The position numbers and the translations under genes were made by a program. Shown piece after piece: positions 1 to 64,000 of a stretch of 64,000 bases of DNA; the stretch's first letter is position 1, and each line of letters begins with the position of its first letter. Location of the stretch: contig NC_015556.1 in NCBI RefSeq assembly GCF_000213805.1, positions 4,231,001 through 4,295,000 of the forward strand. Direction: 5' to 3'. The notes beneath the pieces were generated by a model, which made no database searches, was not told where the DNA came from, and was given only the letters and a program-made list of their open reading frames with translations. The stretch comes from Pseudomonas fulva 12-X (GTDB taxonomy: Bacteria; Pseudomonadota; Gammaproteobacteria; Pseudomonadales; Pseudomonadaceae).

Positions 1-1
1 C

Positions 2-367
2 GTGCCGCAAGGCTCGGCCTGGATCATCAAGGCCAAGTTCGAGCCGCTGGTCGCCGACCGCCTGAAGACCGGCTTGCCGGTGAATCTGCGTTTCTCCTCG
101 CTCAACAGCGCCACTCTGCCGGTAGTCGAGGGAACAGTGCTGACGGTATCCGGGGATCAGCTGCTCGATGACAAGACCGGGCAACCCTACTTTTCCGTGG
201 AAGTTGAGGTCGGCGCCGAAGCCGTTGCGCATCTGCTGGCCCACGGCCTGGAGGTCAAGCCGGGTATGCAGGCCGAGGTGCTGGTACAGACCGGCGAACG
301 TACCTTCCTCAAGTATTTGCTGAGCCCTCTGGAAAAACGCATCCGCGGCGCCCTCAAGGAAGAATGA
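2..367 (+). CDS. HlyD-family type I secretion membrane fusion protein, C-terminal part (5' end off window)
   Basis: The reading frame is open to the window edge, so only the last ~121 residues are seen. The sequence fits the C-terminal beta-barrel and membrane-proximal part of HlyD/PrtE-type periplasmic adaptors: alternating beta-strand sequence, a segment on loss-free ligand-type reduction typical of the family (GLEVKPGMQAEVLVQTGERT) and an ending in L-S-P-L-E-K-R, like adaptors whose last lines run 'TFLKYLLSPL'. Adaptors link an inner-membrane ABC exporter to a TolC-like channel. The next gene is such a channel and starts within 3 bases of this stop, so the two form an operon. The exporter ATPase is expected just upstream, outside the window. 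The likely cargo is the giant convergent gene at 5216-21178. The family call is firm; the substrate is inferred. Confidence 0.85.
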   Translation: MPQGSAWIIKAKFEPLVADRLKTGLPVNLRFSSLNSATLPVVEGTVLTVSGDQLLDDKTGQPYFSVEVEVGAEAVAHLLAHGLEVKPGMQAEVLVQTGERTFLKYLLSPLEKRIRGALKEE

Positions 368-369
368 CC

Positions 370-1692
370 ATGCGCCTGATACTCGCCCTGTCGAGCCTTC
401 TGCCGCTGCTGGCCTATGCCGCCGAACCAGTGCCCATGAGCCTGCTCGATGCCTACGACAATGCGCTGTACCACGACCCGAGCTTCCAGACGGCCACCTA
501 CGAGTTCCAGGCCAGCCAGCAGGAAAAGGACATCGGGCTTGCCCCGCTGCTGCCGCAGGTCGGCCTGAACGGCAACTACGGCAGCACGCGCCAGCTCAGG
601 GGGCGCGATCTCGACAGCTCAGCAGCCGATCAGCGCTACACCACCAGCAACCTCAGCATGAGCGCCAGGCAGACGCTCTACGACCGCGCCAAGGCGGCCT
701 ACTACGCCCAGGCCAAGGCTCGTCAGCGAATGGGCGAGGCGCTCTACGACGACGCCTTCCAGGAGCTGTTCCCGCGGGTCGTGGAGGCCTACTTCGAGGT
801 GGCCCGCCAGGGCAACGAACTGCGCCTTAGCGAACAGCAGAAGATCGCCATCGAAGGCCTGGTGAAGCAGACCCGTCGCCTGTTCGAAGCCGGTGACGGC
901 ACCATCACCGATATCGACGAGGCCCAGGCACGACTCGACCTCATCCTGGCTCTGCAGATCGAGACCCGTGCCCGACTGCAAGCTGCCCTGCACGCCCTTT
1001 CCGGTCGCACCGGTGTGGTGGTCGAGACGATTGTGGCCATGGATGACGAACTGCCCCCGGCCGCGCCTTTGCGGACCGGGCAGGACCTTACCTTCTGGCA
1101 GACCCAGGCACGCGTCGCAGCGCCGCGTATGGACGCGCGCCGGGAGTCGGTCGCCGTGGCAGAGGCCGAGGTCGGCGTACAGCGTGCCGGCCATTATCCG
1201 ACGCTGGCACTGGTCGGCGAGCTTAACCACAACGACCGTGACAACCTCAGCGAGGACTATCGGCGTCAGTCCTCCTCGTATCTGGGGCTGTCACTGAACG
1301 TGCCGCTGTATGCCGGCGGCGGCGTGAATGCGGCATCGCGCAAATCGCAGTACGCCCTGTCCAGCGCCCAGTCGCAGTTCGACGACGAGGCCCGGCAACT
1401 GGCCGAGGACATCGAACGCAGCTACCTGGGCGTGGTCAGCGGCTATGCAAAGAGCCGCGCCCTGCAAACGGCCGTGCACTCCAGCCAGCGCGCGCTGGAG
1501 TCGGCGGAAAAAGGCTATCAGGCCGGGGTGCGGTCGACGGTGGACATTCTCAATGCGCAACAGAGCCTGTTCGCCGCGCGCCGCGACCTGCTCAACAGCA
1601 AGCTGGACATGCTGCAGAGCCTGGTCGTGCTGCAGGCGCGCAGTGGCCTGATGAACCGCGCCGTACTGGAGCAGGTGGAGACGCTGTTCTAG
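370..1692 (+). CDS. TolC-family outer-membrane channel of a type I secretion system
   Basis: The ~440-residue protein has a signal peptide (MRLILALSSLLPLLAYAAEP) followed by two repeated long-helix and beta-strand halves typical of TolC/PrtF. Features include an N-terminal 'LLDAYDNALYHDPSF' segment (ordinary in TolC proteins), a central 'LFEAGDGTITDIDEAQARLD' segment and a C-terminal match to it, 'YQAGVRSTVDILNAQQSLF'. It forms the trimeric exit duct that docks with the HlyD adaptor encoded immediately upstream. I chose ATG at 370, with AAGGA nine bases ahead. An ATG at 364 overlaps the upstream stop (ATGA) but sits too close to that Shine-Dalgarno. Length is normal for the family. The gene points toward the giant repeat protein, whose tail looks like a type I substrate; that pairing is inferred from position. 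Confidence 0.93.
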   Translation: MRLILALSSLLPLLAYAAEPVPMSLLDAYDNALYHDPSFQTATYEFQASQQEKDIGLAPLLPQVGLNGNYGSTRQLRGRDLDSSAADQRYTTSNLSMSARQTLYDRAKAAYYAQAKARQRMGEALYDDAFQELFPRVVEAYFEVARQGNELRLSEQQKIAIEGLVKQTRRLFEAGDGTITDIDEAQARLDLILALQIETRARLQAALHALSGRTGVVVETIVAMDDELPPAAPLRTGQDLTFWQTQARVAAPRMDARRESVAVAEAEVGVQRAGHYPTLALVGELNHNDRDNLSEDYRRQSSSYLGLSLNVPLYAGGGVNAASRKSQYALSSAQSQFDDEARQLAEDIERSYLGVVSGYAKSRALQTAVHSSQRALESAEKGYQAGVRSTVDILNAQQSLFAARRDLLNSKLDMLQSLVVLQARSGLMNRAVLEQVETLF

Positions 1693-1755
1693 CGGCGTGA
1701 AAGAGACCAGACTGGCATTACCGACAACAATCAATCACCAACAGCGAGACATCCC

Positions 1756-2439
1756 ATGCATCCATCCGCGATGGAAAACGGCAAGTTATTCTTCGACACC
1801 TACCTCAAGCCGCTCGGCCAGGTAACCGTCGCCGACATCGGCGCACAGAACGTCAATGGCTCGCTCAAGGATGTCTGTCCGGATAACGCCAAATATATCG
1901 GCGTCGATTTCGTGCAGGGCAAGGGTGTCGACATCATCATCGACGACCCCTACAAGCTGCCGTTCGAAGATGGCTCGCTCGACGCGATCGTCAGCAGCTC
2001 CTGCTTCGAGCACTCGGAGTTTTTCTGGCTGCTGTTCAACGAGATCATGCGCGTGCTCAAGCCGACCGGGCTGTTCTACCTGAACGCGCCGTCAAACGGG
2101 TTGTTCCACCGCTATCCAGTTGACTGTTGGCGCTTCTACCCCGACTCGGGCAATGCCCTGGCCAACTGGGCCAACCGCTGTGGCTACAACACCCTGATGC
2201 TGGAGTCCTACACGTCCTACCAGAGCAACGGTCTGTGGAATGACTATGTCGCCATTTTCCTCAAGGACCGCGAACACCTGTCGCAGCATCCGCAGCGGAT
2301 TCTGAACAGCTTCCAGAACTACGCCAACGGCTTTATCCATGGCCAGGAAGGTATTCTCAATCATCAGGAGTTCCCGGAAGACGGGATGAAGCTGCGCATC
2401 ATTTCCGAAACCATCGCCGGCCGCCTGCGCCTGAAGTGA
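1756..2439 (+). CDS. Class I SAM-dependent methyltransferase, putative
   Basis: The 227-residue protein has the layout of a Methyltransf_11-type enzyme. A first strand and loop ('VADIGAQNVNGSL') replaces the usual E/DxGxGxG, so the SAM loop is divergent. An acidic end of strand 2 ('YIGVDFVQGKGVD') follows, then 'LPFEDGSLDAIVSSSCFEHSE' as the post-motif region, with 'IMRVLKPTGLFYLNAPSNG' after it. It lies 63 bases after the TolC-type gene on the same strand and may be co-transcribed with the export genes. The substrate cannot be read from the sequence; a sugar, glycan or protein target linked to the neighbouring glycosyltransferase is a guess from context. ATG 1756 is preceded by only a weak GCGAGA; ATG 1771 is an alternative. 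Confidence 0.8.
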   Translation: MHPSAMENGKLFFDTYLKPLGQVTVADIGAQNVNGSLKDVCPDNAKYIGVDFVQGKGVDIIIDDPYKLPFEDGSLDAIVSSSCFEHSEFFWLLFNEIMRVLKPTGLFYLNAPSNGLFHRYPVDCWRFYPDSGNALANWANRCGYNTLMLESYTSYQSNGLWNDYVAIFLKDREHLSQHPQRILNSFQNYANGFIHGQEGILNHQEFPEDGMKLRIISETIAGRLRLK

Positions 2440-2446
2440 GCCCACA

Positions 2447-2468
2447 AGCGCCGGCGCAGGCCGGCGCT
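2447..2468. terminator. Hairpin between convergent genes, possible bidirectional terminator
   Basis: AGCGCCGGC (2447-2455) and GCCGGCGCT (2460-2468) form a perfect 9-bp stem with a 4-base loop. It lies between the methyltransferase stop and the stop of the convergent gene and overlaps the latter. No T-tract follows on either side, so efficiency is uncertain. Confidence 0.5.
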
Positions 2469-3285
2469 AGCGAAGCTTGTCGCGCAGGGCCGCGAAGGCG
2501 TCGCGATACTGGGCGAAGCCCTGCTCGCGCATGGCTATTTTCAGGGCATCACTGAGCACTGCCTCAAGCTTGAACTGGTTCAGACGACTGGCCGACCAGG
2601 CACAATCGAAGGTGTTGTAGGCGCGCACCCGCCAGTTCGGCTCCAGGGTCAGGATCAGCGAGGCCAGACGCTCCATCAGGAACACCTTGCAGGGAACGCT
2701 GCCTGGGTACGAAGACTCACGACGCAGCCCATCTGCCAACTCGCCCTCGCCCTGCTCGCAAAGCGCGAACAGCTGCTCGTTGAGCGCCAGCCAGCGACGC
2801 CAGAAGGCCGGCCGCGCGACGATATAGTTGCTGAAGACGATCTGCCGGGAATCCATGACCAGCTGCCGCAATGCCACATCGAGCCCAACATGCCTGACGA
2901 AAGCCTGGCTGATGTCGAGAAAGCCGGGGTGGAACAGGTCTTCCTGCTCGAACACGTTGAGAAAAAATGCCCCCATGTCGGGCTGTGGGCTGAAGGTGCA
3001 CACGTCGGCGCCGGTGGCTGCGGCCGCCTGCACGAATTCACGGACGTGCAACGCATCCAGCCCTATTTTTTCCTTGAAACGCGGCGAGAAAAAACCGTAC
3101 CAGGCTTCCTCATCCAGTGGCTGTTCCAGCAGGAAACGGCGGATCGGCCAGTATTCGCGCCAGTCGTCACGCTCGTGGGCCATGTTGTCGAGCAACTCGA
3201 AACCCGCCGGCATGCCCTCGAGGGTGGCGTCCGAATAGGCGATGTGAAACAGGTGAATGGGCTCGGCAGGCATGTTCGTTGTCAT
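2467..3285 (-). CDS. Uncharacterised protein in the glycosyltransferase / giant repeat locus
   Basis: I do not recognise a named family. The ~272-residue protein is soluble-looking, with no signal peptide or membrane segment, and is rich in Trp, Phe and Tyr. A conspicuous N-terminal stretch reads 'WREYWPIRRFLLEQ' then 'WYGFFSPRFKEKIGL'. The middle part ('FSPQPDMGAFFLNVFEQ', 'IVFSNYIVARPAFWRRW') resembles the fold-supporting text of cytoplasmic glycan enzymes, but I cannot name a catalytic motif. It is 7 bases downstream of the GT41 gene on the same strand, so the two are almost surely co-transcribed and perhaps cooperate. The start is uncertain: ATG 3285 is right against a GGAG, ATG 3273 is 12 bases from it, and ATG 3312 would overlap the upstream gene. 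Function unknown; glycan-related by context only. Confidence 0.7.
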   Translation of the reverse strand: MTTNMPAEPIHLFHIAYSDATLEGMPAGFELLDNMAHERDDWREYWPIRRFLLEQPLDEEAWYGFFSPRFKEKIGLDALHVREFVQAAAATGADVCTFSPQPDMGAFFLNVFEQEDLFHPGFLDISQAFVRHVGLDVALRQLVMDSRQIVFSNYIVARPAFWRRWLALNEQLFALCEQGEGELADGLRRESSYPGSVPCKVFLMERLASLILTLEPNWRVRAYNTFDCAWSASRLNQFKLEAVLSDALKIAMREQGFAQYRDAFAALRDKLR

Positions 3286-3292
3286 CTCCAGC

Positions 3293-5128
3293 CTATTGGC
3301 GCACCTGGGCATAAGCGGCGTCGATGCCCTCTTCGAAGCTGCGCACGAAACGCGGCATGTCGAACAGTAGGGAGGTCTCTCGCCCCAGTTGCAGGCGCTG
3401 GCGCAGGTTGCGCAGGCGCTCGGGGTCGCGAGCCAGTTCGATGGCGCGCTGCTCGTAGTCGGCCAGATTCTCGGTGATCAGTTCGGGCAACTCCAGCGCG
3501 GTAAGCAGCGCGCCAGCCATGCGCGAGGCGAAGGTGCGGCCGGAACGGGTCAGCACCGGCAGCCCCATCCACAACGCGTCATTGGCCGTGGTGCCTCCAT
3601 TGAACGGATAGGCATCGAGGAACAGATCAGCCACCGTGTAGCGTGCCAGGTAGAGATCCGGCGCTACCCGAGGGGCAAACACCAGTCTGTCGGCGCTGAC
3701 GCCGTGGCGCTCGGCGCAGGCGATCAGGTTGGCCTGCGACCACTGGTTGTCGGCCAGCAGCCAGAACAGGCTATCGGGCACCGCAGCGAGGATGCGCATC
3801 CAACAGGAGAACATTTGCTCGTTGAACTTGTAGTTGTTGTTGAAGCAGCAGAAAACGAAACGATCTTCCGGCAGGCCGCACTCGCTACGCGACGGCAGTG
3901 GCGCCACCGGACGCTGACGGTCGCTGCACTGGAACACCGGCAGGTACAGCGGTTTCTCGCTGTAGAAGGGCTTTTCGTCTTCCGGAATCAGGTAGCGGTC
4001 GGCGATCACATAGTCGACGCAGGGCAGACCGGTTGGCCCGGGGAAGCCCAGGTAGGTCAGCTGCAGTGGCGCCGGGCGATAGGCCAGGATGTTCGGCCGC
4101 GCCCCTGACGTCAGTCCCTGCAGGTCGACCAGGATGTCGATCTCTTGCTGGCGGATCAGTTGCGCGGCACTGGCGTCATCGAGCCCGCCGATCGGCATGA
4201 AGTGATCCATGGCCGCCTTCACCCGCGCTCGCAGCGCCGAGCCATCCTCGCGACTCCAGCAGAAGCCGTAGACCTCGAAGCGCTCGCGGTCGAGCAGCTC
4301 GAACAACTCGACAGTCAGCAGCGACACCGCATGCAAACAGAAATCTGAGGACAGGAAGGCAATCCGCAGCTTGGTATGGGCATAGCCCTTCGGCGGCGCC
4401 AGCAGGGCGACCCGCTGGTCGACTCGCTCACTGACGAAATGCATGGCCGTAGCCAGTTGCAGCCCGGGATCGTCACTGGCCGACAGCATCGCCAAGGGCG
4501 AAGTGGATTTGAGCAGGTCACCGCGCGACAGCCCGGCCGTCGAGACGAACACCGGCCACTGGCACTGTTTCTGGCGCAAGTGCACCCAATGCTGGATCAC
4601 CTTGGGCTGGTCGGGCTCGGCTTGCAGACTGGCCAGCAGTTTCTGCTCGGCCTCCTGCAGCTTGCGCACCTCTTCCATCAGCCGGCCCATGCTGTTGAGC
4701 ACCATGACGTAGAGGTCGTGGTTCAGATCAGGCGCTACCAGCGGGTGATCGAGCATCGACTGCCAGATGACCAGGGCGTTTTCCGCACGGCCCTGGCGCT
4801 CGATCACCGCGCCCAGGTTGAACCAGGCCTGGACGAAATCCGGCTTGCGAACGATTGCCGCTCGGTAGGCCTGCTCCGCGGCCGGCAACTGCTCCAGCTG
4901 CGCCAGAGTCACGCCCAGGTTGAACTGCACGATGTAATCGGCACTCGAGCTGCAATGCTGCAACCAGGTCTGGTAGAGCCGCACCACATCGGCCGGTCGA
5001 CCGGCATGGCCTAAACGCTCGGCCACGGCAATCAATTGCATGGGTTCGAGTGCGGCCTGCTCGGAAAACTGCAGCGCGGTGAGCAGTACCAGATCGAGAT
5101 TCTGACTTTCCAGCGGATTTTCAGACAT
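3293..5128 (-). CDS. TPR plus GT41 (OGT/SPINDLY-like) protein O-glycosyltransferase, putative
   Basis: In this 611-residue protein the N-terminal ~190 residues are helical with at least two clear TPR units ('FNLGVTLAQLEQLPAAEQAY', 'WFNLGAVIERQGRAENALVI'). From about residue 265 the sequence follows the O-GlcNAc transferase catalytic region: 'LRIAFLSSDFCLHAVSLL' (keeps the His equivalent to human OGT H498), 'DLQGLTSGARPNILAYRPAP', 'QLTYLGFPGPTG', 'FCCFNNNYKFNEQMFSCW' (keeps the UDP-contacting Lys) and 'FNGGTTANDALWMGLPVLT'. In the last motif the His of human 'NGHTTGMD' is Gly, so the donor may not be UDP-GlcNAc. Family members modify Ser/Thr of cytoplasmic proteins. Its neighbour encodes a protein with on the order of a thousand Thr/Ser in repeats, an obvious candidate acceptor (inference). 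The gene starts 87 bases after the giant gene ends, same strand. Confidence 0.9.
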   Translation of the reverse strand: MSENPLESQNLDLVLLTALQFSEQAALEPMQLIAVAERLGHAGRPADVVRLYQTWLQHCSSSADYIVQFNLGVTLAQLEQLPAAEQAYRAAIVRKPDFVQAWFNLGAVIERQGRAENALVIWQSMLDHPLVAPDLNHDLYVMVLNSMGRLMEEVRKLQEAEQKLLASLQAEPDQPKVIQHWVHLRQKQCQWPVFVSTAGLSRGDLLKSTSPLAMLSASDDPGLQLATAMHFVSERVDQRVALLAPPKGYAHTKLRIAFLSSDFCLHAVSLLTVELFELLDRERFEVYGFCWSREDGSALRARVKAAMDHFMPIGGLDDASAAQLIRQQEIDILVDLQGLTSGARPNILAYRPAPLQLTYLGFPGPTGLPCVDYVIADRYLIPEDEKPFYSEKPLYLPVFQCSDRQRPVAPLPSRSECGLPEDRFVFCCFNNNYKFNEQMFSCWMRILAAVPDSLFWLLADNQWSQANLIACAERHGVSADRLVFAPRVAPDLYLARYTVADLFLDAYPFNGGTTANDALWMGLPVLTRSGRTFASRMAGALLTALELPELITENLADYEQRAIELARDPERLRNLRQRLQLGRETSLLFDMPRFVRSFEEGIDAAYAQVRQ

Positions 5129-5166
5129 GTAGGCGTCTTATCGGGCAATGGGTTGCACATCAACAG

Positions 5167-5196
5167 CCCGCGATGGCGCTCAGGCGCCACCGCGGG
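5167..5196 (-). terminator. Long hairpin after the giant repeat gene
   Basis: CCCGCGATGGCGC (5167-5179) pairs 12 of 13 with GCGCCACCGCGGG (5184-5196), loop TCAG. It starts 20 bases beyond the giant gene's stop and ends 38 bases before the GT41 start. There is no T-tract, so it may act as an attenuator or an mRNA 3'-end stabiliser that lowers GT41 expression relative to the fibre gene. Confidence 0.5.
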
Positions 5197-5215
5197 ATGA
5201 ATGTCCAGCTTCGAC

Positions 5216-8200
5216 TCAGGAGTAGAAACTGGTGTGCACGTTGCTGGCAACCAGCAACTGGATATCGCCGTCGTTGTACACCTCGTAGCTGGTGCCGTCG
5301 ACCTTGACGGTGCCGGCAGCCTGCCACTGATCGGCCGAACCGGCGATCTGCACGCTGTCATTGGCATCGCCATTGACGATCAGCTGCACCGGCTGCGAAG
5401 CCCCCAGACCGCTGGTGTCGACCAGCCCGGTCTGACCGAACTGGCTGACGCTCTCGGCATCGAGTTTCAGCTTGCTGGCTGTACCACCATCGTTGCCGAG
5501 ATCGATCCGGCTCAGGCTGTGCTCGCTGACCGACTCGGGCTTGAGCGTGGTCAGGTCGAGCGTCTGGGTCGGCGCATCGCTGCTGCGGAACCAGGCGTCG
5601 ACGATGCTGTGGACCTGACCGTCGACGGTCTCGTAGCTGCCAGTCAGGCCAATCCAGTTGCCGTTGTTCAGCTCGCTGCTCGCCTGCGAACCCAGATTGA
5701 TGCTGGCGATACCCAGGTTCGACAGGCCATAAAGCTCGTCGGCCTGGCTGACGCCATCCTGGTTTGCATCGACCCAGATGCGCAACGAGGCGAAGGCATC
5801 GTCACTGGCATCGATACGCCCATCCTTATTGCTATCCAGCTCGGCCAGGGCCTCGAAACCGTTCTTGGCTTTGCTGCCGTCAGCCAGGGTGGTCGCAGTA
5901 CCGAACAGCTCGCCACCGTCGTTGATGATGCCATCGCCGTTGCGGTCGAGCGCCAGCATGCCATCGCCTTTGCCAACCCAGCCGGTGGTATCGAGATCGC
6001 CGTCACCGTCGATGTCGAACTGAGTACCAGCCCTCCAGCTCAAGGTCTGCGCACCGTCGCCATTGAGATCGAGGATCAGCGGCGAGGTGGTTATCTCGGC
6101 CCGCTGCTCGCTGCTCATGGCCGCCAGTTGCGCCGCCGTGAAGGCGTCAGCCTGTGCCATGGTCAGAAGGCTCAACTGATCGGTGGTCAGTGCCGGGATA
6201 TCCGCCACATCGATGGCACGCAGTTGCGCCGTGCTCAATGCGGCGAAGTCAGCCGACTCGATGGCGCCGATCTGCGCCGAGGACAGCGCGACGATGTCGG
6301 CCGTTTCCAGGGCAGCGATCTGCGCACTGCTCATTGCCGCGATCTGGGTCAGGGTCAGCGCCTTGACCTGGGCCGTGGTCAAGGCCACCACCTGATCAGT
6401 GCTCAGCGCCTGGATCTGAGCCGCAGTCAGCGACGCCAGGTCGGTGTTCTGCATGGCCTGGATCTGCGTGGTGGTCAGCGCCTGCAGAGCGGTGTTGGTC
6501 AGAGCCGCGACCTGTTCGGTGGTCAGGCCGTAGACCTGCGCAGCAGTCAGTGCCTGCACCTGGGCGGTGGTCAGCGCCTGGATCTGATCGGTACTCAGCG
6601 CCGCCAGGTCGGAGATCTGCATGGCCTGGATCTGCGCCGTGGTCAGTGCCTGCAGATCGTCCAGTGCCATCGCGTGGAACTGGGCCGTGGTCAGCGCCAC
6701 GATCTGCGCCGTGGTCAGTGCCTGCACCTGGGCGGTGGTCAGCGCCACGATCTGCTCGGTGCTCAGGGCCGCCAGATCGGAGCCCTGGATGGCCTGGACC
6801 TGCGCCGTGCTCAGGGCCGCCAGATCGGCGGTTTCCATCGCCGCGAACTGCTCGCTGGTCAGGGCCACGATCTGCGCCGTGGTCAGAGCCTGAACCTGGG
6901 CAGTCGTCAGCGCCACCACCTGGGCAGTGGTCAGCGAAGCGACATCGACCCCCTGCATGGCTGCCACCTGCTCGGTAGTCAGCGCCTGCAACTGGGCGAT
7001 GGTCAGCTTGGACACCTGCTCGGTGGTGAGCTTGACGATCTGCTCGGTGGTCAGCGCTTCGACCTGGGCGGTGGTCAATACCTGCAGTTGTTCGGTACTG
7101 AGCAGCGCCAGATCGCTGGCATCGAGGGCACGAATCTGCGCCGTGGTCAGGGCAACCAGGTCCTGGGTTTCCAGCGCTTCGACCTGGGCACTGCTCAGGC
7201 CCTTGATCTGCTCGGTAGTCAAGGCCTGGAACTGGTCGCTGGTCAGAGCACGGACCTGAGCCGTGGTGAAGGCTGCCAGATCGCGGGTCTCCATGGCCTG
7301 CAGCTGGGTAGTAGTCAACGCCTGCACCTGAGCGGTGGTCAGCGCTGCGGCCTGGGCCGTGGTCAGGCCAACGATTGCCGAGGTATTCAGCTTGGCTACA
7401 TCAGCCACCTCCATGGCCACCAGTTGCGCAGTGCTGAGCGCAGCCATCTGAGCGGAGCCCAGCGCCTCGGCCTGGGCCGTGGTCAGGGCAACAATCTGCG
7501 CCGTAGTCAGCGCCGCCACATCGGAGGTCTTCAGCGCCGCGATCTGCGCCGTCGTCATCTCGGTGAAATCGGCGACTTCCAGCGCTGCAACCTGAGCACT
7601 GGTCAGCGCCTGGATCTGCTGCGTGGTCAGCGCCTTGACCTGATCGCTGCCCAGGGCAACGATCTGCGCCGTGGTCAACGCCGCCAGGTCGGCGGTATTA
7701 AGCGCCACGAGCTGCGCCGTGGTCAGAGCCGCAACCTGCGCCGTGGTGAGGGCAGCAGCTTGCTCGGCGCTCAGGCCTTGCAGGGTGGTCGTGGTGAGCG
7801 CGACCAGGTCTTCGGTTTCCAGGCGGGTCAGCTGCGCCGTGCTCAACGCTGCCAGTTGCCCCGAAGTGAGTGCACCTGCCTGCTCGCTGGTCAGGGCGAC
7901 GATCTGCACCGTGGTCAGCCTGGCCACGTCGCGCGTTTGCAGCGCGGCGATCTGCTCGGTGCTGAGCAAGGCGAAGTCGGCCGTTTCCAGCGCCGGAATC
8001 TGATCGGTGCTCAACGCGACGATCTGCGCCGTGGTCAGCGCCTTGACCTGATCACTGGTCAGTGCGGCGATCTGCGCCGTGCTCAAGGCCGCGAGGTCGC
8101 GAGTTTCCATGGCCTGGATCTGGGCGGTGGTCAGCGCCGCCAGGTCGGCGGTTTCCATGGCCAGGAACTGAGCCGTGGTCAACGCCTGGATCTGCGCGGT

Positions 8201-11200
8201 GGTCAGCGCCGCGACCTGAGCGGTGGTCAGCGCGACGATCTGCGCGGTGGTCAGGCCGGAGATATCGGCCGTCTCGATCGCACGGATCTGCGTGGTGCTC
8301 AGCGCTGCCAGGTCGACGGTTTCAAGCTCGGCCAGTTGCGCCTTGGTCAACGCCTGGATCTGCTCGTTGGTCAGTGCCTGCACCTGCGCCGTGGTCAGGG
8401 CGACGATCTGCGCCGAGGTCAGCGCCGCGACGTCAGCCGCCTCCAGCCCGGAGACCTGTGCCGTGGTCAGCGCCTGGATATCAGCAGTCTCCAGTGCAGC
8501 GACCTGCGCTGTAGTCAGAGCCTGCAACTGATCGATGCTCAGTGCCCGCACCTGGGCGGTCGTCAGTGCCACCACCTGAGCGGTGCTCAGGGCAGCGATC
8601 TGCGACAGCTGCAGACCAGCCAACTGAGTGCTGCTGAGTAGCGCCAGGTCGGCGGTTTCCAGCGCACGCACCTGTGCGGTCGTCAGCGAACCGATCTGAT
8701 CCAGCGTGATGGCCTGCACCTGGGCCGAAGTCAGCTGCGGAATCACGCTGGTGGACAGCGCGGCCAGCGACTGGCCATCGAGGGCTGCAATCTGCGCCGT
8801 GGTTAGGTTGATCACTTGATTGGCCGTCAGCGCCGCCACCTGGGCAGTGGACAACAGCTGAATCTGGTCGGCGGTGAGGGCAGCGATATCAGCGGTTTCC
8901 ATCAACGCGATCTGCGCCGTGGAAAGAGCCGAAATCTGCTCGAATACCAGGGCCCTTACCTGAGCCGTAGTCAGCGATACCAGTTGAGCCGAGCTGAGCG
9001 AGTGGATGGCAGCGGTGCTCAGCGCGGCCACCTGAGCGGCGGTCAGGCTGGACAGCTGGCCGGTGCTCAAGGCAGCGACCTGCACGGTGCTCAGTGCCTG
9101 CACCTGCTCTTCGGTCAGCGCTGCAATGTCCGCCGTGCTCATCGCTTCGATCTGCGCGGTGCTCAGGCGAGCGATCTGCGCCGTGGAGAACTCGGCGAAG
9201 CGATCCGGCGTCAGGGCCACGATTTGCGCCGTGGTCAGGGCCGCCACCTGGGCCGTGGTCAGCACACCGACCTGCTCCAAAGTCAGGGCGGCGACATCGG
9301 CGGTTTCCAGTACACGTATTTGGGCCGTGGAGAGCGCGGCGATCTGCTCGTTGGTCAAGGCCACGATCTGCGCCGTGGTCAATGCCACGATCTGCTCGTT
9401 GGTCAGCGCCAGCAGATCCTCGGTCTGGATCGCACTGACCTGATCGGCGCCCAGGGCGGCCAGATCGGCGGTTTCCATGGCGCGGATCTGAGCCGTGGTC
9501 AAGGCAATCACCTGGTCAGCCGTCAGCGCGGCGGCCTGGGCGGTGGTCAGCCCCTGAATCTGCGCGGCGGTCAGCGCCTCGATCTGCGCCGTGCTCAGGG
9601 CTGCGATGTGGCTGCTGCTCAGCGCAGCCAGGTCGACGACCTCGAGCGCACGAATCTGCGCGGTGCTTAGCGCGGCGAGCTGGCCATTGGTCAGCGCGGC
9701 AGCCTGGGCGGTGGTCAGCGCAACCAGCTGGGCGTTGCTCAGCGCGGCGAAGTCCTGGCTTTCCAGCGCGGCCACCTGGGCGGTGGTCAATGCCTGGATC
9801 TGCGCGGTGGTCAGCGCCTGCACCTGCGCGGTAGTGAGTGCCTGTACCTGGCTGGAAGTCAGCGCGGCGAGATCCTGGGTCTCCAGGCTACGAACCACAC
9901 GCGTACTCCAAGCGGCAACCTGTTCAGTTGTGAACGACGGTACGGTGCTAGGGGTCAGCGAGTTTACGAGCTCCTGATCCGCCGCCTCCAGCGCTTGGGG
10001 ATTCATGGCTGCGTACTGCTCGCCGTTGAGCGCCGCCAATTGCGCGCTGCTTAGCGCAGTGGCTTGCTCGGAGGTCAACCCAGCCAGTTGCTCGGGTGTC
10101 ATCGCCGCGAAGTCGGTCACCTCGAGGGCGGCCACCTGGGCGGTGGTCAAGGCAGCAACCTGGGCCAGCGACAGCGAGGCGACCTGGGCGGTGCTGAGGC
10201 CGACGATGGCAGCCGTGGACAAAGCAGCCAGATCAGCGGTTTCCAGACTGCCCAGTTGGTCGAGCCCCAGTGCCGCGATCTGCGTGGCGGTAAGTGCGGC
10301 AGCCTGCAAGGTGGTCAGTGCGGCGATCTGCACCTCGGACAGGGTCGCGATATCGGCAATTTCCAGTACGGCCACTTGCGCCGTGGTCAGCACCGCCACC
10401 TGAGCAGCGGACAGCTGTTCGATCTGGGCAGTGGTCAGCGCCACCACTTGCGCCGTGGTCAGCGCCGCCACCTGAGCGGTGGTCAGACCGGCCACCTGAT
10501 CCTGGGTCAGCGCCGCGATGTCAGCGGTTTCCAGTGCACGGATCTGCGCCGAGTTGAATGCCGCCAGGTCAGCGACCTCCAGCGACGCCACCTGCTCGGT
10601 GCCTAGGGCAACAATCTGGGCGGTGGTCAGGGCAGCAGTCTGCACGCTGGTCAGCGCGACGATCTGCTCGGTACCAAGCGCTACGATGTCTGCCGTTTCC
10701 AGAGCACGGATCTGCGCCGTGCTCAGGGCCGCGACCTGGTCACCCGTCAGCGCATGCACCTGGGCGGTGGTCATGGCGACGATCTGCGCCGTGCTCAGGC
10801 CCTGCAGGTCGCCACTCTGGATGGCAGCGACCTGGGTGGTGGTCAGCGCAGCGATCTGGCCAGTGGTCAGCGCCGCGACTTGCGCGCTGGTCAGGGCGAC
10901 GATCTGCGGCTGGGTCAGGGCAACCAGGTCAGCCGTTTCCAGGGCGCGGATCTGCGTCGTGGTCAGGGCCGCCAGGTCATCGGTCTGCAGGGCCGCAACC
11001 TGCGCGCTGGTCAGCGCAACGACCTGGGCCGTGCTCAGCGCAGCGACCTGGGCAGTGGTCAGGGCGACGACCTGAGCGGTGCTCAGGGCCTGGATGTTGG
11101 CGGTGGACAGCGTACTGACCTGGCCAGTACCCAGGGCGGCGATCTGCTCGGCACCCAGCGCACGGATTTGTCCCGTACTCAGGGCCTGCAGCTGCAGGTT

Positions 11201-14200
11201 GCTGAGAGCAGCCAGATCGGCGCTTTCGATGGCCGCTACCTGTGTGGCAGTCAGGGCCGACACCTGGGCAGTGGTCAGCTTGGCGATCTGGGCACTGGTC
11301 AGGGCAGCGATCTGCTCGACCGTCATGGCAGCCAGATCGGCGGTTTCCATCGCAACGATCTGCGCGGTGGTCAGTGCCGCGATATCGACCGCCTCCAGAG
11401 CGGCAACCTGGCCAGTGGTCAAGGCGATGATCTGCGCCGTGGTCAGCGCCTGGACCTGCGCCGTGCTCAGCGCAGCCAGCTGATCGCTGGTCAGTGCGGC
11501 GACATCAACGGTTTCCAGCGCGCGCACCTGGGCAGTGCCCAGCGCGGCGATCTGCGACGGGCTCAGCGCGCGGATCTGCGCGGTGGTCAGTGCGACCAGC
11601 TGTGCAGAACTCATGCCTTGTAGGTCGGCAAGTTCCAGCTCGGCGACCTGTGCCGTGGTCAGTGCGGCCACCTGGGCAGTGGTCAGCGCGGCCACCTGCG
11701 CCGGGTTAAGGGCAACGATCTGATCGGCACTCAGGACGGCCAGGTCCGCCGTTTCCAGCGCGGCGACCTGCGCCGTGGTAAGAGCCGAGACTTGCGCCGT
11801 GGTCAGCGCAGCCACCTGGTCGGAGGTCAGACTCGGAATCAGCAAGGCGCTGATGGCCGCCAGGTCGACGGTTTCCAAGGCAACGATCTGGTCGACCGTC
11901 AGTGCCGCCAGCTGGGTCGCTTTCAACGCCGCGACCTGGGCACTGTTAAGCGCGACGATCTGGGCGGCGCTCAGAGCGGCCACATCCGCCGTTTCCAGAG
12001 ACTGGATCTGCGCCGAGGTCAGCGCGGCGACCTGCGCCGTGCTCAGCGACTCCACCTGCGCGGTGGTCAGAGCCACCAGTTGGGCGCTGGTCAGCGCCTG
12101 GATCTGCGCCGTGGTCAGTTTGTTGACCTGGTTGGCGCTGAGCGCCGCCAGGTCGACGGTTTCGATAGCCTTGACCTGAGCGGCAGTGAGCGAGCGCAGC
12201 TGTGCACTGCTCAGCGCAGCCAGTTGTGCCGAACTCATGGCGGCGATCTGGGCAGTACCCAGAGCAGCCAGATCGACGTTCTCCAGCGCAGCCACTTGGC
12301 TCGGCGCCAGGGCGGCGACCTGCGCCGTGGTCAGCGCTGCCGCCTGGGCCGTGGTCAGCGCCACCAGTTGGGCACTGCTAAGGCCTGTCAAATCGACGGC
12401 ATCGATGGCACGGATCTGCGTACTGGTAAGCGCCTGCAGCGCAGCAGTAGTGAGCGCGGCTAGTTGATCGCTGCCCAGTGCAACGACCTGCGCCGTGGTC
12501 AGCGCTGCTGCCTGAGCAGTAGTCAATGCGGCGATCTGGACCGCCTGCAGCGCAGCGACATCGGCAGTTTCCAGCTTGGCGATCTGGCTAGGGCTGAGCG
12601 CCACCAGGTCAGCGGTTTCCAGGGCAGCCACCTGGGCGGTGGTCAGAGCCTGCAGTTGCGCGCTGGTCAGCGCCGCCACCTGGGCGGTAGTCAGTGCCAC
12701 GATCTGGTCCGTCGTCAGGGCCGCCAGATCGACGGTTTCCATTGCCACCAACTGAGCGGTGGTCAGCGCCTGCAGGTCGTCCAGGGCGAGGGCCGCCACC
12801 TGGGCGGTGGTCAGCGCCACGATCTGCGCATTGCTCAGCGCCTGGATCTGCGCAGTGGTGAGCGCAGCCAGTTGATCGGCCTTGAGCGCCACCAAATCAG
12901 CGGTCTCGATAGCGCGTACTTGCGCGGTAGTCAGCGCGGCGATCTGGTTGACGCTTAGCGCCTGCACCTGATCGGAGCTCAGAGCCACGATCTGAGCCGT
13001 GCTCAGAGCACGCAGGTCGACGGTTTCCAGCGCCGCGATCTGTCCGGTGGTCAGTTTGCCGATCTGCGTCGTGCTCAGGGCAGCAACCTGCGCGGTGGTC
13101 AGGGCCGCAATCTGGGCATCGGTCAGCGCCGCCAGGTCGGCGGTTTCCAGCGCACGGATCTGCGTCGCGTTCAGCGCTACCAGGTCAACCAACTCGAGTG
13201 CCGCGACCTGAGCAGTAGTCAACGCGACGATCTGCTCGGTGCTCAGCGCGGCGACCTGGGCGGTGGTCAGTGCCTGGATCTGCTCGGCCGACAGGGCGGC
13301 GAGGTCGGCGGTTTCCAGCGCACGGATCTGCGTCGTAGTGAGGGCTGGCACCTGATCGAGCGTCAGCGCCTGCACCTGAGTGCTGGTCAGCGCCACGATC
13401 TGTGCGGTGGTCAGGCGAACCAGATCGGAGGTCTGCAGAGATGCGATCTGCGCCGTCGGCAGGCTGGCGATCTGCGCGGTAGTCAGCGCGGTCGGTTGCG
13501 AGCCGCTGAGGGCATAGACCTGCTCCTGGCTGAGCGCTGCGAGATCGGCGGTTTCCAGCGCCCCGATCTGGGTGCTGGTCAGCTGAGTGATCTGCGCCGT
13601 GGTCAGGGCCTGAATCTGCTCGGTGGTCAGCGCGACGATCTGCGCCGTGCTGAGGGTACGCAAGTCGGCACTTTCCAAGGCAGCAACCTGGGTCTGGGTC
13701 AGGCTGGCGACCTGCGCGGTGCTCAGGGCGGCAATCTGCGCCGTGGTCAGGGCCTGGATCTGCGCAGTGGTCATGGCCGCCAAATCGGCGGTTTCCAGCG
13801 CGCGTACCTGCAGCGTGGACAACGCTTGAATCTGACTGCTGGTCAGCGCAGCGACCTGCTGGCTGGTCAGGTCGACGATCTGTGCCGCGGTCAAGGCCTG
13901 GACTTGCGCAGAGCTCAGAGCGGCAACTTGTTGAGTGGTGAGTGCGACCAGATCCTCGGATTGCAGCGCACGCAATTGCGTGCTGCTCAGCCCGACCAGA
14001 TCGCCCACTTCGATGGCTGCGACCTGGGCAGTGGTCAGTGCGACGATTTGCGCGGTACTCAGCGCGGCCAATTGGGCCTGGCTCAGGCCGGCGATCTGTT
14101 CGGTAGTCAATGCTTCCAGATCATCGGTCGCCAGCGCACGTACCTGGGCGGTACTCAGGCCAGCCAACTGCTCGACGCTCAGGGCGCGCACCTGATCGGT

Positions 14201-17200
14201 GGTCAGCGCGACGATCTGCGCCGTACTCAGGGCCTCGAGCTGGCGGGTCGAGAGGGTTGCGATACGATCAGTGGCGATGGCAGCCAAGTCGGCGGTTTCC
14301 AGCGCCCGCACCTGTGCCGTGCTCAGCGCAGCCACTTGATCGAGGGTCAGCGCGGCGACCTGAGCGGTGGTCAGCGCAACGATCTGCGCGGAGCTCAGCG
14401 CGGCAACATCTCCAGCTTCCAGCGCAGCCACCTGGGTGGTGGTCAGCGCGGCCACCTGGGCCACCTTGAGCGCAGCGATTTGAGCGGTACTCAGCGCCTG
14501 CAACTGGTCGGTGCTCAGGACGACGAGATCTTCAGTCTCGATAGCGGCGACCTGGGCGGCACTGAGTGCCTGCAGTTGCTCGGCGGACAGCACCTGTACC
14601 TGCGCGCTGCTCAAGGCGGCGACTTGCGCCGTGGTCAGCGCGGCGACCTGCGCCGTGCTGATGCCAGCCACTTGCGTGGCACTAAGCGCCGCGACGTCTT
14701 CGGTATCCAGGGCGCGGATCTGCGCGGTGCTGAGCGCTTCGAGCTGGCCGGCGCTGAGGGCCGCGACCTGCTCTGAACTGAGCGCGGAGATGCGGGAGTT
14801 GCTCATCGCCGCCAGGTCACCAGCCTCGATGGCCTGAACCTGAGCGGTGCTGAGGGCGACCACCTGCTCGGTAGTCAGCGCGGCGACTTGGGCGGACGAC
14901 AGTGCAATGACCTGAGCGCTGCTGAGCCCGGCCAGACTAGCGGTGGACAATGCGGCCACCTGGGAAACGGTCAGGGCGGAAACCTGATCAGGGCTCAGCG
15001 CAGCCACTTGCGCCGAAGACAGCGCGGCAACCCCGCTGGTGGTGAGGCGCGACAGGTCTGTCGTCTCCATGGCTGCCAGTTGTTCGGTACTCAGGGCCGC
15101 AATCTGGATGCTGGTCAGGCCACGAACCTGGGCCTGGGTCAGGGCGACAATCTGCTCGGTGCTCAAAACTGCCAGGTCTTCGGTCTCGATGGCGGCGATC
15201 TGAGCGGAACTCAGCGCGGCAATCTGCTGGGTGCTGAGTGCAGCGATCTGGGCGGTGGTCAAACCGGCGATGGTGGCCGGCGCGAGCGCGGCCAGATCCA
15301 GAGCTTCGAAGGCAGCGATCTGCTCGGTGCTCAATACGGCCATCTGCGAGGCGGTGAGCGCCGGCACCTGATCTTCAGTCAGGGCTGCAATTTGCGCGGT
15401 GCTCAGAGCCATGATCTGGTCGGTTGTCAGGCCAGAGATGGTGGTGCGACTAAGCGCCGCCAGATCGACGGCATCGAGCGCACGAATCTGCTCGGTAGTC
15501 AGGGCCGCCAGTTGCGCCGAGTTGAGCGAAACCACCTGATTTTCGGTGAGAGCGGCGATCTGGGCAGTGCCTAGGGCGCGGATGTCGCTGGTATCAAGGG
15601 CGGCGAGTTGCGCACTGCTCAGGGACGAGATCTGATCTACACTCAGTACCGCCACCTGATCACTGCTCAGCGCGGCGATCTGGGCGGTGCTGAATATGCC
15701 GATATCCTCGACCTCCAGGGCGACGATCTGATCGCTGTTCAGCACGGCGATCTGGGCGGTGCTCAGGGCGGCGACCTGGGCCACGCTGAGGGCCTGGATC
15801 TGCTCCGCGCTCAGGGCCCCTACCTGGGAGGTACCCAGGCTGCGGATAACCGCGGTCGACAGCCTTTGCAGATCGGTTGGCTCGATGGCTGCGAACTGGA
15901 TACTGCTCAAGGCCGCCACTTGGGCGGTACCGAGCGCTGCAAACTGCTCATTAGTCAGAGCAACGATTTGCTCGGTAGTGAGGGCGGCCAGATCCTGGCT
16001 ATCCAGGGCGGCGACCTGGGCGTTACTGAGCGCCTGAATCTGCTCAGTGGTAAGCGCCGCTACCTGGCTGCTGTCGAGCGCCTTGATGCTGGCCGTGGAC
16101 AGCGCCATCAGATCACCCAGTTCGAGAGCGGCGACCTGATCGCTGCTCAGGGCGGCAATCTGCGTGGTGCTCAGGGCAGCCACCTGGGCGGAGCTGAGCG
16201 CCTGAATCTGTTCAGCGTTCAGGACGCGCAGGTCGACGGTTTCAAGTGCGCGGACTTGCGCCGTGGTCAACACTGCAAGCTGATCAAGGCTCAGGGCGGA
16301 GACCTGATCGGAGCCCAGTGCAACGATCTGCGAGGTTGTCAGCGCAGCAAGCTGGGCCGGCCTGAGGGCCAGTAATTGCTCCTGGCTGAGTGCGGCGACG
16401 TCAATGGTATCCAGCGCAACGATCTGCGCGGTGCCAAGCGCAGCGATCTGGTCGCTGGTCAAGGCCGCGACCTGATCGCTGCTCAGGGCTTTGATGGCAG
16501 CAGGGGTCAATTGTTGGAGGTCGGTCACCTCGATCGCAGCGACCTGCTCGGTACTCAGCAGACCAAGTTGTGTGGTGCTCAGGGCACGGATCTGCGCGCT
16601 GGTCAGTGCGGCGATCATCTCGCTGGTCAGTCCCTGCAGCTGGTTGCTGAGCAGGGCGGCGATACCGGTGGTGGAAATAGCGGCGAAGTCAGCCGGCTCG
16701 AGCGCAGCGATCTGGCTGACGGACAGGGCGCGGATCTGTGTGGTGGTCAGGGATGCGACCTGGGCAGTTGTCAGGGCTGCAAGTTGCTCTTCATCCAGCG
16801 CCTGCAGTTGCCCCGTGGTGAGCACGCGGAAATTGGCGAGCGAGAGCGCAGCGATATCCTCTGGCTCCAGAGCGGAGATTTGCGTGCTGGTCAGGCTAGC
16901 AATCTGCAGGGAACCGAGCGCAGCTATCTGGGCGCTACTCAGGGCGGTGATCTGCTCCTGGCTGAGCGCACGCAGGTCATCCGTCTCAAGGGCGGCGATC
17001 TGAGCATTTCTCAGAGCAGCCAATTGCGCAGTGGTCAGCTCGGCCACCTGGACGCTGGTCAGAGCGCGAATGGCCAGGGTCGACATAGCCACCAGATCTT
17101 CGGTCTGCAGGGCAGCTATCTGCTCAGGCGTCATACCGGCGATCTGCTGAGTGCTGAGGGCCGCAACCTGTGCACTGCTTAAAGCCGTGATCTGGGCGGT

Positions 17201-20200
17201 ATCGAGTGCAGCCAGGTCGACCACATCGAGCGCACGAATCTGGGCGGTGCTCAGGGCAGCAACCTGCGCCGTGCTCAGGGCAGCGACCTGAACGTTGGTC
17301 AGGCTGACGATGGCTGCGGTACTAAGCGCCGCAAGGTCATCGCTGCCAAGCGCGGCGATCTGCTCGGTCAGCAGTTTGGAGACTTGCGCCGTGGTGAGGG
17401 CCGCTATCTGGGCGGAACTGAGGCTGGCAATCTGTGCCGTACTCAACTGCCGCAGGTCGACCGTCTCGATGGCCCGAATCTGTGCGATCGTCAGGGCTTT
17501 AACTTGGTCGGTGCTCAGGGCAACGAACTGGGCTGTGGTCAGGGCCACGATATCCTCAGTCTGCAGGGCACGAATCTGCGCCGAGCCAAGAGCCGCGAGC
17601 TGCTCTGCGCTCATGGCTCGGAAATCTTCGGAGCCAAGCGCGACGATCTGGGCAGTCGTCAGGGCGGCGACTTGGGCACTGTCGAGCGCAGCGATCTGCT
17701 TGCTGGTCAATGCCACCATCTGGGCCGAACTAAAGGCCGCCAGTTGTGCGGTACTCAATGCCTGAATCTGCGCGGTGCTCAGGGCCACTATATCGGTGGT
17801 TTCCAAGGCAGCGACCTGAGCAGCGCTCAACGCGGCCAGTTGCTCGGTGCCAAGGGCAGCAACCTGTGCGGAAGCGAGTGCTTTGATCTGAATCGTAGTC
17901 AGTGCCTGCAACTGCTCGGTGGTCAGTGCCAGCATCTGAGCCGTGCTCAGCGATTCCAGTTGAACGACGCTCAGATTGGCGACCGCCGCGGTACTGAGCG
18001 CACTCAAATCGGAGGCTTCCAGCGCGCGCAACTGGGCAGTGCTCAGCGACGCGGCCTGAATTCTGGTCAACGCGGAGAACTGCTCGGAGGTCAATGCCGC
18101 GATTTGCGCCGTGCTGAGCACACGCAGGTCGGCCACTTCGATGGCCACGATCTGCACGGTGGTCAGCGCCGCAACCTGGGCAGTGGTCAGCGCAGCTACC
18201 TGCGAAGACGTCAGGCCAGTAATCACACTGGCGGAGAGCGCCTGCAGATCGGCTGTTTCGAAGGCGCGGACCTGCGCCGTGGACATGGCCGCAACTTGAA
18301 CAGAGCTCAGGGCTGCCGCATGGGCGGTGCTCCAGGCAGCGATCTGAGCAGTCGTCAGCGAACGCACGGCGGTGGTGGTCAAGGCGCCGATATCGCGTGC
18401 CACCTGCTGCTCATCGCTAAGCGGCGAGCTGAGCGCAGCAATTTGCGCTGTGGTCATGGCCACCAACTGCGGAATGGTCAGAACCTCGACCTGGGAAGCA
18501 GTCAGCGCCGATACCTGAGCGGTGGTCATCGCCCGAATATCTGCAGTCTCGACAGCCATGATCTGGGCATTGGTCAGGCTCTGCACTTGACTGACGCCAA
18601 GGCTAGCGATCTGGGCGGTAGTCATGCCGGCAATCACTGCAGTGGACAATGCAGCGAGGTCGGCGATCTCCAGCGCTACCGTCTGTACCGTGGTCAACGC
18701 CGCCACCTGAGCGGAAGACAGTGCGGCAGCCTGGAGCGTGGTCAGCGCCTGGATCTGATCGGTGGTCAAACGGGCCATTTGCGCGGCGCTGAGACCACGA
18801 ATCGCCTGAGCGGTCAGCGCAGCGAATTGCGTATCGTCAAGGGCAGTGATCTGCGCGGGCGTGAGTGCCGCGACCTGGGCCGAGCTCAGGGCAGCGACTT
18901 GCTGCAGGTCGAAGGCGGCGAGCTGCGCACTGCTCAGCCCACGGAAATCGCTGGCGTCGATCGCAACGATCTGCGCGGTGCTCAGAGCGGCTAGCTGCGT
19001 CTCGGAGAGTGCAGAGATCTGCGAAGAGCTCATGCTTTTTATGGCGGCAGTGGATAGCCCTGCCAAATCACCGGCGTCAATAGCATTAACCTGTGCAGTA
19101 CTCAGCGAGGAGATCTGGGCAATGGTGAGCGCGCCGATTTGCGCGGCGCTGAGCAGCGCCATGTCGGCTGTAGACAGCCCCTGTAGGTCAGCCACATCGA
19201 GCCTGGCGATCTGCGCGGTGGTCAGCGCCTGCACCTGAGCATCAGTCAGGGCTGCCACCTGAGCGCTGGTCAGGCCGGAGATGACAGCGGCGGATATCGC
19301 GGCCAGATCTTCAGTCGCCAGCGCGGCGACCTGGTCGGTAGTCAGTGCAGTCAGCTGCGCAGACTTCAGTACAGCAGCCTGTGCGGTAGTCAGCGCGATA
19401 AGCTGATCATCGCTGAGCGCACGAATCTGAGCCGGGGTCAGCCCGGCGATCGCACTGGAGGAAAGCAGCGGGATGTTGTCATCATCGATGGCTTGGATCT
19501 GGGCAGTGGTCAGCCCGGCGAGCTGCGCTGAGGTCAACGCGCCGAGCTGGCCGGCATCCAGTGCCGCGATTCGGGCCGTACCCAATGCGGCGACATCGGC
19601 GACCTCCATGGCGCGAATCTGGGCGGTGGTCATGGCGGCCACCTGGTCGGCCGTCAGAACCGCTACTTGCGCTGTGGTCAGGCCGGGGATGGCGGCACCA
19701 CTGATCGCCGCGAAGTCGCTCGACTCGATGGCCTGTACAGACGCAGTGCTCAGAGCACCCAGCTGACTGAGCGTCAGGCGGGAGACCTGGACAGAGCTCA
19801 GGGCGGCGATCTGCTCGGTACTCAGAGCACGCACCTGAGCGGTTGTCATAGCCCCGATAATTGAAGCGGACAGGCCAGGAATATCGGCCACTTCGATGGC
19901 GGCAATCTGCGCGGTGGTGAAGGCGCCCAGCTGGGCAGCGGTCAAACCGGCAAGCTGGGCCGAGTCGAGCGCCACGATCTGCGCAGTGGTCAAGGCTTTG
20001 ACATCGGATGTGTCGAGACGGCCGACCTGAGCGGCGCTCAGTGACTGGATCTGCGCAATGCTCAATGAGGCGACCTGAGCGGTAGTCAGGCCGGAAATAT
20101 TCACCGCGGAGATGGAGGAAACATCTAGCGCCTGCAGTTGTTCAGTGCTCAGCGCAGCCAGTTGTGCGACCGTGAGCGCACCAATCTGACTGGCAGTCAG

Positions 20201-21178
20201 GGCATCCACCTGTTCGGTGGTCAGGGCAGTGATCTGGGATGTCTTGAGCGCACCAATTACCTGCGAGCCAAGCGCAGCGAAATCACTGGCCTCGATGGCC
20301 TGCACCTGAGTACTACCGAGTCCGGCGAACTGCGCCGCGGTCAATGCTCCAATCTGATCACTACCGAGTGCAACCAACTGGGCAGTGTTGAAGGCGGCCA
20401 CATCGGCCGTGTCGAGACGGGCTATCTGCCCAGTAGTGAACGCCTTCACTTGATCCGTGCTTAGCGCCGCAATCTGCGCAGTGGTGAAACCGGCAATCAC
20501 GGAGGCGGAGATTGCCGCCACATCGACTGTTTCCAGCGCCTGAAGCTGAGCCGTGGTCAGGCTTGCCAACTGGCCACTACTCAAACGGCTGACTTGGTTA
20601 GTGGTCAGCGCCTCGACTTGAGCAGTGGTCAGGCCAGCGATCTGCTGGTTGGTCAGCGCGGTAACCGCAGCGTTGCTGAGGGCAGACACGTCGGTACCGA
20701 GAGCAGCCAGCTTGGACGGCGTCAGCGCGCGAATCTGGGCAGTGCTCAACACCGCGACCTGACTGGCATCCAACGCCGCAAGCTGGTCAGAACCCAGCGC
20801 CGCGAAATCAACGGACTCCATGCGCTGCAATTGCGCAGTGGTGAGGGCAGCGGCCTGGCTAGTGGTCAGAGCAGCGGCCTGAACAGGGGTCAGCGCAACG
20901 ATCTGACCAGTCGTGAGGACGGCGGTCTGTGAAGGCGTCAGGGCGGCAATCTGAGCAGTAGTCAACGCAGCGAGATCTACCACCTGCATCGCCTGCAATT
21001 GGCTGTCGCTGAATGCCTGCAGGTTATCACTGGTGAGCACGCGCACCTGCGCAGTGGTCAGCGCTACAACCTGCGCAGTAGTCATACCGGCCACGTCTTC
21101 GGTGGTCAGGGCGGCGATCTGATCGGTCGAAAGTGCGGCGACTTGGGCGGTGGTCAGGCCAGTGAAAATGCTGCTCAT
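5216..21178 (-). CDS. Giant octapeptide-repeat protein with C-terminal calcium-binding region, probable type I secretion substrate
   Basis: A single uninterrupted frame of 5320 codons. After MSSIFTG the protein enters octads of consensus L-[TS]-T-A-Q-[VI]-x-A at once and stays in them to about residue 5029 (about 625 copies). Acidic octads (L-E-T-A-D-L-A-A type) recur every 5 or 7 units. From residue 5032 the composition changes: 'SPLILDLNGDG', 'FDIDGDGDLDTTGW', 'LDRNGDGIINDGGELFG', 'ELDSNKDGRID' and 'WVDANQDGVSQADE' are Asp/Asn-Gly calcium loops common near the C-terminus of large type I-secreted proteins. The end, 'VKVDGTSYEVYNDGDIQLLV', resembles uncleaved type I export tails. There is no Sec signal peptide and no LapA-like N-terminal retention domain. 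ATG 21178 has a weak AGG nine bases upstream. The adjacent adaptor and channel support type I secretion. Function (surface fibre, adhesin, matrix protein) is inferred; the repeat has no family I can name. Confidence 0.93.
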   Translation of the reverse strand: MSSIFTGLTTAQVAALSTDQIAALTTEDVAGMTTAQVVALTTAQVRVLTSDNLQAFSDSQLQAMQVVDLAALTTAQIAALTPSQTAVLTTGQIVALTPVQAAALTTSQAAALTTAQLQRMESVDFAALGSDQLAALDASQVAVLSTAQIRALTPSKLAALGTDVSALSNAAVTALTNQQIAGLTTAQVEALTTNQVSRLSSGQLASLTTAQLQALETVDVAAISASVIAGFTTAQIAALSTDQVKAFTTGQIARLDTADVAAFNTAQLVALGSDQIGALTAAQFAGLGSTQVQAIEASDFAALGSQVIGALKTSQITALTTEQVDALTASQIGALTVAQLAALSTEQLQALDVSSISAVNISGLTTAQVASLSIAQIQSLSAAQVGRLDTSDVKALTTAQIVALDSAQLAGLTAAQLGAFTTAQIAAIEVADIPGLSASIIGAMTTAQVRALSTEQIAALSSVQVSRLTLSQLGALSTASVQAIESSDFAAISGAAIPGLTTAQVAVLTADQVAAMTTAQIRAMEVADVAALGTARIAALDAGQLGALTSAQLAGLTTAQIQAIDDDNIPLLSSSAIAGLTPAQIRALSDDQLIALTTAQAAVLKSAQLTALTTDQVAALATEDLAAISAAVISGLTSAQVAALTDAQVQALTTAQIARLDVADLQGLSTADMALLSAAQIGALTIAQISSLSTAQVNAIDAGDLAGLSTAAIKSMSSSQISALSETQLAALSTAQIVAIDASDFRGLSSAQLAAFDLQQVAALSSAQVAALTPAQITALDDTQFAALTAQAIRGLSAAQMARLTTDQIQALTTLQAAALSSAQVAALTTVQTVALEIADLAALSTAVIAGMTTAQIASLGVSQVQSLTNAQIMAVETADIRAMTTAQVSALTASQVEVLTIPQLVAMTTAQIAALSSPLSDEQQVARDIGALTTTAVRSLTTAQIAAWSTAHAAALSSVQVAAMSTAQVRAFETADLQALSASVITGLTSSQVAALTTAQVAALTTVQIVAIEVADLRVLSTAQIAALTSEQFSALTRIQAASLSTAQLRALEASDLSALSTAAVANLSVVQLESLSTAQMLALTTEQLQALTTIQIKALASAQVAALGTEQLAALSAAQVAALETTDIVALSTAQIQALSTAQLAAFSSAQMVALTSKQIAALDSAQVAALTTAQIVALGSEDFRAMSAEQLAALGSAQIRALQTEDIVALTTAQFVALSTDQVKALTIAQIRAIETVDLRQLSTAQIASLSSAQIAALTTAQVSKLLTEQIAALGSDDLAALSTAAIVSLTNVQVAALSTAQVAALSTAQIRALDVVDLAALDTAQITALSSAQVAALSTQQIAGMTPEQIAALQTEDLVAMSTLAIRALTSVQVAELTTAQLAALRNAQIAALETDDLRALSQEQITALSSAQIAALGSLQIASLTSTQISALEPEDIAALSLANFRVLTTGQLQALDEEQLAALTTAQVASLTTTQIRALSVSQIAALEPADFAAISTTGIAALLSNQLQGLTSEMIAALTSAQIRALSTTQLGLLSTEQVAAIEVTDLQQLTPAAIKALSSDQVAALTSDQIAALGTAQIVALDTIDVAALSQEQLLALRPAQLAALTTSQIVALGSDQVSALSLDQLAVLTTAQVRALETVDLRVLNAEQIQALSSAQVAALSTTQIAALSSDQVAALELGDLMALSTASIKALDSSQVAALTTEQIQALSNAQVAALDSQDLAALTTEQIVALTNEQFAALGTAQVAALSSIQFAAIEPTDLQRLSTAVIRSLGTSQVGALSAEQIQALSVAQVAALSTAQIAVLNSDQIVALEVEDIGIFSTAQIAALSSDQVAVLSVDQISSLSSAQLAALDTSDIRALGTAQIAALTENQVVSLNSAQLAALTTEQIRALDAVDLAALSRTTISGLTTDQIMALSTAQIAALTEDQVPALTASQMAVLSTEQIAAFEALDLAALAPATIAGLTTAQIAALSTQQIAALSSAQIAAIETEDLAVLSTEQIVALTQAQVRGLTSIQIAALSTEQLAAMETTDLSRLTTSGVAALSSAQVAALSPDQVSALTVSQVAALSTASLAGLSSAQVIALSSAQVAALTTEQVVALSTAQVQAIEAGDLAAMSNSRISALSSEQVAALSAGQLEALSTAQIRALDTEDVAALSATQVAGISTAQVAALTTAQVAALSSAQVQVLSAEQLQALSAAQVAAIETEDLVVLSTDQLQALSTAQIAALKVAQVAALTTTQVAALEAGDVAALSSAQIVALTTAQVAALTLDQVAALSTAQVRALETADLAAIATDRIATLSTRQLEALSTAQIVALTTDQVRALSVEQLAGLSTAQVRALATDDLEALTTEQIAGLSQAQLAALSTAQIVALTTAQVAAIEVGDLVGLSSTQLRALQSEDLVALTTQQVAALSSAQVQALTAAQIVDLTSQQVAALTSSQIQALSTLQVRALETADLAAMTTAQIQALTTAQIAALSTAQVASLTQTQVAALESADLRTLSTAQIVALTTEQIQALTTAQITQLTSTQIGALETADLAALSQEQVYALSGSQPTALTTAQIASLPTAQIASLQTSDLVRLTTAQIVALTSTQVQALTLDQVPALTTTQIRALETADLAALSAEQIQALTTAQVAALSTEQIVALTTAQVAALELVDLVALNATQIRALETADLAALTDAQIAALTTAQVAALSTTQIGKLTTGQIAALETVDLRALSTAQIVALSSDQVQALSVNQIAALTTAQVRAIETADLVALKADQLAALTTAQIQALSNAQIVALTTAQVAALALDDLQALTTAQLVAMETVDLAALTTDQIVALTTAQVAALTSAQLQALTTAQVAALETADLVALSPSQIAKLETADVAALQAVQIAALTTAQAAALTTAQVVALGSDQLAALTTAALQALTSTQIRAIDAVDLTGLSSAQLVALTTAQAAALTTAQVAALAPSQVAALENVDLAALGTAQIAAMSSAQLAALSSAQLRSLTAAQVKAIETVDLAALSANQVNKLTTAQIQALTSAQLVALTTAQVESLSTAQVAALTSAQIQSLETADVAALSAAQIVALNSAQVAALKATQLAALTVDQIVALETVDLAAISALLIPSLTSDQVAALTTAQVSALTTAQVAALETADLAVLSADQIVALNPAQVAALTTAQVAALTTAQVAELELADLQGMSSAQLVALTTAQIRALSPSQIAALGTAQVRALETVDVAALTSDQLAALSTAQVQALTTAQIIALTTGQVAALEAVDIAALTTAQIVAMETADLAAMTVEQIAALTSAQIAKLTTAQVSALTATQVAAIESADLAALSNLQLQALSTGQIRALGAEQIAALGTGQVSTLSTANIQALSTAQVVALTTAQVAALSTAQVVALTSAQVAALQTDDLAALTTTQIRALETADLVALTQPQIVALTSAQVAALTTGQIAALTTTQVAAIQSGDLQGLSTAQIVAMTTAQVHALTGDQVAALSTAQIRALETADIVALGTEQIVALTSVQTAALTTAQIVALGTEQVASLEVADLAAFNSAQIRALETADIAALTQDQVAGLTTAQVAALTTAQVVALTTAQIEQLSAAQVAVLTTAQVAVLEIADIATLSEVQIAALTTLQAAALTATQIAALGLDQLGSLETADLAALSTAAIVGLSTAQVASLSLAQVAALTTAQVAALEVTDFAAMTPEQLAGLTSEQATALSSAQLAALNGEQYAAMNPQALEAADQELVNSLTPSTVPSFTTEQVAAWSTRVVRSLETQDLAALTSSQVQALTTAQVQALTTAQIQALTTAQVAALESQDFAALSNAQLVALTTAQAAALTNGQLAALSTAQIRALEVVDLAALSSSHIAALSTAQIEALTAAQIQGLTTAQAAALTADQVIALTTAQIRAMETADLAALGADQVSAIQTEDLLALTNEQIVALTTAQIVALTNEQIAALSTAQIRVLETADVAALTLEQVGVLTTAQVAALTTAQIVALTPDRFAEFSTAQIARLSTAQIEAMSTADIAALTEEQVQALSTVQVAALSTGQLSSLTAAQVAALSTAAIHSLSSAQLVSLTTAQVRALVFEQISALSTAQIALMETADIAALTADQIQLLSTAQVAALTANQVINLTTAQIAALDGQSLAALSTSVIPQLTSAQVQAITLDQIGSLTTAQVRALETADLALLSSTQLAGLQLSQIAALSTAQVVALTTAQVRALSIDQLQALTTAQVAALETADIQALTTAQVSGLEAADVAALTSAQIVALTTAQVQALTNEQIQALTKAQLAELETVDLAALSTTQIRAIETADISGLTTAQIVALTTAQVAALTTAQIQALTTAQFLAMETADLAALTTAQIQAMETRDLAALSTAQIAALTSDQVKALTTAQIVALSTDQIPALETADFALLSTEQIAALQTRDVARLTTVQIVALTSEQAGALTSGQLAALSTAQLTRLETEDLVALTTTTLQGLSAEQAAALTTAQVAALTTAQLVALNTADLAALTTAQIVALGSDQVKALTTQQIQALTSAQVAALEVADFTEMTTAQIAALKTSDVAALTTAQIVALTTAQAEALGSAQMAALSTAQLVAMEVADVAKLNTSAIVGLTTAQAAALTTAQVQALTTTQLQAMETRDLAAFTTAQVRALTSDQFQALTTEQIKGLSSAQVEALETQDLVALTTAQIRALDASDLALLSTEQLQVLTTAQVEALTTEQIVKLTTEQVSKLTIAQLQALTTEQVAAMQGVDVASLTTAQVVALTTAQVQALTTAQIVALTSEQFAAMETADLAALSTAQVQAIQGSDLAALSTEQIVALTTAQVQALTTAQIVALTTAQFHAMALDDLQALTTAQIQAMQISDLAALSTDQIQALTTAQVQALTAAQVYGLTTEQVAALTNTALQALTTTQIQAMQNTDLASLTAAQIQALSTDQVVALTTAQVKALTLTQIAAMSSAQIAALETADIVALSSAQIGAIESADFAALSTAQLRAIDVADIPALTTDQLSLLTMAQADAFTAAQLAAMSSEQRAEITTSPLILDLNGDGAQTLSWRAGTQFDIDGDGDLDTTGWVGKGDGMLALDRNGDGIINDGGELFGTATTLADGSKAKNGFEALAELDSNKDGRIDASDDAFASLRIWVDANQDGVSQADELYGLSNLGIASINLGSQASSELNNGNWIGLTGSYETVDGQVHSIVDAWFRSSDAPTQTLDLTTLKPESVSEHSLSRIDLGNDGGTASKLKLDAESVSQFGQTGLVDTSGLGASQPVQLIVNGDANDSVQIAGSADQWQAAGTVKVDGTSYEVYNDGDIQLLVASNVHTSFYS
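6092..21160 (-). repeat. Array of about 625 coding 24-bp repeats (octapeptide), grouped in 120- and 168-bp higher-order units
   Basis: Every 24 bases encode one octad. Synonymous codons differ widely between copies (on + one reads ggtcagcgc, ggtcaaggc, ggtcagggc, ggtgagtgc at equivalent places), so copies are old yet the protein pattern is kept. Copies toward low coordinates (protein C-terminal half) look more uniform (LTTAQ) than those near 21 kb. Irregular points: a 7-residue unit near protein residue 160 (LGTDVSA), a 5-residue unit (VNISG) near residue 360, and two Trp-containing non-canonical stretches near 18.3-18.44 kb and 9.88-10.03 kb. Confidence 0.95.
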
Positions 21179-21489
21179 CTTGTCTTACCTATAGAAGGGT
21201 ATGTGCCTCAGCCTTGCCACCGGACACAGGCAAGTCGCCGCGGATATGCGGATCCGTTCATTGCTATCGTCGCGAAAGCGACAACCTAAAGGAGCTCTGA
21301 GAAAAATATTTTTGGGCCCGCGAGGTGCGGAAAATCGACGGAAGAACACCGTCGACACCATAATGGCACGATGCAACCATTAGTCAATTCGTTCAGCTGG
21401 CGTTCAGCAAAAAAAAGCCAAACGGCACTGAGCGTGCAGGGTCAAGAGCAAACTCAGAGGCGCCCTGCACGCCCCTGAGCCATGAAGCA
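21179..21489 (-). promoter_or_regulatory. Upstream region of the giant repeat gene, also 3' region of the his operon
   Basis: This 311-bp stretch has no gene. It is AT-richer than its surroundings and full of dyads: GTCGC-GAAA-GCGAC (21269-21282), AAAAATATTTTT (21302-21313) next to GGGCCC (21314-21319), TCGACGG-N7-CCGTCGA (21335-21355), and GTGCAGGG...CCCTGCAC (21434-21441 / 21463-21470). I could not pick a convincing -35/-10 pair. The dyad at 21335-21355 is followed on - by TTTT and may terminate his transcription or act as an operator. Confidence 0.5.
21409..21430 (-). terminator. Possible his operon terminator
   Basis: Read on -, a short GCC-GTTT-GGC hairpin is followed directly by eight T (21409-21416 is the complementary A run). 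It lies 60-80 bases after the hisF stop. The stem is short, so this is a weak call. Confidence 0.4.
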
Positions 21490-22260
<771 letters not shown>

Positions 22261-22349
22261 GCTGAAACCCTCTCTAACCGGCTGCGCCGCACATCCGCGG
22301 CGTTGCGTCTGAAGCGGCTCGCTCGCTTGGCGAGGACTTCAGCGCGTGC

Positions 22350-23087
22350 TTAATTCTTGAAGTTGTCGCAGAACGCCTGCGCTTGCGCCACGTCCAGGGT
22401 GCCTTCGTAGATCGCGCGGCCGGTGATGGCGCCGACGATGCCCGGCGAACGGGCCAGCAGCAGCTTCTCGATATCGCCCAGGTTGTGGATGCCGCCGGAA
22501 GCGATCACCGGGATGCGGCTGGCAGCAGCCAGGGCTGCGGTGGCTTCGACGTTGCAGCCCTGCATCATGCCGTCCTTGGCGATGTCGGTGTAGACGATCG
22601 CCGAGACGCCATCGGCCTCGAAGCGCTTGGCCAGGTCGGAGGCCTGCACGCTGCTGACTTGCGCCCAGCCGTCGGTGGCGACGAAGCCATCCTTGGCGTC
22701 CAGGCCGACGATGACCTTGCCCGGGAAGGCCTTGCAGGCATCGGTGACGAACTGCGGATCCTTCACCGCCTTGGTGCCGATGATCACGTAGCTGACGCCG
22801 GCCTTGACGTAGTGCTCGATGGTCTCCAGCGAGCGGATGCCGCCGCCGATCTGGATCGGCAGGTTCGGGTAGCGCTTGGCGATGGCGGTAACCACTTCGC
22901 CATTGACCGGCTGACCTTCGAAGGCGCCGTTGAGGTCGACCAGGTGCAAGCGACGGCAGCCGCCCTCGACCCACTTGGCGGCCATGCTCACCGGGTCATC
23001 GGAGAACACCGTGGAATCTTCCATGCGGCCCTGGCGCAGGCGTACACAGGCGCCGTCCTTGAGGTCGATAGCGGGGATAATCAGCAT
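22350..23087 (-). CDS. hisA: ProFAR isomerase HisA
   Basis: The ~245-residue barrel enzyme isomerises the aminoaldose of ProFAR to PRFAR, the step before HisH/HisF. Visible marks are '[20 protein letters not shown]' at the N-terminus (catalytic Asp in AIDLKDG), '[12 protein letters not shown]', '[14 protein letters not shown]' (second catalytic Asp) and '[14 protein letters not shown]'. I take ATG 23087, which has AAGG eight bases upstream. A GTG three codons earlier (23096) overlaps that Shine-Dalgarno and is unlikely. Confidence 0.98.
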
Positions 23088-23125
23088 CTGCAGCACCTTT
23101 GTTGTTCAGTCAGCCGTAGCCGTAA

Positions 23126-23380
23126 TCAGTCTTTCTCGAGCGCCCACAGGTCGACTTCGAGGCTCTCGAAGCGCTCGCGCAGCAAGCTGTGCGCATCGGT
23201 GATCGCTCGGTTGTAGTAATGCGGGGCGATATCGCGGCCGAACAGTTCGAGCAGCTCCAGCACCTCGAAGGAGCCCAGTTCCAGCTCGAAGCGGTCGCTC
23301 AGAAAGCGCTGCAGCTTGTGCACCGCATCGCTTTCCTGCTCGGGCGTGAGCGTCAGGATCGGGCTCTTGAGCCGGGCCAT
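23126..23380 (-). CDS. DUF2164 family small protein inside the his operon
   Basis: The 84-residue acidic, helical protein carries 'LTPEQESDAVHKLQRFLSDR' and 'HYYNRAITDAHSLLRERF', which I recognise as the DUF2164 pattern; no biochemical role is known to me. Its ATG touches the hisH stop (TAGATG), so translation is probably coupled to hisH, and hisA follows 38 bases later. Placement between the glutaminase and isomerase genes of histidine synthesis suggests co-expression, not necessarily a role in the pathway. Confidence 0.85.
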   Translation of the reverse strand: MARLKSPILTLTPEQESDAVHKLQRFLSDRFELELGSFEVLELLELFGRDIAPHYYNRAITDAHSLLRERFESLEVDLWALEKD

Positions 23381-24019
23381 CTACCAGCGGCCATCCCAGG
23401 CAGAGAAGTTCTGCAGCAGCTGCAGGCCGTGGGTATGGCTCTTCTCCGGGTGAAACTGCACGGCGAAGCGCGAACCGTCGGCCAGAGCCGCGGCGAAATC
23501 CTTCCCGTAGTGGCCACGGCCAACAACCTGCTGCGCCTTGGCCGCCTCGACATAGAAGCTGTGCACGAAGTAGAAGCGCGCCTGCTCGGGAATGTTGTGC
23601 CACAGCGGATGTTTGACCGCCTGGCTCACCTCGTTCCAGCCCATATGCGGGACCTTCAGCGGCTCGCCATCCTCGACCATGCTCTTGCCGAAGAAGCGCA
23701 CCTGGCCCGGAAATAGACCAATACAGTCGACGCCGTCGTTCTCTTCGCTGCGGTCCAGCAGCGCCTGCATGCCGACGCAAATGCCGAGAAACGGACGATC
23801 CTGACTGACTTCGCGAACCAGTTCGTCGAAGCCCAGGCGGCGGATCTCGGCCATGCAGTCGCGGATCGCACCGACGCCGGGGAACACCACGCGGTCGGCC
23901 TCACGAATCACCTGGGCATCGCTGGTCACCAGCACCCGGCCGGCGCCAACGTGCTCCAGCGCCTTGGACACCGAGTGCAGGTTACCCATGCCGTAATCGA
24001 TGACGGCTACCGTCTGCAT
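23381..24019 (-). CDS. hisH: Imidazole glycerol phosphate synthase, glutamine amidotransferase subunit HisH
   Basis: The 212-residue class I glutaminase starts '[20 protein letters not shown]'. The nucleophile Cys is in '[14 protein letters not shown]', and the His/Glu pair is in '[20 protein letters not shown]'. It supplies ammonia through HisF. The start overlaps the hisB stop by one base (TGATG), a typical coupled junction. Length and motifs are normal. Confidence 0.98.
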
Positions 24020-24612
24020 CAGAGCACGCCCTTGGTCGATGGCATCTGCCCGGCCATGCGCGGGTCGAGCTCGACCGCCATGCGCAGGGCGCGACCGAAG
24101 GCCTTGAACACGGTTTCGATCTGGTGGTGGGTGTTCACGCCACGCAGGTTGTCGATGTGCAGGCTGACCTGGGCGTGGTTGACGAAGCCCTGGAAGAACT
24201 CCTGGAACAGGTCGACATCGAAGCCGCCGACCACCGCGCGGGTGAACGGCACGTGCATCTGCAGGCCCGGACGACCGGAGAAGTCGATGACCACGCGCGA
24301 CAGCGCTTCGTCCAGCGGCACGTAGGAGTGGCCGTAGCGGGTCATGCCCTTCTTGTCGCCGACGGCCTTGGCGAAGGCCTGGCCGAGGGTGATGCCGACG
24401 TCTTCGACGGTGTGGTGGTCGTCGATGTGCAGGTCGCCCTTGCAGAAGATGTCCAGGTCGATCAGACCGTGACGGGCGATCTGATCGAGCATGTGCTCGA
24501 AGAACGGCACGCCGGTATCGAAGGTGGCCTTGCCGGTGCCATCCAGATTGATCGAGACCTTGATCTGGGTCTCCAGGGTATTGCGCTCGACGGATGCCGT
24601 ACGTTCGGCCAT
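24019..24612 (-). CDS. hisB: Imidazoleglycerol-phosphate dehydratase HisB
   Basis: The 197-residue enzyme removes water from imidazole glycerol phosphate. Signature: '[17 protein letters not shown]' and '[17 protein letters not shown]' supply the metal-binding His/Glu residues, repeated later as '[18 protein letters not shown]'. I chose ATG 24612 ([12 protein letters not shown]), with GGAG six bases upstream. An in-frame ATG at 24651 falls inside the likely -10 box and would not be transcribed. First gene of the operon. This is the monofunctional HisB, without a phosphatase domain. Confidence 0.97.
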
Positions 24613-24649
24613 CACCTGCTCCACAAAATCGTTGGGCGAAAGGGCGAAC

Positions 24650-24678
24650 ATTATAGGCTGATAAGCGGCAAAGCTATA
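24650..24678 (-). promoter_or_regulatory. hisB: Likely sigma-70 promoter of the hisB operon
   Basis: On - a perfect TATAAT (24655-24650) lies about 38 bases before the hisB start codon. The -35 hexamer at 17-bp spacing (TATAGC) is poor, so an activator or a different spacing may apply. Confidence 0.55.
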
Positions 24679-24750
24679 AAGCCGTCCGGCAAAAATGCCG
24701 CAAGGCGCGGCAGTCGGAATTCAGGACTTGTTAAAAGACGCGCATAAAAA

Positions 24751-24784
24751 ATCCCGCGGACGCACACGGCATCGGCGGGATTTT
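24751..24784 (-). terminator. Rho-independent terminator downstream of the OFA transporter
   Basis: ATCCCGC (24751-24757) pairs with GCGGGAT (24775-24781). The flanks are a run of A on the left and TTTT on the right, so it can act on both strands. On - it terminates transcription from the transporter before the his promoter. Confidence 0.75.
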
Positions 24785-24803
24785 CACGATATCGCGAGCT
24801 AGA

Positions 24804-24944
24804 GCCCTGCTAGGCAAAACCAGGCGAGGAAGCGGAGTGTACTTTTGTACATGAGCATTACTCGCCTCGCTCGCTCCTCCGGAGCCGCACTAAAGTGCGT
24901 TAGCCGCAAGCGGCTTTCCGAGCCTGGTTTTAACGCCGCAGGGC
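24804..24944. repeat. Highly structured palindromic element (REP/MITE-like)
   Basis: A 141-bp block is bounded by GCCCTGC (24804-24810) and GCAGGGC (24938-24944), with AAAACCAGGC (24816-24825) matching GCCTGGTTTT (24922-24931) inside. Four smaller perfect hairpins sit in the loop: TGTAC-TTTT-GTACA (24838-24851), GCTCC-TCC-GGAGC (24873-24885), CGCACT-AA-AGTGCG (24886-24899) and AGCCGC-AA-GCGGCT (24902-24915). No coding potential is seen. Probably a dispersed intergenic element; copy number cannot be judged here. Confidence 0.7.
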
Positions 24945-24964
24945 CGACGCGCAGCAGATCGTGA

Positions 24965-26623
24965 TTAGTGGAACAGGACTACGGTCTTCTGCAAGGTAAT
25001 CCAAACACCCCAAGCCAGCGGGATACCCACGGCCAGCCAGGCAGCAATCACCAGCGGCTTGCTCGACGGATCGGCAGCCCACTCCAGCTCGGCAGCGGAC
25101 GGCTTGGATTTCTCGCCATGGGCGCGCTCGGCGGCCAGTTCTGCTTCGGTCATGAAGTACTTCGGATCCACAGGGCGGACCAGCAAGTTGCAGATGAAGC
25201 CCAGCACCAGCAGGCCAGCGAGGATGTACAGGGTGATGTCGTAAGCGGCAGCGCGATCGACGCCGATGCTCAGCTGATACTCACGCAGGTAGTTCACCAG
25301 CACCGGACCCAGTACGCCGGCAAAGGCCCAGGCAGTCAGCAGGCGACCGTGGATCGCACCGACCATCTGGGTACCGAACAGGTCAGCCAGGTAAGCCGGA
25401 ACGGTCGCGAAGCCACCACCGTACATGGACAGGATCAGGCAGAAGGCGAACACGAACAGCGCGATGCTGCCCAGGTGACCGGTCCACGGAACCAGCGCGT
25501 ACAGGGTGAAGCCCAGCGCGAAGAACACGAAGTAGGTCGCCTTGCGGCCGATCAGGTCGGAGAACGAAGCCCAGAAGAAACGGCCACCGATGTTGAACAG
25601 GCTCAGCAGGCCGGTGAAGCCGGCCGCGATGGCAGCGATCTGACCAAGCTGTGCAGCGTCCAGCTGGCTGAACGGCACATTGAGGCCGATCAGCTTGCCG
25701 CCGAAGACTTCCTGCAGCATGGGCGAAGCCATACCGATGATGCCGATACCAGCCGATACGTTCAGGCACAGGACGGCCCAGACCAGCCAGAATTGCGGGG
25801 TTTTCCACGCGGTGTTCACGTGGACGTGGCCCTTGGTGATCATCGCGTTGTTGGCCTTGGCAGCCGGAGCGACCCAGCCAGCAGGCTTCCAGCCGGTTGG
25901 CGGAACGCGGTAAGCAAGGGCGCCGCCGACCATGAAGATGAAGTAGATCACCGCCATGACCACGAAGCTCTGCCATACACCTACGCCAGTTTCGTTGGCG
26001 AAGTGACCCATCAGCGCTGCAGCCAGGGGAGCACCGACCATCGCGCCGCCACCGAAGCCCATGATGGCCATACCGGTAGCCATACCGCGCTTGTCCGGGA
26101 ACCACTTGATCAGCGTCGATACCGGGGAGATGTAGCCCAGACCCAGACCGATACCACCGATCACGCCGGAGCCGACCCACATCAGCCAGATCTGGTGGGT
26201 ATAGATACCCAGCGCGGAGATCAGCAGACCACCACACCAGCACACGGCCGAAACCAGACCCGCTTTACGCGGACCGGCATGCTCCAGCCAGCCACCCCAT
26301 ACGGCAGCCGCGCAGCCCAGGAACACGAAGAACAGGGTGTAGATCCAGCCCAGCATGGAGATCTGCCAATCGCAGTTGCTGGCGAAGATCTGCTCGAAGA
26401 AACCAATTTCCGGCGCACACGCGACTGGCGCGGTGATACCAATGGCCTTGGACAACGGCAGCCAGAATACGGAGAACCCGTAGGCCATGCCGATACACAG
26501 GTGGATGGCGAGGGCAGCTGGCGGAACCAGCCAGCGGTTGAAACCGGGCTTGGCGATGATGCGCTCCTTGGACAGGAATGCAGGCGTCGCCGAAGCACCG
26601 TTTTGCACGGTGGCGTCAGTCAT
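24965..26623 (-). CDS. OFA-family major facilitator transporter (oxalate/formate antiporter-like)
   Basis: The 552-residue protein has about 12 hydrophobic segments. 'RWLVPPAALAIHLCIGMAYG' opens the first helix and 'GIGLGLGYISPVSTLIKWFP' followed by 'DKRGMATGMAIMGFGGGAM' is the OFA-type signature of the N-terminal half. An insertion with two Cys ('CAPEIGFFEQIFASNC') faces the periplasm after helix 1. The C-terminal cytoplasmic tail is charged and ends with one more hydrophobic stretch. Substrates in this family are small carboxylates such as oxalate, formate or lactate; the substrate here is unknown. A single-gene unit with a terminator about 180 bases downstream. Confidence 0.88.
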   Translation of the reverse strand: MTDATVQNGASATPAFLSKERIIAKPGFNRWLVPPAALAIHLCIGMAYGFSVFWLPLSKAIGITAPVACAPEIGFFEQIFASNCDWQISMLGWIYTLFFVFLGCAAAVWGGWLEHAGPRKAGLVSAVCWCGGLLISALGIYTHQIWLMWVGSGVIGGIGLGLGYISPVSTLIKWFPDKRGMATGMAIMGFGGGAMVGAPLAAALMGHFANETGVGVWQSFVVMAVIYFIFMVGGALAYRVPPTGWKPAGWVAPAAKANNAMITKGHVHVNTAWKTPQFWLVWAVLCLNVSAGIGIIGMASPMLQEVFGGKLIGLNVPFSQLDAAQLGQIAAIAAGFTGLLSLFNIGGRFFWASFSDLIGRKATYFVFFALGFTLYALVPWTGHLGSIALFVFAFCLILSMYGGGFATVPAYLADLFGTQMVGAIHGRLLTAWAFAGVLGPVLVNYLREYQLSIGVDRAAAYDITLYILAGLLVLGFICNLLVRPVDPKYFMTEAELAAERAHGEKSKPSAAELEWAADPSSKPLVIAAWLAVGIPLAWGVWITLQKTVVLFH

Positions 26624-27222
26624 GTTTTCTTCTCTGATTTAGGTTGGCAAACAGGTATTTACTGGCGACGCCTCGTTAGAGAAACGCTGCCAAACAACAA
26701 ATGAGTATGTGGGGAGAATCCATTCACTAGCTGGTCGCTAGCTCCCCGCGGCATTGTGTCACATCGCCATGGTCGCTTTGCAACCACCCAAGCGATAGTT
26801 TTGCGGGTCTACAGCACCTTTTTAGGTATTGATTTTGGTTTTAATCGACAGCCGGTAGAAAAATTGGCGCCAAAATACACGCTCACCAATTTCCAGACCA
26901 GCCGCGACGTTACCGAGCCCGGATGACAGTTCGACTGCCAACGGCAGGCACGCCACAGCATAGCCAACCCTCGATTTCGCACCGAAATTATTGCCCTGCC
27001 CCACGCATGAGCACCTGCGCCCACAGCGCAAACGGCAAATCTGCACATTCGATGCCGCAAATCTCGAAGGCTGGTTGTCTATCAGCACAGGCAATACTCC
27101 TCACCGCGCCGGCCAGTGCCTGCCGGCAGACATCAAGCGTCTGCCACTGCCTTTAACCCTGCGTGCGCCTCGGGCGTTATACTCGCGGATTCCAATTTCT
27201 CGTCACTGCATAGGACTCGTCC
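26624..27222. other. Intergenic region between divergent transporter and asmA-like genes
   Basis: 599 bp without a convincing gene. It must hold two divergent promoters. Seen: dyad CTAGC-TGGTC-GCTAG (26727-26741) flanked by GGGGAG/CTCCCC, a small palindrome TGTGTCACA (26755-26763), an AT-rich tract around 26815-26880, and TATACT (27178-27183) 40 bases before the asmA-like start, a good -10 without a good -35. Short open frames here lack ribosome sites and normal codon use. Confidence 0.6.
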
Positions 27223-29454
27223 ATGAAAGCGCTCGGCAAAATCCTGGGTCTGTTCTTCCTCGGACTACTGCTGATCATCGTGGCGTTGGGCTTTGCCCTG
27301 ACTCACCTGTTCGACCCCAACGATTACAAGGATGAAATCCGCCAACTGGCGCGGGAAAAGGCCAACCTCGAGCTGACCCTCAACGGTGATATCGGCTGGA
27401 GCCTGTTCCCCTGGCTGGGCCTGGAGCTGACCGACGCCACCCTGGCCAGCGCCAGTACGCCGGACAAGCCGTTCGCCAACCTGCGCCTGCTCGGCCTGTC
27501 GGTGCGCGTGCTGCCGCTGCTGCGCAAGGAAGTGCAGATGAGCGACATCCGCGTCGACGGCCTGAACCTCGACCTGCAGCGTGACGAAAACGGCCATGGC
27601 AACTGGGAAGACGTCGGCCACCCACCCGCCAAGCCAGGCGATGCGCCGGCCGAGCAAACCGCCGGCAATGACGCACCGCAATCGCAGGACGAGCCGGCTC
27701 AGGAAAGCAGCGGCCAGCCGATCAAGCTGGATATCGACAGCCTGATCGTCAACGGCGCCCGGGTGGACTACCGCGACGCCCAGAAAGGCCAGCAATTCAG
27801 CGCCGAGAGCATCCAGCTGACCACCGGCGCGATCCGCGAAGGCGCCGGCGTGCCGATCAAGCTCAGCGCCTTCTTCGGTAGCAACCAGCCGGTGATGCGT
27901 GCGCGCACCGAACTGCAGGGCGAGCTGCGCTTCGACCGTGCCCTCAAACGCTATCAGCTCGAAGATGCACGCCTGTCCGGCGAGGCGTCCGGCGAGCCGT
28001 TCAATGGCCAGACCCTGACCTACGCCGCCCAAGGCCAGTTGCTGGTCGACCTGGCGGCGCAGGTCGCCGAGTGGAATGGCCTCAAATTGTCCGCCAACCA
28101 GCTGCGCGCCCTGGGGGAAGTGAAGGTGCGTGACCTGCAGAGCGAACCGAAGCTGTCCGGCGGCCTGTCGGTGGCGCCGGTCAACCTGCGCGAGTTCCTC
28201 GCCAGCCTCGGTCAGAAATTGCCGCCGATGAGCGACGAGAAAACCCTGTCGCAATTCGAGCTGGTCACCCAACTGAACGGCACCGCCAACAGCCTGTCGC
28301 TGGACGAGCTGACCCTCAAGCTCGACGACAGCACCTTTACCGGCAAGCTGGCCGTGGCCGACTTCGCCAAGCAGGCGCTGCGCGTGCAGCTCAAGGGCGA
28401 CAAGCTCGACCTCGACCGCTACCTGCCGCCCGCCAGCAGGGACAAGAAGGACGCCGACTCGGCGCGCAAGGCCGAAGTGCGCGAAACAGTCGCTAATGCC
28501 GGTCAGGCCGGCACCACGCCGGTGCCCAACGCGCCGACCCAGCAAGCCTGGAGTTCCAGCGAAGTGCTGCCGATCCCGACCCTGCGCAAACTCGACATGC
28601 AGGCCAACCTGACCCTCGACCAGCTGACCCTGCAGAAGCAGGCGCTCAGCAATGTCAGCCTCAAGGCCCGCGCTCAGGGCGGCGCACTGAATCTGGAAGA
28701 GCTGCGCGGCAACCTCGGCAACGGCAACTTCGCCATCAAGGCCGACGCTGACGTGCGCCCCGCCGTGCCGGTACTCAGCCTGCACACCCAACTGAGCGGC
28801 ATGCCGGTGGAGCCGTTCCTCAAGGACGAACAGCGCCCCTCGCCACTCAAGGGCCTGCTCGACCTGAACAGCGACCTGACCACCAGCGGCAACAGCCAGA
28901 AAGCCTGGGTAGACGCCCTCAACGGCACGGCCAGCTTCATGCTCAAGGACGGCGTGCTGGTCGACGCCAACCTGGAGCAGCAACTGTGCCGCGGCATCTC
29001 CACCCTCAACCGCAAGCAGCTGAGTGGCGAGCCGCGCAGCAAGGACACGCCCTTCGAGCGCCTGCAAGGCAGCCTGAGCATCCGCAACGGCGTGGCAAAC
29101 AACCCGGATCTGCAGGCGCGCATCCCCGGCCTGAGCGTGGCCGGCGACGGTGACGTCGACCTGCGCGTACTGGGCCTGGACTACCGCGTCGGCATCACCA
29201 TCGAAGGCGATCAGCGCGAAATGCCGGACCCGGCCTGCGAGGTCAACAAGCGCTACGTCGGCATCGCCTGGCCGCTGCACTGCCGCGGCCCGCTGGAGCT
29301 GGGCGCCAAGGCCTGCCGCCTGGATCAGGAAGGCATGGGCAAGGTCGCCGCCAAGCTGGCCGGTGATCGCATCAATGAAAAACTCGAAGAGAAGCTCGGC
29401 GACAAGGTCAGCCCAGAACTTAAAGACGCACTCAAGGGCCTGTTCAAACGATGA
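27223..29454 (+). CDS. AsmA-family protein
   Basis: The 743-residue protein has one N-terminal membrane anchor ('[20 protein letters not shown]') and a long periplasmic beta-rich body. The early text '[26 protein letters not shown]' is the AsmA N-terminal signature. The C-terminal third ('[20 protein letters not shown]') is the AsmA C-terminal region. Two Pro/Gln/Glu-rich linkers (near residues 130-165 and 410-440) break the body. AsmA-like proteins are thought to bridge the periplasm and help lipid transport or outer-membrane homeostasis. AGGA lies seven bases before the ATG. It overlaps mutY by four bases (ATGA), so the two are co-transcribed. Confidence 0.9.
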
Positions 29455-30518
29455 GCCCCGAGCAATTCTCCAGCGCCGTGCTGCGCTGGTATGACGCGCA
29501 TGGCCGCAAGGATCTGCCCTGGCAGCAGAACATCACGCCCTACCGCGTGTGGGTCTCGGAGATCATGCTGCAGCAGACCCAGGTCAGCACCGTGCTCGGC
29601 TACTTCGACCGCTTCATGAGCGCCCTGCCGACCGTGCGCGACCTGGCCGAAGCGCCGGAAGACGAAGTGCTGCACCTGTGGACCGGCCTGGGCTATTACA
29701 CCCGCGCCCGCAACCTGCAGAAGACCGCGCAGATCATCATGGCCGAGCACGGCGGCGAATTCCCGCGCAGCGTCGAAGCCCTCACCGAACTGCCCGGCAT
29801 CGGCCGCTCGACAGCAGGCGCTATCGCCAGCCTGAGCATGGGCCTGCGCGCACCGATTCTCGACGGCAACGTCAAACGCGTACTGGCGCGCTTCGTTGCC
29901 CAGGAAGGCTATCCGGGCGAGCCCAAGGTGGCCAAACAGCTGTGGGCCGTGGCCGAGCGCTTTCTGCCCGAAGAGCGCGTCAACCATTACACCCAGGCAA
30001 TGATGGATCTGGGTGCCACGCTGTGCACGCGCAGCAAGCCCACCTGCCTGCTGTGCCCGGTGCAGAGCGGCTGCGAGGCGCATCTATTAGGCCTGGAGAT
30101 CCGTTACCCGGTGGCCAAGCCGCGCAAGGAGCTGCCGCAGAAACGCACCCTGATGCCGATGCTGGTCAGCCGTGACGGCGCCGTGCTGCTTTACAGGCGG
30201 CCTTCCACCGGTCTCTGGGGCGGCTTGTGGAGCCTGCCGGAACTCGATGACCTCGAAGCGCTGCAAGCACTCGCAGACCAGCACCAGTTGAGTCTTGGCG
30301 AACGCCGCCAACTCGATGGCTTGACTCACACTTTCAGCCACTTCCAGCTGGCCATCGATCCCTGGCTGATCGAGGCCGACGGCGTTCCCGGCTACGTGGC
30401 CGAGGCCGACTGGCTCTGGTATAACCTCGCCACCCCGCCGCGCCTGGGCCTCGCTGCCCCGGTCAAGAAGCTGCTCAAACGCGCGGCCGACGCACTGCAT
30501 ACAGGAGAAATGGCATGA
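29451..30518 (+). CDS. mutY: A/G-specific adenine DNA glycosylase MutY
   Basis: The 355-residue base-excision enzyme removes A opposite 8-oxoG. '[20 protein letters not shown]' carries the catalytic Glu, the helix-hairpin-helix is '[18 protein letters not shown]', and the catalytic Asp is in '[14 protein letters not shown]'. The 4Fe-4S cluster ligands fit C-x6-C-x2-C-x5-C in '[17 protein letters not shown]'. The C-terminal NUDIX-like domain that reads 8-oxoG is present ('[19 protein letters not shown]'). It sits in an asmA-like/mutY/yggX operon with 4-base overlaps on both sides. Confidence 0.98.
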
Positions 30519-30787
30519 CCCGCACCGTGATGTGCCGCAAGCACAAACAGCAACTCCCCGGCCTGGATCGCGCGCCCTACCCTGGCGCCAAGGGCGAAGA
30601 CATCTTCCAGAACGTCTCCAAGCAAGCCTGGGACGAATGGCAGAAGCACCAGACCCTGCTGATCAACGAGCGCCGTCTGAACATGATGAACGCCGAAGAC
30701 CGCAAATTCCTGCAGGCCGAGATGGACAAGTTCCTCTCCGGCGAGGATTACGCCAAGGCTGAAGGCTACGTGCCGCCCAGCGAATAA
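30515..30787 (+). CDS. yggX: Probable Fe(2+)-trafficking protein YggX
   Basis: The 90-residue protein begins '[19 protein letters not shown]' with the single conserved Cys at residue 7, followed by '[20 protein letters not shown]' and '[20 protein letters not shown]', the standard YggX text. It protects iron-sulfur enzymes against oxidative damage and affects iron delivery. Coupling to MutY, itself an Fe-S protein, is a common arrangement. The start overlaps the mutY stop (ATGA). Confidence 0.97.
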
Positions 30788-30838
30788 GCGGCCTGAGACG
30801 TAAGCGCCCGGAATATTTAAATATTTTCCAAAAAAGGT

Positions 30839-30867
30839 TTGACACCCCAAGGCTAAAACCGTTTAAT
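30839..30867 (+). promoter_or_regulatory. Sigma-70 promoter of tRNA-Phe
   Basis: TTGACA (30839-30844), a 17-bp spacer, then TTTAAT (30862-30867). The discriminator before the tRNA is GC-rich (ACGCGCCG), as in stringently controlled stable RNA promoters. Confidence 0.88.
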
Positions 30868-30877
30868 ACGCGCCGTT

Positions 30878-30953
30878 GCCCAGGTAGCTCAGTCGGTAGA
30901 GCAGGGGATTGAAAATCCCCGTGTCGGCGGTTCGATTCCGTCCCTGGGCACCA
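30878..30953 (+). tRNA. tRNA-Phe (GAA)
   Basis: The 76-nt gene folds into a full cloverleaf: acceptor GCCCAGG / CCTGGGC, D arm GCTC...GAGC, anticodon stem GGGGA / TCCCC with loop TTGAAAA (anticodon GAA), T arm GGCGG-TTCGATT-CCGTC. CCA is encoded. It follows yggX. Confidence 0.98.
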
Positions 30954-30990
30954 CCTTTCGTTTTCAGGTGGTGCCAAAACCACCTGAAAA
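30947..30990 (+). other. tRNA trailer with competing hairpins
   Basis: TTTTCAGGTGGT (30961-30972) pairs perfectly with ACCACCTGAAAA (30979-30990). The same middle segment, AGGTGGTGCC (30966-30975), is also the perfect complement of the tRNA 3' end plus trailer, GGCACCACCT (30947-30956). Two mutually exclusive stems are possible in the precursor. Confidence 0.7.
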
Positions 30991-30995
30991 ACAAC

Positions 30996-31023
30996 AAAAA
31001 GCCCGCCTTGAGCGGGCTTTTTG
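30996..31023 (+). terminator. Rho-independent terminator after tRNA-Phe
   Basis: AAAAAGCCCGC-CTTGA-GCGGGCTTTTT is a strong stem followed by T residues, symmetrical enough to work on both strands. On - it would also face transcription leaving the lipoprotein gene at 31165-31596. Confidence 0.92.
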
Positions 31024-31164
31024 TTGTCCATGATTCCTGATGCTCCTCTTTTTATACGGCATAACATGGGGTAGGCTTCGGGCATGCCGCCGGCTCTATA
31101 ACGGAGCCCCCCCCCCCCAACTGCGCATACCCCCGACCAACAGGTAGCGAAACCTCTTCAGTAG

Positions 31165-31596
31165 TTAGCCTTTGAAAACGAAGGTTGCGCTCATCAGATG
31201 CTGACCGTTTGCCTTCACACTGCATTTCCGGTCAGGTACTGAGCGGCTGTTAACACTCTCTATTGGCTCGCACTGCACGAAGAAGCGTGTACCGTGCCAC
31301 TCTCGCTCTGCGCCGACCGTGCTCTCGCTAGCGAGCATTCTGATGAACCTTCTGCCATAAGGGCCGAAGAGGATTTCTGGCTCACCGTCGCTCAAGAATC
31401 CAGATGCAGGAGTCGCGCAAAGAGCGCCTTCCATTCTCTCACCATCGATGATGTTCGCGTCTGTGTAGCAGGTGATCATGCCCCGCCCAGAGATTTCGAC
31501 AATTTCATGTCCGCGATTGGTCCAGGTCGGTGGCGTTACGCAGCCTGCAAGGGCTGTGAGAGAAAGAGTGAGCACTAGTTTGTTTATAGCTTTCAT
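31165..31596 (-). CDS. Putative lipoprotein of unknown function
   Basis: The 143-residue protein begins 'MKAINKLVLTLSLTALAGCV' with a clear lipobox (LAGC), so mature lipoprotein starts at Cys19. The body contains four more Cys (for example 'GMITCYTDAN', 'GALCATPAS', 'FFVQCEPIES', 'DRKCSVKAN'), probably two disulfides in the periplasm. I recognise no family. ATG 31596 has AGGAA about eight bases upstream; an earlier in-frame ATG (31614) lacks one. Base composition is clearly AT-richer than the neighbours, and the gene sits next to tRNA-Phe, both suggesting acquisition by transfer. Confidence 0.8.
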   Translation of the reverse strand: MKAINKLVLTLSLTALAGCVTPPTWTNRGHEIVEISGRGMITCYTDANIIDGERMEGALCATPASGFLSDGEPEILFGPYGRRFIRMLASESTVGAEREWHGTRFFVQCEPIESVNSRSVPDRKCSVKANGQHLMSATFVFKG

Positions 31597-31936
31597 ATCG
31601 AGGTTCCTTGGCAAAGCGGTTTAGCGTCCTTCCCGACGCCGCATATCTGTAATGCCGCCCTTTTGGGTAAGCTTCGTAGACCTATTGCGAGTTCGACCTG
31701 ACTCTTGAGGCGATAGGAGCTAACGCTGCCAGGCAATCGCGGAGGCAAGCTCTCAGCTTTACCCGATGTGCATTAGATAGCGGGCGCAACGGGTATCGCG
31801 ATCATACAAGAGCTACACACGTAAATAGAGGAGATGCCTCCGCCTGACGGATACGCTGAACGCGCCAACCTCCTCCGCGCTCCACATGACATTGCCCGCA
31901 CAGATAAACGCGGGCGCCTTGCAGCCGGAGCCAGCC
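31597..31936. other. Intergenic stretch in the accessory segment
   Basis: 340 bp, moderately AT-rich, without a gene I can support. One dyad, GCCCGC-N10-GCGGGC, precedes the small proline-rich ORF. The rest may be degenerate sequence. Confidence 0.5.
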
Positions 31937-32122
31937 ATGTACGTCGATATCGCCCTGAACGCCGCCAACGATCCGAAACAGCCGCCGGTAGAGCCGAATG
32001 AGATCCCCATCAACGATCCGGGTAACGAGGATCCGGGCTCCATCGTCGAGGACCCGGATAGCCCGTTCAGCCCGCAGCGGCCTATCGAGGAGCCGGGCAA
32101 GCCAGCCTCGGAGAAGAACTGA
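31937..32122 (+). CDS. Small acidic proline-rich protein, hypothetical
   Basis: 61 codons from 'MYVDIALNAANDPKQPP', then a low-complexity run of Asp, Glu and Pro ('VEPNEIPINDPGNEDPGS'), ending 'GKPASEKN'. GGAG lies six bases before the ATG. There is no hydrophobic segment, so it is probably cytosolic and disordered. The composition resembles short Pro/Asp-rich hypothetical proteins I have seen in Pseudomonas genomes. The complementary strand is also open but reads like a shadow. Confidence 0.55.
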   Translation: MYVDIALNAANDPKQPPVEPNEIPINDPGNEDPGSIVEDPDSPFSPQRPIEEPGKPASEKN

Positions 32123-32225
32123 GTTAGCGACTTCGCGGGCATGGCCCGCTCCCATAGGAGATGAGCGGAGCCGCTAAGCGTTTCAGTTTATGGTCGTGTC
32201 GCTTGGTTGAGCGCAGGAATAGTCG

Positions 32226-32292
32226 TAGGGTGGACAGCGCTTTCCCCGTCCACCGGCAAGATTGCCTAGGTGGATCGATAGATCGCTATCCG
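32226..32292. repeat. REP-like palindrome
   Basis: GGTGGAC (32229-32235) pairs with GTCCACC (32248-32254), and a further partial copy, AGGTGGAT, follows at about 32269. GTAGGGTGGA...TCCACC dyads of this kind are frequent intergenic elements in Pseudomonas. It lies right after the gph stop. Confidence 0.45.
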
Positions 32293-32294
32293 CT

Positions 32295-32975
32295 CTACTG
32301 CAGCTCGGCCATGCTATCGACCACCAACTGCGGCTCTTCCTCGGCCACCGGGCGGCCATGGTTGTAGCCGTAACTGACCGCCACACAGGGCACGCCAGCG
32401 GCACGGGCGGCAAGCACGTCGCTGCGCGAATCGCCGACGAACAGCGACTGTTCCTTGGTTACACCGGCCAGGCGCATCACCTGCAGCAAGGCAGCCGGGT
32501 CGGGCTTTTGCTGCGGCAGGGTGTCGCCGCCGATGATCCAGCGGAAATAACCGCCCAGGCCGACCTGCTCCAACAACGGCGCGACGAAACGCTCCGGTTT
32601 GTTGGTGACCACCGCCAGTTCGACGGCGGCGGTGCTCAGGGCTTCGAGCAGTTCGTGCACGCCGGGGTAAAGGGTGATCAGCTCGTGGCAGTCGGCATAG
32701 ATATCGAGAAAGCGCGCCAGCGCCTCGTCGGTTTCAGCCTCACCCACCGCCGAATGATCCAGGCCACCGGCCAGGGCACGGCGCACCAGCACGCGGGCGC
32801 CGTTACCGACCCATTGGCGCACGCACTCGACGCCGACGGGCTCCCGCCCCAACTCGACCAGCATGCGGTCGACGGCGGTGGCCAGATCCGGCACCGAGTC
32901 GACCAGGGTGCCGTCCAGGTCGAACATCACCAGGCGCGGCAGCTCGCCGCCACACAGCTCGCGCAGCGCTTTCAT
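32295..32975 (-). CDS. gph: Phosphoglycolate phosphatase
   Basis: The 226-residue HAD-superfamily hydrolase has motif I '[16 protein letters not shown]' (nucleophile and acid/base Asp), motif II Thr in '[10 protein letters not shown]', and motif III/IV '[11 protein letters not shown]' and '[13 protein letters not shown]'. It dephosphorylates 2-phosphoglycolate arising from DNA damage repair. It overlaps rpe by four bases (ATGA). In P. aeruginosa trpE follows rpe-gph; here it does not, and a REP-like element and accessory sequence follow instead. Confidence 0.95.
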
Positions 32976-33646
32976 CCACGCACCTGGGCCAGCTCGGCGC
33001 GCATGGCGTCGATCACCGCCTTGTAGTCCGGCTGGTTGAAGATCGCCGAGCCGGCGACGAAGGTGTCGGCGCCCGCCTCGGCGATCTCGCGGATGTTCTG
33101 CACGTTCACGCCGCCGTCGATTTCCAGGCGGATCTCGCGACCGCTGGCGTCGATCAGCGCGCGGGCTTCACGCAGCTTGTCGAGGGTGCCGGGGATGAAC
33201 TTCTGCCCGCCGAAACCGGGGTTGACGCTCATCAGCAGGATCATGTCGACCTTGTCCATCACGTACTTGAGCACGTCCAGCGGGGTGGCCGGGTTGAACA
33301 CCAGGCCGGCCTTGGCGCCGCTGCTCTTGATCAGTTGCAGGCTGCGGTCGACGTGCTCGCTGGCTTCCGGGTGGAAGGTGATATAGGACGCGCCGGCTTC
33401 GATGAAGTCGCCGATGATGCGATCCACCGGTTTGACCATTAGGTGCGCGTCGATGGCCGCAGTAATGCCGTACTTGCGCAGCGCCGAGCAGACCATCGGG
33501 CCGATGGTCAGGTTGGGCACGTAATGGTTGTCCATGACATCGAAATGCACGATGTCCGCCCCGGCGGCGAGTACGTTGTCCACTTCCTCACCCAGGCGGG
33601 CGAAGTCGGCGGAGAGGATCGACGGGGCGATGGCGAAGGGTTGCAT
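32972..33646 (-). CDS. rpe: Ribulose-phosphate 3-epimerase
   Basis: The 224-residue barrel enzyme interconverts ribulose-5-P and xylulose-5-P. '[16 protein letters not shown]' and '[19 protein letters not shown]' carry catalytic Asp and metal-binding His. '[13 protein letters not shown]' and '[12 protein letters not shown]' (second catalytic Asp) follow, then '[11 protein letters not shown]' for phosphate binding. Normal length. Translationally coupled to gph. Confidence 0.98.
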
Positions 33647-33787
33647 GGCGCACCTCTGAGTGCAGGATCACGGTGGCGCGCATTGTAACGACAGATGCGC
33701 CGGATGGCAGCGCCGCCTGACGGCGGCGCGCGCAAATGCCTCAGCCTGGTATTTCGTAGCCTTTAGTTGAGTGAGCGCTCGCAGGGA

Positions 33788-35167
33788 TCACTCGCCCGGC
33801 GGCAAGTCCTTGGTAAAGGTCTGGTCGTTCTCCCCCCGGAAGAAGCGCGTGCCGTAGATCAGCACGCACAGGCCCAGGCCGATAGCGAACGCCCAGGCGG
33901 CGCCCTTGATCGCCAGTACCGCGCCGATCACCCCGGCGATACCCAAATCACGCTGGCTGCGCGCTTCCATGATGCCCAGGCGCACGCTGACGTAGCCCTG
34001 GATCAGCAGGGTCAGCGCCAGCGCCACGCCGAGGATCGGCTGCACCAGTGTGACCACCGGCAACAGCAGCAGGCCCGTGTTGGTGCCCCAGCGGAACGAG
34101 CCGACGCCGCCGTAGATGGACTTCATCGCCCTGGGGCCACCCTTGAAGCGCTCGGTGATCACCACCTGCATGGCCGCCCACTGCGGCCCGCACATGGCCA
34201 CGTCCGGGCCGAACACGCTCATGAAGGCATTGCGACCGCCGAAGATCAGGTGCGAGCGGTTGGGGTTGAAGTCGATCTTCTCGTCGCTGCGCACCTTGCC
34301 GCCCTCCTCGAGGATCGCCTTGTTGCTGAGCACGTCGCCGAACACCACCAGATAGGCGGCCAGCACCGTGGGCAGCGCGGTGAGAAACATCATCAGCGGC
34401 GGCATGCCGAGTCCGAATACGGTGTACTCGTGCCACAGGGTGACGAAGTCCGGCTTGCTGATGCCCCACTCGATGCTCGGCCACGGCGCCTCGCCAAAGA
34501 TCGGCGCGACGATCACTGCCAGGAGAATGATCGGGAAAATGCCCAGCTTGGCGAAATTCCACCAGAAGCGGCTGCGCTTCTTCAGCTCCTGGAAATGCAT
34601 GGAGAACACCAGGTAGAAGGCCACGCCGATGGCGATGGAAATGGTCCACGGGAAGGCGTCGAAGCGACCACCTTCCTTGAACACGGTGACCACCGCGCTG
34701 AGACCGGCGCCCATGATGATCCCCGCCTTAAGCGCCGAGGGCACCAGCGACACCACCTTGCGCGCCATGCCGGTCATGCCCAGGCCGATGGAAAATACCC
34801 CCAGCATCAGCTGGAAGGCAATCAACGCATGCACCCGTTCCGGGCCCTCCGGGAACTGGGCGCAATAGGCCATGAGCATGGGGATGGCCGGGGTGATCCA
34901 GCCCGGCACCACCGGGTCGCCGAGCAGGTGATGCACCAGATACAGCAGGCCGTTGAGCATGACCACCGCCAGCGCCACCTCGAAGGGCATGCCAAGGAAC
35001 TCGGTCATCAGCGGGATCGCCGCCAGATCCACCGCGCACATGAGCAGGCCCTGCATGTAGTCGGAAAGTTCGAAGCGGTAGTGAACGAAAGGCAGGCGCA
35101 GCTTGAATGGCCCCATTGGCCAGTACGGGGCTTCGACGCCCTGGTCTTGTTGATGCGGTTCAGACAT
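33788..35167 (-). CDS. Multi-pass membrane permease, NCS2/SLC23-like
   Basis: The ~459-residue protein has about 12 hydrophobic segments. The N-terminus is cytosolic ('MSEPHQQDQGVEAPYWP'). Helix-breaking motifs such as 'PGWITPAIPMLMAYC' and 'FGGRNAFMSVFGPDVAMCGPQWA' sit where nucleobase-ascorbate type carriers bind substrate, but similarity is loose and I would not name the substrate. It follows the iron-type alcohol dehydrogenase on the same strand by 81 bases and is probably co-regulated from the sigma-54 promoter, so it may import the alcohol, acid or related compound. I prefer ATG 35167; a TTG 12 codons upstream lies in a GC hairpin. Confidence 0.65.
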   Translation of the reverse strand: MSEPHQQDQGVEAPYWPMGPFKLRLPFVHYRFELSDYMQGLLMCAVDLAAIPLMTEFLGMPFEVALAVVMLNGLLYLVHHLLGDPVVPGWITPAIPMLMAYCAQFPEGPERVHALIAFQLMLGVFSIGLGMTGMARKVVSLVPSALKAGIIMGAGLSAVVTVFKEGGRFDAFPWTISIAIGVAFYLVFSMHFQELKKRSRFWWNFAKLGIFPIILLAVIVAPIFGEAPWPSIEWGISKPDFVTLWHEYTVFGLGMPPLMMFLTALPTVLAAYLVVFGDVLSNKAILEEGGKVRSDEKIDFNPNRSHLIFGGRNAFMSVFGPDVAMCGPQWAAMQVVITERFKGGPRAMKSIYGGVGSFRWGTNTGLLLLPVVTLVQPILGVALALTLLIQGYVSVRLGIMEARSQRDLGIAGVIGAVLAIKGAAWAFAIGLGLCVLIYGTRFFRGENDQTFTKDLPPGE

Positions 35168-35203
35168 GTGAATTACCAATCTTATTAGAGTTGTAAGCAG
35201 CAA

Positions 35204-35222
35204 GCCCCGGGCGGGCCGGGGC
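35204..35222 (-). other. GC-rich hairpin between alcohol dehydrogenase and permease genes
   Basis: GCCCCGG-GCGGG-CCGGGGC between the two genes, without a T-tract. It could protect the upstream message or reduce read-through to the permease. Confidence 0.4.
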
Positions 35223-35248
35223 TGTTGGTCATAGGTTGTGAAGAGGGA

Positions 35249-36400
35249 TCAGTAGGCGGCGCGGTAGATCTGCTCGATATCGCCGGCAGTCAGGCGCCGC
35301 GGGTTGTTGCGCATCAGGCGGTCGATCTTGCTGGCCTCCTCGGCCATGGCCGGGATGGCGTCCTCGGGCACGTCGAAGCTGCGCATGCCCTTGGGAATGT
35401 CGACGCTGGCGCACAGCTCGGCCATGGCCTCGACGGCCAGGTCGGCGGCGGCCTTGTCACTCAGGCCATGTGTCTGCACGCCCAAGGCGGCGGCGATCTC
35501 GGCCATGCGCTCGACGCAGGCCAGCTTGTTCCAGGCCATCACGTAGGGCAGCAGCAAGGCATTGCTGACGCCGTGGGCGATATTGAAACGGCCGCCCAGC
35601 GGATAAGCCAGGGCGTGTACCGCGCCGACCCCGGCGTTGCCGAAGGCCATGCCGGCCATCAGGCTGGCGGTGGCCATGTCCTCGCGCGCCTTGAGGTCCG
35701 CCGGGTTGGCGTATGCCTTGGGCAGCGCCTTGGCGATCAGCTTGATGGCGCCGATGGCCAGGGCATCGGTGATCGGCGAGGCATTGACCGACAGATAGGA
35801 TTCCACCGCGTGCACCAGGGCATCGACGCCGCTGGCAGCCGTCACGCTGCGCGGGCAGGTCAGGGTCATCACCGGGCTGACTAGGGCAACGTCGGGCAGC
35901 AGATAATCGCTGACGATGCCCTTTTTCAGCTGCGCCTGCTTATCCGACAGGATCGACACGTTGGTCACTTCCGAACCGGTGCCGGCGGTGGTCGGGATGG
36001 CGATCAGCGGCGGGCCCTTGCGCTTGACCTGATCGACGCCGAACAGCTCTTCCAAGGCGCCGTCATGACCGACGTAGCCCGCCACGGCCTTGGCGATATC
36101 GATGGCGCTGCCACCGCCAACGCCGATCAGGCTGTCATGTCCGCCGTCGCGGTAGACTTTGGCGCAGGCCTCGACGATGGCGATCTCCGGCTCCGGCTCG
36201 ACGCCGTCGAAAATGCCGTAGGCACGCTCGCCGATCTGCTGGAGCACGTGATCCACGGTGCCGGATTTGATCAGGATGGCGTCGGTGACGATCAGTGGGT
36301 TGGTGATGTTCAGTCGGGGCAGTTCGTGCGCCAGTTGCTCGACGGCACCCTGACCAGTAAGCAGCTTGTTGGCGATCTTGAAGGCGGAGGTAGTCATCAT
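35249..36400 (-). CDS. Iron-containing (type III) alcohol dehydrogenase
   Basis: The 383-residue NAD(P)-dependent enzyme shows nucleotide-binding 'GVGGGSAIDIAKAVAGY' and 'PTTAGTGSEVTNVSI'. The iron ligands follow the family pattern: Asp/His in 'ASGVDALVHAVESYLS', and His in 'VHALAYPLGGRFNIAHGVSN'. Oxidation of a primary alcohol or reduction of an aldehyde is expected; the substrate is unknown. A near-consensus sigma-54 promoter lies 48-63 bases ahead of the start and the next gene upstream is a sigma-54 activator, so inducible expression is likely. ATG 36397, with AAGGG seven bases ahead, is as good a start as 36400. Confidence 0.93.
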   Translation of the reverse strand: MMTTSAFKIANKLLTGQGAVEQLAHELPRLNITNPLIVTDAILIKSGTVDHVLQQIGERAYGIFDGVEPEPEIAIVEACAKVYRDGGHDSLIGVGGGSAIDIAKAVAGYVGHDGALEELFGVDQVKRKGPPLIAIPTTAGTGSEVTNVSILSDKQAQLKKGIVSDYLLPDVALVSPVMTLTCPRSVTAASGVDALVHAVESYLSVNASPITDALAIGAIKLIAKALPKAYANPADLKAREDMATASLMAGMAFGNAGVGAVHALAYPLGGRFNIAHGVSNALLLPYVMAWNKLACVERMAEIAAALGVQTHGLSDKAAADLAVEAMAELCASVDIPKGMRSFDVPEDAIPAMAEEASKIDRLMRNNPRRLTAGDIEQIYRAAY

Positions 36401-36447
36401 CAGGCCCTTTTATGCGTTGTCTTGCGGGACGGGTTCGGGCCTGTCAT

Positions 36448-36463
36448 AGCGAGTCCTGTGCCA
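36448..36463 (-). promoter_or_regulatory. Sigma-54 (-24/-12) promoter for the alcohol dehydrogenase/permease unit
   Basis: On - the site reads TGGCACAGGACTCGCT, matching TGGCAC-N5-TTGCW except for one base in the -12 element (TCGC). The GG and GC pairs are correctly spaced. Expected transcription start is about 38 bases before the coding start. Confidence 0.8.
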
Positions 36464-36474
36464 GTTGAGCGAAA

Positions 36475-36491
36475 CCCTTGCGGTACAAGGG
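36475..36491. promoter_or_regulatory. Inverted repeat next to the sigma-54 promoter
   Basis: CCCTTG-CGGTA-CAAGGG is a perfect dyad 12 bases upstream of the -24 element. It could bind the adjacent activator, although such sites usually lie farther away. Confidence 0.4.
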
Positions 36492-36535
36492 CTGCGTCGA
36501 TCTGCCACAGGTGCGGGGCGGTCAGCCTTGATCAG

Positions 36536-36569
36536 AAAATGGATCAGAAAAGCCTGCTTGATCCATTTT
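36536..36569 (-). terminator. Hairpin just after the sigma-54 activator gene
   Basis: AAAATGGATCA (36536-36546) pairs perfectly with TGATCCATTTT (36559-36569), 12-base loop, starting 5 bases after the regulator stop. On - the stem ends in four T, so a terminator is plausible; the ATCAGAAAA direct repeats inside could instead be protein-binding sites. Confidence 0.5.
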
Positions 36570-36573
36570 CCAA

Positions 36574-37941
36574 TCAGCCTTGTTCCCAGCGCTTCATCTT
36601 CTGCACTAGGGTCGCCTGGCTGAGGCCGAGCGCCTTGGCGGCCTCGCGAGTGGTCTTGTGCTGCACCAGGGCCTTGCGGATCAGCCGCCGCTCGAGCTGC
36701 TCGACCTGCTTGCGCAGCGGCAGGTTCTCATTGCCCGCCTCTGCTGCAGGCGCGCGCATGTCCTCGGGCAGGTCGAACAGCTCCACGGCCTCGCCCGTGC
36801 AGGTGACCACCAGCCGTTCGACCAGGTTGATCAGCTCGCGGATATTGCCGGGCCAGGCGTAGTCGGTGAGCGCATCCAGCGCCTCCAGCCCCCAGGTCAG
36901 CGCGCGGCCATAACGGCCATTGAATTCGGCCAGGTAGAAATCCAGCAGCGGCTGGATTTCATCGGGCCGCTCGCGTAGCGCCGGAATGTGGATGGGCACC
37001 ACGTTGAGGCGGTAATAGAGGTCGGCGCGAAAACGCCCCTCGGCGACCATCTGGCGCAGGTCATGGTGAGTGGCGGTGATGATGCGCACGTCCACTTCCT
37101 TGAGCTCCAGGCCGCCCACCGGGATGAAGCGGCTCTCCTCGATCACCTTGAGCAGCTTGACCTGCAGCGCCAGCGGCAGGTCGCCGATCTCGTCGAGAAA
37201 CACCGTACCGTGATGGGCCAGTTCGAGCAGGCCGCGCTTGCCCTTGCTGCCGGCGCCGGTAAAGGCGCCCGCCACGTAGCCGAACAGCTCGGCCTCGATC
37301 AGGTTCTCCGGCAGCGCACCGCAGTTGAGCGCCAGAAAGGGCTGTGTGGCGCGCGGGCTGCTCTTGTGAATGTACTGGGCGATCAGCGTCTTGCCGACAC
37401 CGGTTTCGCCTTGCAGCAACACCTTCACGTCGCTGGCGGCGACCTGCCGGGCCTGGGCGAACAGGCGCGCCGAGGCCGGCAGGCTGGCCACCGGCGAGGC
37501 GTGGAGCAGATCGCCGCGCTGGCCGGCGTGCAGTTTCGCGGTGCTGCTGCGCAGCTGCCTGAGCTGCTGCAACTCGTCACGCTCGTGCTTGATGCGCAGC
37601 AGCTCGGTCATGTCGCGCACCGTGCTGACCACGTAGCGCACCTGGCCGGCCGTATCGAGAATCGGTGTGCCGCTGACCAGCAGGCGCTTGCCCTGGCTGA
37701 CGCTCTGCATCATCGACAGCGCGCGCCCCTCCTTGAGCACTCGCAGTGACACCGACTGGGAGATCACGCCCTGCTCCACCAGCGCCTGCATGTGCTGGCC
37801 GACCACATCCTCGCTGCGCAGGCCGGTCAGCCGCTCGTAGGCACCGTTGACCTTGAGGGTGATGCCGTCGGCGTCGGTGATATAGACGCCGTCGTGCAGC
37901 GCATCGAGCAATTCGCGAAAACTGGGATCGTTGAAATCCAT
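36574..37941 (-). CDS. Sigma-54-dependent transcriptional activator (PAS, AAA+, Fis-type HTH)
   Basis: The 455-residue protein has an N-terminal PAS domain (about residues 1-115, '[20 protein letters not shown]'). The central AAA+ domain carries Walker A '[15 protein letters not shown]', the GAFTGA loop '[13 protein letters not shown]' that contacts sigma-54, and Walker B '[13 protein letters not shown]'. The C-terminal Fis-type helix-turn-helix is '[19 protein letters not shown]'. The PAS domain presumably senses the inducer. ATG 37941 (MDFNDPSF) has GGAAAG ahead of it; longer frames are implausible. Most likely target: the sigma-54 promoter of the alcohol dehydrogenase gene just downstream. 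Confidence 0.93.
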
Positions 37942-38035
37942 GGGCTTTCCAGGTACGGGCAGAAGACCTGGCAGTGTACTCGCAGACGACGACAGGCATG
38001 ACAACCAGCCAGGGCGTGACCGCAAACGGCGGCAT

Positions 38036-38070
38036 AAAAAAACCGCCGCAACCCGAAGGGCTGCGGCGGC
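38036..38070 (-). terminator. Strong rho-independent terminator of the agtABCD operon
   Basis: On - the sequence is GCCGCCGCAGCCC-TTCG-GGGTTGCGGCGGT followed by seven T. The stable UUCG tetraloop makes this a confident call. It is 23 bases after the agtD stop. Confidence 0.93.
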
Positions 38071-38092
38071 TACGGCTACGCCGTGAAAGCGG

Positions 38093-38920
38093 TTATTCGC
38101 TGACCTGGGTGCGCAGCTTCTCGCTGCGCCCGCGCAGCCATTCCAGAACCAGCAACAGCAGAACCGAGAAACCGATCAGCAGGGTCGCGGCGGCGGCGAT
38201 GGTCGGGCTGAGGTTCTCGCGGATACCGCTGAACATCTGCCGTGGCAGGGTGACCTGTTCGGGGCCGGCGAGGAACAGGGTCACCACCACTTCATCGAAC
38301 GAGGTGGCGAAGGCGAACAGTGCGCCGGAGATCACGCCCGGTGCGATCAGCGGCAGGGTCACCCGGCGGAACGCGGTGATCGGCGAGGCGCCGAGGCTGG
38401 CCGCGGCGCGCACCAGGTTGTAGTTGAAACCCTGCAGGGTCGCCGACACGGTGATGATCACGAAGGGCACACCGAGCACCGCATGCACCACGATCAGCGA
38501 CAGGTAGCCGTTGGCCAGGCCCAGTGGCGCGAAGAACAGGTAGCTGGCGACGCCAACGATCACCACCGGCACCACCATGGGCGAGATCAGCAGGCTCATC
38601 AGCAGCGCCTTGCCGCGAAACTCGGCGCGGGTCAGGCCGATGGCCGCCAGAGTGCCGAGAACCATGGCCAGCACGGTCGCCGCCGGGGCGATGATCATGC
38701 TGTTCTTCAGGGCGCGCATCCAGCCGGCCGAGCCGAAGAAATCCTCGTACCAGCGCAGCGAGAAGCCCTGCATCGGGTAGATCAGAAAGGTGCCGGAGTT
38801 GAACGACAGCGGCACGATGACCAGGATCGGCAGTACCAGAAACAGCAGCACCAGGCCGCAGAGCAGGCGCAAACCGTAGTACCAGGCGCGCTCGACGGGA
38901 GACATGTAGGGGCTCAGCAT
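38093..38920 (-). CDS. agtD: ABC transporter permease AgtD (PotI-like)
   Basis: A 275-residue inner-membrane permease with about six helices; the first is 'LLCGLVLLFLVLPILVIVPL'. The coupling (EAA-like) loop is 'LVRAAASLGASPITAFRRVTLPLIAPG', with the Gly and Pro in place. It pairs with the second permease just upstream. I start at ATG 38920, with GGAG nine bases before; the longer frame runs through the upstream gene in another phase. Best match by order is agtD of the P. aeruginosa 4-aminobutyrate/5-aminovalerate uptake operon; polyamine-type permeases are the wider family. Confidence 0.9.
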   Translation of the reverse strand: MLSPYMSPVERAWYYGLRLLCGLVLLFLVLPILVIVPLSFNSGTFLIYPMQGFSLRWYEDFFGSAGWMRALKNSMIIAPAATVLAMVLGTLAAIGLTRAEFRGKALLMSLLISPMVVPVVIVGVASYLFFAPLGLANGYLSLIVVHAVLGVPFVIITVSATLQGFNYNLVRAAASLGASPITAFRRVTLPLIAPGVISGALFAFATSFDEVVVTLFLAGPEQVTLPRQMFSGIRENLSPTIAAAATLLIGFSVLLLLVLEWLRGRSEKLRTQVSE

Positions 38921-38942
38921 TTTCTTTATCTCCAGTAATCCG

Positions 38943-40190
38943 TTAGCCCAGACGCAACCGACCCGCACCCACCAGCCAGCTGTACACCACGTAGAGCAGC
39001 AGCGTGGCGACCAGCAGCAGACCGCCCAGCGCGGTGGCCATGCCCCAGTTGATGGTGGTGTTGGTGTAGAAGGCGACGAAGTAGCTGACCATCTGATCGC
39101 TCGGGCTGCCGAGCAGCGCTGGCGTGATGTAGTAGCCGATGGACAGGATGAACACCAGCAGGCAACCGGCGCCGACGCCGGCCAGGGTCTGCGGGAAGTA
39201 CACCCGCCAGAAGCTGGCGAACGGGTGGCAACCGAGAGAAATCGCGGCACGCATGTAGGTCGGCGAGATGCCCTTCATGACGCTGTAGATCGGCAGGATC
39301 ATGAACGGCAGCATGATGTGCACCATGGAGATGTACACACCGGTGCGGTTGAACACCAGCTCCAGCGGCTGGTCGATCAGCCCCAGCTTGATCAGCGCAG
39401 TGTTGATCAGCCCGCCGGACTGCAACAGCACGATCCAGGCCGCCACGCGTACCAGGATCGAGGTCCAGAACGGCAGCAGCACCATGATCATCAGCAGGTT
39501 GCCCTGGCGGGTCGGCAGGTTGGCCAAGAGATACGCCAGCGGATAGGCCAGCGCCAGGCAGATGGCGGTGATCACCGCGCCCATCCAGAAGGTGCGGGCG
39601 AAGATGTCGAGATAGATGGCCTGGTCCGGCGTGGCCTTGACCACGGCGCCGGTATCGTCGACACGGTGATCCAGTGCGGCCAGCAGGTAGTAGGAGGTCC
39701 AGGAGCTGCTGTTGCGGCGAATCACCTGCCAGTAGGCCGGATCGCCCCAGCGCTCATCGAAGGACTCCAGGGCATCCTTGTAGGACGCTGGCTCTTCCTC
39801 GAACGGCAGAGCGCGGCCGGTCTTGGCCAGCAGGCTGCGGTAGCCGGCCAGCTCCATGTTCAGGCGCTTGGACAGATCGCCGAGCTTCTGCTGCTCACGC
39901 GCTTCGGCCAGGTCCAGCGCCAGCGCCTTGTAGACGGGCTCTTCGGGCAGACCGCGGCCGTCCCAGCTGTCGATGGCTTCGACGGTGCGCGGCATCGAGC
40001 CGACCACGTCCGGGTTATCCACGCTGCGGTTGAGCAGCGCCACGATCGGCACCAGAAAGGTGAAGACGAGAAACAGCACCAACGGCAGGATCAGCGCCTG
40101 GGATTTCAGGCGATTCATCCGCTCGGCGCGCGCCAGCCGCTGCTTGAGCGTAGGGCCGGCGACCTCTGCATTGGGCACTGCTAGGGCCAT
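38943..40190 (-). CDS. agtC: ABC transporter permease AgtC (PotH-like)
   Basis: The 415-residue permease is longer than typical PotH owing to a ~150-residue periplasmic insertion between helix 1 ('LILPLVLFLVFTFLVPIVAL') and the core ('DIFARTFWMGAVITAICLAL'). The coupling loop reads 'YMRAAISLGCHPFASFWRVY', with the expected AxxLG pattern. It forms the channel with AgtD. It lies 115 bases after the binding-protein gene. Assignment to agtC rests on gene order; the substrate is inferred from the P. aeruginosa operon. Confidence 0.9.
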   Translation of the reverse strand: MALAVPNAEVAGPTLKQRLARAERMNRLKSQALILPLVLFLVFTFLVPIVALLNRSVDNPDVVGSMPRTVEAIDSWDGRGLPEEPVYKALALDLAEAREQQKLGDLSKRLNMELAGYRSLLAKTGRALPFEEEPASYKDALESFDERWGDPAYWQVIRRNSSSWTSYYLLAALDHRVDDTGAVVKATPDQAIYLDIFARTFWMGAVITAICLALAYPLAYLLANLPTRQGNLLMIMVLLPFWTSILVRVAAWIVLLQSGGLINTALIKLGLIDQPLELVFNRTGVYISMVHIMLPFMILPIYSVMKGISPTYMRAAISLGCHPFASFWRVYFPQTLAGVGAGCLLVFILSIGYYITPALLGSPSDQMVSYFVAFYTNTTINWGMATALGGLLLVATLLLYVVYSWLVGAGRLRLG

Positions 40191-40305
40191 GGGGATAACT
40201 CCGGTGAAGCCAATAAGAATTCGGGGGTAAAGCCGGAGCGCCGCTACACCAACGCTCCGTGAAACGAGGGGGCAAGGCGCTCACGCCCTGCCCCGCTGCG
40301 CGCCG

Positions 40306-41340
40306 TTACTTGGCGGCCCAGGCGTTGAAACGCTGCTCCAGCACTTCGCCGAAGTCGGCCCAGAAGCTGACGTCCATGGCCACCTGGTTGGCGATGTTCT
40401 GCGGTGCGGTCGGCAGGTCGGCGGCGACCTTGGCGTCCAGCAGGTCGACGGCTTTCGGGTTCACCGGCCCGTAGGCGATGTTTTCCGAATAGGTCTTCTG
40501 GTTTTCCGGCTGCAGGGTGTAGGCGATGAACTTCATGGCCTCATCCTTGTTCTTCGCGCCCTTCGGGATGGCCCAGGCGTCGAAGTCGTAGATGCCACCG
40601 TCCCACACCACTTTCAGGCTGCTGCCCTCTTTCTGGGTGGCGGCGATGCGGCCGTTGTAGGCCGAGCTCATGACCACGTCACCGGAGGCGAGGTACTGCG
40701 GCGGCTGGGCGCCGGCTTCCCACCACTGGATGTACGGCTTGAGTTCGTCGAGTTTCTTGAACGCGCGCTCCTGGCCGTCCTTGCTCGCCAGTACCTTGTA
40801 GACGTCTTTCGGTGCGACGCCGTCGGCCATCAGGGCGAACTCGAGGGTGTACTTGGCGCCCTTGCGCAGGCCCCGCTTGCCCGGGAATTTCTTCACGTCC
40901 CAGAAATCCGCCCAGCTGGTCGGTGCGGTGCTGAGCTTGTCGGCGTTGTAGGCCATGACGGTCGACCATACGAAGAAGCCGACGCCGCACATCGACGCCG
41001 CGCCCGGCACCAGGGCCTTCTTGTCGCCGACTACGGCGTAGTCGATCTCTTCGAACAGGTCTTCGTCGCAACCACGGGCCAACTCAGGGGATTCGACCTC
41101 GACCAGGTCCCACGACACGCTGTTGGTGTCGACCATGGCTTTGACCTTGGCCATTTCACCGTTGTATTCGCCAGCGATGATCTTGCCGTTACCGGCCGCT
41201 TCCCACGGCTGGTAGTAGGCCTTGACCTGGGCGTCCTTGTTGGCGCCACCGAAGTTGATGACGGTGAGGTCTGCAGCGTGAACCTGTGCAGCGCAAACCA
41301 GGCCCAGTGTCAGCGCGGAAAGGGAGAATATCTTCGACAT
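40306..41340 (-). CDS. agtB: Periplasmic binding protein AgtB (PotD-like)
   Basis: The 344-residue protein has a Sec signal peptide ('MSKIFSLSALTLGLVCAAQV', cleavage after VHA). The mature protein begins 'ADLTVINFGG', the usual start of class D binding proteins. The body carries 'PGAASMCGVGFFVWSTVMAY' and 'WDGGIYDFDAWAIPKGAKNK', as in spermidine/putrescine binding proteins. It captures solute for AgtCD. Start at 41340 fits the signal peptide; the 16 extra codons of the longer frame overlap the ATPase gene end. Probably binds 4-aminobutyrate or 5-aminovalerate by analogy. Confidence 0.9.
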   Translation of the reverse strand: MSKIFSLSALTLGLVCAAQVHAADLTVINFGGANKDAQVKAYYQPWEAAGNGKIIAGEYNGEMAKVKAMVDTNSVSWDLVEVESPELARGCDEDLFEEIDYAVVGDKKALVPGAASMCGVGFFVWSTVMAYNADKLSTAPTSWADFWDVKKFPGKRGLRKGAKYTLEFALMADGVAPKDVYKVLASKDGQERAFKKLDELKPYIQWWEAGAQPPQYLASGDVVMSSAYNGRIAATQKEGSSLKVVWDGGIYDFDAWAIPKGAKNKDEAMKFIAYTLQPENQKTYSENIAYGPVNPKAVDLLDAKVAADLPTAPQNIANQVAMDVSFWADFGEVLEQRFNAWAAK

Positions 41341-41384
41341 TTTTATGTTGGCTCCAAGTGCTGTGGTAAAGCGCAAAACGCCGA

Positions 41385-42494
41385 TCATTCCGCCGACAGC
41401 GGATCGAGGGCGCGAACGTGCTCGACCTGCCAGCCGAGCGGGATCACATCACCGACCGCGAGCCCGGGATCGAGCTCGGCAATCGGCTGTTTGACGAAGA
41501 AGTCGGTCTTGCCGCAGACCTCCAGGCGCACACGCACGTGGTCGCCCAGGTAGATGAATTCCGAGACGCGGCCGGAGAAGCGGTTGTCGCAACCCTCGGC
41601 GGCGGTATTGAGGCGGATGCGCTCCGGGCGGATCGACAGGCTCACGGCATCACCCGGCTGGCCGACGTTGACGGCCAGGGCCTGGACCTTCTCGCCACGG
41701 CCCAGCTGCACGGTGCAGGTGTCGCCCGAGCGCTCGACGAGTTCGCCGGCGAAGCGGTTGTTCTCACCGATGAACTGCGCCACGAAGGTGTTGCGCGGCG
41801 ACTCGTAGAGGTCGCGCGGCGGGGCGATCTGCTGGATCTCGCCCTGGTGGAACACGGCGACGCGATCGGACATGGTCAGCGCTTCGCTCTGGTCGTGGGT
41901 CACGTAGACCACGGTCACGCCCAGGCGCTGATGGATGTGCTTGATCTCCATCTGCATGTGCTCGCGCAGCTGTTTGTCGAGCGCGCCGAGCGGCTCGTCC
42001 ATCAGCACCAGCTGCGGCTCGAAAACCAGGGCACGGGCCAGGGCCACACGCTGCTGCTGGCCGCCGGAGAGCTGCGCCGGGTAACGGCCGGCGAAGGCGT
42101 CCAGCTGCACCATGGACAGGGAGCGTTTGACCTTCTCGCCGACGTCGGCCTTGCTCATGCCACGCACGCTGAGCGGGAACGCCAGGTTCTCGGCCACCGT
42201 CATGTGCGGGAACAGCGCGTAGTTCTGGAACACCATGCCGATGTCGCGCTTGTACGGCGGCACGTTGTTCAGGCGCTTGCCGGCCAGGGTGATTTCACCG
42301 GCGGTGGGCGTTTCGAAGCCGGCCAGCATCATCAGGCTGGTGGTCTTGCCGGAGCCGGACGGCCCGAGCAGGGTCAGGAACTCGCCTTTGCGAATATCCA
42401 GGTTGAGATCTTTGACGATCAGGTTCTCGCCGTCGTAGCTCTTTTGCACGCCACGAAAGCTGACCAGGATGTCGCTCGAAGAAGTGTCGCCCAT
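41385..42494 (-). CDS. agtA: ABC transporter ATPase AgtA (PotA-like)
   Basis: The 369-residue ATPase shows Walker A 'LLGPSGSGKTTSLMMLAGFE', Q-loop 'VFQNYALFPHMTV', signature 'LSGGQQQRVALARAL', Walker B 'QLVLMDEPLGALDKQLR' and H-loop 'VVYVTHDQSEALTMSDRV'. A C-terminal TOBE domain ends the protein, as in PotA/MalK-type subunits. First gene of agtABCD on -. ATG 42494 is preferred; a GTG one codon earlier is possible. An 18-bp near-perfect dyad lies about 107 bases upstream. Confidence 0.93.
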   Translation of the reverse strand: MGDTSSSDILVSFRGVQKSYDGENLIVKDLNLDIRKGEFLTLLGPSGSGKTTSLMMLAGFETPTAGEITLAGKRLNNVPPYKRDIGMVFQNYALFPHMTVAENLAFPLSVRGMSKADVGEKVKRSLSMVQLDAFAGRYPAQLSGGQQQRVALARALVFEPQLVLMDEPLGALDKQLREHMQMEIKHIHQRLGVTVVYVTHDQSEALTMSDRVAVFHQGEIQQIAPPRDLYESPRNTFVAQFIGENNRFAGELVERSGDTCTVQLGRGEKVQALAVNVGQPGDAVSLSIRPERIRLNTAAEGCDNRFSGRVSEFIYLGDHVRVRLEVCGKTDFFVKQPIAELDPGLAVGDVIPLGWQVEHVRALDPLSAE

Positions 42495-42600
42495 CACCGC
42501 ACCTGCCTGTTGTTCTACCGTGAGCCAAGACTAGAACCAGCACATCGGGCTGCAAATCGGGCGTGCTGACACTTTGCTATAAGGCAGGCGGAAAGGCGGT

Positions 42601-42618
42601 TGTAGGGCGAGCCCTACA
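42601..42618. promoter_or_regulatory. Palindrome upstream of agtA, candidate AgtR operator
   Basis: TGTAGGGC-GA-GCCCTACA is perfect over eight bases per arm, located between agtA and agtR, about 107 bases before the agtA start. LuxR-type response regulators bind such dyads as dimers; it might equally be a transcript hairpin. Confidence 0.5.
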
Positions 42619-42712
42619 CGGATGTCGCATCTGGATAAGCGCTGATCGACAGCGTTCGAGGCGAAGCGGCTCGCCTGGTGACGGGCATGTCGCGGATAGA
42701 TAAGGAGTGCGG

Positions 42713-43342
42713 TCAGACCAGTTTGTGCTCGACCGCGTAACGCACCAGGTCGGCCACCGAGTGCAGGTTGAGCTTCTGCATCAGCCGCGCCTTGTGGGTG
42801 CTGATGGTCTTGCTGCTCAGTGCCAGATGGGCGGCGATTTCGTTGACGCCCTCGCCCTGCACCAGGCGCTCGAACACCGAGAATTCGCGCTCGGACAGCA
42901 GCGCATGGGGCGGGCGCGAATCGGTCAGGCCAACCTCGAAGACCATGCGGTCGGCCAGATCGGGGTCGATGTAGCGCCCGCCACCGGCCACCTTGCGGAT
43001 GGCGGTGAGCAGCAGCGCCGGGTCGCTGTCCTTGGTGGCATAACCGGCGGCTCCGATCTTCAGTGCGCGGGCGGCCATCTGCGCCTCGTCGTGCATCGAC
43101 AGCACAAGAATCGCCGGCGCCTGGCTCAGCGCGCGAATCCGCGGAATCGCCTCCAGACCGTTGACGCCGGGCATGGAGATATCCAGCAGCACCACTTCGC
43201 ACGGCGTCTGCCGCAGGGTTTCCAGCAACTGCTCGCCGTTGCTCGCCTCGCCGACCACTTGCAGGTCGCGGGCCATGCCGATCAGCTGCTTGATGCCCTC
43301 ACGGACGATGGTGTGGTCTTCGGCTACCAGTACTCGGATCAC
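42713..43342 (-). CDS. agtR: LuxR/NarL-type response regulator AgtR
   Basis: The 209-residue protein has a receiver domain 'VIRVLVAEDHTIVREGIKQL', the phosphorylated Asp in 'EVVLLDISMPGVNGLEAI', then Thr/Ser and Lys switch residues in 'ILVLSMHDE' and 'YATKDSDP'. The C-terminal LuxR HTH is 'LSEREFSVFERLVQGEGVNE' followed by 'ALSSKTISTHKARLMQKLN'. GTG 43342 overlaps the kinase stop (GTGA). It neighbours agtABCD, as in P. aeruginosa, where AgtSR controls that uptake operon. Homology to AgtR is inferred from order. Confidence 0.9.
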   Translation of the reverse strand: MIRVLVAEDHTIVREGIKQLIGMARDLQVVGEASNGEQLLETLRQTPCEVVLLDISMPGVNGLEAIPRIRALSQAPAILVLSMHDEAQMAARALKIGAAGYATKDSDPALLLTAIRKVAGGGRYIDPDLADRMVFEVGLTDSRPPHALLSEREFSVFERLVQGEGVNEIAAHLALSSKTISTHKARLMQKLNLHSVADLVRYAVEHKLV

Positions 43343-45759
43343 GCGTTTGGCCTCTGTTCGATCATCGGGTCGCACTCGCTCAGCGGCACCCGCACGCGCA
43401 ACAGAGTACCTTCGCCAGGCCGGCTGTCGAGGTTCAATTGTCCGCCAAGCATCAGTACGCGCTCGCGCATGCCGACCAGGCCGAAGGAGTCGGCGCGCAC
43501 ACCGGCCGGATCGAAACCGCGGCCATCGTCGCTGATCGACAGGCACAGGCTGTCGCCCTGCAGCTCCAGACGTACCGTCACGGTATGCGCCTCGGCGTGG
43601 CGCATGACGTTGGTCAGCGCCTCTTGAAGAATACGGAACAGCCCGGTGGCCTTGGCGTCGCTCAGCGGTGGCACGTGCTCGGGCACCTCGACCAGGCAGG
43701 GCAACTGGGTGCGCGCCTCGAAGCGCCGCGCCTGCCATTCGATGGCCGAGGCGATGCCGGCATCCAGAATCGGCGGACGCAGCGCGGTGGCCACGTCACG
43801 CACCAGCTGGAACAGGTTGGCGATCAGCTTCTTCATGTTGTCCAGGCGCTCGCGCAGACCGGGGTCGAGGTCGGCGAAGCCCAGCTCGCACATCGAGGTT
43901 TCCAGCTTGAGCACGGTGAGCACCTGGCCGAGCTCGTCGTGCACCTCGCGGGCGATGCGCGCCTTCTCTTCCTCGCGCACGCTTTCCAAGTGCGCGGACA
44001 GATCGCGCAGGCGCGCCTGGGATTCGGCCAGCGCCAGCTCGTTGTGCTTGTTGTCGCTGATGTCCCAGACCACACCGTCCCAGATCACCCGGCCATCGGC
44101 CAGGCGCCGCGCCATGGCCTTGATGTCCACCCAGCGCGATTCGCCGCTGTGGGTGAGCATGCGGCCCTGCCAGTGCCAGTCACTATCGCTGTCGAAGGCC
44201 TCATCCTGCACGCGGTGGTAATCAGCCTTGTCGTCCGGGTGCACCAGGCTGCGCAGGCCGTGATCGGGGGCCAGCAGGGTCGCCGCCCGATAGCCGACCA
44301 GGCTCTCGCTGCCTTCGCCGATAAAGGCGAACAGCGAGGGGTCACCGGGCCGCGCCCGCTCCAGGCGAAACACCACGCCCGGCACGTTGGCGGCGATGCC
44401 CTGCAGGCGCGCCTCGCTTTCCTGCAGCGCGGCCAGGGCGCGGCGGCGCTCGGTGACATCGGTGATGAACACCACCAGGTATTCGGTATCGCGGTACTGC
44501 AGAAAGCTCAGCGACACGTCCACCGGCAGTCGGCTGCCGTCGGCGCGCAGGCATTCGGTCTCGAAGCTCGGTGGGCGCTCGTCACCCTTGCGTGCCAGGC
44601 GCCACAGTTCGAGCCAGCGGTCCATACTCAGCCCCGGCTCGAAATCGCTCAGCGGCCGGTCCACCAGCGCGCCGCTGCGATAGCCGAGCATGGACTCGGC
44701 AGCCTGGTTGGCGTAGCGCACGTGGCTGTCCCAGTTGACCCAGAGGATGCCGACCGTGCTGTTGTCAATGGAGAACTGCGACAGGCGCAAGGCGTCGCGG
44801 GCAATCTCGCGCAGCTCCACCTCGTGGCGCGCGGCGAGCAGGCGAAACTCCAGGTTGTCGCGCTGGCGGCGCAGCCACAGCGCCAGCAGCAGGGCGAACA
44901 CCAGCAGCAGGCCGAGCAGCAGGCTGATCGCCCGCCAGAAGCTCGCAGAGCTTTCCTGCTGCAGGTAGCTGGGCGGCAGCCAGCGGTTGTGCAGGTCATC
45001 CAGCTCGCGCGCCGAAACGCTGCGCAGCGCCACGTCGACGATACCCGCCAACTCCGGCCTATCGCGCCGGGTAGCCACGCGCAGCAGCTGCGGAAAACCG
45101 ATATCGCCAACGATGGCTAGGCCTAGGAACTCCGGCTCGCGGGACAAGCGGCCCAACTGGGCTTCGTCGAGCACCGCATAGCTGGCCTGCTGGTTGACCA
45201 CCCGCTGCAGCGCCTGGCGTGGTGTGGCGGTGACGTCCAGTTTGAGCCTTGGGTAGTTGCTGCGCAGGTAGTCGAGCACCGCATCGGAGCCTTTCAGGGC
45301 GACCGGTGAACGGCCGTCGAGCTGCTCCAGATCCACCGCGCCGCCGCCATCGCGCTCGCCGATCACCAGGTTCGAAACGCGCAGAAAAGGGTCGGAAAAC
45401 AACCAATGACGCAGCCCGGCTGGTGTCTGGCTGAGCCCCGAGGCGAGGTCGAGCTGATCGCTGCGCAGGGCCTGCTCCAGCTCCTCGGGCGTCTGAAAGG
45501 CGCGCCAGCGCACCTGCACGCCCATCAGCGCGGCCAGGGTGTTGACGATCTCCACGTTGGCGCCGGTCAGCCGATGCAGACGGCGGTCGAGCTGGGCATA
45601 GGGCGGCTGCAGCACCACGCCGGCACGCAGCACCGGGTTGGCGGCGAGCCACTGCTGCTGGGCGGAGTCGAAGATCTTCGCCGGCGCCGTTGGCGGCTCA
45701 TCTGCCCACAGCGTGGCAGGGATGCTCAGGATCAGAAGAAACAGCCAGCGCAGGATCAT
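43339..45759 (-). CDS. agtS: Sensor histidine kinase AgtS with periplasmic binding-protein domain
   Basis: The 806-residue protein has, in order: a signal/anchor ('MILRWLFLLILSIPATLWAD'), a periplasmic amino-acid binding-protein type domain (about 35-265), a membrane helix ('AISLLLGLLLVFALLLALWL'), two PAS/PAC domains (about 320-590, 'STVGILWVNWDSHVRYANQA'), a HisKA_3 dimerisation helix 'KARIAREVHDELGQVLTVLK' with the phospho-His, and an HATPase domain ('ILQEALTNVMRHAEAHTVTV', 'SISDDGRGFDPAG'). It senses a solute outside the membrane and phosphorylates the adjacent LuxR regulator. In P. aeruginosa the counterpart responds to 5-aminovalerate and related signals; assignment by context. Confidence 0.9.
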   Translation of the reverse strand: MILRWLFLLILSIPATLWADEPPTAPAKIFDSAQQQWLAANPVLRAGVVLQPPYAQLDRRLHRLTGANVEIVNTLAALMGVQVRWRAFQTPEELEQALRSDQLDLASGLSQTPAGLRHWLFSDPFLRVSNLVIGERDGGGAVDLEQLDGRSPVALKGSDAVLDYLRSNYPRLKLDVTATPRQALQRVVNQQASYAVLDEAQLGRLSREPEFLGLAIVGDIGFPQLLRVATRRDRPELAGIVDVALRSVSARELDDLHNRWLPPSYLQQESSASFWRAISLLLGLLLVFALLLALWLRRQRDNLEFRLLAARHEVELREIARDALRLSQFSIDNSTVGILWVNWDSHVRYANQAAESMLGYRSGALVDRPLSDFEPGLSMDRWLELWRLARKGDERPPSFETECLRADGSRLPVDVSLSFLQYRDTEYLVVFITDVTERRRALAALQESEARLQGIAANVPGVVFRLERARPGDPSLFAFIGEGSESLVGYRAATLLAPDHGLRSLVHPDDKADYHRVQDEAFDSDSDWHWQGRMLTHSGESRWVDIKAMARRLADGRVIWDGVVWDISDNKHNELALAESQARLRDLSAHLESVREEEKARIAREVHDELGQVLTVLKLETSMCELGFADLDPGLRERLDNMKKLIANLFQLVRDVATALRPPILDAGIASAIEWQARRFEARTQLPCLVEVPEHVPPLSDAKATGLFRILQEALTNVMRHAEAHTVTVRLELQGDSLCLSISDDGRGFDPAGVRADSFGLVGMRERVLMLGGQLNLDSRPGEGTLLRVRVPLSECDPMIEQRPNA

Positions 45760-45895
45760 GCACGAATACCGGAAACGAATCGGAAGCCGCCAAGCTGAAC
45801 ACGGGCGGCACAGGCCGCATTAAGCATCATCAGGATCTGACAAATCCACGACAAGTGATTAGGCTGCCCTGCATCGAATACTTTCAGGCCCTGCC

Positions 45896-46870
45896 ATGAC
45901 GCGCCTTCGCCACCTGCCCCGCTACGCCCTGTGTCTGACTCTGCTGGCCAGCGCGCTGGCCGTACACGCCGAACAGAGCGCGCCTGCCGAGGCCGCCGAC
46001 AAGAACGCAGCCAAGCCCGAGCAGCGCGCGCCACTGGCCGAGCGCAGCGATCTGGAAGCATCGGCACTGGAACGCCAGCTGGCAGCCAGCGAACAGCAGC
46101 AACTCGACGCTGCCGGCACCACCTTTCTGGCCCTGTGGCGGCCGGCCAACGCCCCGGCGCCCATGGGTGCGGTGATTCTCGTGCCGGGCGACGATGAAAG
46201 CGCCGACGCACCGCCAACCGTCGGCCCACTGCGCCGCAAAATTCCGGACGCCGGCTGGCACAGCCTGAGCCTGACCCTGCCCGACCCCCAGGGCGCCAAT
46301 CTGCCGGTGCGTAAACCAGAGGCACCGGCCAGCGGTGACAGCAAAGCTGACGAATCCGCTGCCGAAAAGGCGCCGGAACCCGCAGCGCCGGAGCCGACCA
46401 CACAAGCTCCATCGCCTGACGCCGAAGCGGCCCGCGCCGCCCACGTCGAGCGGGTATTCGCCCGTATCGATGCCGGTATCGCCTTCGCCGGGCAGCAGCA
46501 GGCCAAGGTCGTGGTGCTGCTCGGCCATGGCAGCGGTGCCTACTGGGCGGCGCGCTACATCGCCGAGCGCAAGCCGGCCAACGTACGCCATCTGGTGTTG
46601 GTCGATGTGAATCAGCCGGAGGGCTTCGACGCGCCGTTCAATGATCTGCTGGGGCAGCTCACTGCCAAGGTCGGCGACTTCTATTACCGCGACACGGCAG
46701 CCGCGCGGCAGGCGGCGCTGGCGCGCAAACAACTGAGTCAGCGGCAGAAGCAGCCCGCTTTGGTGCAGATCGCCCTGGACGCCCTGCCGGGCAACCCGGA
46801 TGTCGCCCAGGAGCAGTTGTTCCGTCGCTTGCGCGGCTGGCTGGACAAGCACGCCGGCGGCGCCAAGTAG
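45896..46870 (+). CDS. DUF3530 family secreted protein, alpha/beta-hydrolase-like
   Basis: The 324-residue protein has a signal peptide ('LCLTLLASALAVHAEQS'). The ~60 residues after it are Glu/Ala-rich, then 'AVILVPGDDESADAPPTVGP' and 'VVVLLGHGSGAYWAARYIAE' with a G-H-G-S-G nucleophile elbow. A Pro/Ala/Glu-rich linker is inserted near residues 145-175. Periplasmic; no known function. A catalytic triad is plausible but the acid and His are not evident to me. Divergent from agtS by 136 bases. Confidence 0.82.
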   Translation: MTRLRHLPRYALCLTLLASALAVHAEQSAPAEAADKNAAKPEQRAPLAERSDLEASALERQLAASEQQQLDAAGTTFLALWRPANAPAPMGAVILVPGDDESADAPPTVGPLRRKIPDAGWHSLSLTLPDPQGANLPVRKPEAPASGDSKADESAAEKAPEPAAPEPTTQAPSPDAEAARAAHVERVFARIDAGIAFAGQQQAKVVVLLGHGSGAYWAARYIAERKPANVRHLVLVDVNQPEGFDAPFNDLLGQLTAKVGDFYYRDTAAARQAALARKQLSQRQKQPALVQIALDALPGNPDVAQEQLFRRLRGWLDKHAGGAK

Positions 46871-46882
46871 CCGCCGAGACGC

Positions 46883-47641
46883 TTAGCGGAAACCGCGACG
46901 CTGGCGAATCAACGCATAGGCGTTGTGCAGCTCGCGGGTCGCTTCGGTGGCCTCGCGCACCTTTTCCGGCGCCGCACCGCTGCCCGCCAGTTTGTCGGGA
47001 TGGTGACGACTGAGCAGCCGTCGATAGGCCTTCTTGATCTGCTGCACGTCGCTGTCAGCCGTCATACCGAGCAGACGCAGGGCCTGCTGATAACTGTCGG
47101 CAGCCGCGGCCGGCGGACCACGGCGCGGGGAATAAGCGTCGCTGAACGCCTCCTGGGCTTCGACGGCAATGCCCAACCACTTGCCCCACAGCAGGATCAG
47201 CTCGCGCTCGGCCTGGCCCACCTTGCCGTCGGCCCAGGCCATGCGCCAACAGGCGCGCAGCAGTTCCTGCGCCTCATCACGGCGCAGCAGCAGCGGACCG
47301 CGCAGGTTGTCCTGGCCGGTTTTGCCCCGCGAGAAGGCTTCGATGGCCGCCGCCCTGCCGGCCTCGCCCAACGCCAGGCGCTGCATCTCGGCGCGGGCCT
47401 GGCGGATGTGCGCCTGCTGCACCACGCCATCGCTCTTGGCCAGACGACCAAGCATGACGAACAGCAGGTTATCGTCGGCGACCACGGGCTTGCCGACCAG
47501 CCGCTCGCTCAGGGTCCTCCAGCCTCGCAAACCCAGGCGGCGGTCCAGCACCTGGCCAAGCAGACCACCGAGCAGCAGACCGGGAATGCTCGCCAGGGCG
47601 AAGCCGGCCAGCGCCCCCACCAACGTCAGCGGCCAGTACAT
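46883..47641 (-). CDS. djlA: DjlA-like co-chaperone (TerB plus J domain)
   Basis: The 252-residue protein has an N-terminal membrane segment ('MYWPLTLVGALAGFALASIP', with Gly-rich 'LLLGGLLGQVLDRR'), a TerB-like helical domain ('LFVMLGRLAKSDGVVQQAHI', 'CWRMAWADGKVGQAERELIL') and a C-terminal J domain with the HPD motif ('LLSRHHPDKLAGSG') that stimulates DnaK. ATG 47641 is one base after the murU stop, so the longer frame is rejected. Envelope stress or capsule regulation is the known role in enteric bacteria; here inferred. Confidence 0.92.
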   Translation of the reverse strand: MYWPLTLVGALAGFALASIPGLLLGGLLGQVLDRRLGLRGWRTLSERLVGKPVVADDNLLFVMLGRLAKSDGVVQQAHIRQARAEMQRLALGEAGRAAAIEAFSRGKTGQDNLRGPLLLRRDEAQELLRACWRMAWADGKVGQAERELILLWGKWLGIAVEAQEAFSDAYSPRRGPPAAAADSYQQALRLLGMTADSDVQQIKKAYRRLLSRHHPDKLAGSGAAPEKVREATEATRELHNAYALIRQRRGFR

Positions 47642-47642
47642 A

Positions 47643-49336
<1,694 letters not shown>

Positions 49337-49460
49337 TGCAAGGGTCTCCGACGGCGCTAGCCGTTGCGCGGGTCATGCTTTATTATCCAGCATCTTTTTC
49401 AGCCCATCGAGAGGCGTGCGGCCCCTGGGCCAAAAGCGCACAGGAAGCCCGGAAAACAAG

Positions 49461-52253
49461 ATGGCAGTAAAATACCCCGCTTTTCGCAAGAAATTCCCGC
49501 TTCTGGTAACGGGTGGCCTGTTGGCCCTGCAGCCCTTCGCCAGCCCATTCGCCACCGCTGCCGAACAATTCGACTGCCAGGCATCGCCAACCGGCGGTTG
49601 GGCCTGTGCTCCGAAAGCCAGCAACGCCAACGTGCCGAGCCGTCCGAACCACAGCGCCAACTCGGTGAGCAGTGGTGGTTCTGCGGCGAGCGTGGCCGCC
49701 AAGCCTGATACCAAGGCCGCTCCGACGCAAGTGACCGAAGCCGGTGGCCGCGCCCTCGCCTCGCGCAGCGCCGACTACAGCCACCTGGACTGGGTACCGC
49801 GCGAGAAGCTGACCAGTGCCCAGTTGGCGGAGATCGGCCCGGCCTGTTCCGGCGCCTACATCGAGCCACCCCGCCCGGGCATGAACGACAAGACGCCGAT
49901 GAGCGAAGCGCCGATGTTCGTATCGGCCAAGGCTTCGCGCTATCAGCAGGAAGAGCAGGTCGCGACCCTCGCCGGTGACGTGGTGGTACGCCAGGCCGGC
50001 ATGCAGGTCGAGGCCGACGAAGCCAGCCTGCACCAGGCCGAAAACCGTGGCGAGCTGGTCGGCAACGTTCGCCTGCGCGACCAGGGCGCCCTGGTGGTTG
50101 GTGATCGTGGCGAGCTGCAGCTGGATAACGGCGAAGCGCGCATCGACAACGCCGAGTACGTGATGCACGCCCAACACGTACGTGGCAGTGCGGCTTACGC
50201 CAAGCGCGAAGAAACCGCGATTATCCGCCTCAAGGACGGCACCTACACCAGCTGCGAACCGGGCAGCAACGCCTGGTACCTGAAGGGCAACAACATCACC
50301 CTGAACCCGGCCACCGGTTTCGGTACCGCGACCAATGTCACCCTGCGGGTCAAGGATGTTCCGGTGTTCTACACGCCGTACATCTACTTCCCGATCGATG
50401 ACCGCCGCCAGTCCGGTTTCCTGCCGCCGAGCTTCGGCAGCTCCAGTGGTAATGGTCTGACCCTGCAGACGCCTTACTACTTCAACCTGGCACCGAACTT
50501 CGACGCCACCCTGTACCCGACCTACATGGCCAAACGCGGTTTGCTGATGGAAGGTGAATACCGCTACCTGACCCGCAACAGCGAAGGCCAGGTTGGCGGC
50601 GCCTACCTAGACGACCAGGAAGACGAGCGCAAGCTGCAGTCGGGTTACAAGGATCAGCGCTGGATGTACAGCTGGCAGCACAAGCAGGGCCTCAATGAGC
50701 GCCTGCTGGCTGACATTGACTACACCGATATCAGCGACCCTTATTACTTCCAGGATCTGAACACCGATCTGGGCATCGAAACCTCCAGCTACGTCAACCA
50801 GCGCGGCACCCTGACCTGGCGCGGCGACAGCTACACGGCAAAACTCAATGCCCACGCCTACGAGCTGGCCACCATCACCGATGTGACGCCTTACGACCGT
50901 CTGCCGCAAATCACCCTGGATGGCAAGCTGCCCTTCGAGCCGGGCGGTCTGAATTTCACCTACGGTAGCGAGCTGGTTCGCTTCGAGCGTAATCTGCGAA
51001 GTGGCGATTACATTAATCAGGACGGTATATCAGAAGGGCCTTGGAACGACGCAAACGTTCAGGGCCTGGCACGCGCCAACGGTACCCGCCTGCATGTTGA
51101 GCCGGGCGTAAGCCTGCCCCTGGACTGGAGTTGGGGCTACGTCAAGCCGCAGCTTAAATACATGCAGACTAATTACGATCTGGACCTCGACAGCCAAGGC
51201 AAGAGAGATCTGGCTCAAGCAATACCAGAGGATTTCTTCTACGGCCAGAAATACAAGAGCAGCCAGAGCCGAGGCGTTGGCTTGTTCAGCGTCGACAGCG
51301 GCCTGTACTTCGATCGCAACACCTCGCTGTTCGGTCGCGAAGCCCGCCAGACCCTCGAACCGCGCCTGTTCTACCTCTATGCCCCGGAAAAGGACCAGAC
51401 CGACATCCCGGTTTTCGACACCACCGAAAGCACCTTCAACTATGCCTCGCTGTGGCGTGAGAACCGCTTTACCGGCAAGGATCGCATCGGCGACGAGAAC
51501 AAGATCTCCCTGGGCGTGACCAGCCGCTGGATCGAAGCCAACGGCTTCGAGCGTCAGCGCTTCAGCATCGGCCAGGCGTTCTATTTCGAAGATCGCAAGG
51601 TGCAGATGCCGGGCATCGACTATCGTGACCGCGATGAAGCCACCTCCTCGGTATCGCCCTACGCCCTGGAATACATGTATCGCTACAACCAGGACTGGCG
51701 CTTCACTTCGGACTTCAACTGGGATCCGGATACTCACCGCACCCGTTCCGGCAGCGCCATGTTCCACTATCAGCCGGCCGACAACCCCCGCAAGATCGTC
51801 AATGCCGGTTATCGCTATCGCAACGACACGCTCAACTATGACCAGAGCAAGGGCGAGTGGAGCTACGGTAGCGATTACGGTACGCCAGGCACAAGCACCT
51901 TCATCAAGGACTACTACAAGATCAACCAGCATGATTTCTCGGTCATCTGGCCAATCGGCCCGCAGTGGAGCCTGATCTCGCGCTGGCAGTACGACTACGG
52001 CCGCAACCGTACCCTGGAAGCCTTTGGCGGCTTCGAGTACGACAGTTGCTGCTGGAAGCTGCGTGTGATCAACCGCTACTGGATCGACTACGACGAGGTC
52101 AGCCTCAATCCATCGCGCAACGACCAGTCCGACAGCGGCATCTTCCTGCAGATCGTCCTCAAGGGCCTGGGTGGCGTGACTGGCAACAACGTTGAGACAT
52201 TCCTCGACCAAGGCATTCAAGGTTATCGTGAACGTGAAGAACAAGCTCACTGA
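49461..52253 (+). CDS. lptD: LPS-assembly protein LptD
   Basis: A 930-residue outer-membrane translocon for lipopolysaccharide. A signal peptide starts at ATG 49461 ('[20 protein letters not shown]'), with GGAA ahead. The N-terminal periplasmic LptA-like domain includes '[20 protein letters not shown]'. A large beta-barrel follows, ending '[17 protein letters not shown]'. Cys are where the family forms its disulfides: two near the mature start ('[15 protein letters not shown]'), one in 'YTSCEPGSN', and the adjacent pair in 'YDSCCWKLR'. The upstream GTG extension to 49416 lacks a ribosome site. Followed by surA, which folds LptD. Confidence 0.97.
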
Positions 52254-53529
52254 GTACATGCGCCCGCTGCTATTGGGCGCGATGTTTCTGGGTACTGCGG
52301 CGCACGCCGATGTACAGCCTCTCAACCGCGTGGTGGCGATCGTCGATAACGACGTGATCATGCAAACCCAGCTGGACGCCCGGGTACAGGAAGTGCAGCG
52401 CACCATCGCCAAGCGCGGTGGTGAGGTGCCGCCGGCCAACGTGCTGACCCAGCAGGTGCTGGATCGCCTGATTCTGGAGAACATTCAGTTGCAGATGGGT
52501 GAGCGCGCTGGCATCCGCATCAGCGACGAAGAACTCAACCAGGCCATGGCCACCGTTGCCCAGCGTAACGGCATGACCATGGATCAGTTCCGCGACGCTC
52601 TGGCGAAGGACGGCCTGTCCTTCAATGATGCCCGCGACCAGATCTCCCGCGAAATGATCATCAGCCGCGTGCGCCAGCGCCGCGTGGCCGAGCGCATTCA
52701 GGTGACCGAGCAGGAAGTGAAGAACTTCCTCGCCTCGGATCTGGGCAAGATGCAGCTGTCCGAAGAGTTCCACCTGGCCAATATCGTCATCCCGATTCAG
52801 GAAGATGCCTCCTCCAACGCCCTGCAAGCCGCCGAACGCCGCGCCCAGGACATCTACCAGCAGGCCCGTCAGGGTGGTGACTTCGCCAAGCTGGCAATCG
52901 CCAACTCGGCCAGCGATACCGCGTTGGACGGTGGTGACATGGGCTGGCGCAAGGCAGCCCAGCTGCCCCCGCCCTTCGACAGCATGATCAGCGCCATGAG
53001 CGTGGGCGACGTTACCGAGCCGATTCGCACTCCGGGTGGTTTCATCATCCTCAAGGTGCTGGAGAAGCGCGGTGGTGAAGCGGCGGCCGTACGTGACGAA
53101 GTGAACGTGCGCCATATCCTGATCAAGCCGAGCGAAATTCGTACCGACGCCGAGGCCAAGGTATTGGCCGAGCGCCTGTACCAGCGCATTCAGGCTGGGG
53201 AAGATTTCGCCGAACTGGCGAAGAACTTCTCCGAAGACCCAGGTTCTGCGCTCAATGGTGGCAGCCTCAACTGGATCGACCCGAACGCCTTGGTGCCGGA
53301 ATTCCGCGAGGTGATGAACAACACCGCCAGCGGCGAAGTATCCAAGCCCTTCAAGAGCCAGTTCGGCTGGCACGTGCTGCAGGTGATGGGCCGTCGCGCC
53401 ACTGACAGCAGCGAGCAGATGCGTGAGCAGCAGGCCCTGAACCTGCTTCGCAATCGCAAGTACGACGAGGAGCTGCAAACCTGGCTGCGTCAGATTCGCG
53501 ACGAAGCCTATGTGGAGATCAAGCTGTAA
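52234..53529 (+). CDS. surA: Periplasmic chaperone/peptidyl-prolyl isomerase SurA
   Basis: The ~431-residue protein has a signal peptide '[18 protein letters not shown]' region after a short charged start, a SurA N-domain ('[20 protein letters not shown]') and two parvulin domains ('[15 protein letters not shown]' and '[16 protein letters not shown]'). It escorts outer-membrane barrels, LptD in particular. GTG 52234 matches the usual start of Pseudomonas SurA; GTG 52228, five bases after AAGG, is possible. Overlaps the lptD end by about 20 bases. Confidence 0.96.
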
Positions 53530-53548
53530 TCAGCTTGAACACCAGCGA

Positions 53549-53573
53549 AGCCCGGCCCAGCGCCGGGCTTTTT
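53549..53573 (+). terminator. Rho-independent terminator after surA
   Basis: AGCCCGGC-CCAGC-GCCGGGCT followed by TTTTC, 20 bases after the surA stop. It separates lptD-surA from the pdxA group. Confidence 0.9.
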
Positions 53574-53623
53574 CATTTATACCTGAACTAGAATCATAGT
53601 CGCCCTGCCCTCGAGACCGGATC

Positions 53624-54622
53624 ATGCCCAACAGCCTGCGCTTCGCCCTCACTCCCGGAGAACCTGCCGGCATCGGCCCAGACCTGTGCCTGTTGATCGC
53701 CCGCGAGCAGCAAACCCATGCACTGATCTGCGTCGCTAGCCGTACATTGCTGCTAGCTCGCGCGGCGGAGCTGGGGCTGCAGATCGAGCTGATCGATACC
53801 GCCCCCGATACCTGGCCGACGCAACCTGCTCCGGCCGGCAGCCTGTACGTGTGGGACACGCCGCTGGGTGAGCCGGTGATTACTGGCCAGCTGAGCAAAG
53901 CCAACGCCGCCTATGTGCTGCAGACCCTGACGCGTGCTGCCGAGGGCTGCATGGACGGCAGCTTTGCTGGGCTGATCACCGCGCCGGTGCACAAGGGCAT
54001 CATCAACGATGCGGGAATGGCTTTTTCCGGCCATACCGAATTTCTTGCCGACCTGACCGGCACGCCCCAGGTGGTGATGATGCTGGCGACCCGCGGCCTG
54101 CGGGTCGCGCTGGTCACTACCCACCTGCCGCTCAAGGACGTGGCCAGCGCCATCACCACCGAGCGCCTGGAGCGCGTGACCCGCATCCTGCACGCCGACT
54201 TGCGCGACAAGTTCGGCATCGCCAGGCCGCGCATCCTGGTCTGCGGCCTCAATCCTCATGCTGGCGAAGGCGGCCATCTGGGACGCGAGGAAATCGACGT
54301 CATCGAGCCCGCGCTCGAGCAGCTTCGCGGTGAAGGCATGAAGCTGATCGGCCCGCTGCCCGCCGATACGCTGTTCACCCCCAAGCACCTGGAGCATTGC
54401 GATGCGGTGCTCGCCATGTATCACGACCAGGGCCTGCCGGTGCTCAAATACAAAGGCTTCGGCGCGGCGGTGAACGTGACCCTGGGCCTGCCGATCATCC
54501 GCACCTCGGTAGATCACGGTACTGCGCTGGACCTTGCCGGCACCGGGCGTATCGACTGCGGCAGCCTGCAGGTCGCTTTGGAAACCGCCTATGAAATGGC
54601 GGACAGCCGCATTACGCCCTGA
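53624..54622 (+). CDS. pdxA: 4-hydroxythreonine-4-phosphate dehydrogenase PdxA
   Basis: The 332-residue NAD-dependent enzyme acts in vitamin B6 synthesis. '[14 protein letters not shown]' opens the N-terminus, and the three metal-binding His fall in '[13 protein letters not shown]', '[16 protein letters not shown]' and '[15 protein letters not shown]'. '[17 protein letters not shown]' closes the active site. Normal length, ATG as annotated. First of pdxA-rsmA-apaG-apaH-glpE. Confidence 0.97.
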
Positions 54623-54741
54623 GTCGACTGTCGAGAGCGGCGCCGCTGCACAGGTGTTCCCTGCTAAACTGCGCGTTTTCGCCTGACCGCTTTACGCGCT
54701 TGCTTGATGCATGCAGCTTGAAGCCTGGAGCTGCTTTTCAG

Positions 54742-55554
54742 ATGTCCGAGCCTTACCAACACCGCGCGCGCAAGCGTTTCGGCCAGAACTTCCTCCATGA
54801 CGCTGGGGTGATTCACCGCATCCTGCGCGCCATCCACGCTCGCGAAGGCGAGCACCTGCTGGAGATCGGCCCGGGCCAGGGTGCGCTCACCGAAGGGCTG
54901 CTCAACAGCGGCGCACAACTCGACGTGATCGAGCTGGACCTGGACCTGATCCCGATCCTGCAGGCCAAGTTCGCCGACCAGCCGCGCTTTCGACTGAATC
55001 AGGGGGACGCGCTGAAATTCGACTTTTCCAGCCTGCAGGCCGCTCCCAACAGCCTGCGCGTAGTCGGCAACCTGCCCTACAACATTTCCACACCACTGAT
55101 TTTCCACCTGCTGGACAACGCCCACCTGATCCGTGACATGCACTTCATGCTGCAGAAGGAAGTGGTCGAGCGCCTGGCCGCGGGCCCGGGCGGCGGCGAC
55201 TGGGGGCGGCTGTCGATCATGGTGCAGTACCACTGCCAGGTGGAGCATCTGTTCAACGTTGGCCCCGGCGCGTTCAACCCGCCGCCGAAGGTCGACTCGG
55301 CCATCGTGCGCCTGGTGCCGCACCAGGTGCTACCGCACCCAGCCAAGGATCATCGCCTGCTCGAGCGCGTGGTGCGCGAGGCGTTCAACCAGCGCCGCAA
55401 GACCCTGCGTAATACCCTCAAGGCGCTGCTGCCGGCCAGCGAGATCGAAGCGGCTGGCGTCGACGGCAGCCTGCGCCCCGAGCAGCTTGATCTGGCGGCC
55501 TTCGTGCGCCTGGCCGACCAGCTGGCGCTGCAAACCGCGCCTTCGCCCACCTGA
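54742..55554 (+). CDS. rsmA: 16S rRNA dimethyladenosine transferase RsmA (KsgA)
   Basis: The 270-residue enzyme methylates A1518/A1519 of 16S rRNA. '[18 protein letters not shown]' is the N-terminal signature, '[16 protein letters not shown]' the SAM loop and '[18 protein letters not shown]' the NLPY catalytic motif. I use ATG 54742, with GGAG 11 bases ahead. In Pseudomonas the symbol ksgA avoids confusion with the RNA-binding RsmA. Confidence 0.97.
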
Positions 55555-55568
55555 TTGATCGAATGCCC

Positions 55569-55946
<378 letters not shown>

Positions 55947-55949
<3 letters not shown>

Positions 55950-56218
55950 GGGTCTACCCCCCGCTTCGTTCGTGGCCGCGCCGGAGCCATTTTTTGCGCG
56001 AGGCAAGGCATGAGGAGAGAAGTTTGGTTATTCCAAATGAACGACGAATAACGCAGCATCGCGCAAAAAGTGGCCCGGCCCTTCGGGTTGCGCGAAAAAT
56101 TGCACCATGCCGCGTTGCGAGGCTTGGCAAGGGAGCAACCATTACCTGCGCCTCACGCCTTACCTGGTGCAATTTTTCGCAGCAACGCGGCTCACGACGA
56201 AACGGGGGTAGACCCTAA
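55947..56218. mobile_element. MITE-like element between apaG and apaH, flanked by TAA duplication
   Basis: A 266-bp non-coding element (55950-56215) has perfect 12-bp ends GGGTCTACCCCC / GGGGGTAGACCC extended imperfectly to about 30 bp, and TAA on both sides (55947-55949, 56216-56218). Inside, GCGAAAAATTGCACC (56092-56106) matches GGTGCAATTTTTCGC (56166-56180), and CCGCGTTGC (56110-56118) matches GCAACGCGG (56182-56190). No transposase. The left TAA is the apaG stop; the right TAA overlaps the apaH ATG (TAATG), so insertion split an overlapping junction without damage. The GGGGG near the right end lies nine bases before the apaH start and may serve as its ribosome site. Confidence 0.8.
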
Positions 56219-57042
56219 TGGCGACCTATGCCGTCGGCGACCTGCAGGGCTGCCTGAAGCCGCTGCAGTGCCTGCTCGAACGCGTGGCCTTCGACCCGGC
56301 CCGTGACCGACTGTGGCTGGTCGGCGATCTGGTAAACCGCGGCCCGGCGTCCCTGGAAACCCTGCGTTTTCTCTATGGCATGCGCGAGGCGCTGGTCTGC
56401 GTGCTGGGCAATCACGACCTGCACCTGCTCGCCGCCGCGCGCAATATCGAGCGCCTCAAGCGGGGCGACACCCTGCGCGAGATTCTCGAAGCGCCGGATC
56501 GCGACGAGCTGCTGCAATGGCTGCGTCAGCAGAAGCTGCTGCATTACGACGAACAGCGCGACACCGCCATGGTGCACGCCGGCATACCGCCGCAGTGGAA
56601 TATGGCCAAGGCGTTGCGCCGCGCCGCCGAAGTCGAGAACGCCCTGCGCGACGATGCCCTGTACCCGATGTTCCTAGATGGCATGTACGGCAACGAGCCG
56701 GCGCGCTGGGACAAGGAGCTGCACGGCATCGCCCGGCTGCGGGTGATCACCAACTATTTCACCCGCATGCGCTTCTGCAAGGCCGACGGCACCCTGGACC
56801 TGAAGAGCAAGGAAGGCCTGGACACCGCACCGGCCGGCTACCTGCCCTGGTTCAGCCACAAACAGCGCAAGACCCGTGACCAGAAGATCATCTTCGGCCA
56901 TTGGGCGGCCCTGGAAGGCCACTGCGACGAGCCCGGCGTGTTCGCCCTGGATTCGGGCTGCGTGTGGGGCGGCAGCATGACCCTGATGAATATCGACAGC
57001 GGCGAGTACCATCGCTGCGACTGTAGCGAGGAAGCAGCATGA
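56218..57042 (+). CDS. apaH: Symmetrical bis(5'-nucleosyl)-tetraphosphatase ApaH
   Basis: The 274-residue metallophosphatase hydrolyses Ap4A to 2 ADP and decaps Np4-capped RNA. '[12 protein letters not shown]' (GDxxG), '[14 protein letters not shown]' (GDxVxRG) and '[12 protein letters not shown]' (GNHD) are the metal-binding motifs. '[10 protein letters not shown]' supplies the distal His. The start overlaps the right TAA of the inserted element. Overlaps glpE by four bases (ATGA). Confidence 0.97.
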
Positions 57043-57368
57043 GCGAGTTCAAACGCATCGCCCCCGAACAGGCCCAGGCACTGCGCGACAAAGGCGCCGT
57101 AGTCGTCGACATCCGCGACCCACAAAGTTTCGCAGCCGGCCATATCAGCGACTCCCAGCACCTGGACAACTACTCGCTGGCCGACTTCATCGCCAAGGCC
57201 GATCTCGACGCGCCGCTGATCGTCACCTGCTACCACGGCAACTCCAGTCAGGGTGCCGCAGCCTATCTGGTTGGCCAGGGCTTCTCCGAGGTGTACAGCC
57301 TCGACGGCGGCTTCGAACTGTGGCGCGCCACCTACCCGCAGGACACCGAAACCAGCCAGCCGGAATAA
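57039..57368 (+). CDS. glpE: Thiosulfate sulfurtransferase GlpE
   Basis: The 109-residue single-domain rhodanese has '[16 protein letters not shown]' and the active-site Cys loop '[16 protein letters not shown]'. Transfers sulfur from thiosulfate to a thiol acceptor such as thioredoxin. Last gene of the pdxA-rsmA-apaG-apaH-glpE series; conserved neighbour in Pseudomonas. Confidence 0.95.
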
Positions 57369-57819
57369 ACCGGCTCGCTCCCGTCACCACGACGCCCGCG
57401 GATAATTTTTTTCGCCAGCCAAGCCCCGCCAATGCTGGGCTTGCCCGTCTCTCTGGCGCCGCAATGGCGTCTGACCTGGTAATTGCGCCTTGATCTTGCC
57501 GATTACCAACTATCCTTGTTCTAGGCCATCCCAATTCAGGTAGCCGGCCAACCGGCCGAACGGGCCATCGGTACTCACCTTCAGCAGCCAGCCAGAGCCA
57601 CGCAGCACAGGGTCAGGCAGGAGAAGGCAGCCGATACGCCTTGCGCGAGAGACGCAAGGCGGCTGTCCTCGACCTGCCACGCAATGGACAGCCGACCATG
57701 AGGCTCTGACTGACCAAGGAGGTGTTTGGGGGATTCAACCTCGGTCGCGCAAGCGCCGAGTCTGCATGCACCCGCTCGACCGATCCCGGCCGGCTCCCAG
57801 CATCGAGCGAGGTGAAGTC
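57369..57819 (+). promoter_or_regulatory. Leader and promoter region of prkA
   Basis: 451 bp without a confident gene. It contains CCTTGCG/CGCAAGG-type dyads: GCCTTGCG-N7-CGCAAGGC (57638-57660), extended by CAGCC/GGCTG outside, and CTGTCC/GGACAG (57664-57669/57686-57691). A perfect Shine-Dalgarno AAGGAGGTG occurs at 57716-57724, about 100 bases before prkA, followed by a TTG-started frame of 29 codons that ends in the prkA ribosome site. No convincing promoter hexamers found. Confidence 0.5.
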
Positions 57820-59742
57820 ATGAGCATTTTCAGTCACTTCCAACAACGATTCGAGGCGACGCGCCAGGAGGAGTACTCGCTGCAGGAGTACCTCGAACTG
57901 TGCAAGCAGGATCGCAGCGCCTACGCCAGCGCTTCCGAGCGCTTGCTGATGGCCATCGGCGAACCGGAGCTGCTCGATACCTCCCATAACCCGCGGATGT
58001 CGCGCATCTTCTCCAACAAGGTGATCCGCCGTTATCCGGCCTTTGCCGACTTCCATGGCATGGAGGAATGCATCGAGCAGATCGTTTCCTACTTCCGTCA
58101 CGCCGCCCAGGGCCTGGAAGAGAAGAAGCAGATTCTTTATCTGCTCGGCCCAGTCGGCGGCGGTAAATCTTCCCTGGCCGAAAAGCTCAAGCAACTGATG
58201 GAGAAGGTGCCCTTCTACGCCATCAAGGGCTCGCCGGTCTTCGAATCGCCCCTTGGGCTGTTCAATGCCGCCGAAGATGCCGCGATTCTCGAAGAGGACT
58301 ACGGCATTTCCCGGCGCTACCTGGGCAGCATCATGTCGCCCTGGGCCAGCAAGCGCCTGGCCGAGTTCGGCGGTGACATCAGCCAGTTCCGGGTGGTCAA
58401 ACTCTATCCGTCGATCCTCAATCAGATCGCCATCGCCAAGACCGAGCCGGGCGACGAGAACAACCAGGACATTTCCGCGCTGGTCGGTAAGGTGGATATC
58501 CGCAAGCTCGAGGAATTCCCGCAGAACGATGCCGACGCCTACAGCTATTCGGGCGCGCTGTGCCGGGCCAACCAGGGTCTAATGGAATTCGTCGAGATGT
58601 TCAAGGCGCCGATCAAGGTGCTGCACCCGCTGCTCACCGCCACCCAGGAAGGCAACTACAACAGCACCGAAGGGCTAGGCGCCATTCCCTACAACGGCAT
58701 TCTGCTGGCTCACTCCAACGAATCGGAGTGGCACACCTTCCGCAACAACAAAAACAACGAGGCGTTCATCGACCGCATCTACATCGTCAAGGTGCCCTAC
58801 TGCCTGCGCGTCAGCGACGAGATCAAGATCTACGACAAGCTGCTGGTCAGCAGCTCCCTGGCCAACGCCCACTGCGCGCCCGACACCCTGAAGATGCTCG
58901 CCCAGTTCTCCACCCTGTCGCGCCTCAAGGAGCCGGAGAACTCCAACATCTACTCGAAGATGCGCGTCTACGATGGCGAAAACCTCAAGGACACCGATCC
59001 CAAGGCCAAGTCGATTCAGGAATATCGCGACGCAGCAGGCGTAGACGAAGGCATGAACGGCCTGTCGACCCGCTTCGCCTTCAAGATTCTCTCCAAGGTC
59101 TTCAACTTCGACCCGCACGAGGTCGCCGCCAACCCGGTGCACCTGCTCTATGTGCTCGAGCAGCAGATCGAGCAAGAACAATTCCCCGCCGAAACCCGCG
59201 AGCGCTACCTGCGCTTCATCAAGGAATACCTGGCGCCGCGCTATATCGAGTTCATCGGCAAGGAGATCCAGACCGCGTATCTGGAGTCCTACAGCGAGTA
59301 CGGCCAGAACATCTTTGATCGCTACGTGCTGTACGCCGATTTCTGGATTCAGGATCAGGAATACCGCGACCCGGAAACCGGCGAAATCCTCAACCGCGTG
59401 GCCCTCAACGAGGAACTGGAGAAGATCGAGAAGCCGGCCGGCATCAGCAACCCGAAGGATTTCCGCAACGAGATCGTCAACTTCGTGCTGCGCGCCCGGG
59501 CCAACAACAACGGCAAGAACCCGACCTGGCTCAGCTACGAAAAACTGCGGGTGGTGATCGAGAAGAAGATGTTCTCCAACACCGAGGACCTGCTGCCGGT
59601 CATCAGCTTCAACGCCAAGGCCAGCAAGGAGGATCAACAGAAGCACAACGACTTCGTCAAACGCATGGTCGAGCGCGGCTATACCGAGAAGCAGGTGCGC
59701 CTGCTGTCCGAGTGGTATCTGCGCGTACGTAAATCGCAGTAA
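57820..59742 (+). CDS. prkA: Serine protein kinase PrkA (YeaG)
   Basis: The 640-residue protein has an AAA+ core with P-loop 'LGPVGGGKSSLAEKLKQ' and a C-terminal kinase-like region. The start 'MSIFSHFQQRFEATRQEEYS' is the standard N-terminus, with GAGGTG before ATG 57820 (an upstream ATG 57766 has none). With YeaH and SpoVR it forms a widespread stress/starvation triad; YeaG interacts with YeaH in enteric bacteria. Normal length and motifs. Confidence 0.96.
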   Translation: MSIFSHFQQRFEATRQEEYSLQEYLELCKQDRSAYASASERLLMAIGEPELLDTSHNPRMSRIFSNKVIRRYPAFADFHGMEECIEQIVSYFRHAAQGLEEKKQILYLLGPVGGGKSSLAEKLKQLMEKVPFYAIKGSPVFESPLGLFNAAEDAAILEEDYGISRRYLGSIMSPWASKRLAEFGGDISQFRVVKLYPSILNQIAIAKTEPGDENNQDISALVGKVDIRKLEEFPQNDADAYSYSGALCRANQGLMEFVEMFKAPIKVLHPLLTATQEGNYNSTEGLGAIPYNGILLAHSNESEWHTFRNNKNNEAFIDRIYIVKVPYCLRVSDEIKIYDKLLVSSSLANAHCAPDTLKMLAQFSTLSRLKEPENSNIYSKMRVYDGENLKDTDPKAKSIQEYRDAAGVDEGMNGLSTRFAFKILSKVFNFDPHEVAANPVHLLYVLEQQIEQEQFPAETRERYLRFIKEYLAPRYIEFIGKEIQTAYLESYSEYGQNIFDRYVLYADFWIQDQEYRDPETGEILNRVALNEELEKIEKPAGISNPKDFRNEIVNFVLRARANNNGKNPTWLSYEKLRVVIEKKMFSNTEDLLPVISFNAKASKEDQQKHNDFVKRMVERGYTEKQVRLLSEWYLRVRKSQ

Positions 59743-59751
59743 GTGGCCTCT

Positions 59752-59787
59752 GATGCAGGCCACGGCAATCTCGCCGTGGCCTGCATC
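59752..59787 (+). other. 15-bp perfect hairpin between prkA and yeaH
   Basis: GATGCAGGCCACGGC (59752-59766) and GCCGTGGCCTGCATC (59773-59787), loop AATCTC, begin nine bases after the prkA stop. The yeaH GGAGG ribosome site follows about 10 bases later. No T-tract, so mRNA processing or stability is more likely than termination. Confidence 0.85.
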
Positions 59788-59808
59788 CGTAGTGCCCGGA
59801 GGGCTTGT

Positions 59809-61080
59809 ATGAGCTACGTGATCGACCGTCGCCTAAATGGCAAGAACAAGAGCACGGTGAACCGCCAGCGGTTCATTCGTCGCTATCGCGACCACATCAA
59901 GAAAGCGGTGGAGGACGCCGTCAGCCGTCGTTCCATCACCGACATGGAGCATGGCGAGCAGATCAGCATTCCAGGCCGCGACATCGACGAGCCGGTGCTG
60001 CACCACGGCCGCGGTGGCAAGCAGACGATCGTGCACCCCGGCAACAAGGAGTTCGTCGCCGGTGAGCGCATCCCCCGCCCGCAAGGCGGTGGTGGCGGCC
60101 AGGGTGCCGGCAAGGCCAGCAACTCCGGCGAGGGCATGGACGAGTTCGTGTTCCAGATCACCCAGGAAGAATTCCTGGACTTCATGTTCGAGGATCTGGA
60201 GCTGCCGAATCTGGTCAAGCGCCACCTGACCGGCGCGGAAACCTTCAAGACCGTACGCGCGGGCATCAGCAGCGAGGGCAACCCGTCACGCATCAACATC
60301 GTGCGCACGCTACGTTCAGCCCATGCCCGGCGCATCGCGCTGTCCGGCAGCAGTCGGGCCAAGCTGCGCGAGGTGAAAGCCGAACTGGAGCGCCTGCGCC
60401 GCGAGGAGCCGGACAACTTCAGCGACATCCAGCTGCTCGAAGCCGAAATCGAGCGGCTCAGCGCACGCATTCACCGCATCCCGTTTCTCGACACCTTCGA
60501 CCTCAAGTACAACCTGCTGGTCAAACACCCCAACCCCAGTTCCAAGGCGGTGATGTTCTGCCTGATGGACGTCTCCGGCTCCATGACCCAGGCCACCAAG
60601 GACGTCGCCAAGCGCTTCTTCATCCTCTTGTACCTGTTTCTCAAGCGTAACTACGACAAGATCGACGTGGTGTTCATCCGCCACCACACCAGCGCCAAGG
60701 AAGTGGACGAGGAAGAGTTTTTCTATTCCCGGGAAACTGGCGGCACCATCGTCTCCAGCGCGCTGAAGATGATGCAGGAGATCATGGCCGAGCGTTACCC
60801 GGCCAATGAATGGAACATCTACGGCGCCCAGGCTTCGGACGGCGACAACTGGAACGATGACTCGCCGATCTGTCGGGATATCCTGATCAAGCAGATCATG
60901 CCCTTCGTGCAGTATTTCACCTACGTGGAGATCACCCCGCGCGAGCATCAGGCGCTGTGGTTCGAGTACGAGCGGGTGGCCGAAGCCTTCGGCGACACCT
61001 TCGCCCAGCAGCAACTGGTATCGGCCGGTGACATCTACCCGGTATTCCGCGAACTGTTCCAGCGGAGGCTTACCACATGA
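59809..61080 (+). CDS. yeaH: DUF444 / von Willebrand A-like protein YeaH
   Basis: The 423-residue protein starts '[20 protein letters not shown]'. Lys/Arg-rich N-terminus, Gly-rich segment ('[20 protein letters not shown]'), then a VWA-like domain with MIDAS-type D-x-S-x-S in '[20 protein letters not shown]'. ATG 59809 follows GGAGG by six bases. Works with PrkA in the conserved triad. ATGA overlap with the next gene. Confidence 0.95.
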
Positions 61081-62639
61081 GCAGCAGCAAGAAACGCCAG
61101 CCCCTGTCCACCGGCTCGGAATGGACCTTCGAGCTGATTCGCGACTACGACCGGGAAATCAGCCGGCTGGCCGAGCGCTATGCCCTCGACACCTACCCCA
61201 ACCAGATCGAGGTGATCACCGCCGAGCAGATGATGGATGCTTACGCCTCCGTCGGCATGCCTTTGGGTTATCACCACTGGTCATACGGCAAGCAGTTCCT
61301 CAGCACCGAGAAATCCTACAGCCGCGGGCAGATGGGCCTGGCGTACGAGATCGTGATCAACTCTGATCCGTGCATCGCCTACCTGATGGAGGAAAACACC
61401 ATCACCATGCAGGCCCTGGTGATCGCCCACGCCTGCTATGGGCACAACAGTTTCTTCAAGGGCAACTATCTGTTCCGCACCTGGACCGACGCCAGTTCGA
61501 TCATCGACTACCTGGTGTTCGCCAAGCAGTACATCACCCAGTGCGAGGAGCGCCACGGCATCGATGCGGTCGAGGACCTGATCGACTCCTGCCATGCGCT
61601 GATGAACTACGGCGTGGACCGCTACAAGCGCCCCTACCCCATTTCCGCCGAGGAAGAGCGCCGTCGCCAGAAGGATCGCGAAGAGCACCTGCAGCGGCAG
61701 ATCAATGACCTGTGGCGCACCATTCCCAAGAGCGCCAGCAAAGCCGGCGACAGTGACAACAAACGTTTCCCCGCCGAGCCCCAGGAAAACATCCTCTATT
61801 TCCTGGAAAAACACGCCCCGCTGCTCGAGCCCTGGCAGCGCGAGGTGATCCGCATCGTGCGCAAGATCGCTCAGTATTTCTATCCACAACGCCAAACCCA
61901 GGTGATGAACGAAGGCTGGGCGACCTTCTGGCACTACACGTTGATGAACGACCTCTACGACGAAGGCCTGGTCACCGACGGCTTCATGATGGAATTCCTG
62001 CAGTCGCACACCAGCGTGGTGTTCCAGCCGTCGTTCGACAGCCCCTACTACAGCGGCATCAACCCCTATGCCCTGGGTTTTGCCATGTACCGCGACATTC
62101 GCCGTATCTGCGAGGAGCCCACCGAAGAAGATCGCCGCTGGTTCCCGGACATCGCCGGCAGCGATTGGCTGAGCACCCTGAAATTTGCCATGACCAGTTT
62201 CAAGGACGAGAGCTTCATCCTCCAGTACCTCTCGCCCAAGGTGATCCGCGACCTGAAGCTGTTCAGCATTCTCGACGATGACCAGAAGGACGAACTCAGC
62301 GTACCGGCCATCCATGACGAGCCGGGTTATCGCACCATCCGCGAAACCCTGGCAGCCCAGTACAACCTCGGCAACCGCGAACCCAACGTGCAGATCTGGA
62401 GCATCGACCGCCGCGGCGACCGTTCCCTGACCCTGCGCCACTTCCAGCACGATCGCAAACCGCTGGGCAGTTCCACCGAAGAAGTACTCAAGCACCTGCA
62501 TCGCTTATGGGGCTTCGATATCCATCTGCAAACCATGCAGGGCGAGCGCATCGTCAACACACAACATGTGCCGCCCAGGAGCGATGGCGCGCCGGATGGG
62601 GAGAGTTCGCGTCTGGATTTGCATATCCCGACGCTGTAG
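61077..62639 (+). CDS. ycgB: SpoVR family protein (YcgB)
   Basis: The 520-residue soluble protein contains '[20 protein letters not shown]', '[20 protein letters not shown]' and '[20 protein letters not shown]', with conserved His/Glu. The family takes its name from a spore-cortex gene but is widespread in non-sporulating bacteria. Third member of the PrkA-YeaH-SpoVR triad. Coupled to yeaH (ATGA). Confidence 0.95.
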
Positions 62640-62708
62640 CCGAGTCTCGGCGCAAGCAACGACAGGCTCCGGCGCAGGGGTTATCCTCTGCGCATGACGG
62701 AGACTTCT

Positions 62709-63944
62709 ATGCAGATCTACAAAGTTGGCGGTGCCGTGCGCGACCGTCTGCTCGGTCGCCCCGTGACCGAAATCGATTGGGTGGTGGTCGGCGCCACGGC
62801 CGACACCATGCTGGAACAGGGCTATCGCCCGGTGGGCGCAGACTTCCCGGTATTCCTGCACCCGAAGTCGGGCGAGGAATATGCCCTGGCCCGCACCGAA
62901 CGCAAGAGCGGGCGCGGCTATGGCGGCTTCACCTTTCACGCCAGCCCCGAGGTGACGCTGGAAGAAGACCTGATCCGCCGCGACCTGACTATCAATGCCA
63001 TTGCCGAAGATCAGCAGGGCAACCTGATCGACCCCTACGGCGGCCAGCGTGACCTCCAGGCCAAGCAACTGCGCCACGTTTCGCCGGCCTTCGCCGAAGA
63101 CCCGCTGCGCGTGTTGCGCGTCGCCCGTTTCGCGGCCCGCTACGCGCCGCTGGGCTTTAGCGTAGCGCCGGAAACCCTCGAGCTGATGCGCCAGTTGGCC
63201 GAATCCGGCGAGCTGGATGCGCTCACTCCGGAGCGCAGCTGGAAAGAAATTTCCCGGGCGCTGATGGAGCCGCGCCCGGACGTATTCATTCAGGTACTGC
63301 GCGACTGCGGGGCCCTAGCGGCCATGCTGCCGGAGGTCGACACACTGTTTGGCGTGCCACAGCCTCCAGCTCATCATCCAGAAGTCGACACCGGCATTCA
63401 CGTGCTTGCAGTGCTGCGCCAGTGCGCTGAGCACGAGCAACCGCTGCCCGTGCGCTGGGCATGTCTGCTGCATGATGTCGGCAAGGGGCTGACCGATCCC
63501 GCCGAGTGGCCGCGGCATATCGCCCACGAGCATCGCGGCATCGCGCTGATCGAGGCGGTCAACAAACGCTGCAAGGTGCCACGGGAATGCCAGGAGCTGG
63601 CCGAGCTGGTTGGCGAGTTTCACACCCATGCCCACCGCGCCCTGGAGCTGCGCGCATCAACACTGCTGGAACTGATGCAGCGCTTCGACGTGTTCCGTCG
63701 CCCGCAGCGCTTCGAGGCCTTCGTGGCGGCGTGCGAGATGGACGCCCGCGGTCGCCATGGCCTGGAGGATCGAGACTATCCCCAGGCGGTCTACCTGCTG
63801 GCCGCCATGGCCGCGGTGCGCGAGGTGGCCGTACAGCCGCTACTGGAGCGCGGCTACAAGGGCGCCGAGCTGGGTGAGGCGCTCAATCGTGAGCGCCTCA
63901 CCGCGCTAAAAGCCTGCAAGCAGGCAAGCGAAGAAAGCCGTTAG
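62709..63944 (+). CDS. cca: CCA tRNA nucleotidyltransferase with HD domain
   Basis: The 411-residue class II enzyme adds or repairs the tRNA 3' CCA. '[20 protein letters not shown]' with 'EIDWVVVG' (catalytic DxD-like carboxylates) opens the head. '[20 protein letters not shown]' and '[18 protein letters not shown]' are neck motifs. The C-terminal phosphohydrolase HD site is '[15 protein letters not shown]'. ATG 62709 has GGAG six bases ahead; the earlier ATG 62694 does not. The remaining 56 bases after the stop show no feature. Confidence 0.97.
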
Positions 63945-64000
63945 GGCGAGGGCAGCAGGTCTGGTGGCGTGAGTTGCGCCCCACGCCACTGGAACGACAC

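What the first reader, a model, noticed from the sequence alone, without database searches (positions are those of the whole stretch)
5216..21178. A single 16-kb gene encoding about 625 octapeptides, an unnamed solenoid or fibre family
Seen: one open frame of 5320 codons; from residue 7 to about 5029 nearly every eight residues fit L-[TS]-T-A-Q-[VI]-x-A. The phase is kept over 5000 residues with few exceptions. I know of no named domain with this octad at this scale. [TS]-x-x-Q after Leu looks like a helix N-cap, so each octad may be a short helix-turn in a continuous alpha-type superhelix, unlike the beta-folds of RTX, ice-nucleation or filamentous haemagglutinin repeats. The fold is inference.
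Basis: partly seen in the sequence, partly recalled or inferred. Interest (0 to 1): 0.95.

Follow-up and report, generated by a model that had tools for sequence, protein, structure and literature searches.

The report
Giant screw-shaped bacterial surface rod
One Pseudomonas-type gene encodes a 5,320-residue protein built from about 620 copies of one eight-residue motif; it is predicted to coil into a single continuous screw of tiny helices, inferred to have about 3.4 motifs per turn, and is likely sugar-coated by the enzyme encoded next door and likely exported to the cell surface.

Summary
In detail: one 5,320-codon frame (on the minus strand) carries 620 octads of LTTAQ(I/V)xA. It is not unnamed: the repeat is Pfam PF20080 (ALTTAQ_rpt), and a 120-residue PDB chain, 9zem "HeliScrew4", matches it (E 9e-17).

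New here: residue classes along the octad index share one fundamental, 0.294 turn per octad (5/17; 3.4 octads or 27 residues per turn). The global spectral peak falls on its first four harmonics in 35 of 39 arrays with long blocks, from several orders. Shorter arrays of the same Pfam family mostly do not show it (4 of 21).

The C-terminus is an FrpC-type self-processing module with its Ca2+ loops kept but Ser/Thr in place of the reactive Asp (24 of 24). Type I secretion genes and a TPR-GT41 (OGT-like) glycosyltransferase are adjacent; GT41 starts 89-436 bp downstream in 10 of the 21 loci with at least 3 kb downstream. I read it as a glycosylated, secreted alpha-screw rod. Glycosylation, secretion and the turn number await experiment.

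The parts
5216..21178 (-). Giant ORF, 5320 codons, no Cys, acidic (D+E 435, K+R 129)
6095..21157 (-). ALTTAQ octad array (PF20080), residues 8-5028, 620 octads; predicted alpha-screw
   Evidence: fold predicted on residues 3053-3292
5594..6082 (-). FrpC-type self-processing module (SPM) homologue, residues 5033-5195: EF-hand-like Ca2+ loops and both Trp kept; Ser instead of Asp before the first Pro
   Evidence: PMC7078468
5216..5593 (-). C-terminal tail, inferred to hold the type I secretion signal (ends ...NDGDIQLLVASNV...)
   Evidence: sequence; function inferred
3293..5128 (-). TPR + glycosyltransferase family 41 (PF13844; XcOGT-like), 87 bp downstream of the giant gene, same strand
2467..3312 (-). 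281-aa gene without a significant Pfam match, overlapping the GT41 gene by 20 bp; two homologues carry PF13844 in one chain (P0024, P0040), so probably a GT41 partner
1756..2439 (+). SAM methyltransferase (PF08241), possibly glycan-modifying
   Evidence: role inferred
364..1692 (+). TolC-type outer membrane channel (PF02321 OEP) of the type I secretion genes
2..367 (+). 3' end of the HlyD-like periplasmic adaptor (whole gene L031 9045-10367; the ABC transporter is L031 7238-9040, outside the window; both named from their sequences)

Best explanation
The gene encodes a chain of 620 eight-residue units that is predicted to fold into one continuous screw of short helices, inferred to have about 3.4 units per turn, and that is likely O-glycosylated in the cytosol by the OGT-like enzyme encoded directly downstream and likely exported unfolded by the adjacent type I secretion system to stand as a rod on the cell surface. 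Shown by sequence: the array, the shared 5/17 periodicity, the SPM-type C-terminus without the reactive Asp, and the gene neighbourhood. Predicted: one helix per octad, superhelix of ARM/mesothelin type. Inferred steps: (1) translation with a high share of Ser/Thr at octad positions 2 and 3 offers hundreds of acceptor sites; (2) GT41 with its small partner modifies the unfolded chain; (3) the ABC/HlyD/TolC exporter takes the chain out C-terminus first; (4) outside, Ca2+ folds the SPM-like cap, which cannot cut and link by the known anhydride route because the Asp is Ser; (5) the octads stack onto that cap turn by turn, which would help pull the chain out; (6) the finished screw (about 182 turns; roughly 0.18 micrometre if a turn rises about 1 nm, a recalled figure for ARM-type solenoids) displays acidic, basic and Asp-octad stripes at fixed angles, the likely surfaces for side-by-side packing or adhesion.
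For: Fold: pLDDT 95.9, pTM 0.86, 239 of 240 residues at 90 or more, 30 helices for 30 octads; similar pattern without alignment at pLDDT 69.1. Best PDB match by Foldseek is mesothelin (E 3.9e-4), a right-handed solenoid of short helices with repeats of 27-37 residues (PMC10035497, abstract and passages). Lattice: in the window array Asp at position 5 peaks at 0.4128 (power 39.7) and acid at position 4 at 0.2939 (power 44.1), against maxima of 15.5 and 14.6 in 2000 shuffles each; the global peak lies on harmonics 1-4 of 0.2943 in 35 of 39 arrays (about 7% of the axis), and above 40 shuffles in 37 of 39; acid-4 to basic-7 offset 0.54 turn, R 0.77, in the 27 of 36 arrays above the coherence cut. 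Synonymous codon identity hardly follows the periodicity (correlation 0.16 over lags 2-40), so recent duplication does not explain it. Export: ABC-HlyD-TolC genes next door, no Cys, SPM-type C-terminus (E 5e-41), arrays in other proteins joined to TPS, PATR and haemolysin-type Ca-binding-related domains. Glycosylation: GT41 within 3 kb of the array in 12 of 35 assessable loci, and starting 89-436 bp downstream on the same strand in 10 of the 21 with at least 3 kb downstream (L036-L038 and L058/L072 are close relatives), also directly downstream in relatives G003 and G021; 3 of 3 array-bearing genomes among 57 relatives (own genome included) have GT41 against 3 of 54 others.
Confidence: 0.6

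Rival explanations
1. The same alpha-screw surface rod, but not a substrate of the neighbouring GT41: the glycosyltransferase modifies something else (flagellin, the exporter, another exoprotein) and sits here by linkage only.
For: 23 of 35 assessable loci lack GT41 within 3 kb; GT41 is widespread, 60 of 276 class genomes.
Against: Same-strand position 89-436 bp downstream in 10 of the 21 loci with at least 3 kb downstream, in Pseudomonas, Burkholderiales, Rhizobium and others; co-occurrence in 3 of 3 array-bearing genomes against 3 of 54 others among 57 relatives.
Confidence: 0.25
2. The 5/17 periodicity is a fossil of an ancestral 17-octad (136-residue) duplication unit, not the turn of a superhelix.
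For: All harmonics of 5/17 are also harmonics of 1/17; the commonest best self-similarity lag is 17 octads (16 of 34 arrays); most short PF20080 arrays do not show it; codon identity is slightly raised at lags 5, 7 and 17 (z 2.2, 2.5, 1.9).
Against: Power falls with helical harmonic order (medians 4.3, 3.1, 2.0, 2.1, 1.5, 1.3, 1.1, 1.2), not with unit order; arrays whose best lag is 27 or 54, 10 or 7 octads keep a fundamental of 0.295-0.296; Asp-octads in the window are spaced irregularly (5, 7, 2, 12, 10 in 110 of 116 cases), which fits a face but no fixed unit; codon identity stays within 0.98-1.07 of expectation at every lag tested.
Confidence: 0.2
3. A cytoplasmic or nucleic-acid-binding solenoid, TALE-like, because LTxxQV resembles the first helix of a TALE repeat (recalled resemblance).
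For: Local motif similarity only.
Against: Strongly acidic (D+E 435, K+R 129); an 8-residue unit, not the 33-35 residues of TALE repeats (recalled); SPM-type Ca2+ C-terminus, exporter genes next door, some relatives joined to secreted domains.
Confidence: 0.03

Closest known systems
Pfam PF20080 ALTTAQ_rpt
   Same: The repeat itself: PF20080 matches far above its cut-off.
   Different: Pfam models 38 residues, about five octads; it gives no fold, turn number or function in what I could reach, and no paper on it was found.
HeliScrew4 (PDB 9zem; taken to be a designed protein from its name)
   Same: Consecutive LTPEQIAA-type octads, matching the array at E 9.4e-17 over 110 residues.
   Different: 120 residues against 5320; no paper found; its structure could not be compared here: it is not among the listed fold hits, and whether that library (entries to April 2026) holds it is not known.
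Mesothelin / stereocilin and ARM-type solenoids
   Same: Mesothelin is a right-handed spiral of short helices with repeats of 27-37 residues (PMC10035497) and gives the top Foldseek hits.
FrpC self-processing module (N. meningitidis FrpC, PDB 6sjw)
   Same: Homologous over 163 residues, Ca2+ loops and both Trp kept (PMC7078468).
   Different: Ser/Thr replaces the reactive Asp in 24 of 24 array proteins where the motif was found; no clip-and-link expected.
HMW1 / HMW1C two-partner system
   Same: A very large exoprotein with its own cytosolic GT41-type glycosyltransferase (PMC3983070 and PMC3012730, abstracts in search listing).
   Different: HMW1 is exported by two-partner secretion and is N-glycosylated; here type I exporter genes and an XcOGT-like enzyme. 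A working analogy, not membership.
Giant RTX / LapA-type adhesins
   Same: Thousands of residues of repeats, type I exporter genes, Ca2+-binding C-terminal domain.
   Different: RTX adhesins extend on beta-sandwich repeats (PMC7493085, search listing); here the shaft is predicted alpha, and no RTX nonapeptide domain was found in the pieces of the window protein scanned.

Membership tests
PF20080 ALTTAQ_rpt | Score above the curated cut-off of 26.4 bits | tested here: met
   682-792 bits in three pieces of the protein
HeliScrew (9zem) | Sequence match of octads | tested here: met
   E 9.4e-17, residues 782-891 of the query piece
HeliScrew (9zem) | Same three-dimensional screw | not testable with these tools
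   Entry not among the listed fold hits; no coordinates at hand
ARM/HEAT-type or mesothelin-type solenoid | Superhelix of short helices with a continuous hydrophobic core | tested here: inconclusive
FrpC-type SPM | Homologous domain with EF-hand-like Ca2+ loops | tested here: met
   E 5.3e-41, loops and Trp pair aligned
FrpC-type SPM | Reactive Asp-Pro bond at its N-terminus | tested here: not met
   Ser-Pro here; Ser or Thr in 24 of 24 array proteins with the motif
GT41 OGT | TPR plus PF13844 catalytic domain with UDP site | tested here: met
   PF13844 E 4.3e-76; XcOGT E 4.9e-93, aligned His, Lys and TTAxDALW (roles of these residues recalled)
HMW1/HMW1C-type system | Cognate GT41 gene beside the exoprotein | tested here: met
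   87 bp downstream here; 10 of 21 loci with at least 3 kb downstream
HMW1/HMW1C-type system | Two-partner secretion of the exoprotein | tested here: not met
   No TPS domain in the pieces scanned, N-terminal 1000 residues included; type I exporter genes next door
RTX / LapA-type giant adhesin | RTX nonapeptide repeats | tested here: not met
   No PF00353 match in the C-terminal pieces
Type I secreted protein | C-terminal secretion signal used by the adjacent exporter | not tested
   Inferred from neighbourhood and tail only

The most novel reading that the evidence does not exclude
A previously undescribed kind of bacterial surface fibre: a single chain forming a continuous alpha-screw of about 180 turns whose sequence is written on a 17-octad / 5-turn helical lattice, so that charge stripes and sugar-bearing Ser/Thr rows run along fixed faces of the rod. 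It is coated by its own OGT, exported by a type I system, and seeded by a Ca2+ cap that has lost the clip-and-link chemistry of FrpC. If so, the turn number of a natural fold has been read from sequence statistics alone.
Probability: 0.4. Interest if true: 0.87.

Novelty: new variant of a known kind. Interest (0 to 1): 0.74.

Why it matters
Giant exported bacterial proteins are known mainly as strings of beta-sandwiches or beta-helices (recalled). Here the shaft is predicted, with high confidence, to be made of alpha-helices of only five to six residues, and its surface pattern follows one angular rule shared by large arrays in bacteria of several orders. That gives a testable turn number, a simple modular material (eight residues per step), and a candidate substrate for bacterial OGT-type enzymes, whose natural targets are, to my knowledge, mostly unknown (recalled). 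It also shows a self-processing module kept as a Ca2+ domain after loss of its reactive residue.

Tried and rejected
Tandem duplication as the sole source of the periodicity: aa identity peaks at lags 17, 7 and 10 octads, while synonymous codon identity corrected for residue and position stays at 0.98-1.07 of expectation at the 42 lags tested, slightly raised at lags 5, 7 and 17 (z 2.2, 2.5, 1.9), as at 20 and 37 (2.5, 2.7); only 12 repeated 30-mers exist in the gene.

Integer-turn indels between orthologues: tested on all 10 pairs of five arrays; 24 whole-octad gaps show no phase preference (R 0.08). Gap placement in a repeat is ambiguous and the pairs are not independent, so I count this as no support. 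The same alignments show only 1-3-residue indels between the window and L036 or L038 (72-73% identical) after about residue 180.

Generality of the lattice: of 120 listed homologues of the L032 array, 99 had no usable block of at least 50 octads, and of the 21 tested only 4 peak on harmonics 1-4. Some peak near 0.5 (16-residue units).

Array set behind the 35 of 39: of 54 array ORFs found (listed), I dropped 6 (four reverse-strand readings, two near-identical orthologues); 39 of the other 48 had a block of at least 50 octads. Several genomes give two arrays and the Pseudomonas ones are orthologues, so the 39 are not independent. One search looked for the fundamental only between 0.25 and 0.34 (37 of 39 fell in 0.290-0.300); one search had no such limit. 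A comb scan on the window array alone put 0.4998 above 0.2946.

Structure input: rows were chosen as the best ungapped 240-residue matches in any array, at most 6 per protein (110 chosen), which favours rows in the same register. 100 of them aligned with gaps (320 columns) and were not used; 30 sequences aligned without gaps and were.

Viral copies: a scan of viral contigs matched 29 stretches, none a relative by tblastn.

Rfam, promoter and terminator scans were not run. TALE-like nucleic-acid binding was dropped on charge. Ice-nucleation, RTX and haemagglutinin beta-folds are disfavoured by the all-helical model. In the VIA tables other solenoids are not excluded by absence.

Papers: HeliScrew, ALTTAQ and PF20080 gave no hits; octad-type repeat terms, at least two of five together, gave none; octapeptide repeat with solenoid gave 20, on titles and abstracts almost all on prions and amyloid, one on InaZ; OGT with type I secretion and adhesin gave none. 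The library holds open-licence papers only and no preprints, so 'not in print' is not claimed beyond these searches. Papers seen: PMC10035497 (abstract and passages), PMC7078468 (abstract and passages), PMC12538545 (passages), PMC3983070, PMC3012730 and PMC7493085 (search listings only).

Full report
1. The observation. The interval 5216-21178 is one ORF of 5320 codons on the minus strand. Octads fill residues 8-5028: 620 of them, in blocks of 19, 23, 70 and 512 places. The consensus is L-[TS]-[TS]-A-[QD]-[IVL]-A-A. There is no Cys in the chain, and acidic residues outnumber basic ones 435 to 129. The closest named array is in Pseudomonas punonensis, 94% identical in the best segment of the 500 residues searched (the window's own genome may be left out of that list).

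2. The family has a name. Pfam PF20080, ALTTAQ_rpt, scores 682-792 bits in three pieces of the protein. A PDB chain called HeliScrew4 (9zem, 120 residues) matches at E 9.4e-17; that it is a designed protein is my reading of its name. I found no paper for HeliScrew, ALTTAQ or PF20080. Several unrelated Pfam models also score on these arrays above their cut-offs (LRR_EndoS, CAAP1, HTH_25, Sigma70_r4_2), which is an annotation hazard.

4. A hidden helical lattice. I treated each octad as one step and asked how residue classes at fixed octad positions repeat along the array. In the window array, acid at position 4 peaks at 0.2939 per octad (power 44.1), basic at position 7 at 0.2946 (16.7) and Thr at position 3 at 0.2947 (18.2), while Asp at position 5 peaks at 0.4128 (39.7) and Glu at position 2 at 0.413 (32.6); the largest values in 2000 shuffles were 13.4-15.5 for these five classes. 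Leu at position 6, the sixth class tested (12.2), does not exceed its shuffles (maximum 16.8). 0.412 is twice 0.294 seen through sampling at whole octads (1 - 2 x 0.294), so one fundamental, 5/17 turn per octad, accounts for both: 3.4 octads or 27 residues per turn. Asp-octads (type LETADLAA) are spaced 5 (63 times), 7 (19), 2 (18), 12 (5) and 10 (5), together 110 of 116 spacings. These are irregular, but each brings the next Asp within a tenth of a turn of the same or the opposite face.

5. The lattice is shared by large arrays. Of 39 arrays with a block of at least 50 octads (Pseudomonas, Burkholderiales, Rhizobium, Hyphomicrobiales and others by record title), the highest peak of the whole spectrum lies on harmonics 1-4 of 0.2943 in 35, where about 3 would be expected by axis coverage, and it exceeds 40 shuffles in 37. 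Median harmonic powers fall as 4.3, 3.1, 2.0, 2.1, 1.5, 1.3, 1.1, 1.2. Of 36 arrays compared, the angle between the acid-4 and basic-7 stripes is 0.54 turn (R 0.77) in the 27 with coherence above 0.3, and between acid-4 and Asp-5 it is 0.84 turn (R 0.72) in 31; four of the twelve classes show no conserved angle, and the window's own Asp-5 lies at 0.28, weakly. The best self-similarity lag of 34 arrays is close to a whole number of turns (R 0.95), with 17 octads the commonest (16 of 34). Arrays are related by descent, so these counts are not independent trials. In a second set of mostly shorter PF20080 arrays only 4 of 21 show it.

6. Not recent duplication. Across 42 lags, codon identity given the same residue is 0.98-1.07 of expectation and, over lags 2-40, correlates only 0.16 with aa identity; it is slightly raised at lags 5, 7 and 17. 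An ancient 17-octad unit cannot be excluded, but the smooth fall of harmonics and the arrays with 27-octad units, which keep 0.296, speak against it.

7. The C-terminus. Residues 5033-5195 match the self-processing module of FrpC at E 5.3e-41. In FrpC this domain folds on Ca2+, cuts the Asp414-Pro415 bond and links the Asp to lysines (PMC7078468); replacing the reactive Asp by Ala blocks anhydride formation (PMC12538545). Here, and in all 24 array proteins where the motif was found among 54 array ORFs, the residue before the Pro is Ser or Thr. In the window protein the Ca2+ loops and the Trp pair are kept. I therefore predict a Ca2+-folded cap without clip-and-link chemistry. Many of the other array ORFs are cut off by contig or locus ends; some complete ones end without the motif (for example L058, L065).

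8. The neighbourhood. An ABC transporter, an HlyD-like adaptor and a TolC-like channel lie just beyond. Directly downstream of the giant gene, on its strand, lie a TPR-GT41 gene whose best PDB relative is XcOGT (E 4.9e-93) and a 281-aa gene overlapping it by 20 bp. Two listed homologues of the latter carry PF13844 in the same chain (P0024 and P0040, of 120 listed among 1278). Relatives of the ABC protein were seen in 10 of 51 loci, whose flanks are limited.

9. Is the GT41 link general? Of 47 loci, 41 held an array ORF of at least 40 octads and 35 had at least 3 kb on one side; 12 of the 35 have GT41 within 3 kb. Of the 21 with at least 3 kb downstream, 10 have a GT41 match starting 89-436 bp downstream on the same strand; L045 and L062 have it upstream, and L073 at 7 kb. 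In some loci without it, other glycosyltransferases stand there (L066, L067), and L046 has the 281-aa partner alone; others have nothing of the kind (for example L068, whose next gene is RdgC). Among 57 relatives, arrays occur in 3 (own genome included) and GT41 in 6, all 3 overlapping. Among 276 class genomes, arrays occur in 5, GT41 in 60, and both in 4, on one contig in G000 and G261.

10. Some relatives carry export domains. Five array proteins chosen from the 120 listed were scanned. P0131 also carries a TPS secretion domain, P0238 passenger-associated transport repeats, P0150 a haemolysin-type Ca-binding-related domain, P0174 a serralysin C-terminal domain and a bacterial Ig-like domain, and P0206 G8 and CEMIP beta-helix domains.

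11. How it probably works. The chain is made without Cys, sugar is probably added to Ser/Thr while it is unfolded, the type I exporter probably passes it C-terminus first, Ca2+ would fold the SPM-like cap outside, and octads would then stack on it. HMW1 with its GT41 partner HMW1C is the nearest working analogy (PMC3983070, listing), with a different exporter and shaft. Function beyond 'rod' (adhesion, matrix, spacing) is inference.

12. Verdict. The lattice, the GT41 neighbour and the Asp-less SPM cap are the new points.

Noticed in passing
window 5216-21178 (-): Pfam models LRR_EndoS, CAAP1, HTH_25 and Sigma70_r4_2 score above their cut-offs on pieces of the octad array: spurious annotation hazard.
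   Followed up: no
window 21490-24651 (-): Genes that look like hisF, hisA, hisH and hisB (names from recall of the sequences) lie upstream of the giant gene, with an MFS transporter (PF07690) at 24965-26623.
   Followed up: no
window 30878-30953 (+): tRNA-Phe (gaa) gene.
   Followed up: no
control genomes of the genome search: Of 14 named control genomes only Caulobacter vibrioides has PF20080, and it also has GT41: a possible laboratory model.
   Followed up: no
BFVD search: Four predicted proteins of uncultured Caudovirales phages match the octad model at E below 1e-3 (best 7.1e-6, 15% identity), so similar solenoids may occur in phages, though a viral contig scan found no relative by sequence.
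   Followed up: partly
L047, L053, L032: Arrays with 27-octad (8-turn) tandem units; identity 0.74-0.90 at lags 27 and 54.
   Followed up: partly
window array against L036 and L038: At 72-73% identity no octad gained or lost after about residue 180: copy number looks frozen, unusual for a tandem repeat.
   Followed up: partly
window 2467-3312 (-): The 281-aa GT41-partner family (1278 homologues; in the 120 listed the only Pfam domain shown is PF13844, in two) has no named function.
   Followed up: partly
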